64,000 bases of DNA. Source: an uncultured Acidobacteriota bacterium. Lineage in GTDB: Bacteria > Acidobacteriota > Terriglobia > Terriglobales > Acidobacteriaceae. The DNA is taken from assembly GCA_903873705.1 (NCBI GenBank), contig CAIQPK010000092.1, forward strand, positions 62,001-126,000, given 5' to 3'. Each line of letters begins with the position of its first letter. Within the stretch, counting starts at the first letter, position 1. Below the pieces are notes generated by a model, which had not been told where the DNA came from, made no database searches, and saw only the letters and a program-made list of their open reading frames with translations. Positions 1-64,000 of the stretch are shown one piece after another. Made by a program: the position numbers and the translations under genes.

Positions 1-232
1 TAGTGCTGGCTTGTGGTTCGGGGGCTGATTCTTCTAAAGCGTCGTCCGAGAGGGTGGCTGCGGCTCTCGCTTGTTGGGCCACTGTGGAGATGCGTTTTCG
101 GCCGGAGGTAAATTCGACCGCAACGAGAACGGCAAGATCGCGCGTGGCCTGCTGGCGTGAGCGCAGGAGAGCTTCCTCCCGCGCCCTGCCGGGAGAGTGT
201 CTATCGACGACTATTGGCGTTTCTTTAGACAA
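1..232 (-). CDS. hflX: Probable HflX GTPase, N-terminal fragment (runs off the window)
   Basis: An open leftward frame follows hfq and continues past base 1, so only about 77 N-terminal residues are visible. They read like the variable start of HflX: a charged stretch, then LAVLVAVEF and a basic/Ala-rich segment before an acidic patch. The GTP-binding G1-G4 motifs would lie outside the window, so the call rests on this weak similarity and on the well-known hfq-hflX gene order. No ATG is available near the start. A TTG at 232-230, 17 nt after the hfq stop, is the simplest choice, but it has no clear ribosome site and the true start could lie inside hfq. HflX is a ribosome-associated GTPase that splits stalled ribosomes; that role is family knowledge. 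Confidence 0.5.
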   Translation of the reverse strand, partial: MSKETPIVVDRHSPGRAREEALLRSRQQATRDLAVLVAVEFTSGRKRISTVAQQARAAATLSDDALEESAPEPQAST

Positions 233-249
233 GTAGAGGATTGGCCGAG

Positions 250-543
250 TTAGTGCGCGAGCGCTTCCGCAGGCGCGCTGGTGGTGCGCTGTTCACGGAC
301 ATCTGCTACCGAGCGAGACTCAAAATGCGCTCCGGCACGGCCACTGACGACCGTTGAGATGGCGTGCTTGAAGATCAGCTGTTCCTGGTTATTGTTCTCC
401 AACAGGACGGAGTACTTATCGAAGGACCTGATCTTGCCGGTGAGTTTGACGCCACTGACGAGATAGATGGTGATGGGGCTCTTGTCCTTGCGGACGGTGT
501 TCAGGAAGGTGTCCTGAATGTTCTGTGCCGGCTTGGCATCCAT
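250..543 (-). CDS. hfq: RNA chaperone Hfq
   Basis: 97-residue Sm-like protein that forms a hexameric ring and pairs small RNAs with mRNAs. The Sm1 motif is visible as [14 protein letters not shown] followed by [14 protein letters not shown] and FDKYSVLLE. The Sm2 motif is [11 protein letters not shown], including the KHA core that lines the proximal RNA-binding face. A short tail of about 30 residues follows. The start at 543 is preferred over a longer frame (to 645) because AAGGAG sits 9 nt upstream and the protein then begins at the usual family position. It is the first visible gene of a leftward pair with the hflX-like frame, 17 nt away. Confidence 0.96.
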
Positions 544-738
544 TGGGCCGATCTCCTTTGCGAAGCAGTTCCGGTGTGGCGATGTCGTCACGTCCCGGGT
601 AAAAGTACAGCAGCTCTCAGAGCGGCGAACCGATGAGAGAGACAACCATACGGGGATGAAGCGTAATGTTCAAGCTGGTTTGACGTAGTGGGGCACAAAT
701 TTGTTGCCGTGGGGCGCCAATCGGGCTGGCGGGGTAGG

Positions 739-1908
739 ATGTTGAGTGTGAGCAGGGAGCCGAAAGACGCCGTTGTACAGCCCGTTCCGATGCTGGATTT
801 CTCCCGGCAGTTCGGTGAAATCCGCGAAGAAGTATTGGCAGCCATCACGCAAGTCTGTGATTCGCAACGGTTCATTCTCGGGCCGGCGGTTGAGCAATTT
901 GAAAGGTCGGCGGGGGCGGCGTGTGGAACCGCCCATGCCGTGGGCTGTGCCAGTGGTACGGATGCTCTGTGGCTGGCCATGGCGGCGCTGGATATCGGTC
1001 CGGGTGACAAGGTGGTCACCACTCCGTTTACTTTTTTTGCTTCTGTAAGCGCGATCCTGCGGTGCGGGGCGACGCCGGTACTTGCGGACATCGACGCCGA
1101 GACCTTCAACATCGATCCTGAGGCGGTGAAAAAGGCCTGCCACGGGCACGATGTTGGGGCGGTGATGCCGGTGCACCTTTACGGCCAGTGCGCGGATATG
1201 GATGCGCTGAGCAAGCTAGCCGATGAACAGAACCTGGCCATCGTAGAAGATGCGGCGCAGGCTTTTGGTGCGACGTGGAACGGGGTTCGTGCTGGGGCGC
1301 TCGGGGTGACTGGAGCGTTCAGTTTTTATCCGACGAAGAACCTGGCGGCGTTCGGCGATGCGGGACTGGTGACCACGCGAAGCGCTGAGCTGGACGAGCG
1401 GATGCGGTCGCTGCGGGCGCATGGGATGAAGAAGCGCTACTTCCACGAAGAGGTGGGCTGGAACTCGCGGCTGGACTCGCTGCAGGCGGCGGTGCTGGCG
1501 ATCAAACTGCGGTATGTGGACGCGGGCAACCAGCGGCGGCGCGAGCTAGCGGCGCGATACGATGCGCTGTTTGCGGCTGCGGGGCTGGTGGGGGCGTCGA
1601 CGGCTGAGGGTGTGGTGGTTCCCTACACCGATCCGCGGGCCGGACACATTTTTCATCAGTACGTTGTGCGGGTGCCGAAACGCGACCAGCTAAGGGCGTT
1701 CCTGAGCGACCGCCAGATTGGGTCAGAGATTTACTATCCGCTGCCACTGCATCTGCAGGAGTCGCTGGCGATGCTGGGGTATCACAAGGGGTCGTTCCCG
1801 GTGAGCGAGAAGGCGGCCGAGGAGGTGCTGGCCCTGCCAATGTATCCGGAGTTGCGCGAGGACGAGCAGGAGACGGTGGTGGCGGCGGTTAGTGAGTTCT
1901 TCGGCTGA
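739..1908 (+). CDS. DegT/DnrJ/EryC1/StrS-family PLP aminotransferase
   Basis: 389 residues. PLP-dependent sugar aminotransferase fold, normally acting on nucleotide-linked keto-sugars in LPS, exopolysaccharide or glycan synthesis. Visible signatures: an N-terminal FILGPAVEQFE segment, the SGTDAL phosphate-cup loop, VEDAAQAFGA, and the internal-aldimine lysine in SFYPTKNLAAFGD (about residue 200). The C-terminal part has the IFHQYVVR and YYPLPLHLQ motifs of the family. The frame is open back to 688; ATG 739 is chosen but 790 is possible because neither has a strong ribosome site. No sugar-pathway genes flank it, so the substrate is unknown. It is transcribed divergently from hfq. Confidence 0.88.
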   Translation: MLSVSREPKDAVVQPVPMLDFSRQFGEIREEVLAAITQVCDSQRFILGPAVEQFERSAGAACGTAHAVGCASGTDALWLAMAALDIGPGDKVVTTPFTFFASVSAILRCGATPVLADIDAETFNIDPEAVKKACHGHDVGAVMPVHLYGQCADMDALSKLADEQNLAIVEDAAQAFGATWNGVRAGALGVTGAFSFYPTKNLAAFGDAGLVTTRSAELDERMRSLRAHGMKKRYFHEEVGWNSRLDSLQAAVLAIKLRYVDAGNQRRRELAARYDALFAAAGLVGASTAEGVVVPYTDPRAGHIFHQYVVRVPKRDQLRAFLSDRQIGSEIYYPLPLHLQESLAMLGYHKGSFPVSEKAAEEVLALPMYPELREDEQETVVAAVSEFFG

Positions 1909-2005
1909 GGAGCGCCGTGTCGGCCTGGGCAGCGGTAAACGCTTTGACGCAATGTTGGCGACGTTTAAGCGCTAAGTTTCGCGAAGGAACATAGAACGGT
2001 CGGGC

Positions 2006-3181
2006 TTACTTTTTCCGTTTCTTTTTGGCGTCTTTCTTGTCCTGCTCGGGTGTGGGGTGAGCCACGGCCGGCGGCGGCACACCGGGCTGGGCGATGCGCT
2101 GGGTGATGTTGCCGATGAGGCGATACGTTTTTTCGATGAGCTTGCCGGGGGTTACAACGCCGGTGATGGGATCGGGCACGGGAGTGGGGGCGTCAGCGGC
2201 GAGTACGCGATAAGTGAAGCTGGGGAGTGGATTTTGCGCGTCCACGGATTTGCCGTAGGGGTCCTTCGAGGTGCCAATCTTTACCGGAAGGTAGCCCTCA
2301 ATGTTCTTCTCGCGCATGGCGGTTTCGTAGCGGTGCTTTTTGAGATTCCAGGTGAAAACTCGGACCTGGTCGAAGTCATACGGCAAGCCAGCTTTGTAAG
2401 GGCCCAGAACGGTGACGTAGATGGGGATGTCGGGGTCGGGCTGGCCGTCGCGAAGCTGGCCGGATTCGGGGTCGTTGACGTGGGTGAGGATGTAGGCGCC
2501 GACGATGCGCTGGCCTTCGGCGTAGCGGGCGAGGGTGTCGGGGGCGTCGACGTCGATCATGCGGGAGTAGATCCAGCCCGTGTCAGCGTTGGCGTTGCGA
2601 ACCAGCCACCAGTCTTCCATGACCGGCGGCGGAATCTCTTCGACCCCGGCAGCATTTTTGACCGGGACAGGCTTGGCGGCGCCGGGTGTGGCGACCTTGG
2701 GGAGCGTGGCGCGGGCGAGGAGTTGCAGCTTGTCGCCCTCGGCGAGACGGAAGAAGCGGTCGGTGTCGCGGCCGGGGGAATCATGCATGTAAACCTCGTC
2801 GCGCACGGTGGCGTTGCCGACGACGGGGTCTTTGGCGTGCTTTTTGGCGAGCTCGGCGAAGTCGTCCGCGACCTGCTGCGAGGCGACGGCCTTTTCGTCG
2901 ATCCAACCGATTTCACCGCGCGGCGAGCGCACTTTGACGAAGCGGCGAGCGTGGTCGAGGACGGTGAGCTTATCGCCATTGCTGACGTTGCCGGTGCGAT
3001 TGGAGACGGCGGCGACGCGGTCGCGGAGGTAGGTCGCCTTGGCGGTGACGTAGACGTACTTATCGGGCGGCGGCTTGCGCAGGCCGGAGCAGCCACTGAG
3101 CAGCAGCGCGCCCGCGAGCAGTGTGGCGGCAACTCCGCCCGTCAGCCGGGACGCACTTCGCCTGGTAAAAAAACCTTGCAT
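2006..3181 (-). CDS. Lipoprotein with bacterial SH3-like domains
   Basis: 391 residues. Type II signal peptide: an Arg-containing N-region, hydrophobic core and lipobox LLLSGC (Cys31) predict a lipid-anchored envelope protein. Two SH3b-like segments follow, the first around residues 38-95 (AKATYLRDR to GWIDEKAV) and the second around 120-205 (VRDEVYMHDSPG to WIYSRMID). SH3b domains commonly bind cell-wall peptides. The rest is unassigned; the C-terminus is lysine-rich (KKDAKKKRKK). The start at 3181 places the signal peptide correctly; AAAGGG lies about 12 nt upstream. The frame extends to 3226 but that would put charged residues before the signal. It converges with the aminotransferase gene and lies downstream of a second lipoprotein gene. 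Biological role unknown. Confidence 0.75.
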   Translation of the reverse strand: MQGFFTRRSASRLTGGVAATLLAGALLLSGCSGLRKPPPDKYVYVTAKATYLRDRVAAVSNRTGNVSNGDKLTVLDHARRFVKVRSPRGEIGWIDEKAVASQQVADDFAELAKKHAKDPVVGNATVRDEVYMHDSPGRDTDRFFRLAEGDKLQLLARATLPKVATPGAAKPVPVKNAAGVEEIPPPVMEDWWLVRNANADTGWIYSRMIDVDAPDTLARYAEGQRIVGAYILTHVNDPESGQLRDGQPDPDIPIYVTVLGPYKAGLPYDFDQVRVFTWNLKKHRYETAMREKNIEGYLPVKIGTSKDPYGKSVDAQNPLPSFTYRVLAADAPTPVPDPITGVVTPGKLIEKTYRLIGNITQRIAQPGVPPPAVAHPTPEQDKKDAKKKRKK

Positions 3182-3271
3182 AGAGAGGACGATGCCCTTT
3201 GCGTACCCGCAGGTTGCTCTCAACAAATTAAAGAGCAGCTTTCAGAGTACCCGTACAACATGCACTGGCGA

Positions 3272-4405
3272 TCAATGCGTAACAGCCAGCAGGGTGACGC
3301 CGGAGGTTCCTGAGGCTGCTGTTTGCGCCGACGTGAGCGCGCCGGTGGTGGCGGAGGTCTGCAGCAGCTGAATGCCGGTTGCACCATAGCCACCCGCGAG
3401 CAGGTAGCTGCCCGTGTTGTCGGCGGCCAAGGTGTTGACGTTGGAGGGTCCGGACTGGACGCTGGTCAGCGGCGTGAGCGCGCCGCTGGTACCAATCTTG
3501 AAAGCGGAGATGGTGCTGTCGCCGTAGTTGCCCACGTAAACGTACGTTCCGGCCTTGTTGACGACCACGGGGCGCGGTCCGCTGCCGGTGGTGTAGGGCG
3601 ACGCGGCGAGCAGCGAAGGAACACCCGTGGAGGCGTTCACCGAGTACACGAGCAGGCCGTTGGTCTGGGAGATGTAGGCGAAGTTGTTGCTGTCGATGGC
3701 TACGCCGTTGTCACCGTTCGTGGGGAGAACGGGGGTGTTGATCGTCCCAGCGGAAATTAAGCCGGTGCTGGTGTTGAACGGGAAAAAGACGTTTCCCGCG
3801 GTGCCCAGGGCACAGACGACGAAATCGGCAGAGGGTGCAACCTGGATGGCCGCCGGAGTGACTGCGGCGGTGATGCCCAGGGCCAGGAAGTTCGACTGCG
3901 AAACGAGCGTGAGTGCGCCGTTGGTGCCGATGGAGAACTCGTCCATGGCGGTAGTGTTGAGGACGAAGAGATATTTGCCGTCCGGAGAGACGGCCATGGC
4001 GCCCGCGCTGTCGACGCTGACGGCTGAGCCGCTGTTCTGGGAGGAGAGCACACCAGCGGAGCTGATGGCATAGGCGTAGATGCCGCCCGTCTGCGATGCG
4101 GCAAACATGAGGGTATTGGCAGGGTTGACCACCAGCGCGGACGGAATAAACGACAAGTTGAAGGGCGAACCGGAGACGGCGACCAACGTGCCTGCGGAAA
4201 GGTTGTAGGCATTCAGATAAGTGGAGCCCGTGCTGCTGTTGGTGACATAGAGAAAATCGTCGGTACCGGTGCCACCGCTGCCGCTGGCAGGGCAGCTGGC
4301 CTTCTGGCAGACGAAGAAATTCTGGCAACCGGTGAGCGCGGTTAGCGTCGCGACCAGGGCGATCGCCGACAGAAGTTGGAGCGCTCTCCGCTGAATGTTT
4401 CTCAT
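3272..4405 (-). CDS. Beta-propeller lipoprotein (lactonase/YVTN-like)
   Basis: 377 residues. A lipobox LTALTGC near residue 28 predicts export and lipid anchoring. The mature part is a repeated pattern of short blades, each with a DGKYLFVLN/AGTYVYVGN-type strand followed by G(A/V)LTPL-type turns. This is typical of the 7-bladed propellers annotated as lactonase-family or YVTN proteins in Acidobacteria. Composition is Ser/Thr/Gly/Ala rich and charge-poor, as expected outside the cell. ATG 4405 has a clear GGAGGA site 6-7 nt upstream, so the longer frame to 4579 is rejected. Enzymatic activity cannot be inferred; many relatives are scaffolds. It is transcribed divergently from tatB. Confidence 0.8.
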   Translation of the reverse strand: MRNIQRRALQLLSAIALVATLTALTGCQNFFVCQKASCPASGSGGTGTDDFLYVTNSSTGSTYLNAYNLSAGTLVAVSGSPFNLSFIPSALVVNPANTLMFAASQTGGIYAYAISSAGVLSSQNSGSAVSVDSAGAMAVSPDGKYLFVLNTTAMDEFSIGTNGALTLVSQSNFLALGITAAVTPAAIQVAPSADFVVCALGTAGNVFFPFNTSTGLISAGTINTPVLPTNGDNGVAIDSNNFAYISQTNGLLVYSVNASTGVPSLLAASPYTTGSGPRPVVVNKAGTYVYVGNYGDSTISAFKIGTSGALTPLTSVQSGPSNVNTLAADNTGSYLLAGGYGATGIQLLQTSATTGALTSAQTAASGTSGVTLLAVTH

Positions 4406-4588
4406 GCCTTCCTCCGGGCTGTGGTTGCCCACTTGTTGTTGCTGCTCTGATTGTCGCAGCAGTGGGCTGCGTGCCGCGGGAAACTGTATTCCCATAGGAC
4501 GCAGAAACGGGCGAATGGTCGCCAGCATTTTCGGCTGGAGCGCGGCGATTTGTGAGTGTCGCCGATAAGCACGTATCATCTAAGCGAC

Positions 4589-5200
4589 ATGCCTAGCTTG
4601 ACCGATAGTGCTTTTATTTTTGTACTCGCGCTGCTGCTCTTCGGACCGAAGAAGCTGCCCGTGCTGGCGCGCGAACTCGGCAAGTGGATCGGCGAATTCC
4701 GGCGCGCTTCCAATGAGTTCAAGATGCAGATGGAAGAAGAGTTGCGCATAGCCGAACGCGCGGAAAAAGACGAGAAGGCAGCGGCGATCCAGGCAGCGGC
4801 ACCGCCGCCCCCACCGCTGGACGTTCCGGCAGAGCCCGTGGCGGCGGAAACGCTGGCAGCAGAGCCTGCAGCAGCAGGCGAGGCGCTTGAAGGCGTCAGC
4901 TTGGCGGTAGACGAAGTGCCCGCGCCGGTTGAAGCTGCGGCTGCGGCGGAGCCGGTGGAAGCAGAGCGTGCCCCACAATTTCCGGGCTATGAAACGATCG
5001 ACCCCCAGCCATCACCCCCGATGCCCATTGCCACGTCGGGAGAGATCAGGATGATGCCGCCGCCTACCGGGCTGCCACTGGGCCGGTCTTATTCGACCGA
5101 GCTGGGGCCGCTGGTGGATGCCATCCCCATCGATCCGGCGCGTCAAACAGTAGAGGCCGGTAGCGAGACGGCAGAGAGTACGGTCGCACATGGCAACTGA
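4589..5200 (+). CDS. tatB: Twin-arginine translocase subunit TatA/TatB family
   Basis: 203 residues. One N-terminal membrane helix (FIFVLALLLF) ends in the FGPKKLP hinge, followed by an amphipathic helix (ARELGKWIGEFRRASNEF). This is the TatA/B architecture. The long Ala/Pro/Glu-rich tail (about residues 65-200) and the position directly before tatC favour TatB, but the hinge also resembles TatA and a dual-function protein is possible. The start at 4589 is preferred over 4556 because the protein then begins with the helix. It overlaps tatC by 11 nt, indicating translational coupling. The window also encodes clear Tat substrates (the TPP enzyme and the MmgE/PrpD protein), so this translocase is likely their export route. 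Confidence 0.88.
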   Translation: MPSLTDSAFIFVLALLLFGPKKLPVLARELGKWIGEFRRASNEFKMQMEEELRIAERAEKDEKAAAIQAAAPPPPPLDVPAEPVAAETLAAEPAAAGEALEGVSLAVDEVPAPVEAAAAAEPVEAERAPQFPGYETIDPQPSPPMPIATSGEIRMMPPPTGLPLGRSYSTELGPLVDAIPIDPARQTVEAGSETAESTVAHGN

Positions 5201-5975
5201 TCTGCTGGACCGCGCACGCAACGCCGTTCACGACCGCGCCGAATTGCCGGGCATGAGCCTGATGGACCACCTGGAAGAACTGCGGCGCAGGTTGCTGTGG
5301 TCAGTGGTTTACCTTGCCGTGGGCATGATCATTGCCTACGCGTTCCATACGCACATCATCGCGGCGTTGCAAAAGCCGCTGACGGACGTCGGTCAGAAGA
5401 TGACCATGACGCATCCGACCGACTCAATCAACATCCTGATCAAGACGTCGGCCATCGCGGGCGCCATCCTGGCGGCTCCGTTCATTCTTTATCAGATCTG
5501 GCTGTTTATCTCTCCCGGCATGTACGCGCATGAGAAGCGTTATGTGTGGCCGTTCATGGGGACGACGGTGTTCCTGTTTGCGATGGGTGTGGTCTTTGGC
5601 TACTTCTACGTGCTTCCCGGGGCAATGAAGGTATTGCTGCTGGACTTTGGCAAAGACTACAACCACATGATCACGATCGACGAGTACACCGGGTTCTTCA
5701 TGGCGGTGATTCTCGGACTGGGCATTACATTTGAGCTGCCCATTTTGATCTTCTTCCTGGCGTTGTTCGGGATCGTGGACGGCAAGTTTTTGCTCAAGCA
5801 CTTTCGGTACGCCATTCTGGCGATTTTTATCATTGCGGCCGTTATCTGCCCCACACCTGATCCGATTGGCATGACGCTGTTCGCATTGCCGATGCTGGGG
5901 CTGTACTTTGTCGGGGTAGCGGTGGCATTCCTGGTGCATCCGGACCGGCGCAAGAAGAAGGAAAAAACTGCATGA
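5190..5975 (+). CDS. tatC: Sec-independent protein translocase TatC
   Basis: 261 residues with six predicted membrane segments, the usual TatC size. Diagnostic sequence: MDHLEELRRRLLW at the cytoplasmic N-terminus (the signal-peptide recognition site), then SINILIKTSAIAG, the periplasmic-loop FISPGMYAHEKR and FLFAMGVVFGYFYVLP, and GITFELPI near helix 5. TatC binds the twin-arginine signal and, with TatB, forms the substrate receptor for folded proteins. The ATG lies inside the tatB 3' end; the stop overlaps the next gene (ATGA), so the two are co-translated. Confidence 0.97.
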   Translation: MATDLLDRARNAVHDRAELPGMSLMDHLEELRRRLLWSVVYLAVGMIIAYAFHTHIIAALQKPLTDVGQKMTMTHPTDSINILIKTSAIAGAILAAPFILYQIWLFISPGMYAHEKRYVWPFMGTTVFLFAMGVVFGYFYVLPGAMKVLLLDFGKDYNHMITIDEYTGFFMAVILGLGITFELPILIFFLALFGIVDGKFLLKHFRYAILAIFIIAAVICPTPDPIGMTLFALPMLGLYFVGVAVAFLVHPDRRKKKEKTA

Positions 5976-6904
5976 GTTTGCTGCGGGCCTTAGCTACGCT
6001 GATGCTTGCGACGATTGCCCTTGGGGCATCCGCGCAACCTAAGAGGAGTGCCGCCGGACTGGTGAGCGGAGAGCATGTTTTTGCGCTGACGCAGCAGTAC
6101 CTGGCCACCGCACCGAAGCGGTACGTGGGGTCGCCCGGGCACTTAGCGGCGGAGAACTTTCTGAAGGCGCATTTTCAGCCGGAGATCGCTGCGGGGCGCT
6201 TCGAGTCTGACGAGTTTCATCCGAACACGCCTATCGGGCAGGTGACGATGCGCAACTACATCGTTCGCTATCCGGGCAAGAAAGATGGCGTGATCGTGCT
6301 GGCCTCGCATTACGAGACCAACTACTGGCTGAAGGATGTCAACTTCGTCGGGGCTAACGACGGTGCCTGCACAACGGCGTTGCTGATTGCGCTGGGCGAG
6401 TACTTCCGCGCGCATCCTCCGGAGGGGTACTCGATCTGGCTGGTGTTCGATGACGGTGAAGAGGCGATCAAGGAGTGGAGTGCTTCCGACTCGCTGTATG
6501 GGACCCGGCATCTCGCGGCGAAGTGGAGCGGCGACGGCACGCTGAAGAAGATCAAGGCATTCGTGCTGGCGGACATGATCGGCGACAAGGACCTGAACGT
6601 GAACCGCGAGGACAACTCCTCGCCCGCACTCGAGGCGATGCTGGAACAGGCGGCGAAGGACACCGGGCACTCGAGTTCTATCTTCAAGTATCAGCAGGCG
6701 GTGGAGGACGATCACCTTCCCTTCCGCATGCGCGGTGTGCCGGTGCTGGACATCATCGACATGGACTACGGACCGGTGAGCAACAATGCGCCCGAAGGCT
6801 ACCACCATACGGCGCAGGACACCCTGGACAAGGTGAGCCCGCGCAGCCTGCAGATTTCCGCCGACCTGTTCATGCAGATGATCCGGCTGATCGATCAGCA
6901 TTGA
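5972..6904 (+). CDS. Secreted M28-family zinc enzyme, glutaminyl-cyclase-like
   Basis: 310 residues with a signal peptide ending near ALGASAQ. The M28 zinc ligands are recognisable: HYET, NDGACT, DDGEEA, VLADMIGDKD and YHHTAQDT. The segment DGEEA...WSASDSLYGTRHLA closely follows the glutaminyl-peptide cyclotransferase pattern, and DDHLPFRMRGVPVLDII fits the same family, so an N-terminal pyroglutamate-forming or aminopeptidase activity is plausible. It overlaps tatC by 4 nt and the TerC gene by 1 nt, so it is embedded in the operon. Which of the two activities it has cannot be decided from sequence alone. Confidence 0.85.
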   Translation: MSLLRALATLMLATIALGASAQPKRSAAGLVSGEHVFALTQQYLATAPKRYVGSPGHLAAENFLKAHFQPEIAAGRFESDEFHPNTPIGQVTMRNYIVRYPGKKDGVIVLASHYETNYWLKDVNFVGANDGACTTALLIALGEYFRAHPPEGYSIWLVFDDGEEAIKEWSASDSLYGTRHLAAKWSGDGTLKKIKAFVLADMIGDKDLNVNREDNSSPALEAMLEQAAKDTGHSSSIFKYQQAVEDDHLPFRMRGVPVLDIIDMDYGPVSNNAPEGYHHTAQDTLDKVSPRSLQISADLFMQMIRLIDQH

Positions 6905-7824
6905 TGGTGACGCCACTCAGCCACTGGATCTGGTTTCATGTCGCCATCGTGGTGTTGATGGCGATCGAGTACGGCATTCACCTGGCCGTGCCCGACACGC
7001 ATCGCAAAGCGGTGATCGCGACGATCCTGTGGGTAGGCGCTGCGCTGGCGCTGGGAGCTGTGCTCCTGCCGTTCTATCACTCGACGAGCGCGATTCAATA
7101 CCTGTCGGGTTATGCGATTGAAGAAGCGCTCTCGATCGATAACCTGTTTGTATTCCTGTTGCTGTTTCGCATTTTTCGCATTGCCGATGCGCGGCAGCCG
7201 AAGGTGTTGTTCTGGGGCGTGCTGGGAGCAATCGTGTTGCGTGGCGCTTTTATCGCCGCGGGCATTGGACTTCTGGAACGCTTTCACTGGGTGAGCTACC
7301 TGTTTGCGGTGGTGCTGCTGGTAGGCGCGATACGGCTGCTTATTCCGGAAAAAGACCCTGCAGGAGACGAGCCGCCCGCATGGCTGAAGTGGCTGACAAA
7401 GCTCTCCCCGATAAGCCCGAGCCAGGATCATTTCTTCGTCGTCGAAAACGGACAGCGGATGATGACGGTGCTGTTCCTGGCGCTGCTGGCGGTGGAACTG
7501 ACTGACGTGGTGTTTGCGCTGGACTCGATTCCGGCAGTGCTGAGCATTACGCGCGTGCCCTTCCTGGCTTATACGTCGAACATCCTCGCCGTGATGGGTC
7601 TGCGGTCGCTGTACGTGCTGCTGGCGGCGATGCTGTCGACGCTGCGCTTTCTGCATTACGGGCTGGCGACCGTGCTGGCGTTCGCAGCCATAAAGATGCT
7701 GGCTGCGGACTGGATCGAGATTGGGCCGCTGGTATCGCTGGCGGTGATAGCCGTGGTGCTGGGCGTGACGATTGCGATCTCGCTGGTCTTCCGCAAGCCC
7801 GATACGCAGCGGGCTTCAGCCTGA
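6904..7824 (+). CDS. TerC/Alx-family membrane protein (probable metal exporter)
   Basis: 306 residues, seven to nine hydrophobic segments. The two acidic family signatures are present: [16 protein letters not shown] and [19 protein letters not shown]. In characterised relatives (Alx, MeeF, TerC) these help export Mn2+, in part to metallate exported enzymes; that is family knowledge. The ATG overlaps the upstream stop codon (TGATG). The open frame continues upstream to 6475 in the M28 region, but that part is a shadow. Being in the same operon as tatBC is suggestive, since TerC proteins have been linked to metallation of secreted proteins. Confidence 0.9.
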
Positions 7825-7844
7825 CGCTGCTATCCTTAAACACG

Positions 7845-8972
7845 ATGTCTTCTGAGCCACAGATCGTTCCTGTTGGTACCGGCACTGCCGATTACAGCGT
7901 CCACATCGGTGTGGGCCTGTTGGGCAACGTTGGCGCGCGTGTGGAAGCACTGACGACCAAACCCGGTGGCCAGGCGCCGCGGATGTTCGTAGTGACTTCA
8001 CCGGAGATATGGTCGCTTTGGAGCGAACCCTTTCTTGCGGGATTTTCCGTGCCGCCCACCGTGCTCGACATTCCGGCGGGCGAGCAGTACAAACGCTTCT
8101 CGATCATCGAACGCCTGGCCGAAGAGATGGCGCAGGCCGGCGCGGATCGAGACTCCGTACTGATTGCCTTCGGCGGCGGCGTGATCGGCGACATGACGGG
8201 ATTCCTCGCGGCCATTTATATGCGTGGTATCCGCTACGTCGGTGTGCCGACGACGTCGCTGGCGCAGATCGACAGCTCGGTGGGCGGAAAGACGGGCGTA
8301 AATCTCGCCGCGGGAAAGAACCTGATCGGCAGCTTTCATCATCCGGTGGCTGTCTATGCCGACATCGCTGTGCTGGCTACGTTACCGGCTGCGGAGTTAC
8401 GCGCCGGTATGCAGGAGGCCGTGAAAGCGGGGATCATTCGCGATGCGAGCCTGTTTGATTTTCTCGAAGCGGAACACGACACGGTGCTGCGCGGCGATAC
8501 AGCGGCACTCACCCGCGTGATCGCCGACTCGGTGCGCATGAAGGCCGCGGTGGTGGGCGAAGACGAGAAGGAACTTGGCGTGCGTATGTTGTTAAATCTC
8601 GGGCACACGCTCGGGCATGCCATTGAAGCGGCGACGGGTTATGTTCAGTTGCTCCATGGTGAAGCGATTGCGTGGGGGATGCTGGCGGCTGTCCGCATCG
8701 CGGGTGCACGCGACCTCGTGACGGCGGAGCAAGTGGAGCGTATGGACCGCGTGATTCGTGCCTACGGACCACTGCGCGCGTTCACGGCAGACGCGGCAAC
8801 GCTGGTGGCGTTGACGGCGAAGGATAAAAAAAACCGCAGTGGGTCGCGCTCGTTTGTGTTGCCGACCGGGATCGGGCAGGCGGTGGTAGTGCGCGACGTT
8901 TCGGAAACGGAGCTGCTCGCCGTGGCCGAGCAGATTGTTCTCGAAGCACAGTCCGTGGAAGTACCAGCGTGA
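7845..8972 (+). CDS. aroB: 3-dehydroquinate synthase
   Basis: 375 residues. Second step of the shikimate pathway: DAHP to 3-dehydroquinate, with NAD and a divalent metal. Family motifs: [14 protein letters not shown] (NAD binding), [19 protein letters not shown] and the metal/substrate residues in [13 protein letters not shown] and [10 protein letters not shown]. Length is normal. It starts 20 nt after terC and its stop overlaps the menG start (GTGA), so it is co-translated with menG. aroC lies in the opposing operon at 14.9-16.1 kb. Confidence 0.97.
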
Positions 8973-9733
8973 GCGCGATGAACGTGGATTCGGAAATTTC
9001 CCCGGGCGCGCGCACGGCCGACGAAGCCGATGAAGCCACGGCTGCAGCAAATGTTCAGACGCTGTTCAACTCCATTGCGCCAAGTTACGACAAGCTGAAC
9101 CACCTGTTGTCGTTTGGGCTCGATCGCAGGTGGTGGCGAGCAACTGCGCGCAGCTTCCGTGATGTGCTGGGGCGACCGGAGGCACGGGTGCTGGACATTT
9201 GTTGCGGTACCGGCGACCTGACCTCCGCGCTGCTGGCAGAGCGTCCCACCCAGGCTGAGCCGGTGACGGGACTGGACTTTTCAGCGGAGATGCTGAGCCG
9301 GGCGCGAACAAAGTACGGGGCTGACAACGCCGTTTGGCTTGAAGGCGATGCGATGCAGCTGCCCTTCGCCGATAACAGCCTTGACCTGGTCACCGCCGCG
9401 TTCGGCTTTCGCAACCTGCCTAACTATGCCAACGCGCTGCAAGAAATTCATCGCGTGCTGCGACCGGGCGGCCAAATTGGCATCCTGGAGTGCAATCACC
9501 CGGAGGGTGTGCGGGGGGTGGGCTACAACATTTATCTGCATCACGTTCTTCCCCTCGTGGGCGGAATCGTTTCCGGACAGCGAGCGGCTTACGCCTATCT
9601 ACCCGCTTCGATTGCGCGCTTCCCTCGCCCAGCCCAGATGAAGGCCATGCTTACGGTGGCGGGATTCGCCAAGCCGGAGTGGGATGGTTACTTCCTGCAT
9701 GCTGCGGGACTCTACCGGGCGACGAAGGCGTAG
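8969..9733 (+). CDS. menG: Demethylmenaquinone methyltransferase (UbiE/MenG)
   Basis: 254 residues. Class I SAM methyltransferase performing the last step of menaquinone synthesis. The ubiE/COQ5 pattern is clear: [24 protein letters not shown] at the N-terminus, [12 protein letters not shown] (SAM motif I), AFGFRNLPN and the C-terminal [13 protein letters not shown]. The start is a GTG at 8969 overlapping the aroB stop; an ATG at 8978 in the same frame is possible. Menaquinone would be the expected quinone in this lineage. Confidence 0.94.
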
Positions 9734-9779
9734 TCTCCGTGAGCATCAACCCACAGCCCTCACGTGTATGCTCACACCC

Positions 9780-11255
9780 ATGAGCCCCAGCGGCACGATG
9801 GCCAACGGCATGAGCGCCGAAGAGCAACACCGGAGCGATGCCAAGCGCGCGGCGGCCTTGACTTCGGTGGTTGCGGCGCTGGCGGTGACACTGCTGAAGG
9901 TGCTTACCGGTGCGCTCACCGGATCGCTGGGGATGCTGAGCGAGGCGGCGCACTCCGCGATTGACCTGGTGGCAGCGGCGATCACGCTGTTCACGGTCCG
10001 CATTTCCGACCGGCCAGCCGACGAGGAACACAACTACGGCCACGGCAAGCTGGAAAATTTGTCCGCTGCGGCCGAGATTCTACTGATGGTCGGCTCGTGT
10101 CTGTGGATTGGTTATGAAGCGATCCACCGCATTGCGACGCACAGTCACCTGGACCTGGCGTGGTCGATCTGGCCTTTCATCGTTCTGCTGCTTTCCATCG
10201 CGGTGGACTTCATGCGCAGCCGTTCGCTGCACCGCGCAGCGCGTGAGTATCGCAGCGAGGCACTGGAGGCCGACGCGCTGCACTTTGGCACGGACATCTG
10301 GTCGTCGGTGGCGGTACTGCTCGGGTTATCGGCTTCGCTTGCAGGACGTCATTTTAATATTCCGCTGCTGGAATATGCCGACCCTGTGGCGGCACTGGTG
10401 GTGTCGTGCGTGATCATCAAGGTGACCTGGACGCTGGCCCATCAGACGGTCAATTCCCTGCTGGATGCCACGCCGCCTGAAGTGCGCGAAAAAATCCGTA
10501 CGGACCTGGTTCATGACCTCGAAAGTACTGACGGCATCATGGGCGTACAGCGCGTGCGGGTACGGCGGTCGGGGTCGAATTATTTTGTCGACCTGACGCT
10601 GGGCATTCCGCGCAATGTGACGTTCCAGCGGTCGGAGCAGATCACGTTTGCGGCCACAGCAGCGGTGCAGGAGCGGTTGCCAGGCGCGGATGTCGTCATC
10701 CATACCGTACCAGTGGCGTCGCTGCGGGAGAGCATCTTCGATCGCATTCGCGCTGTTGCGGCGCGCTCTAATCTTTCGATCCACGACGTGAGTGTGCAGC
10801 AGTACGACGGCGCCCTGCATGTGGAGCAGCATCTCGAAGTCGACGAGCGCATGGCTCTGCGCGATGCGCACGATATTGTGACGGTGCTGGAAGCAGAGAT
10901 GCGGCAGGAGATCCCGGAGATCGCCTCGGTGCTAACGCATATTGAGAGCGAGCCGGCAACGATCGCTCACACGGCCGAGGCGGATCGCGATACGAGCGCG
11001 CTGGAGGCCGACCTGCGCACCGTGGCACGCACGTTTCCCGAGGTGGTCGACATCCACGACGTGGTGATGACGCGGTCGCATACGGACCACGATCACAGCA
11101 TCCACATACGCTGCCACTGCACGCTGCCGGACGACCTGCCAATGGAGCGGGTGCATGCCATCATCACGGAGCTTGAGAGCGATTTCCGGGCGATCCATCC
11201 GCAGGTTAGCCGGGTATTGATTCATCCCGAGCCGGCCACTGACAACCGCCGCTGA
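9780..11255 (+). CDS. Cation diffusion facilitator transporter with extended C-terminus
   Basis: 491 residues. N-terminal CDF membrane domain with about six helices and the two metal-site HxxxD motifs (AHSAID and HFGTD). The loop HNYGHGKLENL is characteristic. Exports Zn2+, Fe2+ or Co2+/Ni2+ in exchange for protons. After the first cytoplasmic dimerisation domain (about residues 220-300) the protein is longer than the usual 300 residues. Two further ferredoxin-like segments follow (about 310-390 and 400-485), the last ending in a His-containing stretch (HTDHDHSIH), so tandem ZT-dimer domains are inferred. The frame is open to 9684 but ATG 9780 gives the usual N-terminus. Confidence 0.88.
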   Translation: MSPSGTMANGMSAEEQHRSDAKRAAALTSVVAALAVTLLKVLTGALTGSLGMLSEAAHSAIDLVAAAITLFTVRISDRPADEEHNYGHGKLENLSAAAEILLMVGSCLWIGYEAIHRIATHSHLDLAWSIWPFIVLLLSIAVDFMRSRSLHRAAREYRSEALEADALHFGTDIWSSVAVLLGLSASLAGRHFNIPLLEYADPVAALVVSCVIIKVTWTLAHQTVNSLLDATPPEVREKIRTDLVHDLESTDGIMGVQRVRVRRSGSNYFVDLTLGIPRNVTFQRSEQITFAATAAVQERLPGADVVIHTVPVASLRESIFDRIRAVAARSNLSIHDVSVQQYDGALHVEQHLEVDERMALRDAHDIVTVLEAEMRQEIPEIASVLTHIESEPATIAHTAEADRDTSALEADLRTVARTFPEVVDIHDVVMTRSHTDHDHSIHIRCHCTLPDDLPMERVHAIITELESDFRAIHPQVSRVLIHPEPATDNRR

Positions 11256-11291
11256 CGGCGTGCATCCAACCTGTATGCTGGGAAATAACTG

Positions 11292-12128
11292 ATGCGATAC
11301 TTTCGGCTCATCCTGGGTGCGCTGGCGATGATTTTCGTGGCGATGCTGGCCGCGATCGTGACCATGCGCGTGGCGCTGCACGGCGGCGAGGTGACGGTGC
11401 CGAACTTCGCAGGCATGTCGATCACCGAGGCATCGAACGCGGCACTGAGTAAACGGCTGGATCTGAAGATCGACAACAAGTTTTACTCGACGGTGGTGCC
11501 GGCAGGCCGCATTCTTTCGCAGGCTCCGGCGGCGGGCTCTACGGTCCGCAAGAAGTGGCAGGTGCGGGTGACGGTGAGCCTGGGGCCTCAGCAGGTGTCG
11601 ATCCCCGACGTGGTGGGCCAACCGCAGCGCGAGGCTGCGATGAACATTCGCCGGATGAGCCTGGACCTGGGTGCTATTGCGCACATCGGCGCGCCGGGCG
11701 ACCCGGACATCGTGCTGGCGCAGACGCCTCCGCCTAATGCCGGTGTTGACCGGCCGCAGGTGAGCCTGTTGTTGTCGCAGTCGAGCGACGCCAGCAGCGA
11801 TACGTTTGTGATGCCATCGTTTGTGGGGATGAGCTACTCGAACGCCAGCCGTGCGGCCGCGGCGATTGGTCTGCGGCTGACGTACGTGGCGGATACGCCT
11901 CCGCCGGCAACGGCTCCCGCCGCGAGCACGCCTGCGCCTGCAGCGGCGGCGGCTCCCGGTGCGCCACCCGCAGCAGGAACCCCGACGACGATACCGGCGG
12001 CGGTGGTCCGTGTTGCGTCCCCTTCAGGCCCGGTGCTCTCGCAGAAGCCGGAGGCGGGCTTCCGCTTCAGCAAAGGCGATACGGTGCGCATCAGCTTTGT
12101 ACACGGATCTGCAGGTCAAAACCAGTAA
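11292..12128 (+). CDS. Membrane-anchored PASTA-domain protein without kinase
   Basis: 278 residues. One N-terminal membrane helix (about residues 5-25) places the remainder outside the membrane. Three PASTA repeats: about 34-100 (VTVPNFAGMSITEA), 102-165 (VSIPDVVGQPQREA) and 172 to the end (FVMPSFVGMSYSNA). The third is split by a Pro/Ala-rich linker of about 45 residues. PASTA domains bind peptidoglycan or muropeptides in Ser/Thr kinases and PBPs; here no kinase or transpeptidase domain is attached. It follows the CDF gene by 36 nt and converges on rsmB with no gap. Confidence 0.85.
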   Translation: MRYFRLILGALAMIFVAMLAAIVTMRVALHGGEVTVPNFAGMSITEASNAALSKRLDLKIDNKFYSTVVPAGRILSQAPAAGSTVRKKWQVRVTVSLGPQQVSIPDVVGQPQREAAMNIRRMSLDLGAIAHIGAPGDPDIVLAQTPPPNAGVDRPQVSLLLSQSSDASSDTFVMPSFVGMSYSNASRAAAAIGLRLTYVADTPPPATAPAASTPAPAAAAAPGAPPAAGTPTTIPAAVVRVASPSGPVLSQKPEAGFRFSKGDTVRISFVHGSAGQNQ

Positions 12129-13457
12129 CTACGCCTGCTTTTGAAAGACCGCTGCGAAGAAGCCGTCACCGTTGAAACTATTGCCGGGAAGCGTTCGCAG
12201 GATGTCGCCGTTGACGATCGCGTTGAGATCCACGTCCGGATTGAAACGGCCCTGATCGCGAAGGCTTTCCAACAACGGCATGACGGGGACCGGTGCGATG
12301 GCGGCGTTGCGAAGCGATGCGAGAACGCCTGCCACCACCTGCTCGTTCTCTTCGGGCTCCAGTGAGCAGGTGGAGTAGACCAGGCGTCCGCCCGGAGTGA
12401 GACGGCCGAAAGCGGATGCCAGAATTTCTCGCTGACGTTGCGTCTGTCGGCGAATGTCCTCAACGTCAAGGCGATGACGAATTTCAGGATTTCGCGCCAG
12501 GGTACCTGTGCCGCTACAGGGGACGTCACAGAGGATCAGGTCGAATTGCCCGAGTTCGGCGGGGGGCGATGCGGCGTCCGCTTCGAGCGTCTTCACCGTT
12601 CTGCTCACACCCGCTGATTGCAGGCGTTCAGCAAGCGAGGCCAGGCGCCTGGGGCTGGCGTCGGTGGCAAGAAGCTGCGTGCCTGGGAAGCGAGTGGCGA
12701 GGATGAGGGTCTTACCGCCGGGAGCGGCGCAGCAATCCCATACACGCTGTGCACCGGGTGCGGCGGCAGCGGCAAGCTCGGCAACGAGGCGTGAACCGTC
12801 GTCCATCACGGGCATGGCTGCATCGTCGCGTTCAGGCGCGAACAGCGTGCCGCAGGCTGGCTCGTGCTGCCCGGCATCGCAGATGGCAACGGCGGCGGGC
12901 CGACCGTAAGCCGCGACCCAGCGCTCCACCAGCCATGCAGGATGGCCGAGGCGCTCGGCAAAAGCGGTGGTGGACTCATGCAGACGCTGGCCGGGTTTGG
13001 GAGCGGTAGACAGCTTGCGCAACACCGCGTTCACCATGCCAACAGCGAAGGGTGCACCCGCGCGGGCGAGCTCCACGCTTTCGCTGAGCGCGGCGTGCGG
13101 GGGAATGCGGTCGAGGTGCAGAAGCTGAAAGGCTCCCATGCGCAGGGCGATTTCCACGGGCGCGGTGAGCTTGATGTCGGGCCGCTGGAGGAAGGGGCGG
13201 ATGCGCGCATCCAACGCGATCTGCCAGCGGAGAACGCCCAAGACGAGCGTGGTGGCGAGATTCTTGTCGGCGCTAGAGAGTCCTTTGAGATGCCGGCCGT
13301 GCAGCAGGTCGTCGCTATGGCCGCGGCCCTGCGCGATGAGGCCGAGGATTTCAAAGGCAGCGGCGCGGGCGGCGCTGATGCGGATGGTGGGGCGCTGTGG
13401 CGGGGGTTTAGGGCCGGGGTCAACCGGGCGTTTGTGATCAGCCAACGCGCTCACCAT
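12129..13457 (-). CDS. rsmB: 16S rRNA m5C967 methyltransferase RsmB
   Basis: 442 residues. N-terminal NusB-like RNA-binding domain (about 30-160) and a C-terminal SAM-dependent methyltransferase. The SAM loop is WDCCAAPGGKT, the motif IV cysteine is in CDVPCSGTGTLARNPEIRH and the catalytic motif VI cysteine in YSTCSLEPEEN, as required for the RsmB/NOP2 mechanism. It is the last gene of the leftward run and its start overlaps the end of fmt by 20 nt. The fmt-rsmB order is common in bacteria. Confidence 0.94.
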   Translation of the reverse strand: MVSALADHKRPVDPGPKPPPQRPTIRISAARAAAFEILGLIAQGRGHSDDLLHGRHLKGLSSADKNLATTLVLGVLRWQIALDARIRPFLQRPDIKLTAPVEIALRMGAFQLLHLDRIPPHAALSESVELARAGAPFAVGMVNAVLRKLSTAPKPGQRLHESTTAFAERLGHPAWLVERWVAAYGRPAAVAICDAGQHEPACGTLFAPERDDAAMPVMDDGSRLVAELAAAAAPGAQRVWDCCAAPGGKTLILATRFPGTQLLATDASPRRLASLAERLQSAGVSRTVKTLEADAASPPAELGQFDLILCDVPCSGTGTLARNPEIRHRLDVEDIRRQTQRQREILASAFGRLTPGGRLVYSTCSLEPEENEQVVAGVLASLRNAAIAPVPVMPLLESLRDQGRFNPDVDLNAIVNGDILRTLPGNSFNGDGFFAAVFQKQA

Positions 13458-14385
13458 GCTTTATCTGGAAATCGCGAAAGAAAGCAGCGCCAGGCATGCG
13501 GGGCTTTCCTTCGAGTTGGACTTCCTCCAGCAGCAGTGCGGTGTTCTGGGCGACCGCAAGGAAGAGTTGATCGTGGTGCATAATCAGCGCGCCGGGGTTT
13601 AGGGGTTCGGGTAAGTCCAATTCCGCCGCCTTGATGCGCAGGAGAAGGAAGCGCTTGCCGCGAAACTCGGCGTAGCAACCGGGCCACGGAGTGAATCCAC
13701 GCCAGCGATCGTAGGTATGCCCCGCGGTACGGTCGAGGTCGAGGCGGCCGTCCTCGCGGGTGAGGATTGGGGCTAGTGTAGCGTGCTCGTGGTCCTGAGG
13801 ACGGGAGCGCAGGGTGCCGGCGTCGAGGCCAGCGAGGGTTTCCAGCATCAGTTTTGCGCCAATCTCCGCCAATGTGGGGTACATGTCGGCGGCGGTGGCG
13901 TCCGGCGGCACGGGAACGGCGTGCTGAAGCAGAATGTCGCCGGTATCCAGGCCGGCGTCGAGCTTCATCGTGGTCACGCCGGTCTCCTGTTCGCCGTTGG
14001 CGATGCCCCACTGGATGGGCGCGGCGCCGCGATACTTGGGCAGCAGCGAGCCATGCAGATTGATGTTGCCGAAGCGCGGCAGGTCGAGCATCCAATGCGG
14101 AATGATGCGTCCGTAGGCCACGACGAGGATGGCGTCGGGCTGGATGGCTTCGAGCGTGGCGCGGAGTTCGGCGTTGTTCTTGATGCGTTCCGGTTGATCG
14201 ATGGCGAGGCCGCGCTCAAGAGCGAAGCGCTTGACGGCGGAAGCCTGGAGCTCTAGCTTGCGGCCTGCGGGCCTGTCGGGCTGGGTAAGGACGAGCGCAA
14301 CGTCGTGGCCGGCATCCAGCACGGCACGGAGCGTCGGCACCGCGAACTCAGGGGTTCCGCAGAAGACCAGTTTCACCGGGGACAC
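13438..14385 (-). CDS. fmt: Methionyl-tRNA formyltransferase
   Basis: 315 residues. Formylates initiator Met-tRNA with 10-formyl-THF. Visible motifs: FCGTPEFAVPTL at the N-terminus, the folate/catalytic motif NLHGSLLPKYRGAAPIQW and the catalytic Asp region TTMKLDAGLDTGDIL. The C-terminal tRNA-binding domain begins around residue 210. It follows def by 4 nt and overlaps rsmB, so def-fmt-rsmB is one translationally coupled block. Confidence 0.97.
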   Translation of the reverse strand: MSPVKLVFCGTPEFAVPTLRAVLDAGHDVALVLTQPDRPAGRKLELQASAVKRFALERGLAIDQPERIKNNAELRATLEAIQPDAILVVAYGRIIPHWMLDLPRFGNINLHGSLLPKYRGAAPIQWGIANGEQETGVTTMKLDAGLDTGDILLQHAVPVPPDATAADMYPTLAEIGAKLMLETLAGLDAGTLRSRPQDHEHATLAPILTREDGRLDLDRTAGHTYDRWRGFTPWPGCYAEFRGKRFLLLRIKAAELDLPEPLNPGALIMHHDQLFLAVAQNTALLLEEVQLEGKPRMPGAAFFRDFQIKHGERVG

Positions 14386-14389
14386 CGCA

Positions 14390-14914
14390 TTACCACTCGC
14401 CGTTCTTTTGCAGCTTCTTGATCTTGCGATGGACCAGGTCGCGCTTCAGGCGGCTCAGGTGGTCGATGAAGAGGATGCCGTGCAGGTGATCGATTTCATG
14501 CTGCAGGGCGCGCGCGAGGAGTTCTTCGCCCTCGACTTCGAAGGTCTCGCCCTTCACGTTCTGGGCCTGCACCCTTACCCATGCGGCACGCGTTACCTTC
14601 TCGCGAATCTCAGGGAGGCTGAGGCACCCTTCTTCTTCCACCTGCTTGCCGTCGCGGTCGACGATGATGGGGTTGATAAGCGCGATCTTGTCTTCCGGGC
14701 GCTCCTTGAAGCTGACGTCGATCACCGTGATGCGCTTGGAAATATTGATCTGCGGTGCGGCCAGGCCAATGCCCTGCGCTGCATACATGCTGTCGAACAT
14801 CTCCTCGACCAGCTGCGCCAGGTCGTCATTGAAGTCGGTGACGGTGTCCGCTTTCCGGGCAAGCACCGGGTCGGGAAATTTCACCACTTCGTGAATGCGC
14901 TGTGGCTTGCTCAT
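14390..14914 (-). CDS. def: Peptide deformylase
   Basis: 174 residues. Metalloenzyme removing the N-formyl group from nascent proteins, the step that complements the adjacent fmt product. The three family motifs are intact: GIGLAAPQI, EEGCLSLPE (metal Cys) and QHEIDHLHG (two metal His and the catalytic Glu). It is separated from aroC by only 3 nt and from fmt by 4 nt. Confidence 0.97.
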   Translation of the reverse strand: MSKPQRIHEVVKFPDPVLARKADTVTDFNDDLAQLVEEMFDSMYAAQGIGLAAPQINISKRITVIDVSFKERPEDKIALINPIIVDRDGKQVEEEGCLSLPEIREKVTRAAWVRVQAQNVKGETFEVEGEELLARALQHEIDHLHGILFIDHLSRLKRDLVHRKIKKLQKNGEW

Positions 14915-14917
14915 CGC

Positions 14918-16105
14918 TCAGAACGCTCGAATCTGTTGGCAGTAGCCGTTGTAGTTGCGCTGCAACTCGCCCAGCGAGTCGCCGCCGAATTTTTCCAGGA
15001 CGAGTTTAGCGACGCAGAGCGCCACCATCGCTTCAGCCGCTACACCAGCAGCGGGAACGACGCAGACATCGGAGCGCTCATAGGATGCCTTGGTGACTTC
15101 GCGGGTTGCGAAGGATACCGATGCCAGCGGACGGCGGAGCGTGGAGATGGGTTTGAGGTAGCCGCGAATGACGAGGTCTTCGCCGTTCGAAATGCCGCCT
15201 TCGATGCCACCGGCATTGTTGTGGTCGCGGGAGAACTTCGTGAATGGCGAGCCGTCCTGGGCGGGTTCGGCTTCGTAGGCGATGGCGTCGTGGACCGTGG
15301 AGCCCAGCGACTGCGCGGCTGTTACGCCGCGGCCGAGTTCGACGGCCTTCACCGCTTGTAGACTCATGACCGCTTGTGCGAGCAGGCCGTCGAGGCGCTC
15401 GTCCCAGTTGACGTGCGTGCCGACGCCGGGAGGAAGGCCGTGGACGAGGACTTCGAAGACACCGCCGATGGTGTCGCCGGTGCGGAGGGCGATGTCGACT
15501 TCGGCCTTCATGCGCGCTTCGGACTCGGGGTCGACGCAGGCGAGCAGGACGTCTTCGCGGTCAGCGATGGCTGCGACTTCGGCGAAGGTGGCTTCGCGCG
15601 AGAGTTCGGCGCCGCCGACGCGGATGACATGGCTGGCGACTTCGATGCCGAGCGACTTCAGCAACATCTTTGCGACAGCGCCGCAGGCTACACGGGCTGC
15701 GGATTCGCGGGCGCTCGCGCGTTCCAGCACGTAGCGGGCGTCGGGAAAATCGTATTTCAGGGCGCCGGCCAGGTCGGCGTGGCCGGGGCGGGGGCTGGCT
15801 ACGGCCTTGTGCTTTTCGGGGTCACCCGTTTCGACCGGGAGAATCTCTTCCCAGTTCTTCCAGTCGCGGTTGGCGAGGGTCATGGCAATCGGCGAGCCGA
15901 TGGTTTTGCCGTGGCGCACGCCGGAGAGGATGTGGGCCGTGTCGCGCTCGATGCGCATGCGGCCGCCGCGGCCGAAGCCCTGCTGGCGGCGCCAGAGTTC
16001 GCGGTCCAGGAAGGCCTGATCGACCGGGACACCTGCCGGTAGACCGCTGAGGAGGGCGACGAGCGATTCGCCGTGACTTTCGCCGGCTGTAGAAAAACGA
16101 AGCAT
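14918..16105 (-). CDS. aroC: Chorismate synthase
   Basis: 395 residues. Converts EPSP to chorismate with reduced FMN, last step of the shikimate pathway. Signatures include the N-terminal FSTAGESHG, the RQQGFGRGGRM loop, RPGHADLAGALKY and the ASARESAARVACGAV helix. Length suits the Gram-positive-like long form. It precedes def by 3 nt and follows the YhaM-like gene by 65 nt. Confidence 0.97.
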   Translation of the reverse strand: MLRFSTAGESHGESLVALLSGLPAGVPVDQAFLDRELWRRQQGFGRGGRMRIERDTAHILSGVRHGKTIGSPIAMTLANRDWKNWEEILPVETGDPEKHKAVASPRPGHADLAGALKYDFPDARYVLERASARESAARVACGAVAKMLLKSLGIEVASHVIRVGGAELSREATFAEVAAIADREDVLLACVDPESEARMKAEVDIALRTGDTIGGVFEVLVHGLPPGVGTHVNWDERLDGLLAQAVMSLQAVKAVELGRGVTAAQSLGSTVHDAIAYEAEPAQDGSPFTKFSRDHNNAGGIEGGISNGEDLVIRGYLKPISTLRRPLASVSFATREVTKASYERSDVCVVPAAGVAAEAMVALCVAKLVLEKFGGDSLGELQRNYNGYCQQIRAF

Positions 16106-16170
16106 GAACTATTGATTATAACGAGCGGGTGCCAGATACTCGCAGGACAGCGGCGAACACCGCGCAGGGA

Positions 16171-17199
16171 CTACTCGGGATCGTTGAGGAAGGCCTTGGA
16201 ATCGAAGAGCGGGCGGTCCATGGATCGCACCCACTCGGTGACCTCTGCGGGACCCTTGCCGGATGCCTTCGCGCCGACGAATTCATTGCGCATGGCCTGA
16301 AACTTGGCTTCAAGGTCGTCGAGCGCGCTGAGGAGCATGGCTTCAGGCGTCATGGGGAGTTTGGGAGAGCCGAACTCGAGCTTGCCGTGGTGGGCGAGGA
16401 TCATGTGTTCGACGAGGAGGCGGAGGCGATCGGGAAAGAGCTGGGGCGGGTTGCCTGCTACGATGGCGCTGGCAACGGCCTGCGCGTTCAGCGTGGCGAC
16501 CTTCTCATGCAACATGCCCTGCGCAATGCTGATATGGCCGATCAGCTGCCCCTCGAGCGTGTAGTTGAAGCTGGACTTCCAGGAGAGCTCGCGAACCTTG
16601 CCGATATCGTGCAGGATGGCCCCGGTGACGAGCAGGTCGGGATCGACCTCCGGGTAGAACGGCGCGGTGGCGCGGCAGACGCGGACGAGCGTGAGGACGT
16701 GCTCGAGCAGGCCGCCGATCCAGGCATGGTGCAGGCGTTTGGCGGCGGGTGCGGTGCGAAAGGCTGCGCCGATGTTTTCGTCGTCGAGAAACGCGTGGAC
16801 CAGTGCGCGGAGGTGCGGATTTTTGAAGGCGGCGACGTAGCCGGTGAGTTCGGCGTACATCTCGGCGATATCGAACTGCGTGGCTGGAACGAAGTCACTT
16901 GCTTCGATCTCGCTGTCAGCGGCGTTGCGCATCTTGGTGAGGGTGATCTGGAACTTGCCCTGGTACTTCGAGATCTGGCCCTGCACCTTGACGTAGCAGC
17001 CCTCGCTGCAGTGCTGCTGGGCGTCGGCGATGTCTTCCCACATGCGGCCTTCCATCTGGCCGGTCTTGTCGGTCAGCGTGAGGGCGAGGTACTGGCCGCC
17101 CTGCTTGCGGTCGCGGACCTGCACGGAGGAAAGGCAGAAATAGGTGGTGACCACCTGGTTGTCGAAGCGGGCCGCGTCGGCGATAAAGAAGTCTTTCAT
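16171..17199 (-). CDS. YhaM-like 3'-5' exoribonuclease (OB fold plus HD domain)
   Basis: 342 residues. N-terminal OB-fold nucleic-acid-binding domain (about 15-100, with LALTLTDKTGQMEGRMWED) and a C-terminal HD hydrolase domain (about 160-310). The HD domain has LHHAWIGGLLEH, ILHDIGKV and HMILAHHGKLEFGSP. This is the YhaM/CBF1 arrangement seen in a manganese-dependent 3'-5' exonuclease of Firmicutes, also widespread in Acidobacteria. Precise substrate preference cannot be read from the sequence. It sits between the foldase gene and aroC on the same strand; a strong hairpin precedes it. Confidence 0.88.
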   Translation of the reverse strand: MKDFFIADAARFDNQVVTTYFCLSSVQVRDRKQGGQYLALTLTDKTGQMEGRMWEDIADAQQHCSEGCYVKVQGQISKYQGKFQITLTKMRNAADSEIEASDFVPATQFDIAEMYAELTGYVAAFKNPHLRALVHAFLDDENIGAAFRTAPAAKRLHHAWIGGLLEHVLTLVRVCRATAPFYPEVDPDLLVTGAILHDIGKVRELSWKSSFNYTLEGQLIGHISIAQGMLHEKVATLNAQAVASAIVAGNPPQLFPDRLRLLVEHMILAHHGKLEFGSPKLPMTPEAMLLSALDDLEAKFQAMRNEFVGAKASGKGPAEVTEWVRSMDRPLFDSKAFLNDPE

Positions 17200-17240
17200 G
17201 GCGACTTCAGGATACGCGTTCCGGCTGCGCGCAAAAGCGA

Positions 17241-17266
17241 ACGCGAAGGCCGGGTGGCCTTCGCGT
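17241..17266 (-). terminator. Perfect 11-bp hairpin after the SurA-like gene
   Basis: Inverted repeat ACGCGAAGGCC / GGCCTTCGCGT with a 4-nt loop. Read leftwards it is followed within a few bases by CTTTTG, a short U-tract, which fits intrinsic termination or attenuation between the foldase gene and the YhaM-like gene. The U-tract is short, so read-through is possible. Confidence 0.6.
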
Positions 17267-17285
17267 ACGGCTTATACGAGACTGA

Positions 17286-19199
17286 CTACTTTTGAGGCGG
17301 CGTAGCAGGCGGGGTTGCTGTGCCGTCTGCGGGGGCGGTGGCCGGGGGAATGGCGGTGCCGCCCAGCGTCGGATTGACCGTGGGAGCGACGGGCTGGGAA
17401 ACATCAACGGGCTGTGTCGGCTTCTGCTGCAGACGTTCCTTGGGGGCGCCCTTTTCGCGCTTGGGCTTTGGCTTCTTCTTTGCCGTGTCGCCATTCAGGC
17501 CGAGCGGTGCTGCCTGGGTCTGTTCGGCGGCTTTCTCGTCTGCGCTGGCAGCCACGGGGCGTGCCTGAATGTGCTGGCTGGCTTTGAGCGCCTTATCCTT
17601 GGCGCGGGCCAGTTCCACATCGGCCTGGCGGGCGGTGTAGCGGGTCTTCTTGCGGGGACCTTCCTGGGGCGCGAGCGGATCGGCACTGTTGCTGGCGACA
17701 TCGACGCCAGTTCCTGTGCTGATCGAGGTCTGCTCGCCTGGAGCGGCCATGGCAACGCCGGGGGCCTGTCCGCCCAACTTCTGGTCGGCGCCGGTCTGCA
17801 CGGTCTCAACCGGTGCGGTTGGGAGAGCGTTGCGCGGAGCCTGACCAAATCGGATCTTTTCTTTGCGGACCTTCTTGACCTTCTTCGGACGTTCAGCGAC
17901 ATTGACCTTACCGCCCGACTTGGCGGCGGCCTTGGCGGCGGCCTTGGCGGCGGCACGCTCTGCGGCCTTCTCGCGCGCTTCCGCGAGCTTGGCTTGCGCG
18001 GCAGCATCGTGTTCGGCTTCAGCACGCCGTTTGGCTTCGGTCTTCTTCTTCACCTTGGGCGCGGTATAGGTGGTGAAAGCGATGTCCTGCGCGGCGGTCT
18101 TGTGTGGCGAACCGGTATCGACGAAGCCGGGCTTGATGTCGACATAGGCTTCTTCGCGCGCCTTGGTGAGGTAAGCGCGCAACGCCGGCTGCAAGTTGTC
18201 GAGGTAGATGGCCTCCTGAACCTGGGGCTCAACCGCGCTGAGCGGGGGAACCCCGGCGGGGGTGTGGGTGTCGACCTTCAGGATCACGAAACCCTGGCGG
18301 GTGCGAATCGGAGCGGTCATACCGCCGGCGGGAAGGGCGAAGGTCGCGTCTTCCAACACCTGGCCGAGAGCGCCACGTTTGAAGTCGCCGAGATCGCCTC
18401 CGCGGCTCGCGCTGCTGTCGCCGGAGTATTGCCGGGCGGCATCGGCGAAGGCCGTTCCGGCCTTGAGCTTAGCGGCAACCTCTTCGGCCCTGGCCTGCGC
18501 CTGGGCTACGGCAGCGTCGGGAGCGTTGTCGGCGGTGGGGATCAAAATTTCGCTCAAGTGAATGGATTCGGGCTGTTCGAAGTCCTTCTTGTGAGCGTCG
18601 TAGTAGGTCTGCTCCTGGGCGCGGGTCATCTGAACGCGGCGGCCCACGTCGTCACGGACCACCTGCTGGGTGATGATGCTGTTGCGGATGTTGGCCTTGA
18701 AGTCCTCAAAGCTGACACCCTGCTGAGCAGCGGCCTTTTCCAGGGCCTCCATCGAATCCATGTGGTTCTGCTTGCGAATATCGTCGAGGCGGCGCATGGT
18801 TTCGGCGTCGCCGTTGATGCCCATTTCCTTGCCCTTGGAGAGCAGGAGCTGCTGGTCGATCAGGTCGCGGAGCAAGTCACGCTGACGCTGCTCGAGGGCA
18901 TCGGCAGCCATGCCGGCCTGCTGGGCTTCCTGGAGCAACTGGATTTCGCTGCGCTCGAGGTCAGACCGGGTGATGATCTGGTCGTTAATGCGCACGATGA
19001 CGTCTTCGACGACCTCGCCGTTGGGCGTGATGGCCGGGGGCGTGGGGAGCTCCGGCAGGCGAAGCTGGGGAGCATTGGGCGTCATATTGCCGGCAGCCGG
19101 CGTTGGGAAACGCGACTGGGCCTGGGCAACGGTGCCGGAAGCAGCGGTCGCGGCCAGGAGCGCCGCGGCGTAGAGGTGATGTGTGTACTTCAGGGTCAT
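17286..19199 (-). CDS. SurA/PpiC-type periplasmic peptidyl-prolyl isomerase with long C-terminal tail
   Basis: 637 residues with a signal peptide (ends near GTVAQAQ). A SurA-like N-terminal chaperone region (about 65-200, VIVRINDQIITRSDLERSE) is followed by one parvulin domain (about 211-312, from HLSEILIPT to GFVILKVDTH). Role inferred from family: folding of outer-membrane proteins. After about residue 362 comes a 275-residue low-complexity tail rich in Lys, Ala and Pro, with AKAAAKAAAK runs and KKKPKPKREK. Such a tail is unusual for SurA. ATG 19199 is preferred over 19268 because GAAGGA lies just upstream and the signal peptide then starts properly. First gene of the leftward aroC-def-fmt-rsmB group. 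Confidence 0.87.
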   Translation of the reverse strand: MTLKYTHHLYAAALLAATAASGTVAQAQSRFPTPAAGNMTPNAPQLRLPELPTPPAITPNGEVVEDVIVRINDQIITRSDLERSEIQLLQEAQQAGMAADALEQRQRDLLRDLIDQQLLLSKGKEMGINGDAETMRRLDDIRKQNHMDSMEALEKAAAQQGVSFEDFKANIRNSIITQQVVRDDVGRRVQMTRAQEQTYYDAHKKDFEQPESIHLSEILIPTADNAPDAAVAQAQARAEEVAAKLKAGTAFADAARQYSGDSSASRGGDLGDFKRGALGQVLEDATFALPAGGMTAPIRTRQGFVILKVDTHTPAGVPPLSAVEPQVQEAIYLDNLQPALRAYLTKAREEAYVDIKPGFVDTGSPHKTAAQDIAFTTYTAPKVKKKTEAKRRAEAEHDAAAQAKLAEAREKAAERAAAKAAAKAAAKSGGKVNVAERPKKVKKVRKEKIRFGQAPRNALPTAPVETVQTGADQKLGGQAPGVAMAAPGEQTSISTGTGVDVASNSADPLAPQEGPRKKTRYTARQADVELARAKDKALKASQHIQARPVAASADEKAAEQTQAAPLGLNGDTAKKKPKPKREKGAPKERLQQKPTQPVDVSQPVAPTVNPTLGGTAIPPATAPADGTATPPATPPQK

Positions 19200-19267
19200 C
19201 CGTTCCTTCATCCGCCGCTGCCTGCGCAGGGGGGCGGTTTCCGCGTGTACTTTTCCGCTCTTGCACA

Positions 19268-19273
19268 TTTATA
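19268..19273 (-). promoter_or_regulatory. Candidate -10 element for the SurA-like gene
   Basis: TATAAA reading leftwards, about 70 nt upstream of the chosen start at 19199, in the gap between two divergent genes. No convincing -35 hexamer is seen 16-18 nt further upstream, so this is tentative. Confidence 0.35.
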
Positions 19274-19462
19274 GACGGCACAAAATGGCGGAGGTGATTC
19301 GCTCTCACCATTCTACCTGTGGAAGTGCTGTGAGTGACAGCCTTACCGGTCAGGACTTACGGCTGGCACGACCCTTTACCGGGGTTGGAAGGGTGGCTGG
19401 GCCATTCGTCACAATGTTGGCGGAATGGGCCGAAATGGGGACAGCGGGGGCTAACCTCAAGC

Positions 19463-19471
19463 TGCTATACT
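19463..19471 (+). promoter_or_regulatory. Extended -10 promoter for the C-terminal processing protease
   Basis: TGCTATACT fits an extended -10 (TGnTATACT) with the TATACT hexamer at 19466-19471. Predicted transcription start is near 19478, about 64 nt before the ATG at 19542. It also argues against the GTG at 19485 as start. No good -35 is visible, as is common for extended -10 promoters. Confidence 0.5.
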
Positions 19472-19541
19472 CCGTCCAACCGGGGTGAATTCCACTCCGA
19501 AGCGCAGTTTTGCGCGCTTTTCCAAAGGTCGGCAAACTTCT

Positions 19542-21146
19542 ATGGTCAACCGCACTCGACGCGCCCTCTTCTCCGCCACCTTGTTTTTGACGACCTGCGC
19601 GATCGCGGGATCGTTCTATGGCGGCAAGGTTTCGGCGCAGTCCTCTTCGCAGGAATCCTCGACGCGGGACTCGCTCCGCTCATTTGACGATATCTTCGGG
19701 ATCGTCGAGCAGAATTACGCTGACAAGCTGGACACCGACAAGACGGACAAGGCCATCTACGACGGCGCCATCCCGGGCATGCTGCATGTGCTTGACCCGC
19801 ACTCGAATTTTTATGACGCCAAGGCCTTCGCCCAGATGCGGGAAGACCAGCACGGCAAGTACTACGGCGTGGGAATGCAGATTCAGCCGCAGGGCACCAA
19901 GATCGTGGTGCTTGCACCGTTTGAGGGTACGCCTTCCTATAAGGCCGGCATTCGGCCGGGCGACGTGATCCTGGCCGTCGATGGCAAGTCCACCGAGAAC
20001 CTTGACTCCACCGCCGTCGCTTCGATGCTGAAGGGTCCCCGCGGCACGCATGTGGCCATCACCATGGGCCGTGAAGGCTCGGAAAAGCCGCTGCAGTTTG
20101 ACCTGGTGCGCGATGAAATTCCCCGCTACTCGGTGGACATGGCCTTCCTGATCAAGCCGGGCATCGGGTACATCCACGTTACGCAGTTTATGGAGACCAC
20201 TTCGCATGAAGTGGGCGAGGCGCTGGAGAAGTTTGGCGATATCCAGGGGCTGCTGATCGACCTGCGCGGCAACCCGGGGGGCCTGCTGAATGAGGCCGTC
20301 AACATGTCAGATAAATTCCTGCAGCGCGGGCAGATCGTCGTCTCGCAGCACGGCCGCGCCTTCCCCGACCAGGTGTATCGCGCTCCGCGCGGGTCGGATG
20401 CGAAGTACCCAATCGTTGTGCTGGTGAATCGCAATACGGCTTCGGCAGCGGAGATCGTTTCCGGTGCCCTGCAGGACCATGACCGCGCGCTGATCGTTGG
20501 CGAAACGACCTTCGGCAAGGGACTGGTGCAGACGGTGTTCCCGATTGCCGACAGCACGATGGGACTCGCCCTGACGACGTTCCACTACTACACGCCTTCC
20601 GGCCGGCTGATCCAGCGCAACTACAACAACGTTTCTCTGTACGACTACTATTACGTGCGCGACAGCGCGACGGCACCCAAGGACAACAGCAACCGCGAGG
20701 TGAAGCTGACGGACTCCGGTCGCACGGTCTATGGCGGCGGCGGCATTACGCCAGATGAGAAGATCGACAACCTGAAGGCCAACCACCTGCAGGATGTGCT
20801 TCTGCAGCACTACGCGTTCTTCAACTTCTCCAAGCACTATCTTGCGACGCACACGGTCGAGAAGGACCTGCAGGTTGATGAGTCTCTGCTGCAACAGTTC
20901 CGGGAGTTCCTGAAGACGGAGAAGGTTGACTATACGGACGGGGATTTTTCGTCGAACATCGACTGGATCAAGGCCAGCATCAAGAGCGAACTCTTCACGT
21001 CGCAGTTCGGTCAAAACGAAGGCCTGAAGGTGCGTGCGCAATGGGATCCTCAGATCAACAAGGCCCTCACCTTTATGCCCGAAGCCCAGGCGCTTGAAAA
21101 TCACACGCTTCCTTCACAGCAGAAGACACAGACCGCTGCGCGGTAA
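19542..21146 (+). CDS. C-terminal processing peptidase (S41, CtpA/Prc type) with PDZ domain
   Basis: 534 residues. N-terminal signal/anchor, then a PDZ domain (about 90-180, with YKAGIRPGDVILAVDGKS) and the S41 catalytic core. The catalytic Ser is in NRNTASAAEIVSGAL and the Lys in GETTFGKGLVQTV; LRGNPGGLL is the usual conserved strand. Such enzymes trim or degrade envelope proteins from the C-terminus and can process peptidoglycan hydrolases. ATG 19542 is chosen because the frame upstream would lie in or before the predicted transcript start. It is divergent from the SurA-like gene, so two envelope quality-control genes share a control region. A clear terminator follows. Confidence 0.93.
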   Translation: MVNRTRRALFSATLFLTTCAIAGSFYGGKVSAQSSSQESSTRDSLRSFDDIFGIVEQNYADKLDTDKTDKAIYDGAIPGMLHVLDPHSNFYDAKAFAQMREDQHGKYYGVGMQIQPQGTKIVVLAPFEGTPSYKAGIRPGDVILAVDGKSTENLDSTAVASMLKGPRGTHVAITMGREGSEKPLQFDLVRDEIPRYSVDMAFLIKPGIGYIHVTQFMETTSHEVGEALEKFGDIQGLLIDLRGNPGGLLNEAVNMSDKFLQRGQIVVSQHGRAFPDQVYRAPRGSDAKYPIVVLVNRNTASAAEIVSGALQDHDRALIVGETTFGKGLVQTVFPIADSTMGLALTTFHYYTPSGRLIQRNYNNVSLYDYYYVRDSATAPKDNSNREVKLTDSGRTVYGGGGITPDEKIDNLKANHLQDVLLQHYAFFNFSKHYLATHTVEKDLQVDESLLQQFREFLKTEKVDYTDGDFSSNIDWIKASIKSELFTSQFGQNEGLKVRAQWDPQINKALTFMPEAQALENHTLPSQQKTQTAAR

Positions 21147-21160
21147 TGCACGGTGCTTTG

Positions 21161-21187
21161 AAAAGCCGCCTGCGGGCGGCTTTTTTG
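21161..21187 (+). terminator. Rho-independent terminator after the S41 peptidase gene
   Basis: GCCGCC-TGCG-GGCGGC hairpin preceded by AAAA and followed by TTTTTT, starting 15 nt after the stop codon. Confidence 0.9.
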
Positions 21188-21289
21188 TTGCGCCGGGCAA
21201 CTCGGCGGGGTATGCCAAAGATAAGTCGATATTTAGATGGGCTGACTCTCCGCCAGGCATCCAACTGGCTGATGTTGAACGGAGAGATC

Positions 21290-21631
21290 ATGAAAGCAAA
21301 ATGGATTGTCGCTGCTATTACGACAGCATCGTTCGCTGTACCCGCTTTTAGCCAGATCGGCATTTACATCGGCCGCACTCCGCCGCGCCCGCGTTACGAG
21401 GTGCGTCCGGTTGCTCCGGGCGAAGGTTACGTGTGGACCGATGGCTACTGGAATAACCAGGGCGGCCGGTACGTATGGGTCGGCGGGCGCTGGCAGCAAC
21501 CGCCTTTTGCGGGTGCGTACTATACCCTTCCGCACTATGACCGCTATCAGCAGGGTTGGCGTATGCACGAAGGCCATTGGGACCACGAAGATCACGGCGA
21601 TCACCATGATGACCACGACGGTCATCGGTAG
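21290..21631 (+). CDS. Small exported protein with YXWXXGXW-type repeats and His/Asp-rich tail
   Basis: 113 residues with a signal peptide (to about residue 22, SFAVPAFSQ). The mature part has aromatic repeats GYVWTDGYW and RYVWVGGRW of the YXWXXGXW family found in many acidobacterial and proteobacterial exported proteins. The C-terminus is strikingly acidic/His-rich (HEDHGDHHDDHDGHR), which could bind metal; that is inference. GGAGAG lies 5 nt before ATG 21290, ruling out the longer frame from 21146. Function unknown. It is flanked by terminators on both sides, so it is probably monocistronic. Confidence 0.8.
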   Translation: MKAKWIVAAITTASFAVPAFSQIGIYIGRTPPRPRYEVRPVAPGEGYVWTDGYWNNQGGRYVWVGGRWQQPPFAGAYYTLPHYDRYQQGWRMHEGHWDHEDHGDHHDDHDGHR

Positions 21632-21663
21632 ATCCTCTCCGACGATCTAACCAGAACTAAGAA

Positions 21664-21700
21664 AAGAGCCGCGCCTAAACAGCGCGGCTCTTCACTTTTT
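21664..21700. terminator. Hairpin terminator between convergent genes
   Basis: Perfect 11-bp stem AAGAGCCGCGC / GCGCGGCTCTT with a 7-nt loop, followed rightwards by CAC and TTTTT. Leftwards it is followed by CTTAGTTC, so it mainly serves the exported-protein gene, with possible use for the small membrane protein on the other strand. Confidence 0.8.
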
Positions 21701-21711
21701 ATCAGGATAGG

Positions 21712-21987
21712 CTAACGCAAATCTCTTCGCTCCATACGCTCGGCTTTGCCCCACATGGCGACGCCAAATGACCAACCGGCAATTGGCCATACGATCAAAC
21801 CGATAACGACCGAAGCAAAGTCCACGGGCGAGTGGTGGAAGAGAGGCTTTGCGAATGTCATGATCGTGAACATCGCTCCCCCGAAGAAGAGAACTGAACG
21901 CAAGACGTATCTCGTCCTACCCACATTGAGGACTTGCCGATAAAAGCGCCGCTCAGCATTTGTCAAAGGTAGGGTACGAAACCACAT
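21712..21987 (-). CDS. Small membrane protein of unknown function
   Basis: 91 residues with two predicted membrane helices (about 30-48, VLFFGGAMFTIMTFA, and 55-78, FASVVIGLIVWPIAGWSFGVAMW) and basic ends. No family recognised. The open frame extends back to 22107, but the extra 40 codons are the tRNA-Gly gene read as protein, so ATG 21987 is the only sensible start. It may be co-transcribed with the tRNA, which ends 39 nt upstream. Confidence 0.55.
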   Translation of the reverse strand: MWFRTLPLTNAERRFYRQVLNVGRTRYVLRSVLFFGGAMFTIMTFAKPLFHHSPVDFASVVIGLIVWPIAGWSFGVAMWGKAERMERRDLR

Positions 21988-22025
21988 GTTCGAAGCCTCT
22001 GCTCGAAACGGAGCGCCGGAAGTTC

Positions 22026-22100
22026 TGGAGCGGGAGACCGGGATCGAACCGGCGACATTCAGCTTGGGAAGCTGACGTTCTGCCACTGAACTACTCCCGC
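22026..22100 (-). tRNA. tRNA-Gly (anticodon CCC), CCA encoded
   Basis: Reading leftwards from 22100: acceptor GCGGGAG pairs with CTCCCGC. The anticodon stem TCAGC/GCTGA encloses loop TTCCCAA, giving anticodon CCC. The T-arm has GGTTCGATCCC. Discriminator base T is followed by an encoded CCA (22028-22026). Confidence 0.95.
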
Positions 22101-22163
22101 TTCGCAAGCTGGATTATAAACTTTTCTCCCGGGCGATACATCCGCCGCAATCATAATAGGACG

Positions 22164-22859
22164 ATGCGTTTCGAGGCAGAAGATCGGGTGTTCGTTCTGA
22201 CCGGCGCTGGCGTATCCGCGGCGAGCGGGTTGGCGACGTTTCGTGGATCGGGCGGATTGTGGAACGGGCATCGTGTGGAGGATGTGGCGACACCGGAGGC
22301 GTGGGAAGCGGATCCGGGGCTGGTGTGGCGGTTCTACTCGATGCGCCGAAGAGATGCGCTTGCGGCCCAGCCGAATGCCGCTCATGTGGCGCTGGCGGAG
22401 TTGGAGAAGCAGATGGGCGACCGCTTCTACCTTTGCACTCAGAATGTCGACGATCTGCACGAGCGGGCCGGATCAGAGCGCGTCCACCACATGCACGGCA
22501 CGCTGTTTGAATCGCGCTGCGTGTGGTGCGAAAAGCCGTTTGCGGATCGAGCATTTTACGAGGACGGTGCTGCGCTGCCGGTTTGTGCGGAGTGTGGACG
22601 GGCTGTGCGTCCGCACATCGTATGGTTTGGAGAAGTGCCGCTGGACTTGAACAGCATCTTCCGTGAGCTTGAAAGGGCGACGGTGCTGCTGGTAGCGGGC
22701 ACTTCGGGTTCGGTCTATCCGGCAGCAGGATTTGTGGATGTGGCGCATCGGCGCGGCATTGAGACGATCTACGTGGGGCCTGAAGAGCCGCTGAATGCGC
22801 GCGCGTTCAGCGAGATACTGCTGGGACCTGCGACAGAAGTGCTGCCTACGCTGCTTTAG
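22164..22859 (+). CDS. cobB: NAD-dependent protein deacylase, sirtuin family (CobB-like)
   Basis: 231 residues. Removes acyl groups from lysines using NAD. Sirtuin motifs: TGAGVSAASGLATFRG (NAD site), TQNVDDLHERAG and the catalytic His in MHGTLFESRC. The structural zinc cysteines are paired in CVWC and CAEC, then VRPHIVWFGE. The start at 22164 follows AGGAC; the frame upstream crosses the tRNA region. Its 3' end overlaps the convergent tag gene by 14 nt. Confidence 0.94.
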   Translation: MRFEAEDRVFVLTGAGVSAASGLATFRGSGGLWNGHRVEDVATPEAWEADPGLVWRFYSMRRRDALAAQPNAAHVALAELEKQMGDRFYLCTQNVDDLHERAGSERVHHMHGTLFESRCVWCEKPFADRAFYEDGAALPVCAECGRAVRPHIVWFGEVPLDLNSIFRELERATVLLVAGTSGSVYPAAGFVDVAHRRGIETIYVGPEEPLNARAFSEILLGPATEVLPTLL

Positions 22860-23430
22860 CTTTCTTCGCGACAGCCTTGCGGCGGAAGCAGGTTTCTCTG
22901 TGGTCGTTGACGATGCCCGCGGCCTGCATGAAGGCGTAGACGATCACCGGGCCGACGAACTTGAAGCCGCGCTGCTTGAGTTCCCTGGACATTTTTGCGG
23001 AGAGTTCGGTTTCAGCCGGGACTGGGCCGGAGTTCTGGATGGGTTTGTTGCCGGCGATGTTCCAGACAAAGTCCGCGAAGTCTTCACCGTCCTTCTTCAT
23101 CTGCATGTAGATTCGCGCGCCGTTGATGGTGGCCTCGATTTTTGCGCGGGAGCGGATGATGCGAGGGTCCTGAAGCAGACGCAGAATGTCGGCCTCAGTC
23201 ATGCGTGCGACCTTGGCGGGATCAAAGCCCTTGAACGCTGCCTGGAATGCTTCGCGCTTGCGCAGGACGACCAGCCAGGAGAGTCCGGCCTGGAAACCTT
23301 CGAGCATCAGGAGTTCCCAGAGCTCGCGGCTGTCATGCTCCGGGACGCCCCACTCTTCGTCGTGATACGCCTGCATCAGCGGATCGCTGCCTGCCCACTT
23401 GCAGCGCTCTACCGCTTTCGCTGCACTCAT
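22846..23430 (-). CDS. tag: DNA-3-methyladenine glycosylase I
   Basis: 194 residues. Base-excision repair enzyme for 3-methyladenine. Family sequence throughout: [22 protein letters not shown] at the N-terminus (with zinc ligands Cys and His), [17 protein letters not shown], and the C-terminal zinc pair in [11 protein letters not shown] short Lys/Ala tail follows. The start overlaps the tdh stop by 4 nt, so it is probably translated with tdh. Confidence 0.95.
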
Positions 23431-24461
23431 ATCAAGCTGGTCCAGTCGAGCACAACCTTGCCGGTCTGGCCGGAGATCATGGCGTCGAAGCCCTGCTGGA
23501 ACTCGCTGAAGGGGAACCGGTGCGTGATGACGGGCTCAATGTTGACGCCGGATTCGAGCATGACCGACATCTGGTACCAAGTCTCGTACATCTCGCGGCC
23601 GTAGATGCCTTTGATGGTGATCATGTTGAAGATCACCTGCCGCCAATCCATCAACGCTTCCTTGGCGGGGATGCCGAGGATGGCGATCTTGCCGCCGTGG
23701 CTCATGTTGGCGATCATGTCGCGCAGGGCGATGGGGTTGCCGGACATTTCGAGGCCGACGTCGAAGCCTTCGAGCATGCCGAGCTGCTTCTGGACGTCTG
23801 CGATGGGGGTTTGGGTAGGATCGACCGCGAGGGTCGCGCCCATCTTACGGGCGAGATCGAGGCGATAGGGGTTCATGTCGGTGACGACGATATGCCTTGC
23901 GCCAGCGTGGCGGACGACGGGAATCGCCATGATGCCGATGGGGCCGGCGCCGGTGATGAGCACGTCTTCCCCGAGCACCGGAAAGGAGAGCGCGGTGTGG
24001 ACGGCGTTGCCAAAGGGATCGAAGATCGCGGCGACTTCCTGGTTGATCTTCGGGTCGTGACGCCAGATGTTGGTCATGGGGAGGGAGATGTATTCCGCAA
24101 ACGCTCCCGGGCGATTGACGCCGACGCCGAGCGTGTGGGCGCAGAGGTGGCGGCGGCCGGCGAGGCAGTTGCGGCAACGTACGCAGACAACGTGGCCTTC
24201 GCCGCTAACGATATCGCCGACGTAAAAGTCGCTGACGTTGGAGCCGACGGCGACGATCTCGCCGACGAACTCGAGACCGATGGCCATGGGTACGGGGATG
24301 GTCTTCTGGGCCCACTCGTCCCACTGGAAGATGTGGACGTCGGTGCCGCAGATGCCGGTGTAACGAACGCGGATGAGCACGTCGTTGATACCGATGGTGG
24401 GCTCAGGAATGTCCTCGAGCCAGAGGCCTTTCTCTGCACGGCTCTTTACGAGTGCCTTCAT
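23427..24461 (-). CDS. tdh: L-threonine 3-dehydrogenase
   Basis: 344 residues. Zinc-dependent medium-chain dehydrogenase oxidising L-threonine to 2-amino-3-ketobutyrate with NAD. The catalytic-zinc segment is [15 protein letters not shown], the structural-zinc cysteines are in [15 protein letters not shown], and the NAD loop is [11 protein letters not shown]. The sequence [36 protein letters not shown] is characteristic of Tdh. No kbl gene is adjacent. It lies downstream of the alanine aminotransferase gene on the same strand and overlaps tag. Confidence 0.94.
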
Positions 24462-24490
24462 GTTTTGCTCCTCGATCTGCGGCCAAGGCG

Positions 24491-25672
24491 TTAGCCGGCC
24501 TTGAACATCTGTTTGATTCCGCGCAGGGCCTGGCGGGTTCGCTCTTCGTTCTCAATCAGCGAGAAGCGCACGTGGCCGTCGCCCTGGTCGCCGAAACCGA
24601 CGCCGGGGCTGACTGCCACCTTCGCGTCGAGCAACAGCTTTTTGGAAAACTCGATCGAGCCCATGTGGCGGAAATGCTCCGGAATACGTGCCCACGCGAA
24701 CATCGTCGCCTTCGGGAGGTCGACTGGCCAGCCGAGCTTGTTGAGGCCGGGGACCAGCACATCGCGACGCGTCTTGTAGATGGCGGTGATGTCAGCGACG
24801 CAGTCCTGCGGTCCTTCGAGCGCGGCGATGGCCGCCACCTGGATGGGCGTGAAGGTGCCGTAGTCGAAGTAGCTCTTAATGCGCCCCAGCGCGTTGACCA
24901 GCCTGGGGCAGCCCACCATAAAGCCCACGCGCCAGCCGGGCATGTTGTAGCTCTTGGAGAGCGTGAAAAACTCGACGGCGATATCTTTGGCGCCGGGAAC
25001 CTGGAGGATGCTCGGAGCCTTGTAGCCGTCAAAGGTCAGGTCGGCATAGGCAAGGTCGTGCACAATGTAGATGCCGAGCTCTTTGCAGAGCGGAACAAGG
25101 CGCTCAAAGAATGAGAGGTCGACGCACGCCGCCGTTGGGTTCGCCGGGAAGTTCAAGATGAGCATCTTGGGCCGCGGTTGCATGCGCGGCAGCTCGTAAG
25201 AGAGCCTCTGCCAGAGCGACTCCTCGTCTGTGCCATCCATCGCGATGCTTTGAATCTTCGATCCGGCAATGACCGGTCCGAAGATGTGGATGGGGTAGCT
25301 TGGATTGGGCACCGCCACGGTGTCTTCATCGTCGAGCATGGCAAGACAGAGATGAGCGATTCCCTCTTTGGATCCGATGGTCACGATCGCTTCGGTCTCC
25401 TGGTTCAGGTCGACGTCGTAGCGCCGCTTGTACCAGTCGCAGATGGCCTTGCGGAGCCGCGGTATGCCCTTGGAGAGCGAGTAGCGGTGGGTGCGGGTCT
25501 TCTGGGCCGCCTCGATGAGCTTGTCGACGATGAACTTGGGCGTCGCTCCGTCGGGATTGCCCATGCCGAAGTCGATGATGTCTTCACCGCGTTTGCGTGC
25601 CGCTGCCTTCAGTTCGCCGGTGATGTTGAACACGTAAGCCGGCAGACGCGTAAGCCTTCTGAACTCTTCCAT
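24491..25672 (-). CDS. Class I/II aminotransferase, AlaC-like (glutamate-pyruvate)
   Basis: 393 residues. PLP enzyme of the AlaC/AlaT group. Recognised by the N-terminal [40 protein letters not shown], the Schiff-base lysine in [17 protein letters not shown] and the C-terminal [19 protein letters not shown]. Predicted to interconvert pyruvate and alanine with glutamate, linking carbon and nitrogen metabolism. It lies 29 nt upstream of tdh on the same strand, so a small amino-acid operon alaC-tdh-tag is likely. The specific substrate is inferred from overall similarity. Confidence 0.88.
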
Positions 25673-25799
25673 GGTGCTCGTTATTTCCCCTGCCTTGATG
25701 GTAGCAAGGATGGTGCTGTCGAAAAGACCGAACCCTCCGAATGCCCCATTTGCCGGGATGCGTGCGCCATCTTCCGGTCGTGGCGCGGAATGCGGATCG

Positions 25800-27266
25800 C
25801 TACGGCAGAGGGGTCACGGCGGAACTGCAATGCCCTGCGGCGTCGCAGGAGCGCAGGCCAAAGATGACGTTGTCTTTCGAAACGGGCACGGTGATGGTGT
25901 GTTCCATTCCAGCAACCTGCTCCTTGTACAGCGACGCCTTCGCGCCGTACTGCCAATCGCTGACGCTGGTCTCCCTCCATACGAGTTTGAACCACGTACT
26001 TGCGGGAGCTCCCGCAGGGGCCTCAAACCTGATGATGGAGTCGTTATCGAGATTGCGGGTGAGCATGCGGACGTGGATGGGCATTCCGGGCGCCGACGCC
26101 ATCGTCGCCAGCACGGCGATGTTCAAGCGTGCGATTTTTGCGATGTACGCAAAGTCGTCAAATTTGATCAGATCGCCATACTCGACACCGTTTTCAACGC
26201 GGACTTTTTGATGTTGATGATTGAAGTCCTCGCGCCACTCCGTGAGCCGAGCAGCGGCAAAGCCTTCCTCGTTGAAAGAGCGGTGGTCGCCGCCCCGCAG
26301 GTAGCGGTCGAGACGCAATTCGAGTACCGGCTTCAGGGCCTGCGACGGGATTGCCGAGGGAAAGTAAGTCCTGGCAACAGCGGTGATTTCACGCGCAATC
26401 TCGCGGGATGGAGAATCCGATTCCACGCCAAGCGAAAGAATTCGCCGCACCTCAGAAGGCGTAGCGCTGGCGGGCACGTTTTCTGAAAAGACACGCACCA
26501 ACGATTTGCTCTGGTGCGTTTCGCCGGGGGTCGTATTGCCGCCGACGATGTCATTATTCAACACACCCTCCAGGTCCCAGTTTTCAGCCTTGGCCAGTTC
26601 CGCGAGATGCTTGCTCCCATTGAGTGCCTGTTCTTCACCCGGAACGGCGACGAATACCAGCGTTGCTGGAAATCTTTGCCGGCTGAGCACGCGTGCACAT
26701 TCCAGACTGACGGCTGTCCCGCTGGAGTCGTCATTAGCTCCTGGGGCGAAGCTATGGTCGTCCATCACATCGGTTATGCGGGTGTCATAGTGCCCCGTGA
26801 CAAGGTAGCGACGCTGGCTCTGGGCGGGGTCGGTGCCTTTGAGCACCGCGTAAACCGTGGTGAGCCTGGTGGGTTTTGCGATGCGCGGTGCGCTATTACC
26901 AAAACCCGGTTTGCCGGCGGGTTCAATGTACGTGTCTTCCTTGACCTCCAGGCATCCGCCACACTGAGCCGAATAGGCTTCGAATTGAGCCTTGATCCAT
27001 GCCGCAGCGGCAGTGATGCCGGTGCCCTCGGGCAGGTCCGTCTCCATGCTGGAGAGCGTATTGCGATTGTTGAAAGCCACCAGTTTTTCGATGTTGCGAT
27101 GAATGACATCCACCGACACCCGGCGAAGCGCGGCAGTGATCTGGGGGTCAGCCGACTCGGCCTTGAGCGGCGCGCCCGTGGCTTTGAAGTCGAGCTGCTG
27201 CGCACAAAGTATCGATGGCGATAATGCCAGAACGCACAGAAACGAAATAGCCTGCAGCATTTTCAA
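25800..27266 (-). CDS. Secreted M28-family zinc aminopeptidase
   Basis: 488 residues with a signal peptide ending near LSPSILCAQ. The M28 metal ligands are visible: TGHYDTRI, GANDDSSGT, PGEEQALNGS, LNNDIVGG and a C-terminal GGDHRSFNEEGF with the last His. A C-terminal beta-sandwich-like region (about 380-485) may be a prepeptidase-type or Ig-like domain. Predicted to release N-terminal amino acids outside the cytoplasm. It starts divergently from the next gene; GGGAG lies about 8 nt before the ATG. It is longer than the other M28 protein in this window and not closely similar to it. Confidence 0.88.
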   Translation of the reverse strand: MKMLQAISFLCVLALSPSILCAQQLDFKATGAPLKAESADPQITAALRRVSVDVIHRNIEKLVAFNNRNTLSSMETDLPEGTGITAAAAWIKAQFEAYSAQCGGCLEVKEDTYIEPAGKPGFGNSAPRIAKPTRLTTVYAVLKGTDPAQSQRRYLVTGHYDTRITDVMDDHSFAPGANDDSSGTAVSLECARVLSRQRFPATLVFVAVPGEEQALNGSKHLAELAKAENWDLEGVLNNDIVGGNTTPGETHQSKSLVRVFSENVPASATPSEVRRILSLGVESDSPSREIAREITAVARTYFPSAIPSQALKPVLELRLDRYLRGGDHRSFNEEGFAAARLTEWREDFNHQHQKVRVENGVEYGDLIKFDDFAYIAKIARLNIAVLATMASAPGMPIHVRMLTRNLDNDSIIRFEAPAGAPASTWFKLVWRETSVSDWQYGAKASLYKEQVAGMEHTITVPVSKDNVIFGLRSCDAAGHCSSAVTPLP

Positions 27267-27424
27267 GTCTCCCGCCCGAATTTATTATTTCGATGTAGCC
27301 ATCTTAGCCGGTTGCTTACCGGCCGGTTTCGCGAGACTTTTGGCGATTTCGATCACGTCAATCGGCTGCGCCCGCGACCTCGCTCGATTTGCACTTCCGC
27401 TCTCTTTCAGGTTGAATCAGCTCA

Positions 27425-27811
27425 TTGCGTAGATTGCTCTCCATCCTGTTGCTGGCTGCGTTCAGCTTGCCCTTCGCCTCTCCCCTGCTGGCCATGGGGA
27501 CAGACGCGGACAGCGGCTTGCCCGCGTGCTGCCGCCGGGACGGGAAGCACCATTGCATGATGCTGGGTGGCGCACAGGGCGGCGCGGCTTCAACGGGACA
27601 AAAAGTAATGGCTCCGCTGGAAAAATGTCCCTACGCGCCGGGCTCGGTTGCGACCACGCATACTCCGGTGCTGGCCCCGTCCACATCGGCGGCCATTTTT
27701 GCCGAGCTGGTCAGCCATCCGGCCGGGCACGCGCAAACTGTTTCGAAACGTCGCATCTCACGTGACCGGTCGCGCCAGAAGCGCGGGCCACCTGCGTTCT
27801 TCCTTCTCTAA
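27425..27811 (+). CDS. Small secreted Cys/His-rich protein of unknown function
   Basis: 128 residues starting at TTG (an in-frame TGA lies just upstream, so no earlier start exists). A signal peptide (LLSILLLAAFSLPFASPLLA) is followed by a compact Cys/His cluster, ACCRRDGKHHCMM, and a later EKCPYAP, which look like metal ligands. The rest is Ala/Ser/Thr-rich with a basic C-terminus. No domain recognised. It lies 123 nt before a TonB-dependent receptor on the same strand, so a shared role, perhaps metal or siderophore handling, is inferred but unproven. Confidence 0.55.
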   Translation: MRRLLSILLLAAFSLPFASPLLAMGTDADSGLPACCRRDGKHHCMMLGGAQGGAASTGQKVMAPLEKCPYAPGSVATTHTPVLAPSTSAAIFAELVSHPAGHAQTVSKRRISRDRSRQKRGPPAFFLL

Positions 27812-27934
27812 AGCCCCTTCGCAACCCGCTGCCACACCTGAGGGAATTCCTCTCGGCGTGATATTCGGCTGGGTTCGGTCTTCACATGCCGTGTTGGTGC
27901 CGCAAACCGGCGCTGACTTTAAACGGCCGGCTGA

Positions 27935-30802
27935 ATGCAGGAAATTCCCTTGAAGATCAGGTTTAGAAGCAACAGTGTATTGCCATGTTTTCTGTGGCTG
28001 AGTTTGATGGTGCCTTACGCGCGAGCCCAAGAAACGCTTACTACGGCGTCTGTAACCGGGCGCGTGCTGGCTCCGGACGGATCAGCTGTTCCGCGAGCTG
28101 CCGTGATGGCCACCGAGACGGCCACCAACCAGGGCCACTCGACGCAGAGTGATGAGGAGGGCCGTTTTCGCCTGCCCTTCCTGCCCGTTGGGCATTATCG
28201 CATCAGTACGCAGCCCTCCGGTTTCGCGGAAACGACCACGCAGGTAGAGCTCAGCGTGGGCGCGGCATTTGACGTAACGTTGCACGTCTCGCTGCACACC
28301 ACGACCACGATTCACGTCACCGATGAAGCGCCCGTATTGGAAACCAATCGCAGCCAGGTGGGGTCTACGGTACTGCAGAGCGAAGCGACCAGCCTTCCCT
28401 ATCAAGGACGCAACTACCTCGATCTTGCGCTGCTGCTTCCGGGTGTTTCGCCAACCAACACGGCGAGCACGCAGACGCTGGCGGAAACCTCCGAAGTGGT
28501 GGGACAGGGTTACTCGACTAATAGCCAGCGTAACTTCTCCAATAGCTTTGTGGTGGATGGCGTTTCGAACAACGACGACGCTGCGGGTGTCGCCGGCAAT
28601 GCGTTCGGCTTTGAGGTGGTACGCGAATTTCAGGTGGTCACTTCAGGAGGCCAGGCTGAGTTCGGACGAGCGCTGGGCGGCTACTTCAACATCATCACGA
28701 AGAGCGGAAACAATACGGTGCATGGGACGCTGTATGGCTTCCTTCGCAATCAGCGGCTGAACGCGGCTAATGCACTCTCCGGCAGTACGCTGCCCCTTAC
28801 CCAGGGGCAATATGGCGCAAGCCTCTCCGGGCCTATTCGCCAGAACCGCAGTTTTTTATTTGGCAACTACGAAGAAAGTCGCTTCAATACCAACGGCGTG
28901 ATCACGGTTACGTCCTCCGTTGCGGCGCAGATCAACACCCGGCTGGCTGCGGTGGGGTATCAGGGGCCTGTGCTCCCAATCAGCAGCGGGGCAACAACGC
29001 CCTTCCCCACCACGTTGCACACCGATACCCTCTTCGTGCGCGCCGATCATCGCTTCAGCAGTCAGGACCAGTTCAACCTGCGCTACAGCCTGTACAAACT
29101 GAGCAGCCGCAACGCCCGCGGGACCGGCAGCCTGAATGAGGTGAGCAACGGCACGTCGGTCTTCGACACCAATCACACGGTTGCCGTCAGCAACATTGCG
29201 GGGTTGTCGCCGAATATTTTCAATGAGACTCGCGCCCAGTTCAGCTATGACGACTTGAGTGCTCCGCCAAACGATCAGGCCGGACCGGCGGTAACGATTT
29301 CGGGCGTGGCCGTATTTGGCCGATCGACTTCATCGCCGACGGCACGCCTCAATTACCTGGCGGAAGTGGTCGACAATATCGTCATTCACCGGGGAGCACA
29401 CACCTTCAAGACGGGTGTCGACGTGCTTTACAACGATGACACCATTACCTATCCCCAGTCACTGCGCGGGTCATACAGCTTTGCGTCGCTCGCTGCTTTT
29501 ATGGCTGGAACGTACAATTCGCAAGGCTTCACCCAGAATTTCGGCACGCCCACGGTGGAGCAGAATAATCCGAACCTGGGGCTCTATTTGCAGGACGAGT
29601 GGAAGCTGTCTCACTCTTTCACGCTCAACGCGGGCGTTCGCTACGACCTTGCATGGCTGCAAACCATTCATACGGACGGCAACAATGTTTCTCCGCGTGT
29701 GGGATTCGCATGGTCTCCGTCTGCTCGCGGAAAGACTGTCTTAAGGGGCAGCTTCGGTTTGTTTTATGACCGCATTCCCTTGCGCCCGCTGGCCAATGCG
29801 CTGCTCTCTGCCAACAACACGACCGATCCCGCGCAGGCTCACTTTCTTAGTTACACCTTTTCTCCTTCAGACGCTGGTGCCCCGGTATTTCCGGCGGTCG
29901 CGCTGGCTCCGCCTGTGGGCGCAAAACCAAATTACGCCTTGATGGATCGCAACATCGAGAACCCTTACTCCGAACAGGCCAGCCTGGAGGTGGAGCAGCA
30001 ACTGACCCCGACAGCCACGCTGGCCATCAGCTATCAGCACCTGCGCGGTTTGCACCTGATCGGCTCTATCAACACCAACATCCATGCCGACGGCACGCGG
30101 CCTGACCCCACCCGGGGCAACATCAAGCCCTATAGCTCGATCTTCGATTCGTACTATGACGGACTGGGGGTGTCGCTGCTGCAGCGTCCGGTATCGTGGG
30201 GCTCCGTTCGCGTTTCGTACACGTGGTCCAAGGCGATCGATGATGTGGGGGAGTTCTTTTTTAGTTCGCCTATCAATAACTTCTCTCCGCGCGTCGACCG
30301 CAGCCGATCGGACGACGACCAGCGGCACCGCGTTGCGTTCAATGCCAGCCTGAACACGCCGCTATCGGATGCTCACACGCCCGCAGGCCGTCTTATGCAT
30401 GGCTGGAAGCTGGGAGGCATACTGCAGTACTACTCGCGCTTGCCTTACAACATCACGACGGGAGCGAACACCAAGCAAGGCACCGCACAGCGTCCTTGCG
30501 CTCCGGGCTTCAGCGTTTCGGACAACGGAGGGCTGAATCCTTGTAGCGAGGCGCTGCCAGGGGCTGTGATCGGACGGAATGCCGGGATTGGGTTTGCATT
30601 TTTCAGCCTTAACGCTCGGCTGAGCCGGAGTTTCACGATCACGGACAAGGTGAAGCTTGAGGGTATTGCCGAGGCGTTCAACGCACTCAACCATCGCAAC
30701 GATATGGTGCCGAACGCCACTTCCACTTCAGGCACTTTCGGCAGGGCCACGGCTGTGGCGGACCCGCGGAGCGTTCAACTTGCCGCTCGCATTGTGTTTT
30801 AG
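27935..30802 (+). CDS. TonB-dependent receptor, Oar-like, with N-terminal carboxypeptidase-regulatory domain
   Basis: 955 residues. Signal peptide to about residue 32 (MVPYARAQ), a CarboxypepD_reg-like Ig domain (about 36-120, SVTGRVLAPDGSAVP and GRFRLPFLPVGHYRI), a plug domain (about 130-250, LPYQGRNYLDLALLLPGV and FVVDGVSNND) and a long beta-barrel region ending in a hydrophobic/aromatic strand (SVQLAARIVF). This architecture is expanded in Acidobacteria and thought to import large or complex substrates across the outer membrane. It is intact, unlike the related receptor at 44-48 kb. It lies downstream of the Cys/His-rich gene. Confidence 0.92.
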   Translation: MQEIPLKIRFRSNSVLPCFLWLSLMVPYARAQETLTTASVTGRVLAPDGSAVPRAAVMATETATNQGHSTQSDEEGRFRLPFLPVGHYRISTQPSGFAETTTQVELSVGAAFDVTLHVSLHTTTTIHVTDEAPVLETNRSQVGSTVLQSEATSLPYQGRNYLDLALLLPGVSPTNTASTQTLAETSEVVGQGYSTNSQRNFSNSFVVDGVSNNDDAAGVAGNAFGFEVVREFQVVTSGGQAEFGRALGGYFNIITKSGNNTVHGTLYGFLRNQRLNAANALSGSTLPLTQGQYGASLSGPIRQNRSFLFGNYEESRFNTNGVITVTSSVAAQINTRLAAVGYQGPVLPISSGATTPFPTTLHTDTLFVRADHRFSSQDQFNLRYSLYKLSSRNARGTGSLNEVSNGTSVFDTNHTVAVSNIAGLSPNIFNETRAQFSYDDLSAPPNDQAGPAVTISGVAVFGRSTSSPTARLNYLAEVVDNIVIHRGAHTFKTGVDVLYNDDTITYPQSLRGSYSFASLAAFMAGTYNSQGFTQNFGTPTVEQNNPNLGLYLQDEWKLSHSFTLNAGVRYDLAWLQTIHTDGNNVSPRVGFAWSPSARGKTVLRGSFGLFYDRIPLRPLANALLSANNTTDPAQAHFLSYTFSPSDAGAPVFPAVALAPPVGAKPNYALMDRNIENPYSEQASLEVEQQLTPTATLAISYQHLRGLHLIGSINTNIHADGTRPDPTRGNIKPYSSIFDSYYDGLGVSLLQRPVSWGSVRVSYTWSKAIDDVGEFFFSSPINNFSPRVDRSRSDDDQRHRVAFNASLNTPLSDAHTPAGRLMHGWKLGGILQYYSRLPYNITTGANTKQGTAQRPCAPGFSVSDNGGLNPCSEALPGAVIGRNAGIGFAFFSLNARLSRSFTITDKVKLEGIAEAFNALNHRNDMVPNATSTSGTFGRATAVADPRSVQLAARIVF

Positions 30803-31056
30803 CGGTTGGTACTTCATGCTTCTGAGAGGCTGTGGAAATCCTGTGATTGGCCAGCCTTCAGGCAAGTTTATGAGATTGAAACCATGCGCTTTGCCGTCCG
30901 GCGGGACGCCTGAAACTCTCAATCGCGACGCTCCGTCGAAAATAAACTCCTTTCCCTCCGCAACTTAGCAGCGCTACCGTTGTTTACTGTCAACGTCGGC
31001 CAGATTGCGATACCGTCTCGCCCAAGTTCCAGCTGCGCTTGCACGTGGAGGCTCCT

Positions 31057-33183
31057 ATGAACCGTTTTGGACGTTATCTCGTGCTACTTGGAGGGCTTCT
31101 GGCTGTGGCCGGGTGCTCCGGTGGCGGCAGCGTGGTGTCAACACCGCAGATTTCTGTCAGCATCGTCGGTCCCGGTTCCACGCGACTGCTCGCCACCGGT
31201 CAATTTACGGCGACCGTAGCCAATTCCGCGAATCAGGCTGTTACGTGGCAGGTGAATAGCGTTACGGGCGGCAATGCAGCCAGCGGCACGATATCGGCCA
31301 GCGGCCTGTATACCGCGCCCGCGGCCCTGCCGTCCTCCGGAAGCGTGACCGTCTCGGCGATTGCGCAGGCATCGCCTTCAACCATCGGCCAGGTTACTGA
31401 GGCCATCTGGAATCCGACACCGACCGTCACCAATGTGACCGCCACGCAGGTTGGCGTCAGCTTGAATTACCAGCTCGTGGTCACCGGCACAGGCTTTGTG
31501 CCGACATCAGCCATCCAGGTGGGCGGGACCTCCATCACCACCACGTTTGTTTCGGCGACGGAACTGCAAGGTACAACCACGGTGACCGGCGGAGCGACCT
31601 CGGTCGCGGTCGCTGTTGCCAATCCGAATCCTGGCGCCAGCGCATCAAGTGCCTTTAGCGCCCGCATCACCTACGCCACCGTGACCGCTACTACCGCCGC
31701 ACGACTGCTCGACCAGGCTACGTTCGGACCTACCGTCGCCGATATCCAGCACGTGCAACAGGTCGGCGTTACCACGTTTCTAGCGGAGCAGTATGCGGCA
31801 CCGGCGACCACGCTTGCGGCGATTCCGACCAGCCCCCTTCCCGCCGTCTGCCTCGCCAATAACAACCCTGCGCCCTGCGCTGAATCGGAGTGGTGGACGG
31901 CAGCGATTACGGGCTCTGACCAGCTGCGGCAACGTGTAGCGTTCGCGCTCGCGCAGATGTTTGTGGTGTCCACCCTGTCCGTTCCGGGGCAGTCGATTCC
32001 CCAGTATCACAATGCGCTGGTCAACGATGCCTTCAGCAACTTCAGCACCATCCTTAAGGACGTGACGATCTCGCCTGCCATGGGCGACTACCTGAACATG
32101 CTCAATAGCGCTAAGCCCCCGACGGGCCAGATAGCCAACGAAAATTTTGCGCGCGAAAACATGCAGCTGTTCACCATCGGGCTCTACTTGATGAACCAGG
32201 ATGGAAGCCTGCAGACCGACGGATCCGGCAACCCGATCCTGGCCTACACGCAGGCGCAGGTACAGGCCTTCGCCCGCGCCTACACCGGGTGGACGTTCAG
32301 TCTTCCCGGCGGCCTTCCACCGACAAAATTTGCGGGCACCAACAACTACAACGATCCGATGGCACCGTTCGACGCGCAACACGATACGACCGCCAAGACC
32401 TTGTTGAATGGCACCACCTTGCCGGCGGGCCAGACGACCGTGCAGGACCTGAACGGTGCGCTTGCCAACCTGTTCAATCATCCCAACACCGGCCCGTTTG
32501 TGTGCAAACAGCTGATCCAGCACCTGGTGACCAGCACACCGAGTCCGGCTTATGTTGCCCGCATTGCGGCTGTCTTCGCTAACAACGGATCGGGCGTGCG
32601 CGGCGATATGCAGGCTGTGATTACGGCCATACTGACGGACACCGAGGCGCGTGCCGGCGATACCAACGCGAGCTTTGACGGCGGACATCTGCGCGAGCCG
32701 GTCCTGTTCATTACTGCAATGATTCGCGGCCTCAACTTCACCAACACCGACGCCAACGGGTCCTACTACGGTCTCTCGGGGCAATCGGCCAAGCTCAATG
32801 AGCAGCCCTATCGCGCGAACTCCGTTTTCAACTTCTTTCCCCCTGAGTACGTGATTCCGGCAACCACTCTGAACGCTCCGGAGTTCGGCATCGAGAACAC
32901 GGCTACGGCGGTGCTGCGGCTGACGATGGCCGACGCGATCGTGAACAATAAGATCAGCGGCTTCAGAGTAGACCTTTCGAACACCAGCACGCTGGGCGTG
33001 ATGGCGGCGACCCCCGGCACGTTGGTCGACTACCTGGGTACGCTGCTAATGCACTCGCAGATGCCGGCGAGCATGCGTACGGGGATCGTAAACGCTATTA
33101 CTCCGCTCACCAGCAATGCGCAGCGTGCGCGGGTTGCGACCTACCTCATCATTACGTCTTCGCAGTACAAGATCATCCACTAA
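31057..33183 (+). CDS. DUF1800-family exported lipoprotein with N-terminal Ig/IPT-like domains
   Basis: 708 residues. Lipobox LLAVAGC (Cys about 20). An N-terminal Ig-like domain (about 30-120, QFTATVANSANQAVTWQV) and an IPT/TIG-like domain (about 125-205, VTGTGFVPTSAIQVGG) precede the DUF1800 core (about 215-700, with RLLDQATFGPTVADI and NFARENMQLFTIGLYLMN). DUF1800 proteins are almost always paired with DUF1501 proteins, as here (20-nt gap), but their function is not established. ATG 31057 has GGAGG 6 nt upstream, so the longer frame from 31039 is rejected. Confidence 0.88.
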   Translation: MNRFGRYLVLLGGLLAVAGCSGGGSVVSTPQISVSIVGPGSTRLLATGQFTATVANSANQAVTWQVNSVTGGNAASGTISASGLYTAPAALPSSGSVTVSAIAQASPSTIGQVTEAIWNPTPTVTNVTATQVGVSLNYQLVVTGTGFVPTSAIQVGGTSITTTFVSATELQGTTTVTGGATSVAVAVANPNPGASASSAFSARITYATVTATTAARLLDQATFGPTVADIQHVQQVGVTTFLAEQYAAPATTLAAIPTSPLPAVCLANNNPAPCAESEWWTAAITGSDQLRQRVAFALAQMFVVSTLSVPGQSIPQYHNALVNDAFSNFSTILKDVTISPAMGDYLNMLNSAKPPTGQIANENFARENMQLFTIGLYLMNQDGSLQTDGSGNPILAYTQAQVQAFARAYTGWTFSLPGGLPPTKFAGTNNYNDPMAPFDAQHDTTAKTLLNGTTLPAGQTTVQDLNGALANLFNHPNTGPFVCKQLIQHLVTSTPSPAYVARIAAVFANNGSGVRGDMQAVITAILTDTEARAGDTNASFDGGHLREPVLFITAMIRGLNFTNTDANGSYYGLSGQSAKLNEQPYRANSVFNFFPPEYVIPATTLNAPEFGIENTATAVLRLTMADAIVNNKISGFRVDLSNTSTLGVMAATPGTLVDYLGTLLMHSQMPASMRTGIVNAITPLTSNAQRARVATYLIITSSQYKIIH

Positions 33184-33203
33184 ACACACCAGAGGGCCAC
33201 ACT

Positions 33204-34538
33204 ATGCGCGCCAATCGCCGCAGTTTTATCAAGTACGCCTCGCTCGCTGCCGCCGGTAATCTTGCCGGACTGCGGCCCTTCGGAACGCTCAATGCTCTGG
33301 CCAGTACTACGCCGGATTACAAGGCGCTGGTCTGCATCTTCCTGTTTGGGGGAAACGATGCGAACAACATGATCGTGCCGTTCGATACCTCCGGCTACAA
33401 CAGCTATGCGAGCCTGCGCGGCCCGCTGGCGCTGGCGCAGAATACGCTGCTGCCGTTGACGCCGCTGCCCAACTTCGCTCTGCACCCCAGCCTGACGGAT
33501 ATTCAGACGCTCTTCAACAGCGGCAACGCGGCGCTGGTCGCGAATGTTGGCACCCTGGTGGCGCCGATGACGCGCGCGCAGTACCTGGCCGGGCAGACGG
33601 TGCCCTCAAACCTCTTCTCGCATCCGGATCAACAGCTGGAGTGGCAGAATGCTGCGGCCAGCGGGGCCACGCCGACGGGTTGGGCCGGCCGTATGGCCGA
33701 TCTGCTGACGCCTTCCTACAATCCCTCCGCGACGATTCCGATGATCACCTCCGTCGACGGCGACACGCTGTTTTGCAATGGTGCTTCGAGCACGCCGGTC
33801 TCGGTTTCGCCGGGAAATCTGGGCGGGGCCACCTGCTCTGAAGGTTCGGAGTGCACCGCGCGACAGACTGCGGCGCAGGCACTGCTGACGTTCAACTCCG
33901 GTGTGTCGCTGGTTACGGCGGACGATCACATCACATCGAACGCTTACAGCTATGCCCAGATACTGACGGCGGCAACGCAATCCGTACCGCCGCTTGCAAC
34001 CGTCTTTCCGGCCGGTGGCCTTGGGGCACAACTCCAGCAGATTGCGCAGATCATCCAAGTGCGCGCCGCGCTCGGCGTGCAACGGCAGATCTTCTTCGCG
34101 GGCATCGGCAACTTCGATACGCACGCCGGCCAACTCGTGGCGCAGAGCGCGCTGCTGGCCAGCATCAGCCCGGCGATCGCGGCGTTCTACCAGGCGACGC
34201 AGGAGATGGGCATCCAGGACAGTGTGACCAGCTTTACCATGTCAGATTTTTCGCGTACTTTTCAGCCCAACTCCAACACAGGATCGGATCACGCCTGGGG
34301 ATCGCACCACATCGTGGTCGGCGGCGCGGTCAAGGGCGGGCAGATGTACGGGAAGTTTCCAACGCTCGCGCTAGCCGGACCGGACGACTCCGGCTCCAAC
34401 GGACGCTGGGTACCTTCAACCGCAAGTTCGCAGTATGCGGCCACGCTGGCCCAATGGTTCGGCGTGCCAGTAGCTCAGCTGTCTACGGTGCTGCCCAACA
34501 TTGGCAACTTCACAGTGAACAATCTCGGCTTCGTGTAA
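33204..34538 (+). CDS. DUF1501-family exported protein
   Basis: 444 residues. N-terminus RANRRSFIKYASLAAAG resembles a twin-arginine signal (NRRSFIK), so export by Tat is plausible. The DUF1501 core has KALVCIFLFGGNDANNM near residue 45, FSHPDQQLEWQ, GNFDTHAGQL and DHAWGSHHIVVGGAVKGG. These are the conserved Asp/His positions that make this family look like the alkaline-phosphatase/sulfatase superfamily. Partner of the upstream DUF1800 gene, with only 20 nt between them. Activity is not established for the family. Confidence 0.88.
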   Translation: MRANRRSFIKYASLAAAGNLAGLRPFGTLNALASTTPDYKALVCIFLFGGNDANNMIVPFDTSGYNSYASLRGPLALAQNTLLPLTPLPNFALHPSLTDIQTLFNSGNAALVANVGTLVAPMTRAQYLAGQTVPSNLFSHPDQQLEWQNAAASGATPTGWAGRMADLLTPSYNPSATIPMITSVDGDTLFCNGASSTPVSVSPGNLGGATCSEGSECTARQTAAQALLTFNSGVSLVTADDHITSNAYSYAQILTAATQSVPPLATVFPAGGLGAQLQQIAQIIQVRAALGVQRQIFFAGIGNFDTHAGQLVAQSALLASISPAIAAFYQATQEMGIQDSVTSFTMSDFSRTFQPNSNTGSDHAWGSHHIVVGGAVKGGQMYGKFPTLALAGPDDSGSNGRWVPSTASSQYAATLAQWFGVPVAQLSTVLPNIGNFTVNNLGFV

Positions 34539-34553
34539 CGCGACACCGCAGCC

Positions 34554-34973
34554 TTAGTGAAAGTCGTGCGACCGCATTTCGATGGCGGCGGCATGGAGTA
34601 GCTCCAACTCTTTCCGTTTTGATGTGGACGACGCCGTCCTGGTTCTGCAACTTGCCGTAGACCTTCAGGAACTTTCCCCGCGTCACCAGCACGCGTTGGC
34701 GTTCCTATAGCTGCGGATGAATGATGACGTTGGCGATGCCGGTCTCGTCTTTCATCGAAAGAACAATGAAGCCCGACGCCGTGCCTGGACGCCGAGCGAT
34801 GACCGCGGCTGCTACGCACACGCTATCAATTTGCCGGCAATCGGAGCGGGGCGAATGATCGCCACCTGCACTACCAGGTCATAACCGTTCGTTGGCGCAT
34901 TGCGCGGAATTGAGGCCGTTTGCGCGCGGCCCTCCACCTGGAACAGGCGAACGTTATGGGCACGCCGCAGCGT
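34554..34973 (-). pseudogene. dnaE2: Remnant of error-prone DNA polymerase gene dnaE2
   Basis: Three collinear fragments of DnaE2 are detectable on the minus strand. Fragment 1 (about 34973-34820) has LFQVEGRAQ, PRNAP and YDLVVQVAIIRP, from the polymerase core. Fragment 2 (about 34818-34606) has VIARRPGTASGF, DETGIANVIIHPQL and LVTRGKFLKVYGKLQNQDGV, from the OB-fold region; it carries an in-frame TAG at 34707-34705. Fragment 3 (34604-34554) ends EMRSHDFH-stop, the normal DnaE2 C-terminus, after a single-base frameshift near 34605. Most of the gene (DnaE2 is about 1050 residues) is deleted, including the sequence between fragments 1 and 2. Clearly non-functional. Confidence 0.88.
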
Positions 34974-35056
34974 GCACCCCGTTCGCCGGTGCCATCGGGG
35001 TCTGAATAGATCAAAATTGTCATGCGATACCATTCCGTATACAACCTCGAATACCT

Positions 35057-36463
35057 ATGCCCAAAGACCCACCGCCGATTCGTCCGCAACTCACTGTTCC
35101 GGCGCTGCGGCGCGCTCTGAGCCGGTGGGACCTGGTGGCAATCGGGATCAACCAGGTGATCGGTGGCGCGGTGTTTCTGGTGCCTGCACAAATCTACCTT
35201 CACCTGGGCGCCTGGAGCCCGTTCGCCATCCTCGCGGTCGGTCTTTGTTCCCTTTTTGTGGCGCTGTGCTTTGCCGAATCCGGCAGCCGTTTTGAAGCTA
35301 CCGGCGGCGCCTACCTCTACACCCGTGAGGCCTTTGGGCGTTTCGCCGGGCTGGAGGTGGCATGGATGCAGTGGTTCACACGTGTCACCAGCCTGGCCTC
35401 CGTGGCCAACGGCATCGTGCTCGTGCTTGGCATTTACCTGCCCGTGGCCGGAACGGAGTGGTCACGCATGCTGATCGTCACCACCGTGACGGTGGTGCTG
35501 ACGCTGGTCAACATTTGGGGCATCAAGCAGAGCGCCGGACTGGTCAACTTCCTGACTATTGCCAAGCTGCTGCCGCTGGTAGCGTTGATCGTTCTCGGCG
35601 TGCTGCACATCAAATCCTTCGCCTTCCCGGCGTTCACCACCTTCCACCGGCTCTCCGGTTCCGATGTGGCGATCACGCTCCTGTTGCTGGTGTTCACGTT
35701 TGGCGGCTTTGACGTGATCGGCGTTCCAGCCGGCGAAGCGAAGTCGCCCCGGCGCGATATTCCATTCGCCTTTGTCGCCACGGTCGGCGGGGTCACGCTG
35801 ATCCTGCTTTTGATTCAGCTGATCCTGATGGGCACAGATCCTGCACTGGCCACCGCGCTTACACCGGTGGCCGACGTGATGCAAAGCTACACTGGCGGCG
35901 CCGGAGCGCTGCTGGTCGGCATCGCTGCTACGCTCTCCATGATGGGCAACAACATGGGTCAGATCCTCTCCGGCTCGCGGGTGCTTTATGCGCTCTCCGC
36001 GAGAGGCGAGCTGCCTCCTTCTCTCGGCCGAGTGCATGCAACGTTCCGCACTCCGGTCAACGCGATCGTGCTCACCTCCGCCGTTTCGCTGGCGCTGGCG
36101 TTGTCCGGCTCATTCGTTCGCCTGGCAGCGGTCAGCGCTGTCGCGCGCCTGGCCGCCTATGCAGGAACCGCAGCGGCCACCCTGAAGCTGCGCCGCATGG
36201 ATCGCCCCGGGAGCGCGAACGTTGTGCCTGCTGCAACCTTCACGATACCTGGCAAAGCGACCGTGCCCATCCTCGCGCTGGTTACCTCGCTGCTGATCCT
36301 TGCCGGAGCCACCCGGGAGCAGCTCTTCTCCGGCGCTCTCGCACTGGTGATCGGTGCGCTGCTCTTCTTCGTCTCGAACAGGTTCTGGATTATTCGGCCT
36401 GCCACCGGCACGGCCCCACTCAGCGAGCTACCTCAACTGACCGGAGAACACCATGACAACTAG
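35057..36463 (+). CDS. APC-superfamily amino acid permease
   Basis: 468 residues with about 12 hydrophobic segments. The N-terminal segment LSRWDLVAIGINQVIGGAVF is the APC substrate-binding unwound helix region, and EATGGAYLYTREAFG and FGGFDVIGVPAGEAKSPRRDIP are typical. Predicted to import amino acids across the inner membrane. Its end overlaps the aminopeptidase gene by 11 nt, so peptide hydrolysis outside the membrane and uptake of released residues may be coupled. The ribosome site is weak. Confidence 0.88.
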   Translation: MPKDPPPIRPQLTVPALRRALSRWDLVAIGINQVIGGAVFLVPAQIYLHLGAWSPFAILAVGLCSLFVALCFAESGSRFEATGGAYLYTREAFGRFAGLEVAWMQWFTRVTSLASVANGIVLVLGIYLPVAGTEWSRMLIVTTVTVVLTLVNIWGIKQSAGLVNFLTIAKLLPLVALIVLGVLHIKSFAFPAFTTFHRLSGSDVAITLLLLVFTFGGFDVIGVPAGEAKSPRRDIPFAFVATVGGVTLILLLIQLILMGTDPALATALTPVADVMQSYTGGAGALLVGIAATLSMMGNNMGQILSGSRVLYALSARGELPPSLGRVHATFRTPVNAIVLTSAVSLALALSGSFVRLAAVSAVARLAAYAGTAAATLKLRRMDRPGSANVVPAATFTIPGKATVPILALVTSLLILAGATREQLFSGALALVIGALLFFVSNRFWIIRPATGTAPLSELPQLTGEHHDN

Positions 36464-37667
36464 ATGCCGCGTTGTGCCATTGTTACTGCCGTTTCTGCTT
36501 TCGTCCTTCGCGCCCATGCTGACGCATGCGCAAACTGCTGCCGCTTCCGGCGAAAAGCGTCTGCGCGCACGAGAGCTGGGCATCGTGGTGGGCAGCTATC
36601 CCACCGGAAGATGGAACGCGATCACTGACGTTCCCGGCGTGCTGGTTGGCGAGACCACCATGATCAGCGGGTCAGGTCCTTTGAAGGTGGGGACTGGACC
36701 TATCCGCACCGGCGTGACGGCCGTGCTGCCGCGCGCCGATATCTGGTCGCAGGGCGTTTTCGCTGCTACGTACAGCTTCAACGGCGACGGCGAGATGACC
36801 GGCACGCACTGGATTCAGGACCTCGAAACACTGAACTATCCCATCATGCTCACGAGCACAGGCAGCGTCGGCAGCGTGGACGACGCCGTAACGCAATACA
36901 CCGCCGAGCATCATCCCGAGCACAAGTGGGACTTCCTCCCGGTCGTCGCCGAAACGTTTGACGGCTCGCTCAACGACCTGCAGGGACGGCACGTTCGCTA
37001 TGCCGAGGTCTCGCACGCCATTGACACCGCCGCTCCCGGCCCCGTGGCCGAAGGCAATGTTGGCGGCGGAACAGGCATGGTCTGCTTCCGCTTCAAATGC
37101 GGCACGGGGACCTCATCGCGTGTGCTGCCGGCAAAAGACGGCGGCTACACCATCGGCGTGCTGGTGCAGGCCAACTTCGGCACACGCGAGCAGCTGACGA
37201 TTGCGGGCGTTCCCGTCGGTGCGGAAATGACCGAGCCCACTACCGCCGCGCTCCAGCTTCCCGACACCGGCAAGGAAGGCTCCATCATCATCGTGCTGGC
37301 CACCAACGCACCACTTTCTTCGCGACAGCTCGAGCGTGTGGCCCGGCGGGCTGCATTGGGAATGGCCCGGACCGGCTCGACGTCCGGCAACTCCAGCGGC
37401 GACCTCTTCATCGCATTTTCTACCGCGAACACCGTTCCCCTGCGCGGTTCCGATAACGAGATGACCGTCAAGCTGCTCTCCACCGATCATGTGGAACCGC
37501 TCTTCCGGGCGGCCGTCGAAGCCACCGAGGAGGCCATCCTGAATGCCCTAACCATGGGCAGCACGATGGAAGGCGTGAGCGGGCACGTGGCTTACGGCAT
37601 CCCTTATGACCGGCTCGCGACTATCATGGCGAAGTACGGCAGGCCGATGAGCTATCCCATTCACTGA
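36453..37667 (+). CDS. Exported P1-family peptidase (DmpA/BapA-type aminopeptidase)
   Basis: 404 residues with a signal peptide (to about residue 27, PMLTHAQ). Ntn-hydrolase-like fold. The self-cleavage/nucleophile region is recognisable near GSTSGNSSGDLFIAFSTAN, with VGETTMISG and GNVGGGTGMVCFRFKCGTG typical of the DmpA family. Known members cleave N-terminal D- or L-residues or beta-peptides. The precursor is expected to autocleave into two chains. Translationally coupled to the preceding amino acid permease. Confidence 0.9.
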   Translation: MTTRCRVVPLLLPFLLSSFAPMLTHAQTAAASGEKRLRARELGIVVGSYPTGRWNAITDVPGVLVGETTMISGSGPLKVGTGPIRTGVTAVLPRADIWSQGVFAATYSFNGDGEMTGTHWIQDLETLNYPIMLTSTGSVGSVDDAVTQYTAEHHPEHKWDFLPVVAETFDGSLNDLQGRHVRYAEVSHAIDTAAPGPVAEGNVGGGTGMVCFRFKCGTGTSSRVLPAKDGGYTIGVLVQANFGTREQLTIAGVPVGAEMTEPTTAALQLPDTGKEGSIIIVLATNAPLSSRQLERVARRAALGMARTGSTSGNSSGDLFIAFSTANTVPLRGSDNEMTVKLLSTDHVEPLFRAAVEATEEAILNALTMGSTMEGVSGHVAYGIPYDRLATIMAKYGRPMSYPIH

Positions 37668-37785
37668 CGCTTTTCCCAGTGCCACGCCAAAAAGCATCAC
37701 GCTGGCGGCACACTTGTGGGACTGCTTATAACAGTGCGCTTGATCGACCTTACCGCGTCGTCATTCTTTCTTCATTTCCGCTTCC

Positions 37786-37816
37786 CAAAATGGGAATTTG
37801 GGAGTGCCCATTTTTG
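37786..37816 (+). terminator. Possible terminator after the P1 peptidase gene
   Basis: CAAAATGGG pairs with CCCATTTTTG across a 12-nt loop and is followed by GAAAG rather than a long U-tract; the T-run lies within the second arm. Weak stem, hence low confidence. Confidence 0.4.
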
Positions 37817-37883
37817 AAAGATTTTCACTGCCGGTGTAGGCCAAATTCATTCTTCGCCCCGGGTAACCGTATACGTAGCTCAC

Positions 37884-37914
37884 TTGACGGGAAATTGAGC
37901 AGATTAGGTATAGA
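37884..37914 (+). promoter_or_regulatory. Candidate sigma-70 promoter for the MHYT kinase operon
   Basis: TTGACG at 37884-37889 and TATAGA at 37909-37914 (19-nt spacer) or GGTATA at 37907 (17-nt spacer). About 130 nt before the chosen start. Confidence 0.45.
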
Positions 37915-38047
37915 CTCGGCCTACATCAGAGTTCCAAAACGGGCCCCTGCGAAGATCTAGCGGCCGAATCTGAGTTCCAATTTGAACCACTCCGCGGTCG
38001 CTCCCTACGCGTTCTTCGAGATTCATCTACGTAGCCAGGTGCGCCAC

Positions 38048-40753
38048 ATGCAGTCCGCTGTAACGATAACGGGTACGTACGACTACCGGCTGGTAGCTGT
38101 GTCCGTTCTGATTGCGATCGTCGCCGCGTATGCCGCGCTCGATCTATCAAGCAGAATTGCCACGGCAGCGGGGAGTGCTCGTTTTGTATGGATCGCCTGT
38201 GGCGGCGTGGCGATGGGTACCGGAATCTGGGCGATGCACTACGTGGGCATGGCCGCCCTCAAACTGAGCGTTGCTGTCCTGTACGACTGGCCGACGGTGC
38301 TGCTGTCAGCGCTCGTCGCCGTGGCTTCTGCCACATTTGCCCTTTTCCTGGTGAGCCGGCCACGGCTCGATCAGCCTGCGGTCATCGGCGGCAGCATCGT
38401 CATGGGCGGCGGCATCGCTGCGATGCACTTTATCGGCATGGCCGCCATGCGCATGCCGGCCGTGGCGACACACTCCGCCTGGCTGGTTGCTGCCTCAATT
38501 CTGCTTGCTATTGGCGCCTCTTATGCCGCGCTTCGTACCCAGTTTGCACTGCGCAATCATGTCGCTTCGTGGAGCAGGCGCAAGTTCGTCAGCGCCATCC
38601 TGCTTGGGGCGGCGATCCCACTGATGCATTACGTGGGCATGGAAGGAATGACCTTCACGCGTGATGACGGGATGCGCCAAAACCTGGGGCATGCCCTCTT
38701 TCTATCCCCACTGGGCCTTGTGCGCATCATCTTTTTGACCGCGATGGCCCTGGCCGCCGTGATCGTTATGTCGATCTTCGATCGGCGCCGCGCTCGCAAC
38801 ATCCAGGAGCTAGCTGAGAGCCGGGCCCAACTTCAGTCCATCTTCGACCACATGGCCGATGGCATTGCCGTTCTTGACCTCGAGGGAAACGTGATTCAGG
38901 CCAACCAGGTGGCCAAGACCATGCTGGGCATTACCTTTGCACAGGATTCGCTCGACGCACTCCGCGACAACGTTCAGATATCTTTGCCAAACGGGGTACC
39001 GTTGCCCCGCGATCAATGGCCTCTGGCCCTAGCCATCCGAGGCATCTTTGTCAGCCGCCAGGAACTCATGGTCTCCCGCCAGGATACGGGCCAGGGTTTT
39101 GTAGCCGAGATCAACACAACGCCGATACGCAACCTGGCCGGCCAGGTAATCCAGATCATCGTCAGTCATCGCGATATCACCGAGCGGATTCTGAATACGG
39201 AGACGCGCTCGAGACTCGCCGCCATTGTCGACTCGTCAGAAGACGCCATCATCGGCAAGGACATCAATGGGATCATTCGCAGCTGGAACGCAGCGGCAGA
39301 GAAGATCTTTGGATATAGCGCGGAAGAAATGGTGGGCCAATCGATACTGAGGCTGCTTCCCGCCGACCGCCAGGGCGAGGAGAGCGATTTCCTCTCAAAC
39401 CTCAGGCGGGGCCAAATCATCGACCACGTGGAGACGGTCCGCAAAACCAAGTCGGGCAAGCTGATTCATATCTCGCTAACGATCTCGCCGATCCGCGATG
39501 GCCAAGGCCAGATCATTGGCGCATCAAAAATCGCACGGGATATCACGGATCGCAAGCAGTTGGAGCGACAACTTCAGCAGGGCCAGAAGATGGAGGCTAT
39601 CGGTCAACTCACCGGCGGCATCGCCCATGACTTCAACAATCTTCTGGGGGTCATCATCGGCAATCTGGGTTTGCTGGAACGACTGATCACTGACCGGCCC
39701 GATGCGACGAAACGTCTCGCGACGGCACACAAAGCGGCCTTACGCGGAGCGGACCTGACCAAACGGCTGCTGGCTTTTTCCAGCAATGAAGAGCTGAAAC
39801 CTGCTCACACTTTCCTGGCCGAGGCCATACACAACACGACAGAATTCGCAGCGCGCACTCTTGGGCCGGAAATCAAAATTGTGACGCGGATTGCCGAGAA
39901 TATGCCCCCCGTGTTCGTCGATCCTGCGGCGCTGGAAAGTGCACTGCTGAACCTGATGGTCAACTCACGCGATGCCATGCCGAAGGGCGGCACGCTTACC
40001 GTACTGGCTGAGTTAGCCGATATCGAGGCCGGCTTTGCTCCTGTCAAAACGGGGGAGATGAAAGCAGGCCGATACGCCTGCGTTTCCATTACGGATACCG
40101 GGACCGGAATGCCGCGTGAAATTCTGGAACGCGCACTGGAGCCCTTTTACACGACGAAGCCACGAGGGAAAGGCACCGGGCTCGGCCTTGCCATGGTGTA
40201 TGGATTCGTCAAACAGTCCGGAGGCGTGGTGCGACTTTACAGCGAAGTCGGTTATGGCACCACGGTGACTTTCTATCTCCAGCTTGCGGACTCCATTACG
40301 GCGCCTCCGAAGTTTGTTTTGCCCGCCGACATCGCCGCAACATCCGGTGGGAAGGTGCTGATCGTTGACGACGAGGCCGACCTCCTGGAAGTTGCCGCTA
40401 CGTATCTATCCGACATGGGCTATGTCGTCTTTCAGGCCACCAACGGTGCACTGGCGCTGGAGATCGTCAAGCGCGAGGGCGATATCGACCTCGTGGTTAC
40501 CGATGTCATCATGCCCGGCGGCATGAATGGTGTTGAGCTTGTGCAAGCCATTCGGACCTTCGATCCGCACATCAAAGTTATTTACTCCTCCGGCTTCCCT
40601 GCCGACGCCCTCAGCGAACGCAGTGGCACCGTTGTCGACGGCCTGCTGCTTCGCAAACCCTATCAACGTGCCGAGTTCGACGCTATCGTACGCAGCACGC
40701 TGCACCCTTCAAAGACACCTGCAGCGCAGGCATCACCTCAAACTCATCATTAG
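38048..40753 (+). CDS. MHYT-PAS-PAS hybrid sensor histidine kinase
   Basis: 901 residues. The N-terminal MHYT sensor (about 8-220) has seven membrane segments with three MHYVGM/MHFIGM motifs, proposed to bind copper and sense a diatomic gas or redox ligand. Two PAS domains follow (about 245-365 and 375-495), then a HisKA dimerisation domain with the phospho-accepting His527 in GGIAHDFNN. A GHKL ATPase with GKGTGLGLAMVYGFVKQSGG comes next, and a C-terminal receiver domain with phospho-Asp819 in VVTDVIMPGG. ATG 38048 is preferred over TTG 37982 because it sits right before the MHYT start and has AGGTG upstream. The REC-EAL gene follows by 15 nt, making a likely phosphorelay to cyclic-di-GMP turnover. 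Confidence 0.92.
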   Translation: MQSAVTITGTYDYRLVAVSVLIAIVAAYAALDLSSRIATAAGSARFVWIACGGVAMGTGIWAMHYVGMAALKLSVAVLYDWPTVLLSALVAVASATFALFLVSRPRLDQPAVIGGSIVMGGGIAAMHFIGMAAMRMPAVATHSAWLVAASILLAIGASYAALRTQFALRNHVASWSRRKFVSAILLGAAIPLMHYVGMEGMTFTRDDGMRQNLGHALFLSPLGLVRIIFLTAMALAAVIVMSIFDRRRARNIQELAESRAQLQSIFDHMADGIAVLDLEGNVIQANQVAKTMLGITFAQDSLDALRDNVQISLPNGVPLPRDQWPLALAIRGIFVSRQELMVSRQDTGQGFVAEINTTPIRNLAGQVIQIIVSHRDITERILNTETRSRLAAIVDSSEDAIIGKDINGIIRSWNAAAEKIFGYSAEEMVGQSILRLLPADRQGEESDFLSNLRRGQIIDHVETVRKTKSGKLIHISLTISPIRDGQGQIIGASKIARDITDRKQLERQLQQGQKMEAIGQLTGGIAHDFNNLLGVIIGNLGLLERLITDRPDATKRLATAHKAALRGADLTKRLLAFSSNEELKPAHTFLAEAIHNTTEFAARTLGPEIKIVTRIAENMPPVFVDPAALESALLNLMVNSRDAMPKGGTLTVLAELADIEAGFAPVKTGEMKAGRYACVSITDTGTGMPREILERALEPFYTTKPRGKGTGLGLAMVYGFVKQSGGVVRLYSEVGYGTTVTFYLQLADSITAPPKFVLPADIAATSGGKVLIVDDEADLLEVAATYLSDMGYVVFQATNGALALEIVKREGDIDLVVTDVIMPGGMNGVELVQAIRTFDPHIKVIYSSGFPADALSERSGTVVDGLLLRKPYQRAEFDAIVRSTLHPSKTPAAQASPQTHH

Positions 40754-40768
40754 AAAGCAAGGACCGCC

Positions 40769-41965
40769 GTGGCCCACAAAATTCTTGTCATTGATGACGA
40801 CAGCGACATTGGCGAGTACATCTGCCTTACGGCTCAGGGCCTTGGGCTCGAATGTCGAGCGACGACCCGGGTCGACGAGTTCATCGACGTTCTGCGGCCC
40901 GACGTGACGCTCATCATGCTCGATCTCCTGATGCCAGAAACCGATGGCGTCGAATTGCTGCGGCACCTCAGCCATAGCCACTGTCACACTGGCATCGTGC
41001 TGATGAGCGGTGTCGGCAGACGCGTGATCGAGACTGCGGAAGAGCTGGCAAAAGCGCTTGGCCTGCACGTTGTCGGCACCTTGCAAAAACCCTTTCCCAT
41101 AACTGCGCTCGAAGCGGTCCTGACCCGTGACGACGGCATCCTTGCGCCGGCCCAGAGGACGAAGGATCAGCTTTATTTTCCGAACGTCGATCTGCGTCTT
41201 GCCGTTCAGCGAAGCGAGTTCGTGCTGTACTACCAGCCGCAGATTGAGATTGCGACGGGCAAGGTCGTCGGCCTGGAAGGCCTGGTACGCTGGCAACATC
41301 CTGACGGCCGGCTCATCTTTCCCGATGAGTTCATAGGCCGGCTCGAAGCCATGGGCTGGATTGACGACCTGGCATGGCTGACGACACGACTTGGCCTGGC
41401 GGAGATCGCACGCTTCGCTGACGAGTCGGGCGACATCCCTACCCTGTCAATCAACATCTCCGTCAATTCCCTGCTGGACCTTCGCTTTCCGGATAAACTC
41501 ACCGCGATGGCCGAAAAGTTCGGCATCCCCCTGGAAAAAGTCACGATGGAAATTACGGAGAGCGGCCTTTTGAAAGAACTGGCTAAAACGCTCGACGTTC
41601 TCGCCCGCCTGCGCATGAAGGGCGTGCTGATTTCGATTGATGACTTCGGCACAGGCTATTCGATGATGCAACAGCTCCGCCGCATTCCCGCAACCGAAAT
41701 CAAGATCGACAAATCTTTCGTTCACAACATGCACTCCAGCGATGGCGATCGCATTATTGTTCAAAAGACGATCGAGATCGGACACGAACTGGGCATGAAA
41801 GTGGTCGTCGAAGGCGTGGAAACACTTGCACAACTGGAGTTCATGCGCGGCCATCACTGCGATATCGCGCAGGGGTATTACTTTTCCCGGCCGCTGGCAG
41901 CCGACGCCATGCGCACGTGGCTAAAGGAGTACCGCGCGAAAACAGGCGGGGCCATGGAGGCTTGA
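40769..41965 (+). CDS. REC-EAL response regulator (cyclic-di-GMP phosphodiesterase)
   Basis: 398 residues starting at GTG. Receiver domain (1-120) with phospho-Asp52 in MLDLLMPET. EAL domain (about 140-390): the signature is E170-G-L-V-R-W rather than EAL, while the metal and catalytic positions look intact (NISVNSLL, EITESGLL, DDFGTGYS, DKSFV, VVEGVET, QGYYFSRPL). Hydrolysis of c-di-GMP is therefore likely. It lies 15 nt after the MHYT kinase and is expected to be its output, controlling biofilm/motility type decisions. Confidence 0.93.
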   Translation: MAHKILVIDDDSDIGEYICLTAQGLGLECRATTRVDEFIDVLRPDVTLIMLDLLMPETDGVELLRHLSHSHCHTGIVLMSGVGRRVIETAEELAKALGLHVVGTLQKPFPITALEAVLTRDDGILAPAQRTKDQLYFPNVDLRLAVQRSEFVLYYQPQIEIATGKVVGLEGLVRWQHPDGRLIFPDEFIGRLEAMGWIDDLAWLTTRLGLAEIARFADESGDIPTLSINISVNSLLDLRFPDKLTAMAEKFGIPLEKVTMEITESGLLKELAKTLDVLARLRMKGVLISIDDFGTGYSMMQQLRRIPATEIKIDKSFVHNMHSSDGDRIIVQKTIEIGHELGMKVVVEGVETLAQLEFMRGHHCDIAQGYYFSRPLAADAMRTWLKEYRAKTGGAMEA

Positions 41966-42005
41966 GTTGCGCATGATTATCTTCGCAAAGTTCGCCGGGA
42001 GTAAC

Positions 42006-42365
42006 TTACTTCAAGTCCTTCAGAGCAGGAATGGTGTTGACCGCTGGCGGCGGGGGAAGCGACTTGATCCAGGCGTAAATGTCAGCAACTTCCTGCTCAG
42101 GTAAAACTTTTGCCGTGTAGGGAACCATCTGGCCGGATGGCTTACGAATGTAACTCACAAAATAATTCCAGGAGAAGTTCCGCTGCGTGAGGCGGGCTCC
42201 AGCCTGGCCGCCCTGGCCGACGTAGCCGTGGCACTGAAAGCAAGCGCGGTTGACAAAGAGTTTCTTGCCGTTCTCGACGTTTCCGGCTGGCGCGCCTGGC
42301 GCCTGGGCATGGAGCTGAACAGAACCTGCAAAGGCAAGCATGACAATCATGAGAACAAAACGCAT
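42006..42365 (-). CDS. Periplasmic mono-heme c-type cytochrome
   Basis: 119 residues with a signal peptide (to about HAQ, residue 21). A single heme motif C42-FQ-C45-H46 and a likely distal Met80 in SGQMVPY. Small class I cytochrome fold with the C-terminal helix VADIYAWIKSLP. It lies 24 nt downstream of the Tat-exported TPP enzyme, with GGGAG before its ATG, and is probably the electron acceptor in the periplasmic gene block, perhaps for the PQQ dehydrogenase at 51-53 kb. That pairing is inference. Confidence 0.9.
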   Translation of the reverse strand: MRFVLMIVMLAFAGSVQLHAQAPGAPAGNVENGKKLFVNRACFQCHGYVGQGGQAGARLTQRNFSWNYFVSYIRKPSGQMVPYTAKVLPEQEVADIYAWIKSLPPPPAVNTIPALKDLK

Positions 42366-42389
42366 CCGGCGATCTCCCTTTTTCGTTGC

Positions 42390-44327
42390 CTAGCGGGGTT
42401 GAGTAATGGTGTCGAGCAGCGCCACCTGGCCTTTTTCAACTTGCTCCACAGCACGAAGCAGCGCCGGCCTCAAATCGTTTGGATTCGAGATCGGCCCCTC
42501 GGCATAGGCACCCATGCTCTTAGCCAGCATGGCAAAGTCGATGTTGGGCTCCCTGATGAAGACTCCGGGAGCACCCATGGCGAAACTCTCCACGCCGCGC
42601 TGCCGCCGATTCGCCATGCGCTGAAGGTGCATCACTTCCTGGTGATAAGCACGATTGTTCAGCATGACGATCAACATGGGAATCTTGTGGTGAACCGCCG
42701 TCCACATGGCGTTGTTCACGAACATCATGTCGCCGTCTTTCTGCATGGAGACGACCAGACGCCCGTGCTTCTTGTGTGCCAGCGCGCCGCCGATGGTGCA
42801 GGGGAAATCGCCTCCGACGCCTCCGCCTGAGCCCACGTCACCCTGCCGGCGGTAGAACTTATCGAAGTTCCACAGGCGGTTGGAATTTGGCCCTACCAGT
42901 GCCCAGTCCTTGTCCTTGATGACGTCGTAGAGCTCCATGCTCAGCCGCTGCGTACTGATCGGGCTGGCATCCCATCCGTAAGTGCACTCGACCTTTGCCC
43001 GCTCATGCGCCTGCGCCCAGGCGGACGCAAACCGCTTCCCGCGCGCATCGTAGGCAGTGCGCTTGTCGGCGGTAATGAGCTTCTTGCAGGCTTCGATCAG
43101 GCTGGGCAGCGTTGCCTCTGGGTCGCCGGCAATCGCCATGTCCACTTCCTGGAAGCGATCGACGGCCTGATAGTTGCTCTTCTGGAAGAGGTCGTACGAC
43201 GAGATGGTGACGATTTTGGTTCCGGGCTTCAGCCTGGGAGTCGAATATCTGACCGCCTGGTCGCGGTAATCGTTGAGGACATTGAACAGCGATATCTCGT
43301 TGAGCGCCAGGATCATGTCCGCCGTGCCGAGATTGGCCCCACCCGCAAGAGGATGGTGATTGGGCATGCTGCGTCCTCCGCCCATCACCGGCGCCTGTAG
43401 CGTCTCAGCGAGCTCGACGAGCAGCTTGCTCCCTTCTTCGCCGCTGGCCACATCGCCAGCAACGATGACCGGGTTTTCTGCCGCGACAAGCCACTTGGCG
43501 AGCTCAGCAATGGCATTTGGATCGCCGACGGGCGGGGTGTCGAGAGTCAACTTCGGGATGTGCAGCTTCGAGTGGTTAGGGTTCGGCTTTTCCGCCATGC
43601 CTCCGTCAACCACGATCATGACCGGCCCACGCGGCTCGGTCATCGCCATCTTGTAGGCGCGCACACTGGACTCGGCAAAGTGCTGGAGCGATACCGGCGT
43701 ATCGTCCCACTTGGTGATGTCGCGGACCATCGCTGCCGGATCCATAACGGCGTGCTCCCACCAATCCGTGCTGGGGCGCCGCTCCACGGCGTCGAGAATA
43801 CTGGAGCACAGGACAAAGGTAGGTATATGACCTACAAAAGAGCCGAGGATGCCCATCGACGCATGCATCATGCCGCACGGAGCGAAGGTCATCACGGCCA
43901 TCGGCTTGCCTTCTACGGCGTAGTAGCCATTCGCAATGTTGACCGAGACTTCTTCGTGAAGACACGTGATCCACTCCGGCCCCTTGTTGCTGCCGTAGTG
44001 GAGAAACGATTCGTGGATACCTCTAAAGCTGGAGGAGGGATTCGAAGCGATGTATTCAAAGCCGAGCGACTTGATGACGTCGACCATGAAATCCGAACCG
44101 GGATCGTTGACAACAAATCCCGCGTCTTCAGGAAGCGGTGCGGTTTCCGTTGCCAGGGCCTGGCCGGTGATGAGCGGAGATAAAGGCGGCGCCTCTGGAG
44201 CTGACTCAGCTTTCGGCGTGGCGGCGGCTGCCAGTGGAGCTGAGACGATGGTGGTAGCTCCTGCGGCTGCTCCCAGGGCAGCTCCCTTAAGGAACCCGCG
44301 ACGATCCAGATGTGTGGCTTTCGCCAT
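42390..44327 (-). CDS. Tat-exported thiamine-diphosphate-dependent enzyme
   Basis: 645 residues. N-terminal twin-arginine signal DRRGFLKG (residues 8-15) with an Ala-rich h-region. The mature protein is a ThDP enzyme of the acetolactate synthase/benzoylformate decarboxylase superfamily. The catalytic Glu125 lies in CLHEEVSVNIANGYYAVEG. The ThDP/Mg motif is D531-G-D...N557-N558 (KDGDMMF to VMLNNRAYHQE), with the usual GDG first Gly replaced by Lys-Asp. The middle domain (about 270-400) is Rossmann-like. Export of a ThDP enzyme is unusual: the cofactor would have to be loaded in the cytoplasm before Tat transport. GAGGAGG precedes the ATG. Substrate unknown; decarboxylation or carboligation of a 2-oxo acid is the family chemistry. 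Confidence 0.87.
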   Translation of the reverse strand: MAKATHLDRRGFLKGAALGAAAGATTIVSAPLAAAATPKAESAPEAPPLSPLITGQALATETAPLPEDAGFVVNDPGSDFMVDVIKSLGFEYIASNPSSSFRGIHESFLHYGSNKGPEWITCLHEEVSVNIANGYYAVEGKPMAVMTFAPCGMMHASMGILGSFVGHIPTFVLCSSILDAVERRPSTDWWEHAVMDPAAMVRDITKWDDTPVSLQHFAESSVRAYKMAMTEPRGPVMIVVDGGMAEKPNPNHSKLHIPKLTLDTPPVGDPNAIAELAKWLVAAENPVIVAGDVASGEEGSKLLVELAETLQAPVMGGGRSMPNHHPLAGGANLGTADMILALNEISLFNVLNDYRDQAVRYSTPRLKPGTKIVTISSYDLFQKSNYQAVDRFQEVDMAIAGDPEATLPSLIEACKKLITADKRTAYDARGKRFASAWAQAHERAKVECTYGWDASPISTQRLSMELYDVIKDKDWALVGPNSNRLWNFDKFYRRQGDVGSGGGVGGDFPCTIGGALAHKKHGRLVVSMQKDGDMMFVNNAMWTAVHHKIPMLIVMLNNRAYHQEVMHLQRMANRRQRGVESFAMGAPGVFIREPNIDFAMLAKSMGAYAEGPISNPNDLRPALLRAVEQVEKGQVALLDTITQPR

Positions 44328-44381
44328 GCGCTATTTCCTCCTCAAACTACACAACCCCATTTTGTACACGAAACAGCCATA

Positions 44382-44417
44382 AGGCGGCGGGAAGAGATGA
44401 TCTTCTTCCTGCCGCCT
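44382..44417 (-). terminator. Hairpin between the interrupted TonB receptor and the TPP enzyme gene
   Basis: GC-rich inverted repeat AGGCGGC...GCCGCCT with arms of about 14 nt, one mismatch. Read leftwards it is followed by TATGGCTGTTTCG, not a true U-tract, so it may be a weak terminator or an RNA-stability element. Confidence 0.45.
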
Positions 44418-44430
44418 CCCATGGTTGGCT

Positions 44431-47400
44431 TTAGAAAAGTACTTTCAGTGTCAGCTGAACCTGACGCTGAGAGTTGGGGATAGTCGCCGTTACCTGGCCG
44501 GCTGTAGCCAGCGGATTTTCGGAATACATTCCAATATCCGTGAGCGTGCCGGTGTAGGAGCGGAACCCGGTTGGCAGTGCGAGGTTGGTGTGATTGAAGA
44601 GGTTGAACAATTCTGCGCGGAACTGCAGCTGGCCCTTCTCGCCAAGGAACGGCATGGCGGTGTCCTTATTCAGCGACAGGTCAACATTGGTGTAATGCGG
44701 TCCACGCAGGACGCTCTTGTGAACGGTTCCCATCTGGCCGATCGGGTTCAGTGTAAACATCAACGGGTTGAACCATTGGACGTAGCCCACATGGCCCTTT
44801 TGAGCCAAGGTCACCGTCTTGCTGTCGTAGGGAACAAAGGTTGATGTTGTCGTATTGGTGGTGCCATCCGCGCCCGTTTGTCCGGGCGCGACGTTCGCTA
44901 CGCCATAGTTGAGATACTCAGAAGCGGTGTCGGCCGTCTGCTGGTTCAAATTTTGCGACAACGTGCGCCACGTGTTGCTGGTTGGCGAGTACGGGAAGCC
45001 CGTCTGCCAAGCCGTTTTATTGCTGAGCCACCATCCGCTAAGAATCTCGCGGCCGACAAATCCTGCCATGTTCGTCTTGGGTAGGCGGTAGATGAAGCTT
45101 GCTTGCAGCGACTGTGGAACGTCGAAGCAGGCCGGTCCATAGTTGAAAATATGACGCGCCGGTTGAATGGCCAGGCTGGGAATGCCGCCCGATGCCACGC
45201 ATTCGGTAGAACTATGCGTTCCCTGTCCCTCGTCCAGTACCTTGCTGTAGGTGTAGGCGAGCTGAGCCTGGAGACCCTTGGTAAGGCGCTGGTTGATTGT
45301 GACCTGGCCACCGTGATAGGCGGAAAGGCCGTGTGTGGCCGCGAGAATCCAGTCGCCCCAGAGCGGGTTCTTGGAGGTCTTCACAATGTACTGACCCGGA
45401 AACGCCGCGTCGGTCGGGTACGTGCCGGTGAGGAAGTGGGCACTGGAAGTGCCGGGGTTGATGACGGTGTTACAGACCACGGAAGCGAACTTAGACTGCC
45501 CTGGCTGCCCGAATAAGGGGTTGGGCAATTGACCTGCCGGGTTAGCGCTGACGATTCCCGCCGGTGCGATGACGAAGGGACTTGTCCAGGAAGGAACACC
45601 GCTAGCGGTGATGGAGCTCGGGGTGCACGGGTTTCCTTCTTCGTAGTCCCAGAGATTTTGTCCCTTCGTTCCAACGTAGGCCAGGGTGATGGAGGTGCTT
45701 GGCGTGACCTGCTGCTGAATCGCGAAGTTCCACTGGAGCATCCGCGACTGGGCCGTGTTGTATTCAATGGTCTTCAAGGACTGACCGTAAGGCATGGTTC
45801 CGGGGACCAGGTTGTAAGCTGCGGTGACTACCGGAAAGCTTGCCACTGTCCCTGCCGGAAGCGTCAGGCCAGCGGATAACGGTGGCGATCCCGAGCTGGT
45901 GCCGTAGAACGCTTCGCCACCGGCATTGACATCGTCGTACACGCCGAAAGCAGCCCGGACGGCGGTCTTACCATTGCCCCATACATCCCATGCGGCGCCG
46001 ACCCGAGGTTGAACATTGAGAAACGAGACGTTCTTGATTGGGCGGCCATAGGTGGGTTCCGCGTCCGTGGTGCTGCGGAAACCCCAGTTAGCGCCGTGCT
46101 TATCGATCGGAATCGTATTCATCTCGTAGCGCAAACCCACATTGAGCGTCAGTCGTGAGTTGAAACGCCAGTCATCCTGCAAGTAGGTCCCAATCGTGTA
46201 GAAGCGCGGCTCTCTATGGAAATTGCTTCCTGGCAGCAGCGATGAGTAGTTGTTGTAGTTGCCAGCCATAAAGTCCGCAGTAGTGGGAAACGTGACATTG
46301 CCGCGGAGAGTATTGCCGTTATAGGTGTAGTACTCGATTCGGTTCAACAGGACGCCTAATTGCAGCGCATGACGCCCTCTTGTCCAATTGAGGTCATCAC
46401 TCATGTTGTAGGAATTTTCGTTAAATCCCTGCGGCGCGTTGCCCTGCGCTCCGAGTGCAGTGGAGCTGAGGCTGCTTACGGTGATTTGTCCCGCAGGCTG
46501 ACCGGCAACCATGTTGATTGAATTGAAAGTATCCGGGTATGCCGGGTCATTCTTGTTGAGCGTCCGGCTGTACGATGCCCGATAGGTGTTCAGCAAGCTC
46601 GACGAGAAAATGTGGTTCCAGGCAATCGTATCGAACTGGTCTACACCGTTGGTGACGGCTCCCACACCCTGATACGTGGTTCCAGGGTAGGAAACAGTGG
46701 CCTGCTGATTCGAGTTATCGATGGTGACGCGGGCGAAGATGGAATCCTTAGCAGAAATGGTCTGATCTACACGCACCTGATAATAGTCTTAGGTGAGTGG
46801 CTGGTTGCTATTGATGGTGTACTTGGTGCCCACATTTGCCACGGGGTACCAGGTCAGGAAGGGCTTCATCGCCGGGTTTACGGCACCGGTCGGGTTCGCG
46901 GCCGTGACCGCGCAGGGGTTTGTTACCAGCAGCGCCACTCCACCGGAACCGTTAGGATTGCAGTTCGTCGGAAGCGTGCTGATGGTGCTCGTCACGCCCG
47001 CAATCAGGCGGATTCCCTCATAGACACCATAAAAGAAGGTCTTGTCTTTCCTGATGGGCCCGCCAAAAGAGCCACCAAAATTGTTCTTGATCAATTTCGG
47101 CTTTGAAACAGCAAAGTAACCCGAGGCATCAAGGTAGTCGTTGCGGAGAGAGTCGAACGCGTCCCCGTGGAACTGATTCGTCCCGCCTTTGCTGGCGATG
47201 ATGATCTGGCTTCCCATCGAAATTCCGTATTGCGCACCGAAGGCGTTCGAGATGACGCGAAACTCCTGGATGCCGTCCACGCCCAGCGTGGTGCCCACCG
47301 CAGTCGAGGTGGTACCTGTAAGGTTCATCAGGGGTGCGCCATCGAGGGTAACGAGATTGGATCGCAGCGGCGCGCCGTTGGAGCTGAAATAGACGGCGCC

Positions 47401-47919
47401 CTTGAGAACGGCGGGACCGTTAGCCGTCGCATTTGATATGCCGGGCTGCAGTAGCGCGAGGTCGATAAAGTTTCTTCCATTCAACGGGAGATCAGCAACC
47501 TGCTGACTGTTGACGAGACCACCCAGCGAGCTCGTCGTCGTTTCAACCTGAGGGGCAGTGGTACCGTCGACGCTTATCGTCTGCGTTGCCAATCCAACAG
47601 CCAGGGTCACGTTCGCCGTAGCATTTTGGGCTACGGTCAAGGTCAGGTTCTTCACGGTTGAGACACTGAACCCATCCTTCTCCACGACGACAGTGTATTG
47701 GCCCGGGGGCAGCACATCCACACGGTACAACCCGTCACCGGCCGACTCGCCGCTTCGACTCACGTTTGTGTCTTGATTCGTGATCGTAATTTTGGCTCCC
47801 GGGACAGCAGCGCCGGTAGCATCCCGCACAGATCCAAGAATGGCGCTCGTAGAGAGTTGTCCCAGCAGTGGGGACACGATGAACAACAGCAGGCCTAACG
47901 TAACGAAAATTTTCTTCAC
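44431..47919 (-). pseudogene. Oar-like TonB-dependent receptor interrupted by an in-frame TAA
   Basis: Read through a single stop, this is one 1162-residue receptor. GTG start at 47919 with GGAGG 7 nt upstream, signal peptide (VTLGLLLFIVSPLLGQ), CarboxypepD_reg-like domain (about 28-110), plug (LPLNGRNFIDLALLQPGIS, LDGAPL) and barrel ending RQVQLTLKVLF. The TAA at 46791-46789 falls between NSNQPLT and DYYQVRVDQTISAKDSIFARV, a segment normally continuous in these receptors (often LTEDYYQVRVDQ). Both halves stay in the same frame with no other disruption, so this is a recent single-base nonsense change, a read-through site or a sequencing error. An internal GTG at 46776 would give a barrel-only product without a signal. 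It lies between the PrpD-like and TPP genes. Confidence 0.85.
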
Positions 47920-48497
47920 TTCGCCTCCGGAATACACGGGATTCCCATCATGGGAGTCCTCGCGTTGAGTGAATGCAGTTAAGTTCACTAGTGTGCAAGT
48001 ACGCGGAAAAATCCGTGGCCTGATAAAGCAGTAATCGGGAGCGGCGACACTTATACCCACAGCCTTAATTCCTTGTCAAACTAAAAACACGGAATGTTTC
48101 AAAAGGGCCGAAGTCCGAGATGACAGCCGAAGTGACGTGATCCGATAAATAACTCTTTTTCAATGAGTTATCGACCGACGGAAGCATCGCCGCCGAAGGT
48201 GTAGTTAAGAATGTCTAGAGACCGGGCAGGGGCAACACCTGATTGACCGTGATTACAAAGCCTACCGGCGGTCAGGGGCCGGGACACTAATCGTTGATCG
48301 CGCTTACTTTTTCCACCCAGAAAAGAGCAACCACTCACTCATCTCTCGAACGAGCCGTTGAAACTGGGGAAACGACCGTCACGCGGAGGGTCAGGTCTGC
48401 TTTAACTTCCGGTCGACTATGGCACGTTAAGCGTTTCCGGCCAGGATGTTACTCCTGGCCGGATTGACGCCTACCGATTTACGGACTGGCAGGCCTA
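47920..48497 (-). other. Leader and promoter region of the interrupted TonB receptor
   Basis: No coding region recognised. The upstream 140 codons of open frame beyond 47919 show no signal peptide or family sequence and are treated as leader. A promoter-like pair sits at 48050-48079. Confidence 0.5.
48050..48079 (-). promoter_or_regulatory. Sigma-70-like promoter for the TonB receptor
   Basis: TTGACA (48079-48074) and TATAAG (48055-48050) on the minus strand, 18-nt spacer. The first bases TTGACAAG match the promoters of the PQQ dehydrogenase and NHL genes. Predicted leader about 120 nt. Confidence 0.6.
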
Positions 48498-48857
48498 CTA
48501 AGCTGCCTTTGTCGCGCTGTCCGCCGAGATCACCATCATCCCGTGTATCTCCGAGACTTCACCCGTGATCGTAGCGCTGAGCCCAAGAAAATCGATGATC
48601 CTAGCATTGTTGTCGGCGGCAAGGCCACCGATGATCTGGTAACACTTGCCGTCGGAGGTGACGATGGCGGCAGGCATGCCTTCCCACTTCACGGAAGCGC
48701 GCGCCTCGCCCAGACGCTGATCCAAGCCGCCTCCTCGACGTCCCTGGTTCTGCCCGTAGTAGGAAATTGAAACGACTTTTCCCGTCACGGTCTGAGTTGA
48801 AGGTGCGGGCAAAGCCGCATTCAAGGCGCCGATGAACTTTGCAAACGAAGACAACAT
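48498..48857 (-). CDS. Small OB-fold-like protein of unknown function
   Basis: 119 residues. The pattern VTGKVVSISYY ... CYQIIGG ... SATITGEVSEIHGMMVISADS resembles a short beta-barrel of the OB type, as seen in several exported acidobacterial proteins. A Gly/Arg-rich loop (GRRGGG) interrupts it. No convincing signal peptide: the N-terminus MLSSFAKFIGALNAALPAP is only weakly hydrophobic. It begins 21 nt after the PrpD-like gene, with AAAGGA 9 nt before the ATG, so the two are co-transcribed. Function unknown; the link to the PrpD-like enzyme is positional only. Confidence 0.55.
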   Translation of the reverse strand: MLSSFAKFIGALNAALPAPSTQTVTGKVVSISYYGQNQGRRGGGLDQRLGEARASVKWEGMPAAIVTSDGKCYQIIGGLAADNNARIIDFLGLSATITGEVSEIHGMMVISADSATKAA

Positions 48858-48878
48858 CGTAAGAGTCCTTTCTCGAGA

Positions 48879-50510
48879 TTACAGGGGTTTCGGTTGACCA
48901 AACGTTGCCAACGACTTGATAGCATCGCCGAAATTCTTCACGGCGCTCAGGTTCGACCAGAGCTTGTAAGCCTGGTCCCGCTGGGCGTTAGTCACCTTCT
49001 TGAACGCGCATGCCTTGTTCCATTTGGCTACGATTTCTTCCGGCGTGAAGTTGACGAAGTCAGGCAGTTGCAGGTCCCGCACACCGTTGTAAGTGTCGAA
49101 CGCCTTTACTTCGCCGGAGTTCTTCGTAATGGTGAGACGACCTACGCCGAGACCCTGCCAACCTCGTACAGGCGACATGGTGGTTTTCGCCATCAGGGCG
49201 CGGGCGGCGGGATCGTTCACCTTCGTCATGTCGTTGAAGGAGTCCATGTAGACGTCGCCCTCGATCAACGCGCGCGCAATGATGTACGGCTCGCTGTGAT
49301 CGGAGGTTTCGCGGTTGGTGGGATCCCACTTGGGCGCGTCGCAGATTTCTTCCCACACCGAGTAGGAGGTCTCCCAGTGGATCCAGGCCACCTCTTCCGG
49401 CTTTACCCACGCGCGAACGTCCGGCATCATGCGCAGAATGCCCTGCGAGGACGCCTCCGATGGACGGCGCTTGAACCAGTTGCGCTCGATCGCCATGCCG
49501 TCAGTGCGTTTGGGCAAGGTGAACGGGCGGCCCATGCCGTTGGCGTCCACACCACCACCGCCGTCGCCGCCGACCGTGCGGCCGGCCTGGCTTGCCCAGA
49601 AGCCGCCACGGCCTTCGAAGGGCTGCGGTGGCCCGGTCATGCCCTCCTTGGCCAAAATCGCAGCCCATACGCCGCACTTCGCGGACTCGGCACTGCGTGT
49701 GCCCTTCCACATCGACAGTGCGCCAACGCCCTTGTTCAGAGCGATGTGCGGGGTGAGGGCGATCGACAGGGCGTTGGCAAGGCGATCTTCGTCCAGCCCC
49801 ATCAACTTGCCCGCAACCATGGCCGCGATGACCGACTCGCCGCCACACGGAACGGACGCAACCTCGTAACCCACCACGATGGCTTCCATCACCTGCGCGC
49901 CGGTGCAATTGAGCGCTTCGCCCAGCGCCAGCGCCGCCGGAATCAGCGTGCTGACGTGACCGCCTTCGGCGTTATCGTCGAAGTCGACTTCACGGATGAG
50001 GCAGCCGTTGGCGAACGTGGCGAGTTCTGGCGTGGTCTGGACTCCGTAGCCCAGGACGGTGCACTTCAACGTGGTCGGTGCCGCATGCTTAGCGACACGG
50101 GCCGCGATGCGGCAGTTCTCTTCTTCAAAGCCGGCAATCAGCGAAGCCATCGAGTCGATCATCGTCTCGTCAAAGCGCTTCTTAGCTGCAGGGGTCACGT
50201 CCGACTCCTTGAAACCGTGGACCCAGCTGACGATCTTCCTGGTCGTATCGTCCATCGGGCCATTACCGTGGAGACGATTCGCCGTATTTTTGTAGCCAAT
50301 CCCGGTAAAGGGAGCAATGTCGCCGGCCGGTCGGGATGAACCCGGCGCGGGGCGCGATCTTTCCCCTCGACCTTCTTGCGCCCCAGCCATCGGTGCCATC
50401 GCTGCCATACCGACGGCGGTGGCGCCAAACTTCATCAATTCACGGCGGTCAAGGTGGAGTTCGGGTCCACCTTGATCCGCGCTCAAAATATTCCGGTCTT
50501 CATTGTTCAC
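48879..50510 (-). CDS. Tat-exported MmgE/PrpD-family protein
   Basis: 543 residues from GTG 50510, which has AGAGGAGG 7 nt upstream. Twin-arginine signal DRRELMKFG at about residues 22-30 with a short Ala/Met h-region ending MAGAQ. The rest is MmgE/PrpD fold: DSMASLIAGF, FANGCLIREVDFDD, ALSIALTPHIALNKG and LSMWKGTRSAESAKCGVWAAILAKEGMTGP. Family members include 2-methylcitrate dehydratase, cis-aconitate decarboxylase and iminodisuccinate epimerase, normally cytoplasmic. Tat export is unusual. Without structure-based comparison the reaction (dehydration, decarboxylation or epimerisation) cannot be assigned. Confidence 0.87.
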   Translation of the reverse strand: MNNEDRNILSADQGGPELHLDRRELMKFGATAVGMAAMAPMAGAQEGRGERSRPAPGSSRPAGDIAPFTGIGYKNTANRLHGNGPMDDTTRKIVSWVHGFKESDVTPAAKKRFDETMIDSMASLIAGFEEENCRIAARVAKHAAPTTLKCTVLGYGVQTTPELATFANGCLIREVDFDDNAEGGHVSTLIPAALALGEALNCTGAQVMEAIVVGYEVASVPCGGESVIAAMVAGKLMGLDEDRLANALSIALTPHIALNKGVGALSMWKGTRSAESAKCGVWAAILAKEGMTGPPQPFEGRGGFWASQAGRTVGGDGGGGVDANGMGRPFTLPKRTDGMAIERNWFKRRPSEASSQGILRMMPDVRAWVKPEEVAWIHWETSYSVWEEICDAPKWDPTNRETSDHSEPYIIARALIEGDVYMDSFNDMTKVNDPAARALMAKTTMSPVRGWQGLGVGRLTITKNSGEVKAFDTYNGVRDLQLPDFVNFTPEEIVAKWNKACAFKKVTNAQRDQAYKLWSNLSAVKNFGDAIKSLATFGQPKPL

Positions 50511-51119
50511 TGCGATGCCTCCTCTTACGTCCACTTTCAAAATGCTGGTTTTTAGCCAGGTTATTGCGACCATGCTTTCGCAATGCCGATAAGTATCTCG
50601 ACCAGGAAATCAATCGCGAGATAAGGCTGGAGTGGGGTCAAGACCCCTGTCTATGGCAAGGACCTTCTCATTCACTTGAAGCCACGCCATTGTGCTCAAA
50701 CGAATCGGCATTGGCTGTGTGTGATGCCGTGGCATCGAAACATAGAGACCAATAAATTGTCAACACAGAGCAGGCTTACAGCCCATGGTTCAACAAAAGT
50801 AGGATCACCCTTCGGGCTAAAGAGGAAGACCGGTGACTACGGCGTCGTACCAACAACTCGAACGAGTAAGAATGCTGCGTTGCAAACGGCGAACAAACGT
50901 TGCGCTACCTTCAAGCAACACAATATTTTCATAACTTCGGATGGCACGATTGCGAATACAACATGCGGCAGTGGCAATCCGTACCAGCACCGCGGCATGC
51001 TTGAGTCGGGAGTACCCTTTCAGAACATGCGTCGCACGCCCACTTCCGTGCTCAGTATGGCCACCGGCTACTGGCTCAACCCCATGGGCCCGCTGAACGG
51101 GATGCCATGCTACTGCCAA
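50511..51119 (-). other. Non-coding gap between the PrpD-like and PQQ dehydrogenase genes
   Basis: No gene recognised. Open frames in it (for example 50817-51143 minus and 50676-51137 plus) lack any family pattern. A TTGACA at 50763-50758 (minus) could be a -35 for the PrpD-like gene, but the hexamer 17 nt further (TTTCGA) is a poor -10. Confidence 0.4.
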
Positions 51120-51177
51120 GGAAAAACCTCTTACTGACGGCAATCCCTTTTCTGGGAATTTCCGTCGGTAAGAGGTT
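51120..51177 (-). terminator. Intrinsic terminator of the PQQ dehydrogenase gene
   Basis: Long inverted repeat AACCTCTTACTGACGG / CCGTCGGTAAGAGGTT (one mismatch) with an inner AATCCC/GGGAATT stem. Read leftwards it ends GAGGTTTTTCC, giving a U-tract. It starts about 20 nt after the stop codon. Confidence 0.85.
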
Positions 51178-51197
51178 GGGTTTAGTTTGCAGGTGCG

Positions 51198-53312
51198 TTA
51201 TTTACTGTTGGGTAGCGAAAACGCGATATATTCGCCAGTGTAGTCACCACCGCCTACCGCGACGATGATGTACTGTTTTCCATCTACCGAATAAGTAACA
51301 GGATTGCCGCTTTGCTGGGCGGGAAGATAGACCGCTCCTACCTGCTTACCCGTCAGCTTGTCATAGGCGCGAAGCATAGCGCCGCGCGGGTGGTCCGGGG
51401 TCGTCGTAACCTGCGGATCGCCCATAATGACGAGTGTCTTGGTAACCAGCGGACCAACGTTTCCGCTTTGACCGGTCTTAGGGATGTTGACGCCCTTGAG
51501 TGCGGGGCTATTGCGGATCGCATCGGGAGTGTCGCCGTGGGGTGTCTTCCAGAGCAACTCACCCTTGTCTAGTCCGATAGCTGAGAGGACGCCATAGGGC
51601 GGCTTCAGCATCGGTATGCCGTCAACAGCGGTGACCGCCCGGAAGGCATTGGGTGGGATGGGGGGCGCCTTCTTCAACGCTGCATCCACACGCGCCTGCT
51701 GTTCGGCCGACATCGTACCTGCACCGGTGGTGATGCGGAAGGGGGTTCCTACCGTACCGTTGAGGTAAGTCATGTCTGAATAGCCATCAGGAGGAGCGAC
51801 GAGACCAACCAGGTTAGCGTTTTCCACCGCGGGAGCGAAAACGATGTGCAGTTCAGGATCATAAGCGGCGCCTGTCCAATTGGTGCCGCCGGCGGCCGTG
51901 CTCATCAACAAGGTGGCGGCTGGGCCGTCGTAGGTGCTGACGACGGGAGGCGTGAACATCGGCCCACGCTTGTAGTGTGCGGCGAGCTCAACAGCCTTCT
52001 TGTGCAACTCCGGAGTGAGATCCGTCAGCTCATCATCGGTAGCATCGTGCCTTCCGTATGCGGGCGGTTTGCTCGGAACGGGCTGTGTCGGCGAGTACCA
52101 TTCGCCCGGGGTGTCGCCCTTGGGAACCGGCTTTTCGTCGATAGGCCACACGGGCTTTCCGGTAACGCGATCAAAGACGAACAGGAAGGATTCCTTGGTG
52201 GGCTGAGCGACGGCCTTGATCGGCTTGCCGTCGACAACGATGTCAGTGAGGATCGGCGGCGCGGAGATGTCGTAGTCCCACATATCGTGGTGAACGAGCT
52301 GGTAGTACCACTTGCGCTTGCCCGTATGAATATCTACGCAAACCAGGCTGTTCCCAAAGAGGGTGTTGCCGGGCCGTGAGCCGCCGTAGTTGTCGTTGGT
52401 GGGCTGTTCGACGGGCAGGTAAACCAGCCCGAGTTCGGGATCGGCCGTGATGCCCGCCCACACGCCGGTGTTGCCGTTGACGTCTGCGGAGTTGTTCAGC
52501 CAGGTGTCGTAGCCGAACTCGCCTTTGCTGGGGATGGTGTTGAACTGCCAGAGCATCTTGCCGGTGCGGACGTCGAAGCCGCGGGCGATGCCCTTGGTGT
52601 TTTCGTGGCTTACCGGCGTTCCGCCATCCTTGAAGGCGGAGCCGATCAGGATCACGTTGTCGGCGACGATGGGCGCGGCGTGCAAGCCGATTTCGCCCGT
52701 TTTCATATCGATCTGCTTGCCGAGGCCGTGGACGACGCCGACCTTCATATCGACGATGCCATTCTTGCCAAAGGTGGGGATGGGCTGGCCGGTCTTCGCA
52801 TTGAGCTCGACGAGTTGGTACCCAATCGTGACGAGGATGATGCGTTCGTCACCCTTACCATCGGTCCAGTAGCCGAGGCCGCGACCGGAAAGGTTACGCG
52901 GCGAGTTCAGGGCGCGATCGCCTTCGTCGAGACCGTAGGCCCACTTCAGTTCGCCGGTCTTCGCGTCGAGCGCAATGGCATCGCGGCGGGTGCCGGCGGT
53001 GGTGTAGACCGTTCCGTTGATCTCAAGAGGGGAACCTTCCAGCTTGTACTCCGGGCGAGGACCAAAGTTGTTCGTCTTGAGACGCCACGCCACGGTGAGC
53101 TTACTGAAGTTGGAAGCGTCGATCTGAGCTAACGGCGAGTAGCGGGTACCCGCATCGTCGGCGAAGTAGGTAGGCCAGTCTCCCTTAGCTACTGAAGGCT
53201 GCGCGCTCTGAGTTGATGACTGCGCTCCGACTTGCCCCCCAAGTCCCGTTCCCGCCAGCGCAACTAATGCGACGAAGCTGAATAACTCCGTCCGCAGCCT
53301 TGATGTTGACAT
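51198..53312 (-). CDS. Periplasmic PQQ-dependent (quinoprotein) dehydrogenase
   Basis: 704 residues with a signal peptide (to about VGAQSS, residue 32). Eight-bladed propeller of the glucose/alcohol quinoprotein type. Recognised by GDWPTYFADDAGTRYSPLAQI at the mature N-terminus, SSPLEINGTVYTTAGTR-like blade strands, LVHHDMWDYDISAPPIL (active-site blade) and the C-terminal YIIVAVGGGDYTGEYI. No CxxCH heme motif, so electrons must pass to quinone or a separate cytochrome such as the one at 42 kb. Membrane helices of the mGDH type are absent. Substrate unknown: an alcohol, aldose or aldehyde is possible. Its promoter at 53.7 kb is nearly identical to that of the NHL gene. Confidence 0.9.
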   Translation of the reverse strand: MSTSRLRTELFSFVALVALAGTGLGGQVGAQSSTQSAQPSVAKGDWPTYFADDAGTRYSPLAQIDASNFSKLTVAWRLKTNNFGPRPEYKLEGSPLEINGTVYTTAGTRRDAIALDAKTGELKWAYGLDEGDRALNSPRNLSGRGLGYWTDGKGDERIILVTIGYQLVELNAKTGQPIPTFGKNGIVDMKVGVVHGLGKQIDMKTGEIGLHAAPIVADNVILIGSAFKDGGTPVSHENTKGIARGFDVRTGKMLWQFNTIPSKGEFGYDTWLNNSADVNGNTGVWAGITADPELGLVYLPVEQPTNDNYGGSRPGNTLFGNSLVCVDIHTGKRKWYYQLVHHDMWDYDISAPPILTDIVVDGKPIKAVAQPTKESFLFVFDRVTGKPVWPIDEKPVPKGDTPGEWYSPTQPVPSKPPAYGRHDATDDELTDLTPELHKKAVELAAHYKRGPMFTPPVVSTYDGPAATLLMSTAAGGTNWTGAAYDPELHIVFAPAVENANLVGLVAPPDGYSDMTYLNGTVGTPFRITTGAGTMSAEQQARVDAALKKAPPIPPNAFRAVTAVDGIPMLKPPYGVLSAIGLDKGELLWKTPHGDTPDAIRNSPALKGVNIPKTGQSGNVGPLVTKTLVIMGDPQVTTTPDHPRGAMLRAYDKLTGKQVGAVYLPAQQSGNPVTYSVDGKQYIIVAVGGGDYTGEYIAFSLPNSK

Positions 53313-53708
53313 GTGTATTTCCTTTCTTACCGCAAATGAGTTTACTTGAAAATTGGTAAAGGGCGGTGTCCTGGGTCACAACCTGCCGCGGACTCGGGCG
53401 GCGCCTGCGCCCGGAAGCGCGAACGCGGAAGTGCCGCATGTTTTAGCCGGTCTGCAGGCCAAGGCCTGCGCCAAAAACGAGGGGTATCTCCCCAGCGTGT
53501 CGCTCATATGAAATCGAATTTCCTTCACTGCACTCGTCGAAATTTCAGAAAAGCTACCGCCAGCAGTCGTATCGGACATTTTTCGAAAACGTGAAATGGA
53601 CCTACTTCTGTTGAACGGTTTTGGACAAGGCTGGGCGTCTCTTTATTTGTATTCAAGGGTTTCCCGCGCTAGCGGTCCCCGGACTGGGCACTTTGGGTAC
53701 TGCAACCC

Positions 53709-53736
53709 TATATATCTCCAGCGGTTTTCTTGTCAA
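53709..53736 (-). promoter_or_regulatory. Promoter of the PQQ dehydrogenase gene (matched pair, copy A)
   Basis: On the minus strand TTGACA (53736-53731), 16-nt spacer starting AGAAAA, TATATA (53714-53709), then GGGT. Copy B at 54859 has the same boxes, spacer length and flanks. A leader of about 390 nt is implied. Confidence 0.75.
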
Positions 53737-53963
53737 CAGTTTCGGCATTCAGCGGAATTATGCGCTCTTTCCTGTTGAGGTCTGCCTGCGGCGTCAGCGG
53801 GGAGGCCTGATCCGGGCGGACACCAAGGCAAACGGCACCCGCGCTGGAACGACATCACACGTTACCGCTTCGACCTTAGCGGAGGTAACTCATGGGCTTA
53901 GCGGAGGGCGACCAGAGGACGAAGCGCCGCGTGAGTGAGACTTGTGGACGCGACGGGCTGTTG

Positions 53964-53975
53964 CGGTATATACCG
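53964..53975. promoter_or_regulatory. Perfect 12-bp palindrome in the divergent region
   Basis: CGGTATATACCG, perfectly self-complementary, about 190 nt upstream of the cupin gene. It could be an operator half-site pair or overlap a -10; no regulator is known. Confidence 0.3.
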
Positions 53976-54155
53976 GTTGGGCTTTTGCTAACGTCGCGAA
54001 CCCGTAGCCGATAGGCGAAGGCAATAAGATCAGCAGGCTCGGCTAAAGCGAGTTACTTGTGCGAAATGGATCTTCAACTGGGAAGTATTGAAGCTTGACT
54101 CGCGAGCACGGTGCCTTGATATTTATTCAGCAATTCAGAAAGCGGAGGAATCGGA

Positions 54156-54740
54156 ATGCAAAAGGCCGTTCAGAAGTTAGCTCTATTGACTTTGTCGGGG
54201 ACCCTGGCTTACTCACAGACGGCTACACCCCCAGCGGCTACGCCTGCATCCCGTCCTACTGCGGCCACCTACATTACCAAGGATGATGTGGACGCCGTCC
54301 TGAAGTCGCAACCGCTGGGTGATCACGACATCAAGAGTGTGGATGTAGGCAAGTTGAACCTCTCCGTGGGCGTTGTCAGCCGCGCCGCGAGCAAGCCCAG
54401 CGCCGATGGATCGGTGAATGTTCTTGCCCATCACCATCAAACCGAGACTTACATCATCATCGAGGGGTCGGGAACTCTGGTAACAGGCGGCGACACCTAC
54501 GATGGCAGGGAGACGCCACCAACTTCCATGATGTACACCACCTACAACGGACCAACGACGCAGGGAAAGACGAAGAACGGTGTGCGCCGTGTGGTCAATG
54601 TCGGCGACATTGTTATCATCCCGCCCGACGTGAATCACGGATGGGCGGAGATTCCGGTCCACGTCACTTACCTGAGCGTTCGGCCCGATCCGGATCGGCA
54701 GCTGCCTGCGGGTTATGTCTTCCCTGCCCTGCGTAAGTAG
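54156..54740 (+). CDS. Exported cupin-domain protein
   Basis: 194 residues with a signal peptide (LALLTLSGTLAYSQ). Single cupin domain. Metal ligands are visible as HHH (residues 92-94) and Glu97 followed by the EGSGTLVTGG turn, and the second motif GDIVIIPPDVNHGW with His161. Small periplasmic cupins can be dioxygenases, isomerases or decarboxylases; no choice is possible from sequence. GGAGGAATCGG precedes the ATG. It belongs to the rightward half of the envelope catabolic block. Confidence 0.87.
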   Translation: MQKAVQKLALLTLSGTLAYSQTATPPAATPASRPTAATYITKDDVDAVLKSQPLGDHDIKSVDVGKLNLSVGVVSRAASKPSADGSVNVLAHHHQTETYIIIEGSGTLVTGGDTYDGRETPPTSMMYTTYNGPTTQGKTKNGVRRVVNVGDIVIIPPDVNHGWAEIPVHVTYLSVRPDPDRQLPAGYVFPALRK

Positions 54741-55216
54741 CCGGTGGTTAGCCCGAACGATGGCCTGGTCACGCTACCTTCAAAGACGCGCGGTTAAGGA
54801 ATTCCGGTGTCCACGCGGCCCCCGTTCAAGGGGTCTATTGGCCTTCCCAAAAATATCATTGACAAGAAAATCTTTGAACATATATAGGGTACGGGTACCG
54901 CAATACATATTCTCACCGCAATCGCAGAGCTTGCGGTGTTCCTGGTTCTCTCCCGAGGCCATCACCCTTTCCCACACTCATGTGAGGGAGCGATGGTTGC
55001 CATGATCAAAGCCAACCGCATGAAACAGACCTGACGCCGCCAGTGAGACGGTATAGTTTCACGAGCGGAAGAGAACCATGAGAGTGGCCGGACCGTGTAG
55101 AGAATGGAAGAGGCGTCATCCAGGGCGCAGCAGTGCTAATGAAGATATAGTTTCATCGTGACGAAGCAGGGCCACTCAACAAGCGCCAACAGCAGGGACA
55201 TGGAGGAAGTGACGGA
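54741..55216 (+). other. Non-coding leader region before the NHL gene
   Basis: No gene recognised. It holds promoter copy B (54859-54886) and a leader of about 320 nt. Confidence 0.5.
54859..54886 (+). promoter_or_regulatory. Promoter of the NHL-repeat gene (matched pair, copy B)
   Basis: TTGACA (54859-54864), 16-nt spacer starting AGAAAA, TATATA (54881-54886), then GGGT. It agrees with copy A at 27 of 32 positions counted by eye from the -35 to GGGT. Expected start near 54893. Confidence 0.75.
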
Positions 55217-56557
55217 ATGAATCGCAAGATGATGGATAAGGTAAGTACGATCGCACTGGTAGCCGCTTTTGGCGCCGGCGTAACGCCATTGGTGGCGCAG
55301 ACCCCGGCAGCCAAGGCTCCCGCAGCCAAAGCTCCGGCTAAGGCGATGGCAGCCAAGAGCGGCGACATCATGGTGCCGAAGTTTGAGGCGGACCCCTATT
55401 GGCCCAAGCCGCTGCCGAATGGCTGGGTGCTCGGCATGACGATCGGCGTGGCCGTCGATCCGAAAGACAACGTGTGGATCGTTCATCGTCCTGCGGCACT
55501 CGACGCCAAGGAATCCTACGGCAAGCGCGGTGAAGGTGTCTGCTGCTCAGCAGCACCCGACGTTCTGGAGTTCGATAAGCTGGGCAACCTGATTCGGCAC
55601 TGGGGCAAGGATCCCGGGCACGACTGGCCAGCCTCGAATCACGGCATCCTGATCGATAAAGACGGCAACGTCTGGTTGGGCGCCAACGCCAACCGTGCCC
55701 CGAGCGCTGACCCGGGAAGCAAGCAGCAGTACGAGTCGGTCGGGAGCGGTTATAAGACACTCGCCGCGCCAGTTGATCCTGAAGCCCCTGCCGGATCGGG
55801 AGCCTACCACGATAGCTTCGTCCTGAAGTTCAGCCCCGACGGGAAGTTTCTCGGCGAGATCGGCAAGGCTTACGGAAGCAAGGGCAGCCTGGATAAAGAT
55901 AACGTCCGCGGCGTAGCCCAACTACGCATTATCCCGTCGACCGGCGAGCTGTTGCTGGCCGATGGCTACGGCAACCACCGCGTTTCGCTGTGGGACACGA
56001 AGACGATGAAGATGACTCGCATGTGGGGTGCTTACGGCAAGGCGCCGACCGACCTCAACATCCCCTACTTCAACACCGAGTCTCCGCAGTTTGGTAACCC
56101 TGTGCATTGCGCTCAGCCTTCCAACGACGGCCTGATCTATGTGTGCGATCGTGAGAACAATCGCGTACAAATCTTCAAGGTTGACGGAACGTACCTGAAG
56201 CAGTTCACCGTGGAAACGATGACGCGTGGCGACGGCGCACCCTGGGAAATTGCCTTCTCCAAGGATGCGAAGCAGAAGTTCATGTTCGTGAATGATGGCG
56301 CCAATAACCGCATCCACGTTTATGATCGCGAGTCGCTGAAGGAGCTGTACTGGTTTGGCGGCGGCGGACGGCAGCCCGGCCAGTTCTACGCGGTGCACAG
56401 CATCGACGTCGACTCCCATGGCGACCTCTTCACCACCGAGACCTATCATGGTCAGCGTGTGCAGAAGTGGGTCTTCAAGGGTATGGTACCGCTGAGCCAG
56501 TTGCTGAAGGAGCACTTCGTCGGCAATACCGAGTATGCTGTTCCCAACGTCGAGTAG
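55217..56557 (+). CDS. Exported NHL-repeat/six-bladed propeller protein
   Basis: 446 residues. Signal peptide (IALVAAFGAGVTPLVAQ) then an Ala/Lys/Pro linker (about 30-50). The mature protein has NHL-type strands VAVDPKDNVWIVHRP, HGILIDKDGNVWLGAN, LLLADGYGNHRVSLWD, VCDRENNRVQIFKVDG and IDVDSHGDLFTTETYHGQRVQKW. These repeats resemble the peptidyl-hydroxyglycine alpha-amidating lyase/SMP-30 type propellers. A hydrolase, lyase or binding role is possible. Start ATG 55217 follows GGAGGAAG. Shared promoter design with the PQQ dehydrogenase indicates co-regulation. Confidence 0.85.
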   Translation: MNRKMMDKVSTIALVAAFGAGVTPLVAQTPAAKAPAAKAPAKAMAAKSGDIMVPKFEADPYWPKPLPNGWVLGMTIGVAVDPKDNVWIVHRPAALDAKESYGKRGEGVCCSAAPDVLEFDKLGNLIRHWGKDPGHDWPASNHGILIDKDGNVWLGANANRAPSADPGSKQQYESVGSGYKTLAAPVDPEAPAGSGAYHDSFVLKFSPDGKFLGEIGKAYGSKGSLDKDNVRGVAQLRIIPSTGELLLADGYGNHRVSLWDTKTMKMTRMWGAYGKAPTDLNIPYFNTESPQFGNPVHCAQPSNDGLIYVCDRENNRVQIFKVDGTYLKQFTVETMTRGDGAPWEIAFSKDAKQKFMFVNDGANNRIHVYDRESLKELYWFGGGGRQPGQFYAVHSIDVDSHGDLFTTETYHGQRVQKWVFKGMVPLSQLLKEHFVGNTEYAVPNVE

Positions 56558-56584
56558 TTGTTGCAACGCATAATTTGAAGGTAC

Positions 56585-56634
56585 AGCTGCGATTGGGATT
56601 GGGAACACGTACCCAATTTCAATCGCAGCTTTCC
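56585..56634 (+). terminator. Hairpin terminator after the NHL gene
   Basis: Perfect 11-bp stem AGCTGCGATTG / CAATCGCAGCT with a 24-nt loop, followed by TTTCCTT. It lies 27 nt after the stop codon. Confidence 0.7.
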
Positions 56635-56691
56635 TTAACGGCACTTCGTTGGTAGCAGTAAGTCTTTATAGAGAAATGGTGGATCGAGAAT

Positions 56692-57900
56692 ATGTCGCAA
56701 ACAAATAGGTGGGGGCTGGTCGTAGCCGCAGTCTGTTTCCAGATGTCACTGGGCGCGGCTTATGCCTGGAGCGTGTTTACCGGTCCGCTGTCGAAGGAAT
56801 ACGGCTGGAGCATCTCGCAGGTTGCTTATGCTTTCACCATCGGCTGGTTCTTTCTTGGAACCGCGGCGGTAGTAGGTGGTCTCTGGCTGCATCGCAGCAC
56901 ACCTCGCATGGTGGCAATGACCGGCGGACTGTTGTGGGGCGCCGGCGTCTTTCTGGCTAGCTTCTCCGGTCCAAGGTTGTGGTGGTTGTACCTGACCTAT
57001 GGCGTGCTCGGTGGCATCGGCCTGGGAATGGGCTACATTGTGCCCATTTCTTTTCTCGTAAAGTGGTTCCCTGACCGCAGAGGACTCATCGTCGGCCTTG
57101 CGGTGGGAGGATTTGGAGCGGGCTCGCTTATCTCGGCGCCGGTCGCCCATCACTTGATTGAGAGCCTCGGTGTGTCACGCACTTTTGCCTGCCTGGGCAT
57201 CGCTTACGCTATGATCGCGACGATCTCCGCGTCATTCATGAAAAATCCGCCAGAGGGCTGGACCCCTGAGGGATGGACACCCAGCGCGAAGCAGAGTTCA
57301 CAACGCTCGACTCGCGATTACACGCTTGCCGAGGCCCTTAGAACGTGGCAATGGTGGGCCATCTGTCTGCTGCTTTGCATCAATACCATGGCTGGATTGT
57401 CCGTGGTTTCGCAGGCTGCTCCTATATTCAAGGAGTTAGGAAAAGTAACTCCAGCGGCGGCCGCAGGCATGGTGGGCATCATCAGCATCGGTAACGGTCT
57501 CGGCCGCGTGATCTGGGCGTGGATATCCGATATGACCAGCAGGAAAATTGCTTATTTCTCCATGTACCTTGTGGGCGCTCTTCTCTTTTGGAATTACCAC
57601 AACATCTCGTCGCCGGTCCTGCTTCTGATTGTCACGTTTACGCTGGTGACCTGCTACGGCGGAGGCTATGGTGTCACACCAGCCTTCGCTGCGGATTACT
57701 TCGGTCCGCGACATGTGGGATCGATCTTCGGCTTTATGATGCTGCCCTGGGCATTCACCTCGGCGTTTGGTCCGTCGCTGTTTGCCTATCTGAGACAAAC
57801 GACCGGCTCTTACACGGAAGGCCTTTATCTCATCGCCGGAATGCTGACCCTGGCGCTGGTGCTTCCGACCCTCGTCAAGCCACCCAAAGCCGCCCACTAA
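56692..57900 (+). CDS. MFS transporter, OFA (oxalate/formate antiporter-like) family
   Basis: 402 residues with 12 predicted membrane helices. The N-terminal QMSLGAAYAWSVFTGPLSKEYGWS and GIGLGMGYIVPISFLVKWFPDRRGLIVGLAVGGFGAGSL segments are typical of the OFA group, whose members exchange or import small carboxylates such as oxalate, formate, lactate or pyruvate. Being the only inner-membrane transporter in the envelope block, it is the probable route by which an acidic product made in the periplasm enters the cell. It follows the NHL gene by 134 nt, after a terminator. Confidence 0.87.
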   Translation: MSQTNRWGLVVAAVCFQMSLGAAYAWSVFTGPLSKEYGWSISQVAYAFTIGWFFLGTAAVVGGLWLHRSTPRMVAMTGGLLWGAGVFLASFSGPRLWWLYLTYGVLGGIGLGMGYIVPISFLVKWFPDRRGLIVGLAVGGFGAGSLISAPVAHHLIESLGVSRTFACLGIAYAMIATISASFMKNPPEGWTPEGWTPSAKQSSQRSTRDYTLAEALRTWQWWAICLLLCINTMAGLSVVSQAAPIFKELGKVTPAAAAGMVGIISIGNGLGRVIWAWISDMTSRKIAYFSMYLVGALLFWNYHNISSPVLLLIVTFTLVTCYGGGYGVTPAFAADYFGPRHVGSIFGFMMLPWAFTSAFGPSLFAYLRQTTGSYTEGLYLIAGMLTLALVLPTLVKPPKAAH

Positions 57901-57925
57901 GCCACAACCAAACTGGCACAAAGCC

Positions 57926-57966
57926 AAGCGATCCCTTACACGCAAGCACGTGAGGGATCGCTTTTT
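57926..57966. terminator. Bidirectional-looking terminator between the MFS and ppdK genes
   Basis: AGCGATCCCT...AGGGATCGCT hairpin extended by ACACG/CGTG, followed rightwards by TTTTT and preceded by AAGCC. Convergent genes end on either side. Confidence 0.85.
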
Positions 57967-57989
57967 CGCGGGTGGACGCTATTAGTGCA

Positions 57990-60785
57990 CTAGAAGAGCG
58001 GTTGACGCGCCAACGGAACGTGCGATGCCCAGGCGCGCGAGCGGGAAGATACAGCGACCTGGGTTGGGATCACACGCGAATGAGCCGAGACTTCAAACGC
58101 AGGTGCGGCCGCGCATACCGGCGACGATTGTGCTGCGGCCAGCTGCGCAACGCGCAGGCGGGAAGGAGAACAGGAAATGTAGTCCACTCCGAGGGTCTGG
58201 AAGAAGGCAATCGATTCGGGATCGCCGGCGTGCTCGCCGCAAACGCCGATCTTTATGGAGCGGTCCACAGCACGCACCGATGCAATCGCCATTTCCATCA
58301 GCTTTCCAACGCCCTCCCGGTCGATCGTCACGAACGGATCGGTTTTGAGCAGCCCCTGCTCCAGGTAGGACGAGATGTAGCTCGCTGAGTCGTCGCGCGA
58401 GAAACCGAAGGTCATCTGTGTAAGGTCGTTGGTGCCAAAAGAAATGAAGCTGACATGGCTGGCAATCTGTGCCGCACAGATCGCCGCGCGGGGTAACTCG
58501 ATCATGGCGCCAATCCTGAAAGCAATGGTCGCGGTATGCTCCGCGAAGACTTCCTTCGCCGTGGCTTGAATCATTTCGGCAAGCACACGCATTTCCGCTT
58601 CTGACGCCACCAGCGGCACCATGATCTCTGGCGAAGGATGAGCGCCTTCAGCCGCAACGCGAAGCGCTGCCTGAAGGATGGCACGCACCTGCATCTGCAG
58701 TATCTCCGGAAAGGTGAGGCTCAAACGACATCCGCGATGCCCCATCATCGGGTTGACCTCGGTCAGGGCGTCAATCTTCCTTCGCACAGCCTCAAGCGAC
58801 TTGCACACGTCCCAGTTCTCATCGGCTCGGGCACAGGCGATTTGCGCTTCGATCTCGACAGTCGAAGGCAGGAACTCGTGCAGCGGCGGGTCAAGAAGCC
58901 GAATGGTGACCGGCGATGGCGACATCGTACGGAAAAGGTCTTCGAAATCCGATTGCTGCATGGGCAGCAACACGTCGAGCGCCGCGATGCGCTCCTCGAT
59001 TGTGTCAGCTACGATCATGCGCTGGACGTGAGACAGGCGTTCGGCCGCAAAAAACATATGTTCGGTGCGGCAAAGACCGATGCCCGTCGCGCCCTGGGCC
59101 ATCGCCGCGAGAGCGTCCGCTGGAGTATCGGCGTTGGCCCGAACGCGGAAGGGCATCCGCTCACGAGCCCACCCCATCAGCTGAGCCAGTTCCGCACACT
59201 CCGCGTTAGGTGGCCGCAGCGGCGCCCTGCCGGCGAATACCTCGCCTGTTCCGCCGTCGATGGACAACCAATCTCCTTCCTGCAGCGTTGTTGCCCCGAC
59301 CTGCACCGTACGCGCCTTTGCGTTGATACAGATTTCATGGGCGCCAGTAATGCAGGACTTGCCCATGCCTCGGGCCACCACAGCGGCATGGCTTGTGGCC
59401 CCTCCGCGGGCCGTTAGAAAGCCCACTGCAGCGTTCATGCCGTCGATGTCGTCAGCGGTCGTTTCAGTGGTAATCAGGATGACCGCCTTGCCCTGGGCCT
59501 TCATGGCAACAGCCTGACCCGCCGTCAGCGCAATTTGACCGACAGCGGCACCAGGCGAAGCAGCGAGCCCCGATGTCAAAGGCGGATTCGCCAAGGCAAC
59601 ACGATCGAATTGGGGCGTCAGGATGTCGGCCAGGCTGGAAGGCCTGATGCGGCGTATAGCCTCGTCCCGGCTGATGATTCCCTCCTCCGCCAGGTCGAAC
59701 GCAATCTTTACCGCTGCAATCGCACTGCGCTGGGCCGAGCGCGTCTGGAGCAGGAACAACCTTCCCTTCTCGACCGTGAACTCGAAGTCCTGGACGTCGC
59801 GGAAGTACGCTTCGAGACGCGCCGCAACCTGCATGAGTTCCGCGGAAACGTCCGGCATCTGCCCCGCAAGGGCAGCGAGCGGAATCGGCGTGGCCGTGCC
59901 GGCGACGATGTCTTCACCTTGCGCGTCAGCGAGATACTCGCCGAAAACCGCACGTTCTCCAGTCGACGGATTACGGGTGAAGCCGACGCCGGTGCCGCTG
60001 TCTGGCCCGTGGTTGCCAAAAACCATGGTCTGCACGGTGACAGCAGTGCCGGTGGATTCAGAAATGTCGTGGATTTGCCGATAGCTCCTGGCCCGCGGCG
60101 TGTGCCAGGAATGAAAAACTGCCTCGATGGCCATCGTGACCTGAACGCGGGGATCCTGCGGAAAGGGCTTGCCGGTATGTTGAAGGATCACCTGCTGGAA
60201 CGCCGCAATCACCTCCCGCATTCTCGCACTGCTGGACGCAATGTCGGGGTTTGCTTTTGCGTCGGCGTTCGTAAAGTGCTTCACTCCCGTGACACCTTCC
60301 ATAGCCGCCTCGAACACGGATTTGGGAACATCGAGCACGATGGAGCCGAACATCTGCAGGAGCCGCTTGTAGGAGTCGAGCGCGAAGATCTCGGAGCCGC
60401 TCCGGGCGGCGAGAGCCGGCAGGGTGTCATCGTTCAGACCAATATTGAGAACTGTGTCCATCATGCCAGGCATGGAAACGGGGGCACCGGAACGCACGCT
60501 TACCAACAGCGGGTCCTGTGCGTCTCCGAGACGCTTGCCAGACTGTGCCTCGAGCCAATGTATCGTCCGCTCTACTTCGGCGGAGACACCAGACGGCAGC
60601 ACGCCCTGGTCCAGAAACAGGCGGCAAACGTCGGTGGTGAGTGTAAAGCCGGGCGGCACGGGAATGCCGAGGGACGTCATTTCCGCAAGGCCGGCACCTT
60701 TGCCACCGAGAATGGCGGTCATGGAGCCGTCGCCATCCACTACGTCCGATCCGAAACGATAAACGCGTTTTCCATTCGTGCTCAT
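57990..60785 (-). CDS. ppdK: Pyruvate, phosphate dikinase
   Basis: 931 residues. Interconverts pyruvate + ATP + Pi and PEP + AMP + PPi. The N-terminal ATP-grasp region has GGKGAGLAEMTSLGIPVPPGFT. The phospho-His is in GGATSHAAVVARGMGKSC and the PEP/pyruvate domain ends with the catalytic Cys in GVCGEHAGDPES. ATG 60785 has GAGGAG 8 nt upstream; the frame continues to 61100 but the extra part lacks family sequence. A tail of about 44 residues follows the usual C-terminus (RVAQLAAAQ) and is Ser/Ala-rich. Its divergent neighbour is a TPR regulator-like gene. Confidence 0.96.
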   Translation of the reverse strand: MSTNGKRVYRFGSDVVDGDGSMTAILGGKGAGLAEMTSLGIPVPPGFTLTTDVCRLFLDQGVLPSGVSAEVERTIHWLEAQSGKRLGDAQDPLLVSVRSGAPVSMPGMMDTVLNIGLNDDTLPALAARSGSEIFALDSYKRLLQMFGSIVLDVPKSVFEAAMEGVTGVKHFTNADAKANPDIASSSARMREVIAAFQQVILQHTGKPFPQDPRVQVTMAIEAVFHSWHTPRARSYRQIHDISESTGTAVTVQTMVFGNHGPDSGTGVGFTRNPSTGERAVFGEYLADAQGEDIVAGTATPIPLAALAGQMPDVSAELMQVAARLEAYFRDVQDFEFTVEKGRLFLLQTRSAQRSAIAAVKIAFDLAEEGIISRDEAIRRIRPSSLADILTPQFDRVALANPPLTSGLAASPGAAVGQIALTAGQAVAMKAQGKAVILITTETTADDIDGMNAAVGFLTARGGATSHAAVVARGMGKSCITGAHEICINAKARTVQVGATTLQEGDWLSIDGGTGEVFAGRAPLRPPNAECAELAQLMGWARERMPFRVRANADTPADALAAMAQGATGIGLCRTEHMFFAAERLSHVQRMIVADTIEERIAALDVLLPMQQSDFEDLFRTMSPSPVTIRLLDPPLHEFLPSTVEIEAQIACARADENWDVCKSLEAVRRKIDALTEVNPMMGHRGCRLSLTFPEILQMQVRAILQAALRVAAEGAHPSPEIMVPLVASEAEMRVLAEMIQATAKEVFAEHTATIAFRIGAMIELPRAAICAAQIASHVSFISFGTNDLTQMTFGFSRDDSASYISSYLEQGLLKTDPFVTIDREGVGKLMEMAIASVRAVDRSIKIGVCGEHAGDPESIAFFQTLGVDYISCSPSRLRVAQLAAAQSSPVCAAAPAFEVSAHSRVIPTQVAVSSRSRAWASHVPLARQPLF

Positions 60786-61090
60786 GGGTGGTCTCCTCGA
60801 GGGCCTGGGTACGCTGAATTTGGCTGTTGCGTAGGCACAGCCTGTGAAAAACATAGGCAAATATCGGGGACCGATCAAGCCTGCATAGTCCGATTCGGAC
60901 GAGGGATGGGCGGGACGCCATGGCCGGTGAGTCAAATTGGGAGGGCAACCCCGGGCGACTGTCATACAGGCAGGACGCATACGGGTATGGAAGTTGAGGC
61001 GATCCCGTGTCGCGCGGACACGAAGGAACCGATTCACCCGCGCCGCAAAGTCACGGCCGGGGCCAAGCGTACGGGTATATAGTAACTGGC
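60786..61090. other. Divergent control region between ppdK and the TPR-HTH gene
   Basis: No gene. Contains an inverted repeat CGTGTC-GCGCG-GACACG (61006-61022) flanked by two direct copies of TACGGGTA (60980-60987 and 61070-61077). The layout is what an operator region would look like; not proven. Confidence 0.4.
61006..61022. promoter_or_regulatory. Inverted repeat, candidate operator
   Basis: CGTGTC and GACACG arms separated by 5 nt, centred about 77 nt before the TPR-HTH start codon. Confidence 0.35.
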
Positions 61091-62683
61091 ATGAAAACAC
61101 TGCTGAATACGGGCATACTGCTGCAAATCGAACAGCATGCGATTACCTGTGACGCACCCGCCGGCTTCGCCGCCCTGGACGCGTTATTCGAGCAGGGCGA
61201 GGATATTGAGGTCCCAGCCGCGCTGCTGGGACGCTTCCGTCTGTGCCTCACCGAATGGGTAGATATGGGCTATCGGGACGCGGATCTACTCTCGCGCCTG
61301 TCCCCGCGGCTGCTGCCGCAGGACGAAGCGGACTTGTCCGTTTTGGACTACATCCGCCACCAGCTTGCGGCATCCTGCGAGGCCATTACGAGGGAGGAGG
61401 TTGAACCAGCCCTGGATTTGCTGGATCTTGTGCTGCGGCTGGGGAAGGGGATTTTGCCACCTTACCTGGAGTACCTGGCGCACTTTTGGAAAGGACGTGC
61501 GCATCGCAAGAAGGGCGACTACGAGCTGGCCGCACAGCATATTTGCAGCGCGCAGATGGCGGCGCTGGCGGCACATGCTCCCCGGCTGGTGGCCGTTACT
61601 AAAATCCACGAGAGCTGGCTCGTCTTCCAGAAGGGTGAACGCAAGGCTGCCTACCAGTTGCTGGACGACGCCGAGGCCGAGCTGCGGCCCACCGGGAACA
61701 CGCTCTGGATGGGAAATATTCAATCTGCCAGGGGGCGATTCATCCGGCGATCAGGCGAATATGAGCGTGCCCTGGCTTACTTTGAGGATGCCATTGCCCT
61801 CTACAACCAACATTATTCGCGACATCCCAACCTGGCGCGAGCGCTGGTGAACGCCGCCTATGTGAAGCGGTTGATGGCGCTGGACCTGCAGGGGGATGCA
61901 GATAAGGGACAGCTGCACGGCGGCGTCCACGCGCAATACCTGAAGATCACGCGCGAGGCCCTGGCGCTGCTCAAACAGGCGGAGACCATCTATGCCGCCC
62001 AGCATCACCAGGGCGGAACCGGATCTGTGCTGGTAAATGCGGGGCATCTGCACCTTTGCAGCGGCGACATCGACGGGGCGTTATCAGAAGGACAGCGAGC
62101 CTACGACCTTGGCCGTGCACGGCATGACACGATCCTGACGTCGCGCGCACGCAACCTGCAGTCGGCTGCAGAACTGGCGAAGTCGGAGGAACAGATCGCG
62201 GAAGACACTTCGGCAAGCGCCCACCTGGCAGTGCAATATGCGGAAGAAGCCATCGACCTGGCGCTGCAAACGCAGAACCGGCAGTTGTTGGCTGAGGCCT
62301 ATCTCGCCCGTGGGGCGGCCGCGATCGACGAACACTTCCAGGATTGGGAGAAGGCGCGCGACTGCGCGGCGAAGACTGCTGCCCTGGTGTTGCGGGATGA
62401 TCGCGACCACTTGTACAAGCAGTTGTGCCAGCTGAAGGCCAGGCTACTGGTGGCTTTGGGCGTGGACGAGACGTTGAAGCAATGGTCGGAGGGGCACTTC
62501 GGGGACAAGACTTTCCGTCAAATCGAGGAGGACTTTGCAGAACTTGTCATTCCAAAAATATGGGCAAATCTGGGCCACAGTGTCTCGCGCGTGGCGCAAC
62601 AACATTCCATTTCACCCAAAAAAGTGAGACGCATTTTACAAAACGTAGGCGTCAGCGCGCCGGGAAGACCTAAGACTCAGTAA
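61091..62683 (+). CDS. TPR-repeat protein with C-terminal Fis-like helix-turn-helix
   Basis: 530 residues. No signal peptide. The centre (about 100-450) is helical with TPR-like repeats, e.g. GDYELAAQHICSAQM, GEYERALAYFEDAIALYNQ and LVNAGHLHLCSGDIDGALSEGQRAY. The last 50 residues have an HTH of the Fis/NtrC type: LVIPKIWANLGHSVSRVAQQHSISPKKVRRILQNVGV. A DNA-binding regulator that senses a protein or peptide partner through its TPRs is inferred. ATG 61091 is chosen because no recognisable sequence lies before it. Divergent from ppdK. Its 3' end overlaps the next gene, on the opposite strand, by 14 nt. Confidence 0.7.
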   Translation: MKTLLNTGILLQIEQHAITCDAPAGFAALDALFEQGEDIEVPAALLGRFRLCLTEWVDMGYRDADLLSRLSPRLLPQDEADLSVLDYIRHQLAASCEAITREEVEPALDLLDLVLRLGKGILPPYLEYLAHFWKGRAHRKKGDYELAAQHICSAQMAALAAHAPRLVAVTKIHESWLVFQKGERKAAYQLLDDAEAELRPTGNTLWMGNIQSARGRFIRRSGEYERALAYFEDAIALYNQHYSRHPNLARALVNAAYVKRLMALDLQGDADKGQLHGGVHAQYLKITREALALLKQAETIYAAQHHQGGTGSVLVNAGHLHLCSGDIDGALSEGQRAYDLGRARHDTILTSRARNLQSAAELAKSEEQIAEDTSASAHLAVQYAEEAIDLALQTQNRQLLAEAYLARGAAAIDEHFQDWEKARDCAAKTAALVLRDDRDHLYKQLCQLKARLLVALGVDETLKQWSEGHFGDKTFRQIEEDFAELVIPKIWANLGHSVSRVAQQHSISPKKVRRILQNVGVSAPGRPKTQ

Positions 62684-63170
62684 GCGGGCCCGGCACAAAG
62701 ATCCGGCTCTCGGGCGACATCTCCGGGCTCAACCGGGGCGCATTGCAAAGCATGTCCGGCACAGCGTTCAGATAAACGGTCAGCTTCAGGCTTTTATGGA
62801 CGCTCGGGCGTCGTATGGAAGTGGCCGTGATGACGGCTGTGCCGGTAATGCCCGTGGCGTAAAAAGTCGCCCATTTCGTAGTCGAAACCACCTTGCCGCA
62901 AGCGTCGCCCTCGCAGCTCCACGCCACGCCCTGGCCGCCATCATTGAGAGCGTCAACCTTGATGGTGAGGGACTGGCCCAGGTCAATGGCAGCTACGCCG
63001 ACTGGAAAGTCTGGAAAGTCCAGCGCTACGGGAGCCATCAGTCGTGACCCTAGTGCGGCCGCCGCAACGCAAAGGGCCGAGACCAGGGTCCACCGGATCG
63101 CGCGCTTCAAAACCTCGGCGTTGAAGCCACCAACGGCAATGGGATACGTCTGTGCGTTCATTTGGCTCAT
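62670..63170 (-). CDS. Membrane-anchored Ig-like protein of unknown function
   Basis: 166 residues. One membrane helix (about 27-45, WTLVSALCVAAAALGSRL) and an external domain of about 110 residues with an Ig-like pattern (GQSLTIKVDAL, WSCEGDACGKV, ATFYATGITGTAVITATS). Two Cys could form a disulfide. It starts 3 nt after the copper-protein gene stop, so the two are co-transcribed. No enzymatic motif. Confidence 0.65.
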   Translation of the reverse strand: MSQMNAQTYPIAVGGFNAEVLKRAIRWTLVSALCVAAAALGSRLMAPVALDFPDFPVGVAAIDLGQSLTIKVDALNDGGQGVAWSCEGDACGKVVSTTKWATFYATGITGTAVITATSIRRPSVHKSLKLTVYLNAVPDMLCNAPRLSPEMSPESRIFVPGPLTES

Positions 63171-63173
63171 CTT

Positions 63174-64000
63174 CTATTGGCCCGATGTGGTTACTTGCTT
63201 GATCATAGCGTCCACCAACTCCGGCTGTCTCCATTCGCTCCCATCCCACATATTGGCGACCGTACCGTCGGGAGTCAACAGCACGGTTCTCATGCCATGG
63301 GTAATCAGGTTGTCTTTGGAATAGTAGGTAAGGCCAAAAGCCGCGGCCAAGGTCTGCAGATCTTCAGGCTTCGTGGAAACAAAATCCCAGTGCCCAAAGC
63401 CCGCGGCATTGTTATACAAGTGGGTCAGGCCGAACTGCCGCATCACTGAAGGGGTGTCGTACGCCGGGTCAAGAGTAATGCTCACCAGGTGTGTCTTCTT
63501 ATAGAAATCCGGGGTCTTCAAGAGTTCCTTCTGGATCGAGGCGAATTCACTGGTAAGCATGGGGCAAAACGTTGGAAACGGGCACCGCGTGTAAATGAAG
63601 GTGACCAGTACCGCTTTCCCTTTGAAGTTACTAAGGTGAATCGTCTTTCCATCCTGGTTGACCAGGGGTACATCCGGGATCGAAGCTCCGATGATCGATA
63701 CGTGATTTTCCTGTTCGATCACGGTCGTGTCATCGGCAGTCGTTCCTGACTCGTGGCCAAGAATTACCACGTTTTCCAGCCAGTAATTCTTGTCCTTGTT
63801 CACCACCAAAGTGGCGGTGATGTCATCACCCAACTGAGTCTTTGCGAGAGCCTCCGCGTCTTTCACAGCGTAGGGCATCGTCATCGCGGCCATGAAACCA
63901 GGTATGTCTTGCTGACGGACGGTCAGCTGGCCAGTGCTTTTGCCCAGGACGCGTCCGCGCAGAGCGTAGTGTTGCTGGGAGCTTCGGCAACCGCTAAAGA
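63174..64000 (-). CDS. CusF-like/SCO-family copper protein (5' end outside the window)
   Basis: About 275 codons are visible and the frame is open to base 64000, so the N-terminus is missing. The first visible part (RGRVLGKSTGQLTVRQQ, IPGFMAAMTMPYAV) is a CusF-like copper-binding segment with its Met-rich motif. It is followed by a thioredoxin-fold SCO1/SenC domain: the copper motif is C-x5-C in FIYTRCPFPTFCP (the longer variant seen in this lineage), then the distal His in LITHGMRTVLLTP. SCO proteins deliver copper to cytochrome oxidase or act as thiol reductants. An ATG at 63893 is internal to the CusF-like part and is not the true start. Confidence 0.85.
   Translation of the reverse strand, partial: FSGCRSSQQHYALRGRVLGKSTGQLTVRQQDIPGFMAAMTMPYAVKDAEALAKTQLGDDITATLVVNKDKNYWLENVVILGHESGTTADDTTVIEQENHVSIIGASIPDVPLVNQDGKTIHLSNFKGKAVLVTFIYTRCPFPTFCPMLTSEFASIQKELLKTPDFYKKTHLVSITLDPAYDTPSVMRQFGLTHLYNNAAGFGHWDFVSTKPEDLQTLAAAFGLTYYSKDNLITHGMRTVLLTPDGTVANMWDGSEWRQPELVDAMIKQVTTSGQ

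Follow-up and report, generated by a model that had tools for sequence, protein, structure and literature searches.

Does the 16-kb block of genes for exported and membrane proteins at positions 42006-57900 of the window (the whole stretch of acidobacterial DNA analysed, 64,000 nucleotides) encode one pathway, or have separately conserved parts come to lie side by side? A sequence-only reading had listed eight such genes and joined them into a single route in which a compound crosses the outer membrane and is decarboxylated, dehydrated and oxidised in the periplasm, and a small acid is imported. The genes were found at the coordinates given, and in most of them a Sec or Tat signal can be read; the list had to be amended in that the Oar receptor is interrupted by a TAA codon and a ninth gene (48498-48857) had been missed. 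Signal peptides were judged by eye. Clear Sec-type N-termini are seen in the cytochrome, the PQQ-family protein, the cupin and the NHL propeller, and twin-arginine N-termini in the ThDP-dependent enzyme (LDRRGFLKG) and the MmgE/PrpD-family protein (LDRRELMKF). Membrane location of the transporter follows from its family. As the genes occupy two strands (minus up to 53312, plus from 54156) and are separated by gaps of 437, 624, 843 and 476 nt, the block is not one operon. The case for more than chance association comes from linkage tests, not from counts of signals. By these tests the block is a mosaic of separately conserved modules and not one conserved pathway; as far as searched, linkage of the whole block occurs in this genome only.

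The ThDP-dependent enzyme (645 residues; 42390-44327, minus strand) and the small c-type cytochrome 24 nt from it (Sec-type, monohaem; 42006-42365, minus strand; PF13442 45.6 bits, PF00034 35.7 bits) form a two-gene module that recurs across many soil bacteria. Linkage was surveyed at 80 loci around the closest relatives of the enzyme, 77 of which have at least 400 nt of sequence downstream of the ThDP gene and could be tested. A small CXXCH gene or cytochrome match lies within 500 nt downstream in 66 of the 77 (same strand in 64), compared with a small CXXCH gene downstream in 11 of 419 control cases, the remaining large ORFs of these loci. The ORF itself was traced on the ThDP strand in 63 of the 80 loci; in 58 of these it overlaps the end of the ThDP gene or begins no more than 40 nt from its stop. 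No further family is common around the pair: neighbour families in a 40-locus set were ThDP 39, cytochrome 24, Oar 11 and all others at most 6. At the 11 testable loci with no neighbouring cytochrome, one encoded elsewhere may serve, or none may be needed. The window cytochrome has the haem motif CFQCH and a likely methionine ligand in GQMVPY. Related pairs are found on plasmids of Proteobacteria: one in Caballeronia zhejiangensis, with 43% identity, an MTARRTFLK start and a dihaem cytochrome 8 nt downstream, and one in Novosphingobium, with 38% identity and two CXXCH ORFs downstream. Three rhizobial relatives inspected (30-36%) have neither a Tat-like start nor a CXXCH ORF nearby.

The enzyme carries the TPP N, M and C domains (PF02776, PF00205, PF02775), all above cut-off, and its predicted structure has the ThDP-enzyme fold (pLDDT 80.5). 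The catalytic E124 and the cofactor residues D530-G531-D532 and N556-N557 do not vary among the 43 aligned rows; the first glycine of the GDG of the cofactor motif is replaced in most of them. His561 and Glu563 (YHQE), following the NN motif, are clade-specific. The Tat-type enzymes form one clade (support 100/99) in a midpoint-rooted tree, the non-Tat comparison being made with three sequences. An RRxFLK-type motif precedes a hydrophobic stretch, the arrangement of a Tat signal, and the RR motif was counted by script in 76 of 79 cases. The Pfam TAT_signal model scored 19.8 bits on this N-terminus, below its cut-off of 22.7, and gave no match for the window MmgE protein. The envelope location proposed earlier for these two proteins is supported by twin arginines kept in 39 of 39 ThDP rows reaching the position and in 14 of 14 aligned MmgE rows, from which export is predicted. 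The best NCBIfam match of the enzyme, NF006203 (PRK08327, 'thiamine pyrophosphate-requiring protein'), covers most of its length at 186.5 bits, far below the cut-off of 456.

Judged from sequence, the module looks like a periplasmic enzyme passing electrons to a cytochrome, and it is read as the new part of the block, a putative ThDP-dependent oxidoreductase that supplies a cytochrome c of its own with electrons. We consider it reasonably probable that the block is a mosaic whose core acts on 2-oxoacids (or on an aldehyde or acyloin) in the periplasm. The enzyme, of benzoylformate decarboxylase/acetolactate synthase fold, would take up ThDP and Mg as it folds in the cytoplasm before export by Tat, while the cytochrome encoded just downstream would be exported by Sec. 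The substrate would add to ThDP and be decarboxylated, the cytochrome would oxidise the electron-rich ThDP intermediate and pass the electrons to the respiratory chain, and the acid product could enter the cell through a standard carboxylate carrier, the MFS protein nearby being one example. We infer the export, substrate, oxidative chemistry and direct electron transfer of this scheme; adjacency of the two genes does not prove electron transfer. For the earlier proposal that electrons go to cytochrome c, gene pairing argues in the case of the ThDP enzyme. The pair shows no recognised flavin or Fe-S relay, and we know of no citable precedent for direct transfer from ThDP to haem.

A functional parallel would be ThDP-dependent oxidation feeding the respiratory chain by pyruvate:quinone oxidoreductase/pyruvate oxidase (PoxB, PQO; PDB 9ev6), which shares the fold. 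PoxB and PQO work at the cytoplasmic face with FAD and quinone; the window enzyme, unlike them, is Tat-type with a c-type cytochrome, and it scored 63.2 bits against the pyruvate oxidase model NF006377 (cut-off 742). A literature search found no description of a module of an exported ThDP enzyme with cytochrome c. A bolder extension, offered tentatively and as the less likely outcome, is that soil Acidobacteriota and some Proteobacteria share a widespread class of periplasmic ThDP enzymes, as yet undescribed, by which 2-oxoacids are oxidised outside the cytoplasm. The ThDP-bound intermediate would give up its electrons directly to a c-type cytochrome reserved for the enzyme, with no need of flavin, Fe-S cluster, CoA or NAD. 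Here such an enzyme would have been added to a no less unusual 13-copy family of Tat-exported MmgE/PrpD proteins whose small signal-less partner may be co-carried by Tat.

The exported enzyme could instead be a non-oxidative decarboxylase or carboligase, its aldehyde product being oxidised by a separate dehydrogenase (PQQ or other) with the cytochrome as acceptor. Benzoylformate decarboxylases (PDB 4q9d, 1bfd) are its nearest solved relatives by sequence and profile, sharing the three-domain fold, the catalytic Glu and the DG(D)...NN motif. Unlike them it has a Tat-type signal, a cytochrome partner and YHQE after NN, at about 20% identity, and the benzoylformate decarboxylase model NF005485 gave 118.2 bits (cut-off 493). 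The position of their active-site His, which we take to be His70, holds Phe147 in the window enzyme and its nearest relative (L150) and His in 41 of 43 rows, so the chemistry of the window copy may be altered or gone, which counts against the oxidoreductase reading. A PQQ gene does lie 6.9 kb from the ThDP gene in the window, and in three of the 80 loci (L201, L205, L206) a PQQ protein of 52-59% identity is encoded less than 2 kb from the ThDP gene. PQQ matches of any strength, however, occur in 7 of the 80 (4 above 50% identity, including those three), against a cytochrome after the ThDP gene in 66 of 77, and in six loci elsewhere members of the PQQ clade are followed by a cytochrome of their own. 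The 220-genome sample of the class yielded no ThDP-PQQ pair within 2 kb outside the window genome, in a PQQ list that is incomplete.

The PQQ protein itself (51198-53312, minus strand, Sec-type) was called a dehydrogenase in the sequence-only reading. Its family holds (PF01011, 567 bits), but it carries RPGNTLF, with Asn in place of the expected Asp of RPGDN-type motifs, which is presumably the catalytic residue of PQQ alcohol dehydrogenases. Among 15 distinct members of at least 50% identity, the window protein included, 13 have Asn, one Asp (L135/L109) and one Ala (L206), which also weighs against a partner dehydrogenase. The propeller fold is shared with TIGR03074 membrane PQQ dehydrogenases (partial match, 367.5 bits, cut-off 832.65) and with TIGR04528 'acido-empty-quinoprotein' (partial match, 221.2 bits, cut-off 650), from both of which the Asn sets it apart; the TIGR03074 match begins at model position 138 and thus leaves the first part of the model without a counterpart. 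The non-oxidative scheme is on balance unlikely.

That the entire 16 kb serves the single envelope route is more doubtful still. The genes are physically close, and at the cut-offs used the other sampled genomes of the family hold no relatives of the ThDP, MmgE, cupin, NHL and PQQ genes, so these may have come together. Against this stand the two strands and long gaps, and the survey of the 80 loci: MmgE in one (25% identity), OFA in one (30%), cupin in none. NHL was found in six (five at 25-28%, one at 41%) and Oar, an abundant receptor family, in 15 (22-37%). Within 2 kb, the class sample, own genome excluded, gave no ThDP-cupin and no ThDP-NHL pairs. Of the proposed links, then, ThDP-cytochrome and cupin-NHL stand, and those of ThDP with MmgE, cupin and OFA fall away; the route as a whole is not supported, its modules being linked separately.

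One of these modules is the Sec-type cupin (54156-54740, plus strand; PF07883 27.9 bits, cut-off 27.2) with the Sec-type NHL propeller (55217-56557, plus strand; PF01436 42.1 bits; NF035926 ScyF 81.7 bits, far below its cut-off of 350). They pair within 2 kb 12 times, in 12 other genomes of the class, against about 0.09 expected, and are sometimes joined by a PQQ protein. A few other genomes have PQQ and NHL genes in one neighbourhood, in some cases together with cupin and Oar, which speaks for a common pathway; NHL-cupin(-PQQ) is a separate module that came to lie beside the ThDP pair.

The Tat-type MmgE/PrpD-family protein (48879-50573 or 48879-50510, minus strand; PF03972 157 bits, PF19305 46.9 bits), for which a better Shine-Dalgarno-like stretch favours the start at 50510, forms another such module with the small DUF5818-like gene (48498-48857, minus strand) 21 nt from it. 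The small protein has no obvious signal and no Pfam match; a paralog matches DUF5818 at 22.8 bits (cut-off 27). The window genome holds 13 Tat-type MmgE copies over ten contigs, a further point against a single pathway, and seven adjoin the small gene; 79 other genomes of the family have at most three PF03972 matches each. The nearest solved structures are iminodisuccinate epimerase (2hp0/2hp3; profile match 5e-34) and cis-aconitate decarboxylase (6r6u), from which the Tat-type start, small partner and copy number distinguish the window protein. It missed the NCBIfam equivalog cut-offs for 2-methylcitrate dehydratase PrpD (62.5 of 950, 38.8 of 575 and 24.9 of 458 bits).

The receptor (44431-48060, minus strand) has Oar-type domains in two halves (PF25183 394 + 111 bits, PF13620 72.5 bits), its probable start being an internal GTG with a Sec-like signal. 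A single in-frame TAA (46789-46791), either a real nonsense mutation or an assembly error, splits it into 423 and 785 codons; a broken receptor also tells against an uptake route. The transporter (56692-57900, plus strand), earlier called OFA-type, is a membrane carboxylate transporter of the MFS; the two oxalate/formate models listed failed (228.3 against 374.85; TIGR04259, 165.2 against 335), whereas the L-lactate (SfMCT) model NF049980 was passed at 410.5 bits (cut-off 320).

Detoxification or redox sensing by the ThDP-cytochrome pair, for example periplasmic removal of reactive aldehydes, would suit its want of consistent uptake or catabolic neighbours and its several copies in some Acidobacteriota genomes, but is very improbable, since a Pfam search of the pair gave no sensor domain and the Caballeronia pair adjoins a ring-hydroxylating dioxygenase and transporter cluster, and the Novosphingobium pair an ORF resembling (by eye) a TonB receptor, as suits catabolism.

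The module favoured here, a putative periplasmic ThDP-dependent oxidoreductase with its cytochrome, is common, with matches in 35 of the 220 genomes of the class (E <= 1e-60); eight of these show 4 to 6 match rows, among which are pieces of a single gene. Within the genus the ThDP gene is in one of 28 genomes and was not found in the other 27, and in the tree the window enzyme falls in a clade with Sulfopaludibacter (100/99), nested among Solibacteraceae-type sequences. On both grounds the gene was probably acquired by the window genome.

To our knowledge, ThDP enzymes are regarded as belonging to the cytoplasm, since their cofactor is synthesised there and what they make is usually passed on to CoA or NAD chemistry. 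Most carriers of the module belong to uncultured soil lineages, about whose carbon use little is known. The related pair on the plasmid of a named Caballeronia strain makes the idea testable at the bench now, and the MmgE expansion of the window genome is a second testable oddity. If true, a conserved exported ThDP branch that brings a cytochrome of its own would shift some central 2-oxoacid chemistry to the periplasm and link organic acids directly to the respiratory chain.

Pfam and NCBIfam profile matches confirmed the genes and domains that the sequence-only reading had placed in the block at 42006-57900. On the minus strand these are a small cytochrome (42006-42365), a thiamine-diphosphate (ThDP) enzyme (42390-44327), an Oar-type TonB receptor (44431-48060), an MmgE/PrpD protein (48879-50573) and a PQQ-type propeller (51198-53312); on the plus strand, a cupin (54156-54740), an NHL propeller (55217-56557) and an OFA-type MFS transporter (56692-57900). 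An additional small gene at 48498-48857 was absent from that list. The block is not one operon, since its genes are divided between two strands and the gaps between them reach 843 nt. An in-frame TAA at 46789-46791 splits the otherwise continuous frame of the Oar receptor, and is either a true nonsense mutation or an assembly error. Promoter signals lay under, and terminator signals within, one standard deviation of shuffled sequence. The GC content across the block is 0.55-0.62 and does not set it apart as an island. Outside the block, the product of 63174-63893 is of the SCO1/SenC type (66 bits), begins with a weakly CusF-like stretch and may be part of the copper supply to cytochrome oxidase.

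The eight genes had been proposed to form a single exported catabolic pathway. As one conserved unit this pathway was rejected on linkage, both in loci around relatives and in a class sample of 220 genomes. At the cut-offs used, and with the genome under study counted in every list, ThDP relatives occurred in 35 genomes (at most five candidates scored per genome), MmgE relatives in two, cupin relatives in 29, NHL relatives in 43 and PQQ relatives in 44. Since none of the other members of its own family in the sample (at least 20) appears in any of these five lists, the block does not look ancestral to the family. Pair tests were carried out with 75 ThDP rows (35/35 genomes), 55 PQQ rows (34/44 genomes), 45 cupin rows and 60 NHL rows, own genome included, and expected counts are those for genes placed at random in a 5 Mb genome. 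Rows that were short or partial were omitted; the PQQ list is therefore incomplete and PQQ pair counts are lower bounds. Within 20 kb, ThDP genes formed no pair with cupin (0.75 expected), one with NHL (0.84 expected) and at least one with PQQ (0.85 expected). At the same distance at least five cupin-PQQ pairs were counted against 0.66 expected, and at least four NHL-PQQ pairs against 0.75. Two known systems were also considered for the block. Oxalate degradation by OFA transporter, cupin and ThDP enzyme was ruled out, as the transporter fails TIGR04259 and passes the lactate model. ScyA is a ThDP enzyme and ScyF, going by the name of model NF035926, an NHL protein; a scytonemin-like cluster was ruled out by the score of the NHL protein on that model (81.7 bits against a cut-off of 350) and by the class sample, where no ThDP and NHL genes come within 2 kb of each other.

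The NHL and cupin genes are an unnamed conserved pair, found no more than 2 kb apart 12 times in 12 other class genomes (about 0.09 expected), at loci that include L130, L132-L134, L136 and L149. A wider PQQ/NHL neighbourhood was seen in four other genomes (loci L124, L125, L131 and L135), in some cases with cupin and Oar as well. The set recurring at L124 and L125 looks like a catabolic cluster: it comprises a cupin, a VOC/glyoxalase-type protein, an NHL protein, cytochrome-like and uncharacterised proteins, a PQQ propeller with its own cytochrome and an Oar receptor. At six loci elsewhere a cytochrome gene of its own follows the PQQ gene (Pfam match checked on one). Around the PQQ gene of the window, the stretches 50400-51300 and 53200-54300 hold no CXXCH ORF of at least 60 codons. 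In the clade of this propeller, 13 of 15 distinct members carry Asn at the expected catalytic Asp, and an Asp is kept nearby, in T/S-x-D before YGG or a similar motif. The product of 51198-53312 may be quinoprotein-like, its PQQ chemistry altered or absent.

The Tat-type MmgE/PrpD protein has multiplied in its own genome (94 contigs, 4.18 Mb), where 13 matches at E <= 1e-40, window copy included, lie on contigs C3, C6, C14, C16, C41, C44, C48, C54, C56 and C92 (the window and loci L110-L119 and L121). At the same threshold, one of the 27 other genus genomes has a match, a single one. PF03972 gave 17 rows in the own genome at E <= 1e-15, two of them parts of one gene; each of 79 further genomes of the family gave 0-3 rows. 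In a phylum sample of 396 genomes, with up to three candidates scored per genome, only the own genome passed 1e-70, and the class sample holds one other genome with a Tat-type MmgE (G037, 2e-105). Twin arginine is present in all 14 aligned rows, 13 from the own genome and one from G037. A small, weakly DUF5818-like gene follows seven of the 13 own copies, that in the window among them, and several copies are close to NHL propellers or TonB receptors. The relatives on six plasmid records reach no more than 32.5% identity, and none is covered to 80%. Among solved structures, those of iminodisuccinate epimerase and cis-aconitate decarboxylase come nearest, so the protein is likely to act as an epimerase, lyase or decarboxylase on small carboxylic acids. 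Two Tat-type copies lie near a gene of the peroxidase family (L116:13590-16328; PF00141, 240 bits). Searches by title and abstract on MmgE in Acidobacteria, in literature with few subscription papers, turned up nothing on this system.

Pairing of the ThDP gene with a downstream cytochrome gene is observed across its relatives. When neighbours were clustered in a first set of 40 ThDP loci, a small c-type cytochrome was the sole widely common one (24 loci), with Oar next (11 loci). A scan of 84,980 species genomes gave at least 575 candidate ThDP relatives at a loose cut-off; the best 80 were taken, which is not a random draw. Three with too little downstream sequence were excluded (two of these with a cytochrome), leaving 77 with 400 nt or more. 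In 66 of the 77, the first 500 nt downstream held a small CXXCH gene or a cytochrome match (64 on the same strand); 11 had none. As control, by the CXXCH test alone, a small CXXCH gene followed 11 of the 419 further large ORFs of these loci. A same-strand cytochrome ORF was traced in 63 of the best 80 loci, and in 58 it overlaps the ThDP stop or begins no more than 40 nt from it. Among these best 80 of at least 575 candidates, the other block genes were near ThDP as follows: Oar in 15, PQQ in seven (four above 50% identity), NHL in six, MmgE and OFA in one each, and cupin in none. Tandem ThDP genes at L178 and L220, both with cytochromes, and at G085:C15:21869-25746 suggest module duplication.

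The module is also present in named Proteobacteria; five of the ten plasmid records with ThDP relatives were inspected. On Caballeronia zhejiangensis plasmid p3 (L247), a Tat-type relative (43%) is followed after 8 nt by a dihaem cytochrome gene (protein accessions of the pair WP_244808613.1 and WP_244808614.1), and the pair adjoins a ring-hydroxylating dioxygenase cluster with a porin, an MFS transporter and citrate synthase. On a Novosphingobium plasmid, a Tat-type relative (38%) precedes two CXXCH ORFs as well as an ORF that by eye resembles a TonB receptor. The Sinorhizobium, Phyllobacterium and Neorhizobium plasmid relatives have neither a Tat-like start nor a nearby CXXCH ORF; in the two of these three records that are annotated, tripartite tricarboxylate transporter genes lie close by. 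A midpoint-rooted maximum-likelihood tree of 48 rows, some of them long-branched, clusters the Tat-type forms together (100/99), all alignment rows being labelled Tat though 4 of 43 are cut before the motif. The window enzyme pairs with its nearest relative, L150 (100/100), within a clade (100/99) to which three Sulfopaludibacter rows also belong. This position, together with the absence of the gene from 27 other genus genomes at E <= 1e-40, points to its horizontal arrival. When flank genes were searched in 25 genomes, own included, no relative had close matches of both flanks adjoining.

The twin-arginine export motif is present in all 39 ThDP alignment rows that reach it; in a script count, the 3 of 79 rows without RR are ORFs apparently read in the wrong frame. 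Cofactor residues E124, D530-G531-D532 and N556-N557 are kept in 43 of 43 rows. Where benzoylformate decarboxylase has His70, 41 of 43 rows align a His; the window enzyme (Phe147) and L150 have Phe instead, and the window enzyme may be unlike other members of the family. The residues that Tat-type rows keep and that differ in three non-Tat rows include His561 and Glu563, directly after the cofactor Asn pair; with an outgroup of three rows, this is no more than a lead. Against the nearest curated families, the enzyme scored below all cut-offs (best 25 of 46). Its structural model (pLDDT 80.5) gave ThDP enzymes as all of the best 50 PDB matches, at 16-21% identity, among them acetolactate synthases, benzoylformate decarboxylases and pyruvate:quinone oxidoreductase; hence the model fixes the fold, not the reaction. 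We infer that the protein would be exported and would oxidise a 2-oxoacid or aldehyde, with electrons going to the partner cytochrome. The main rival explanation is that the enzyme is a non-oxidative decarboxylase and a separate enzyme oxidises the aldehyde product. Searches by title and abstract, in literature with few subscription papers, turned up no description of an exported ThDP enzyme that has a cytochrome as partner. In the ThDP-cytochrome module the fold and cofactor are rated as known, and the predicted location and the partner as new.
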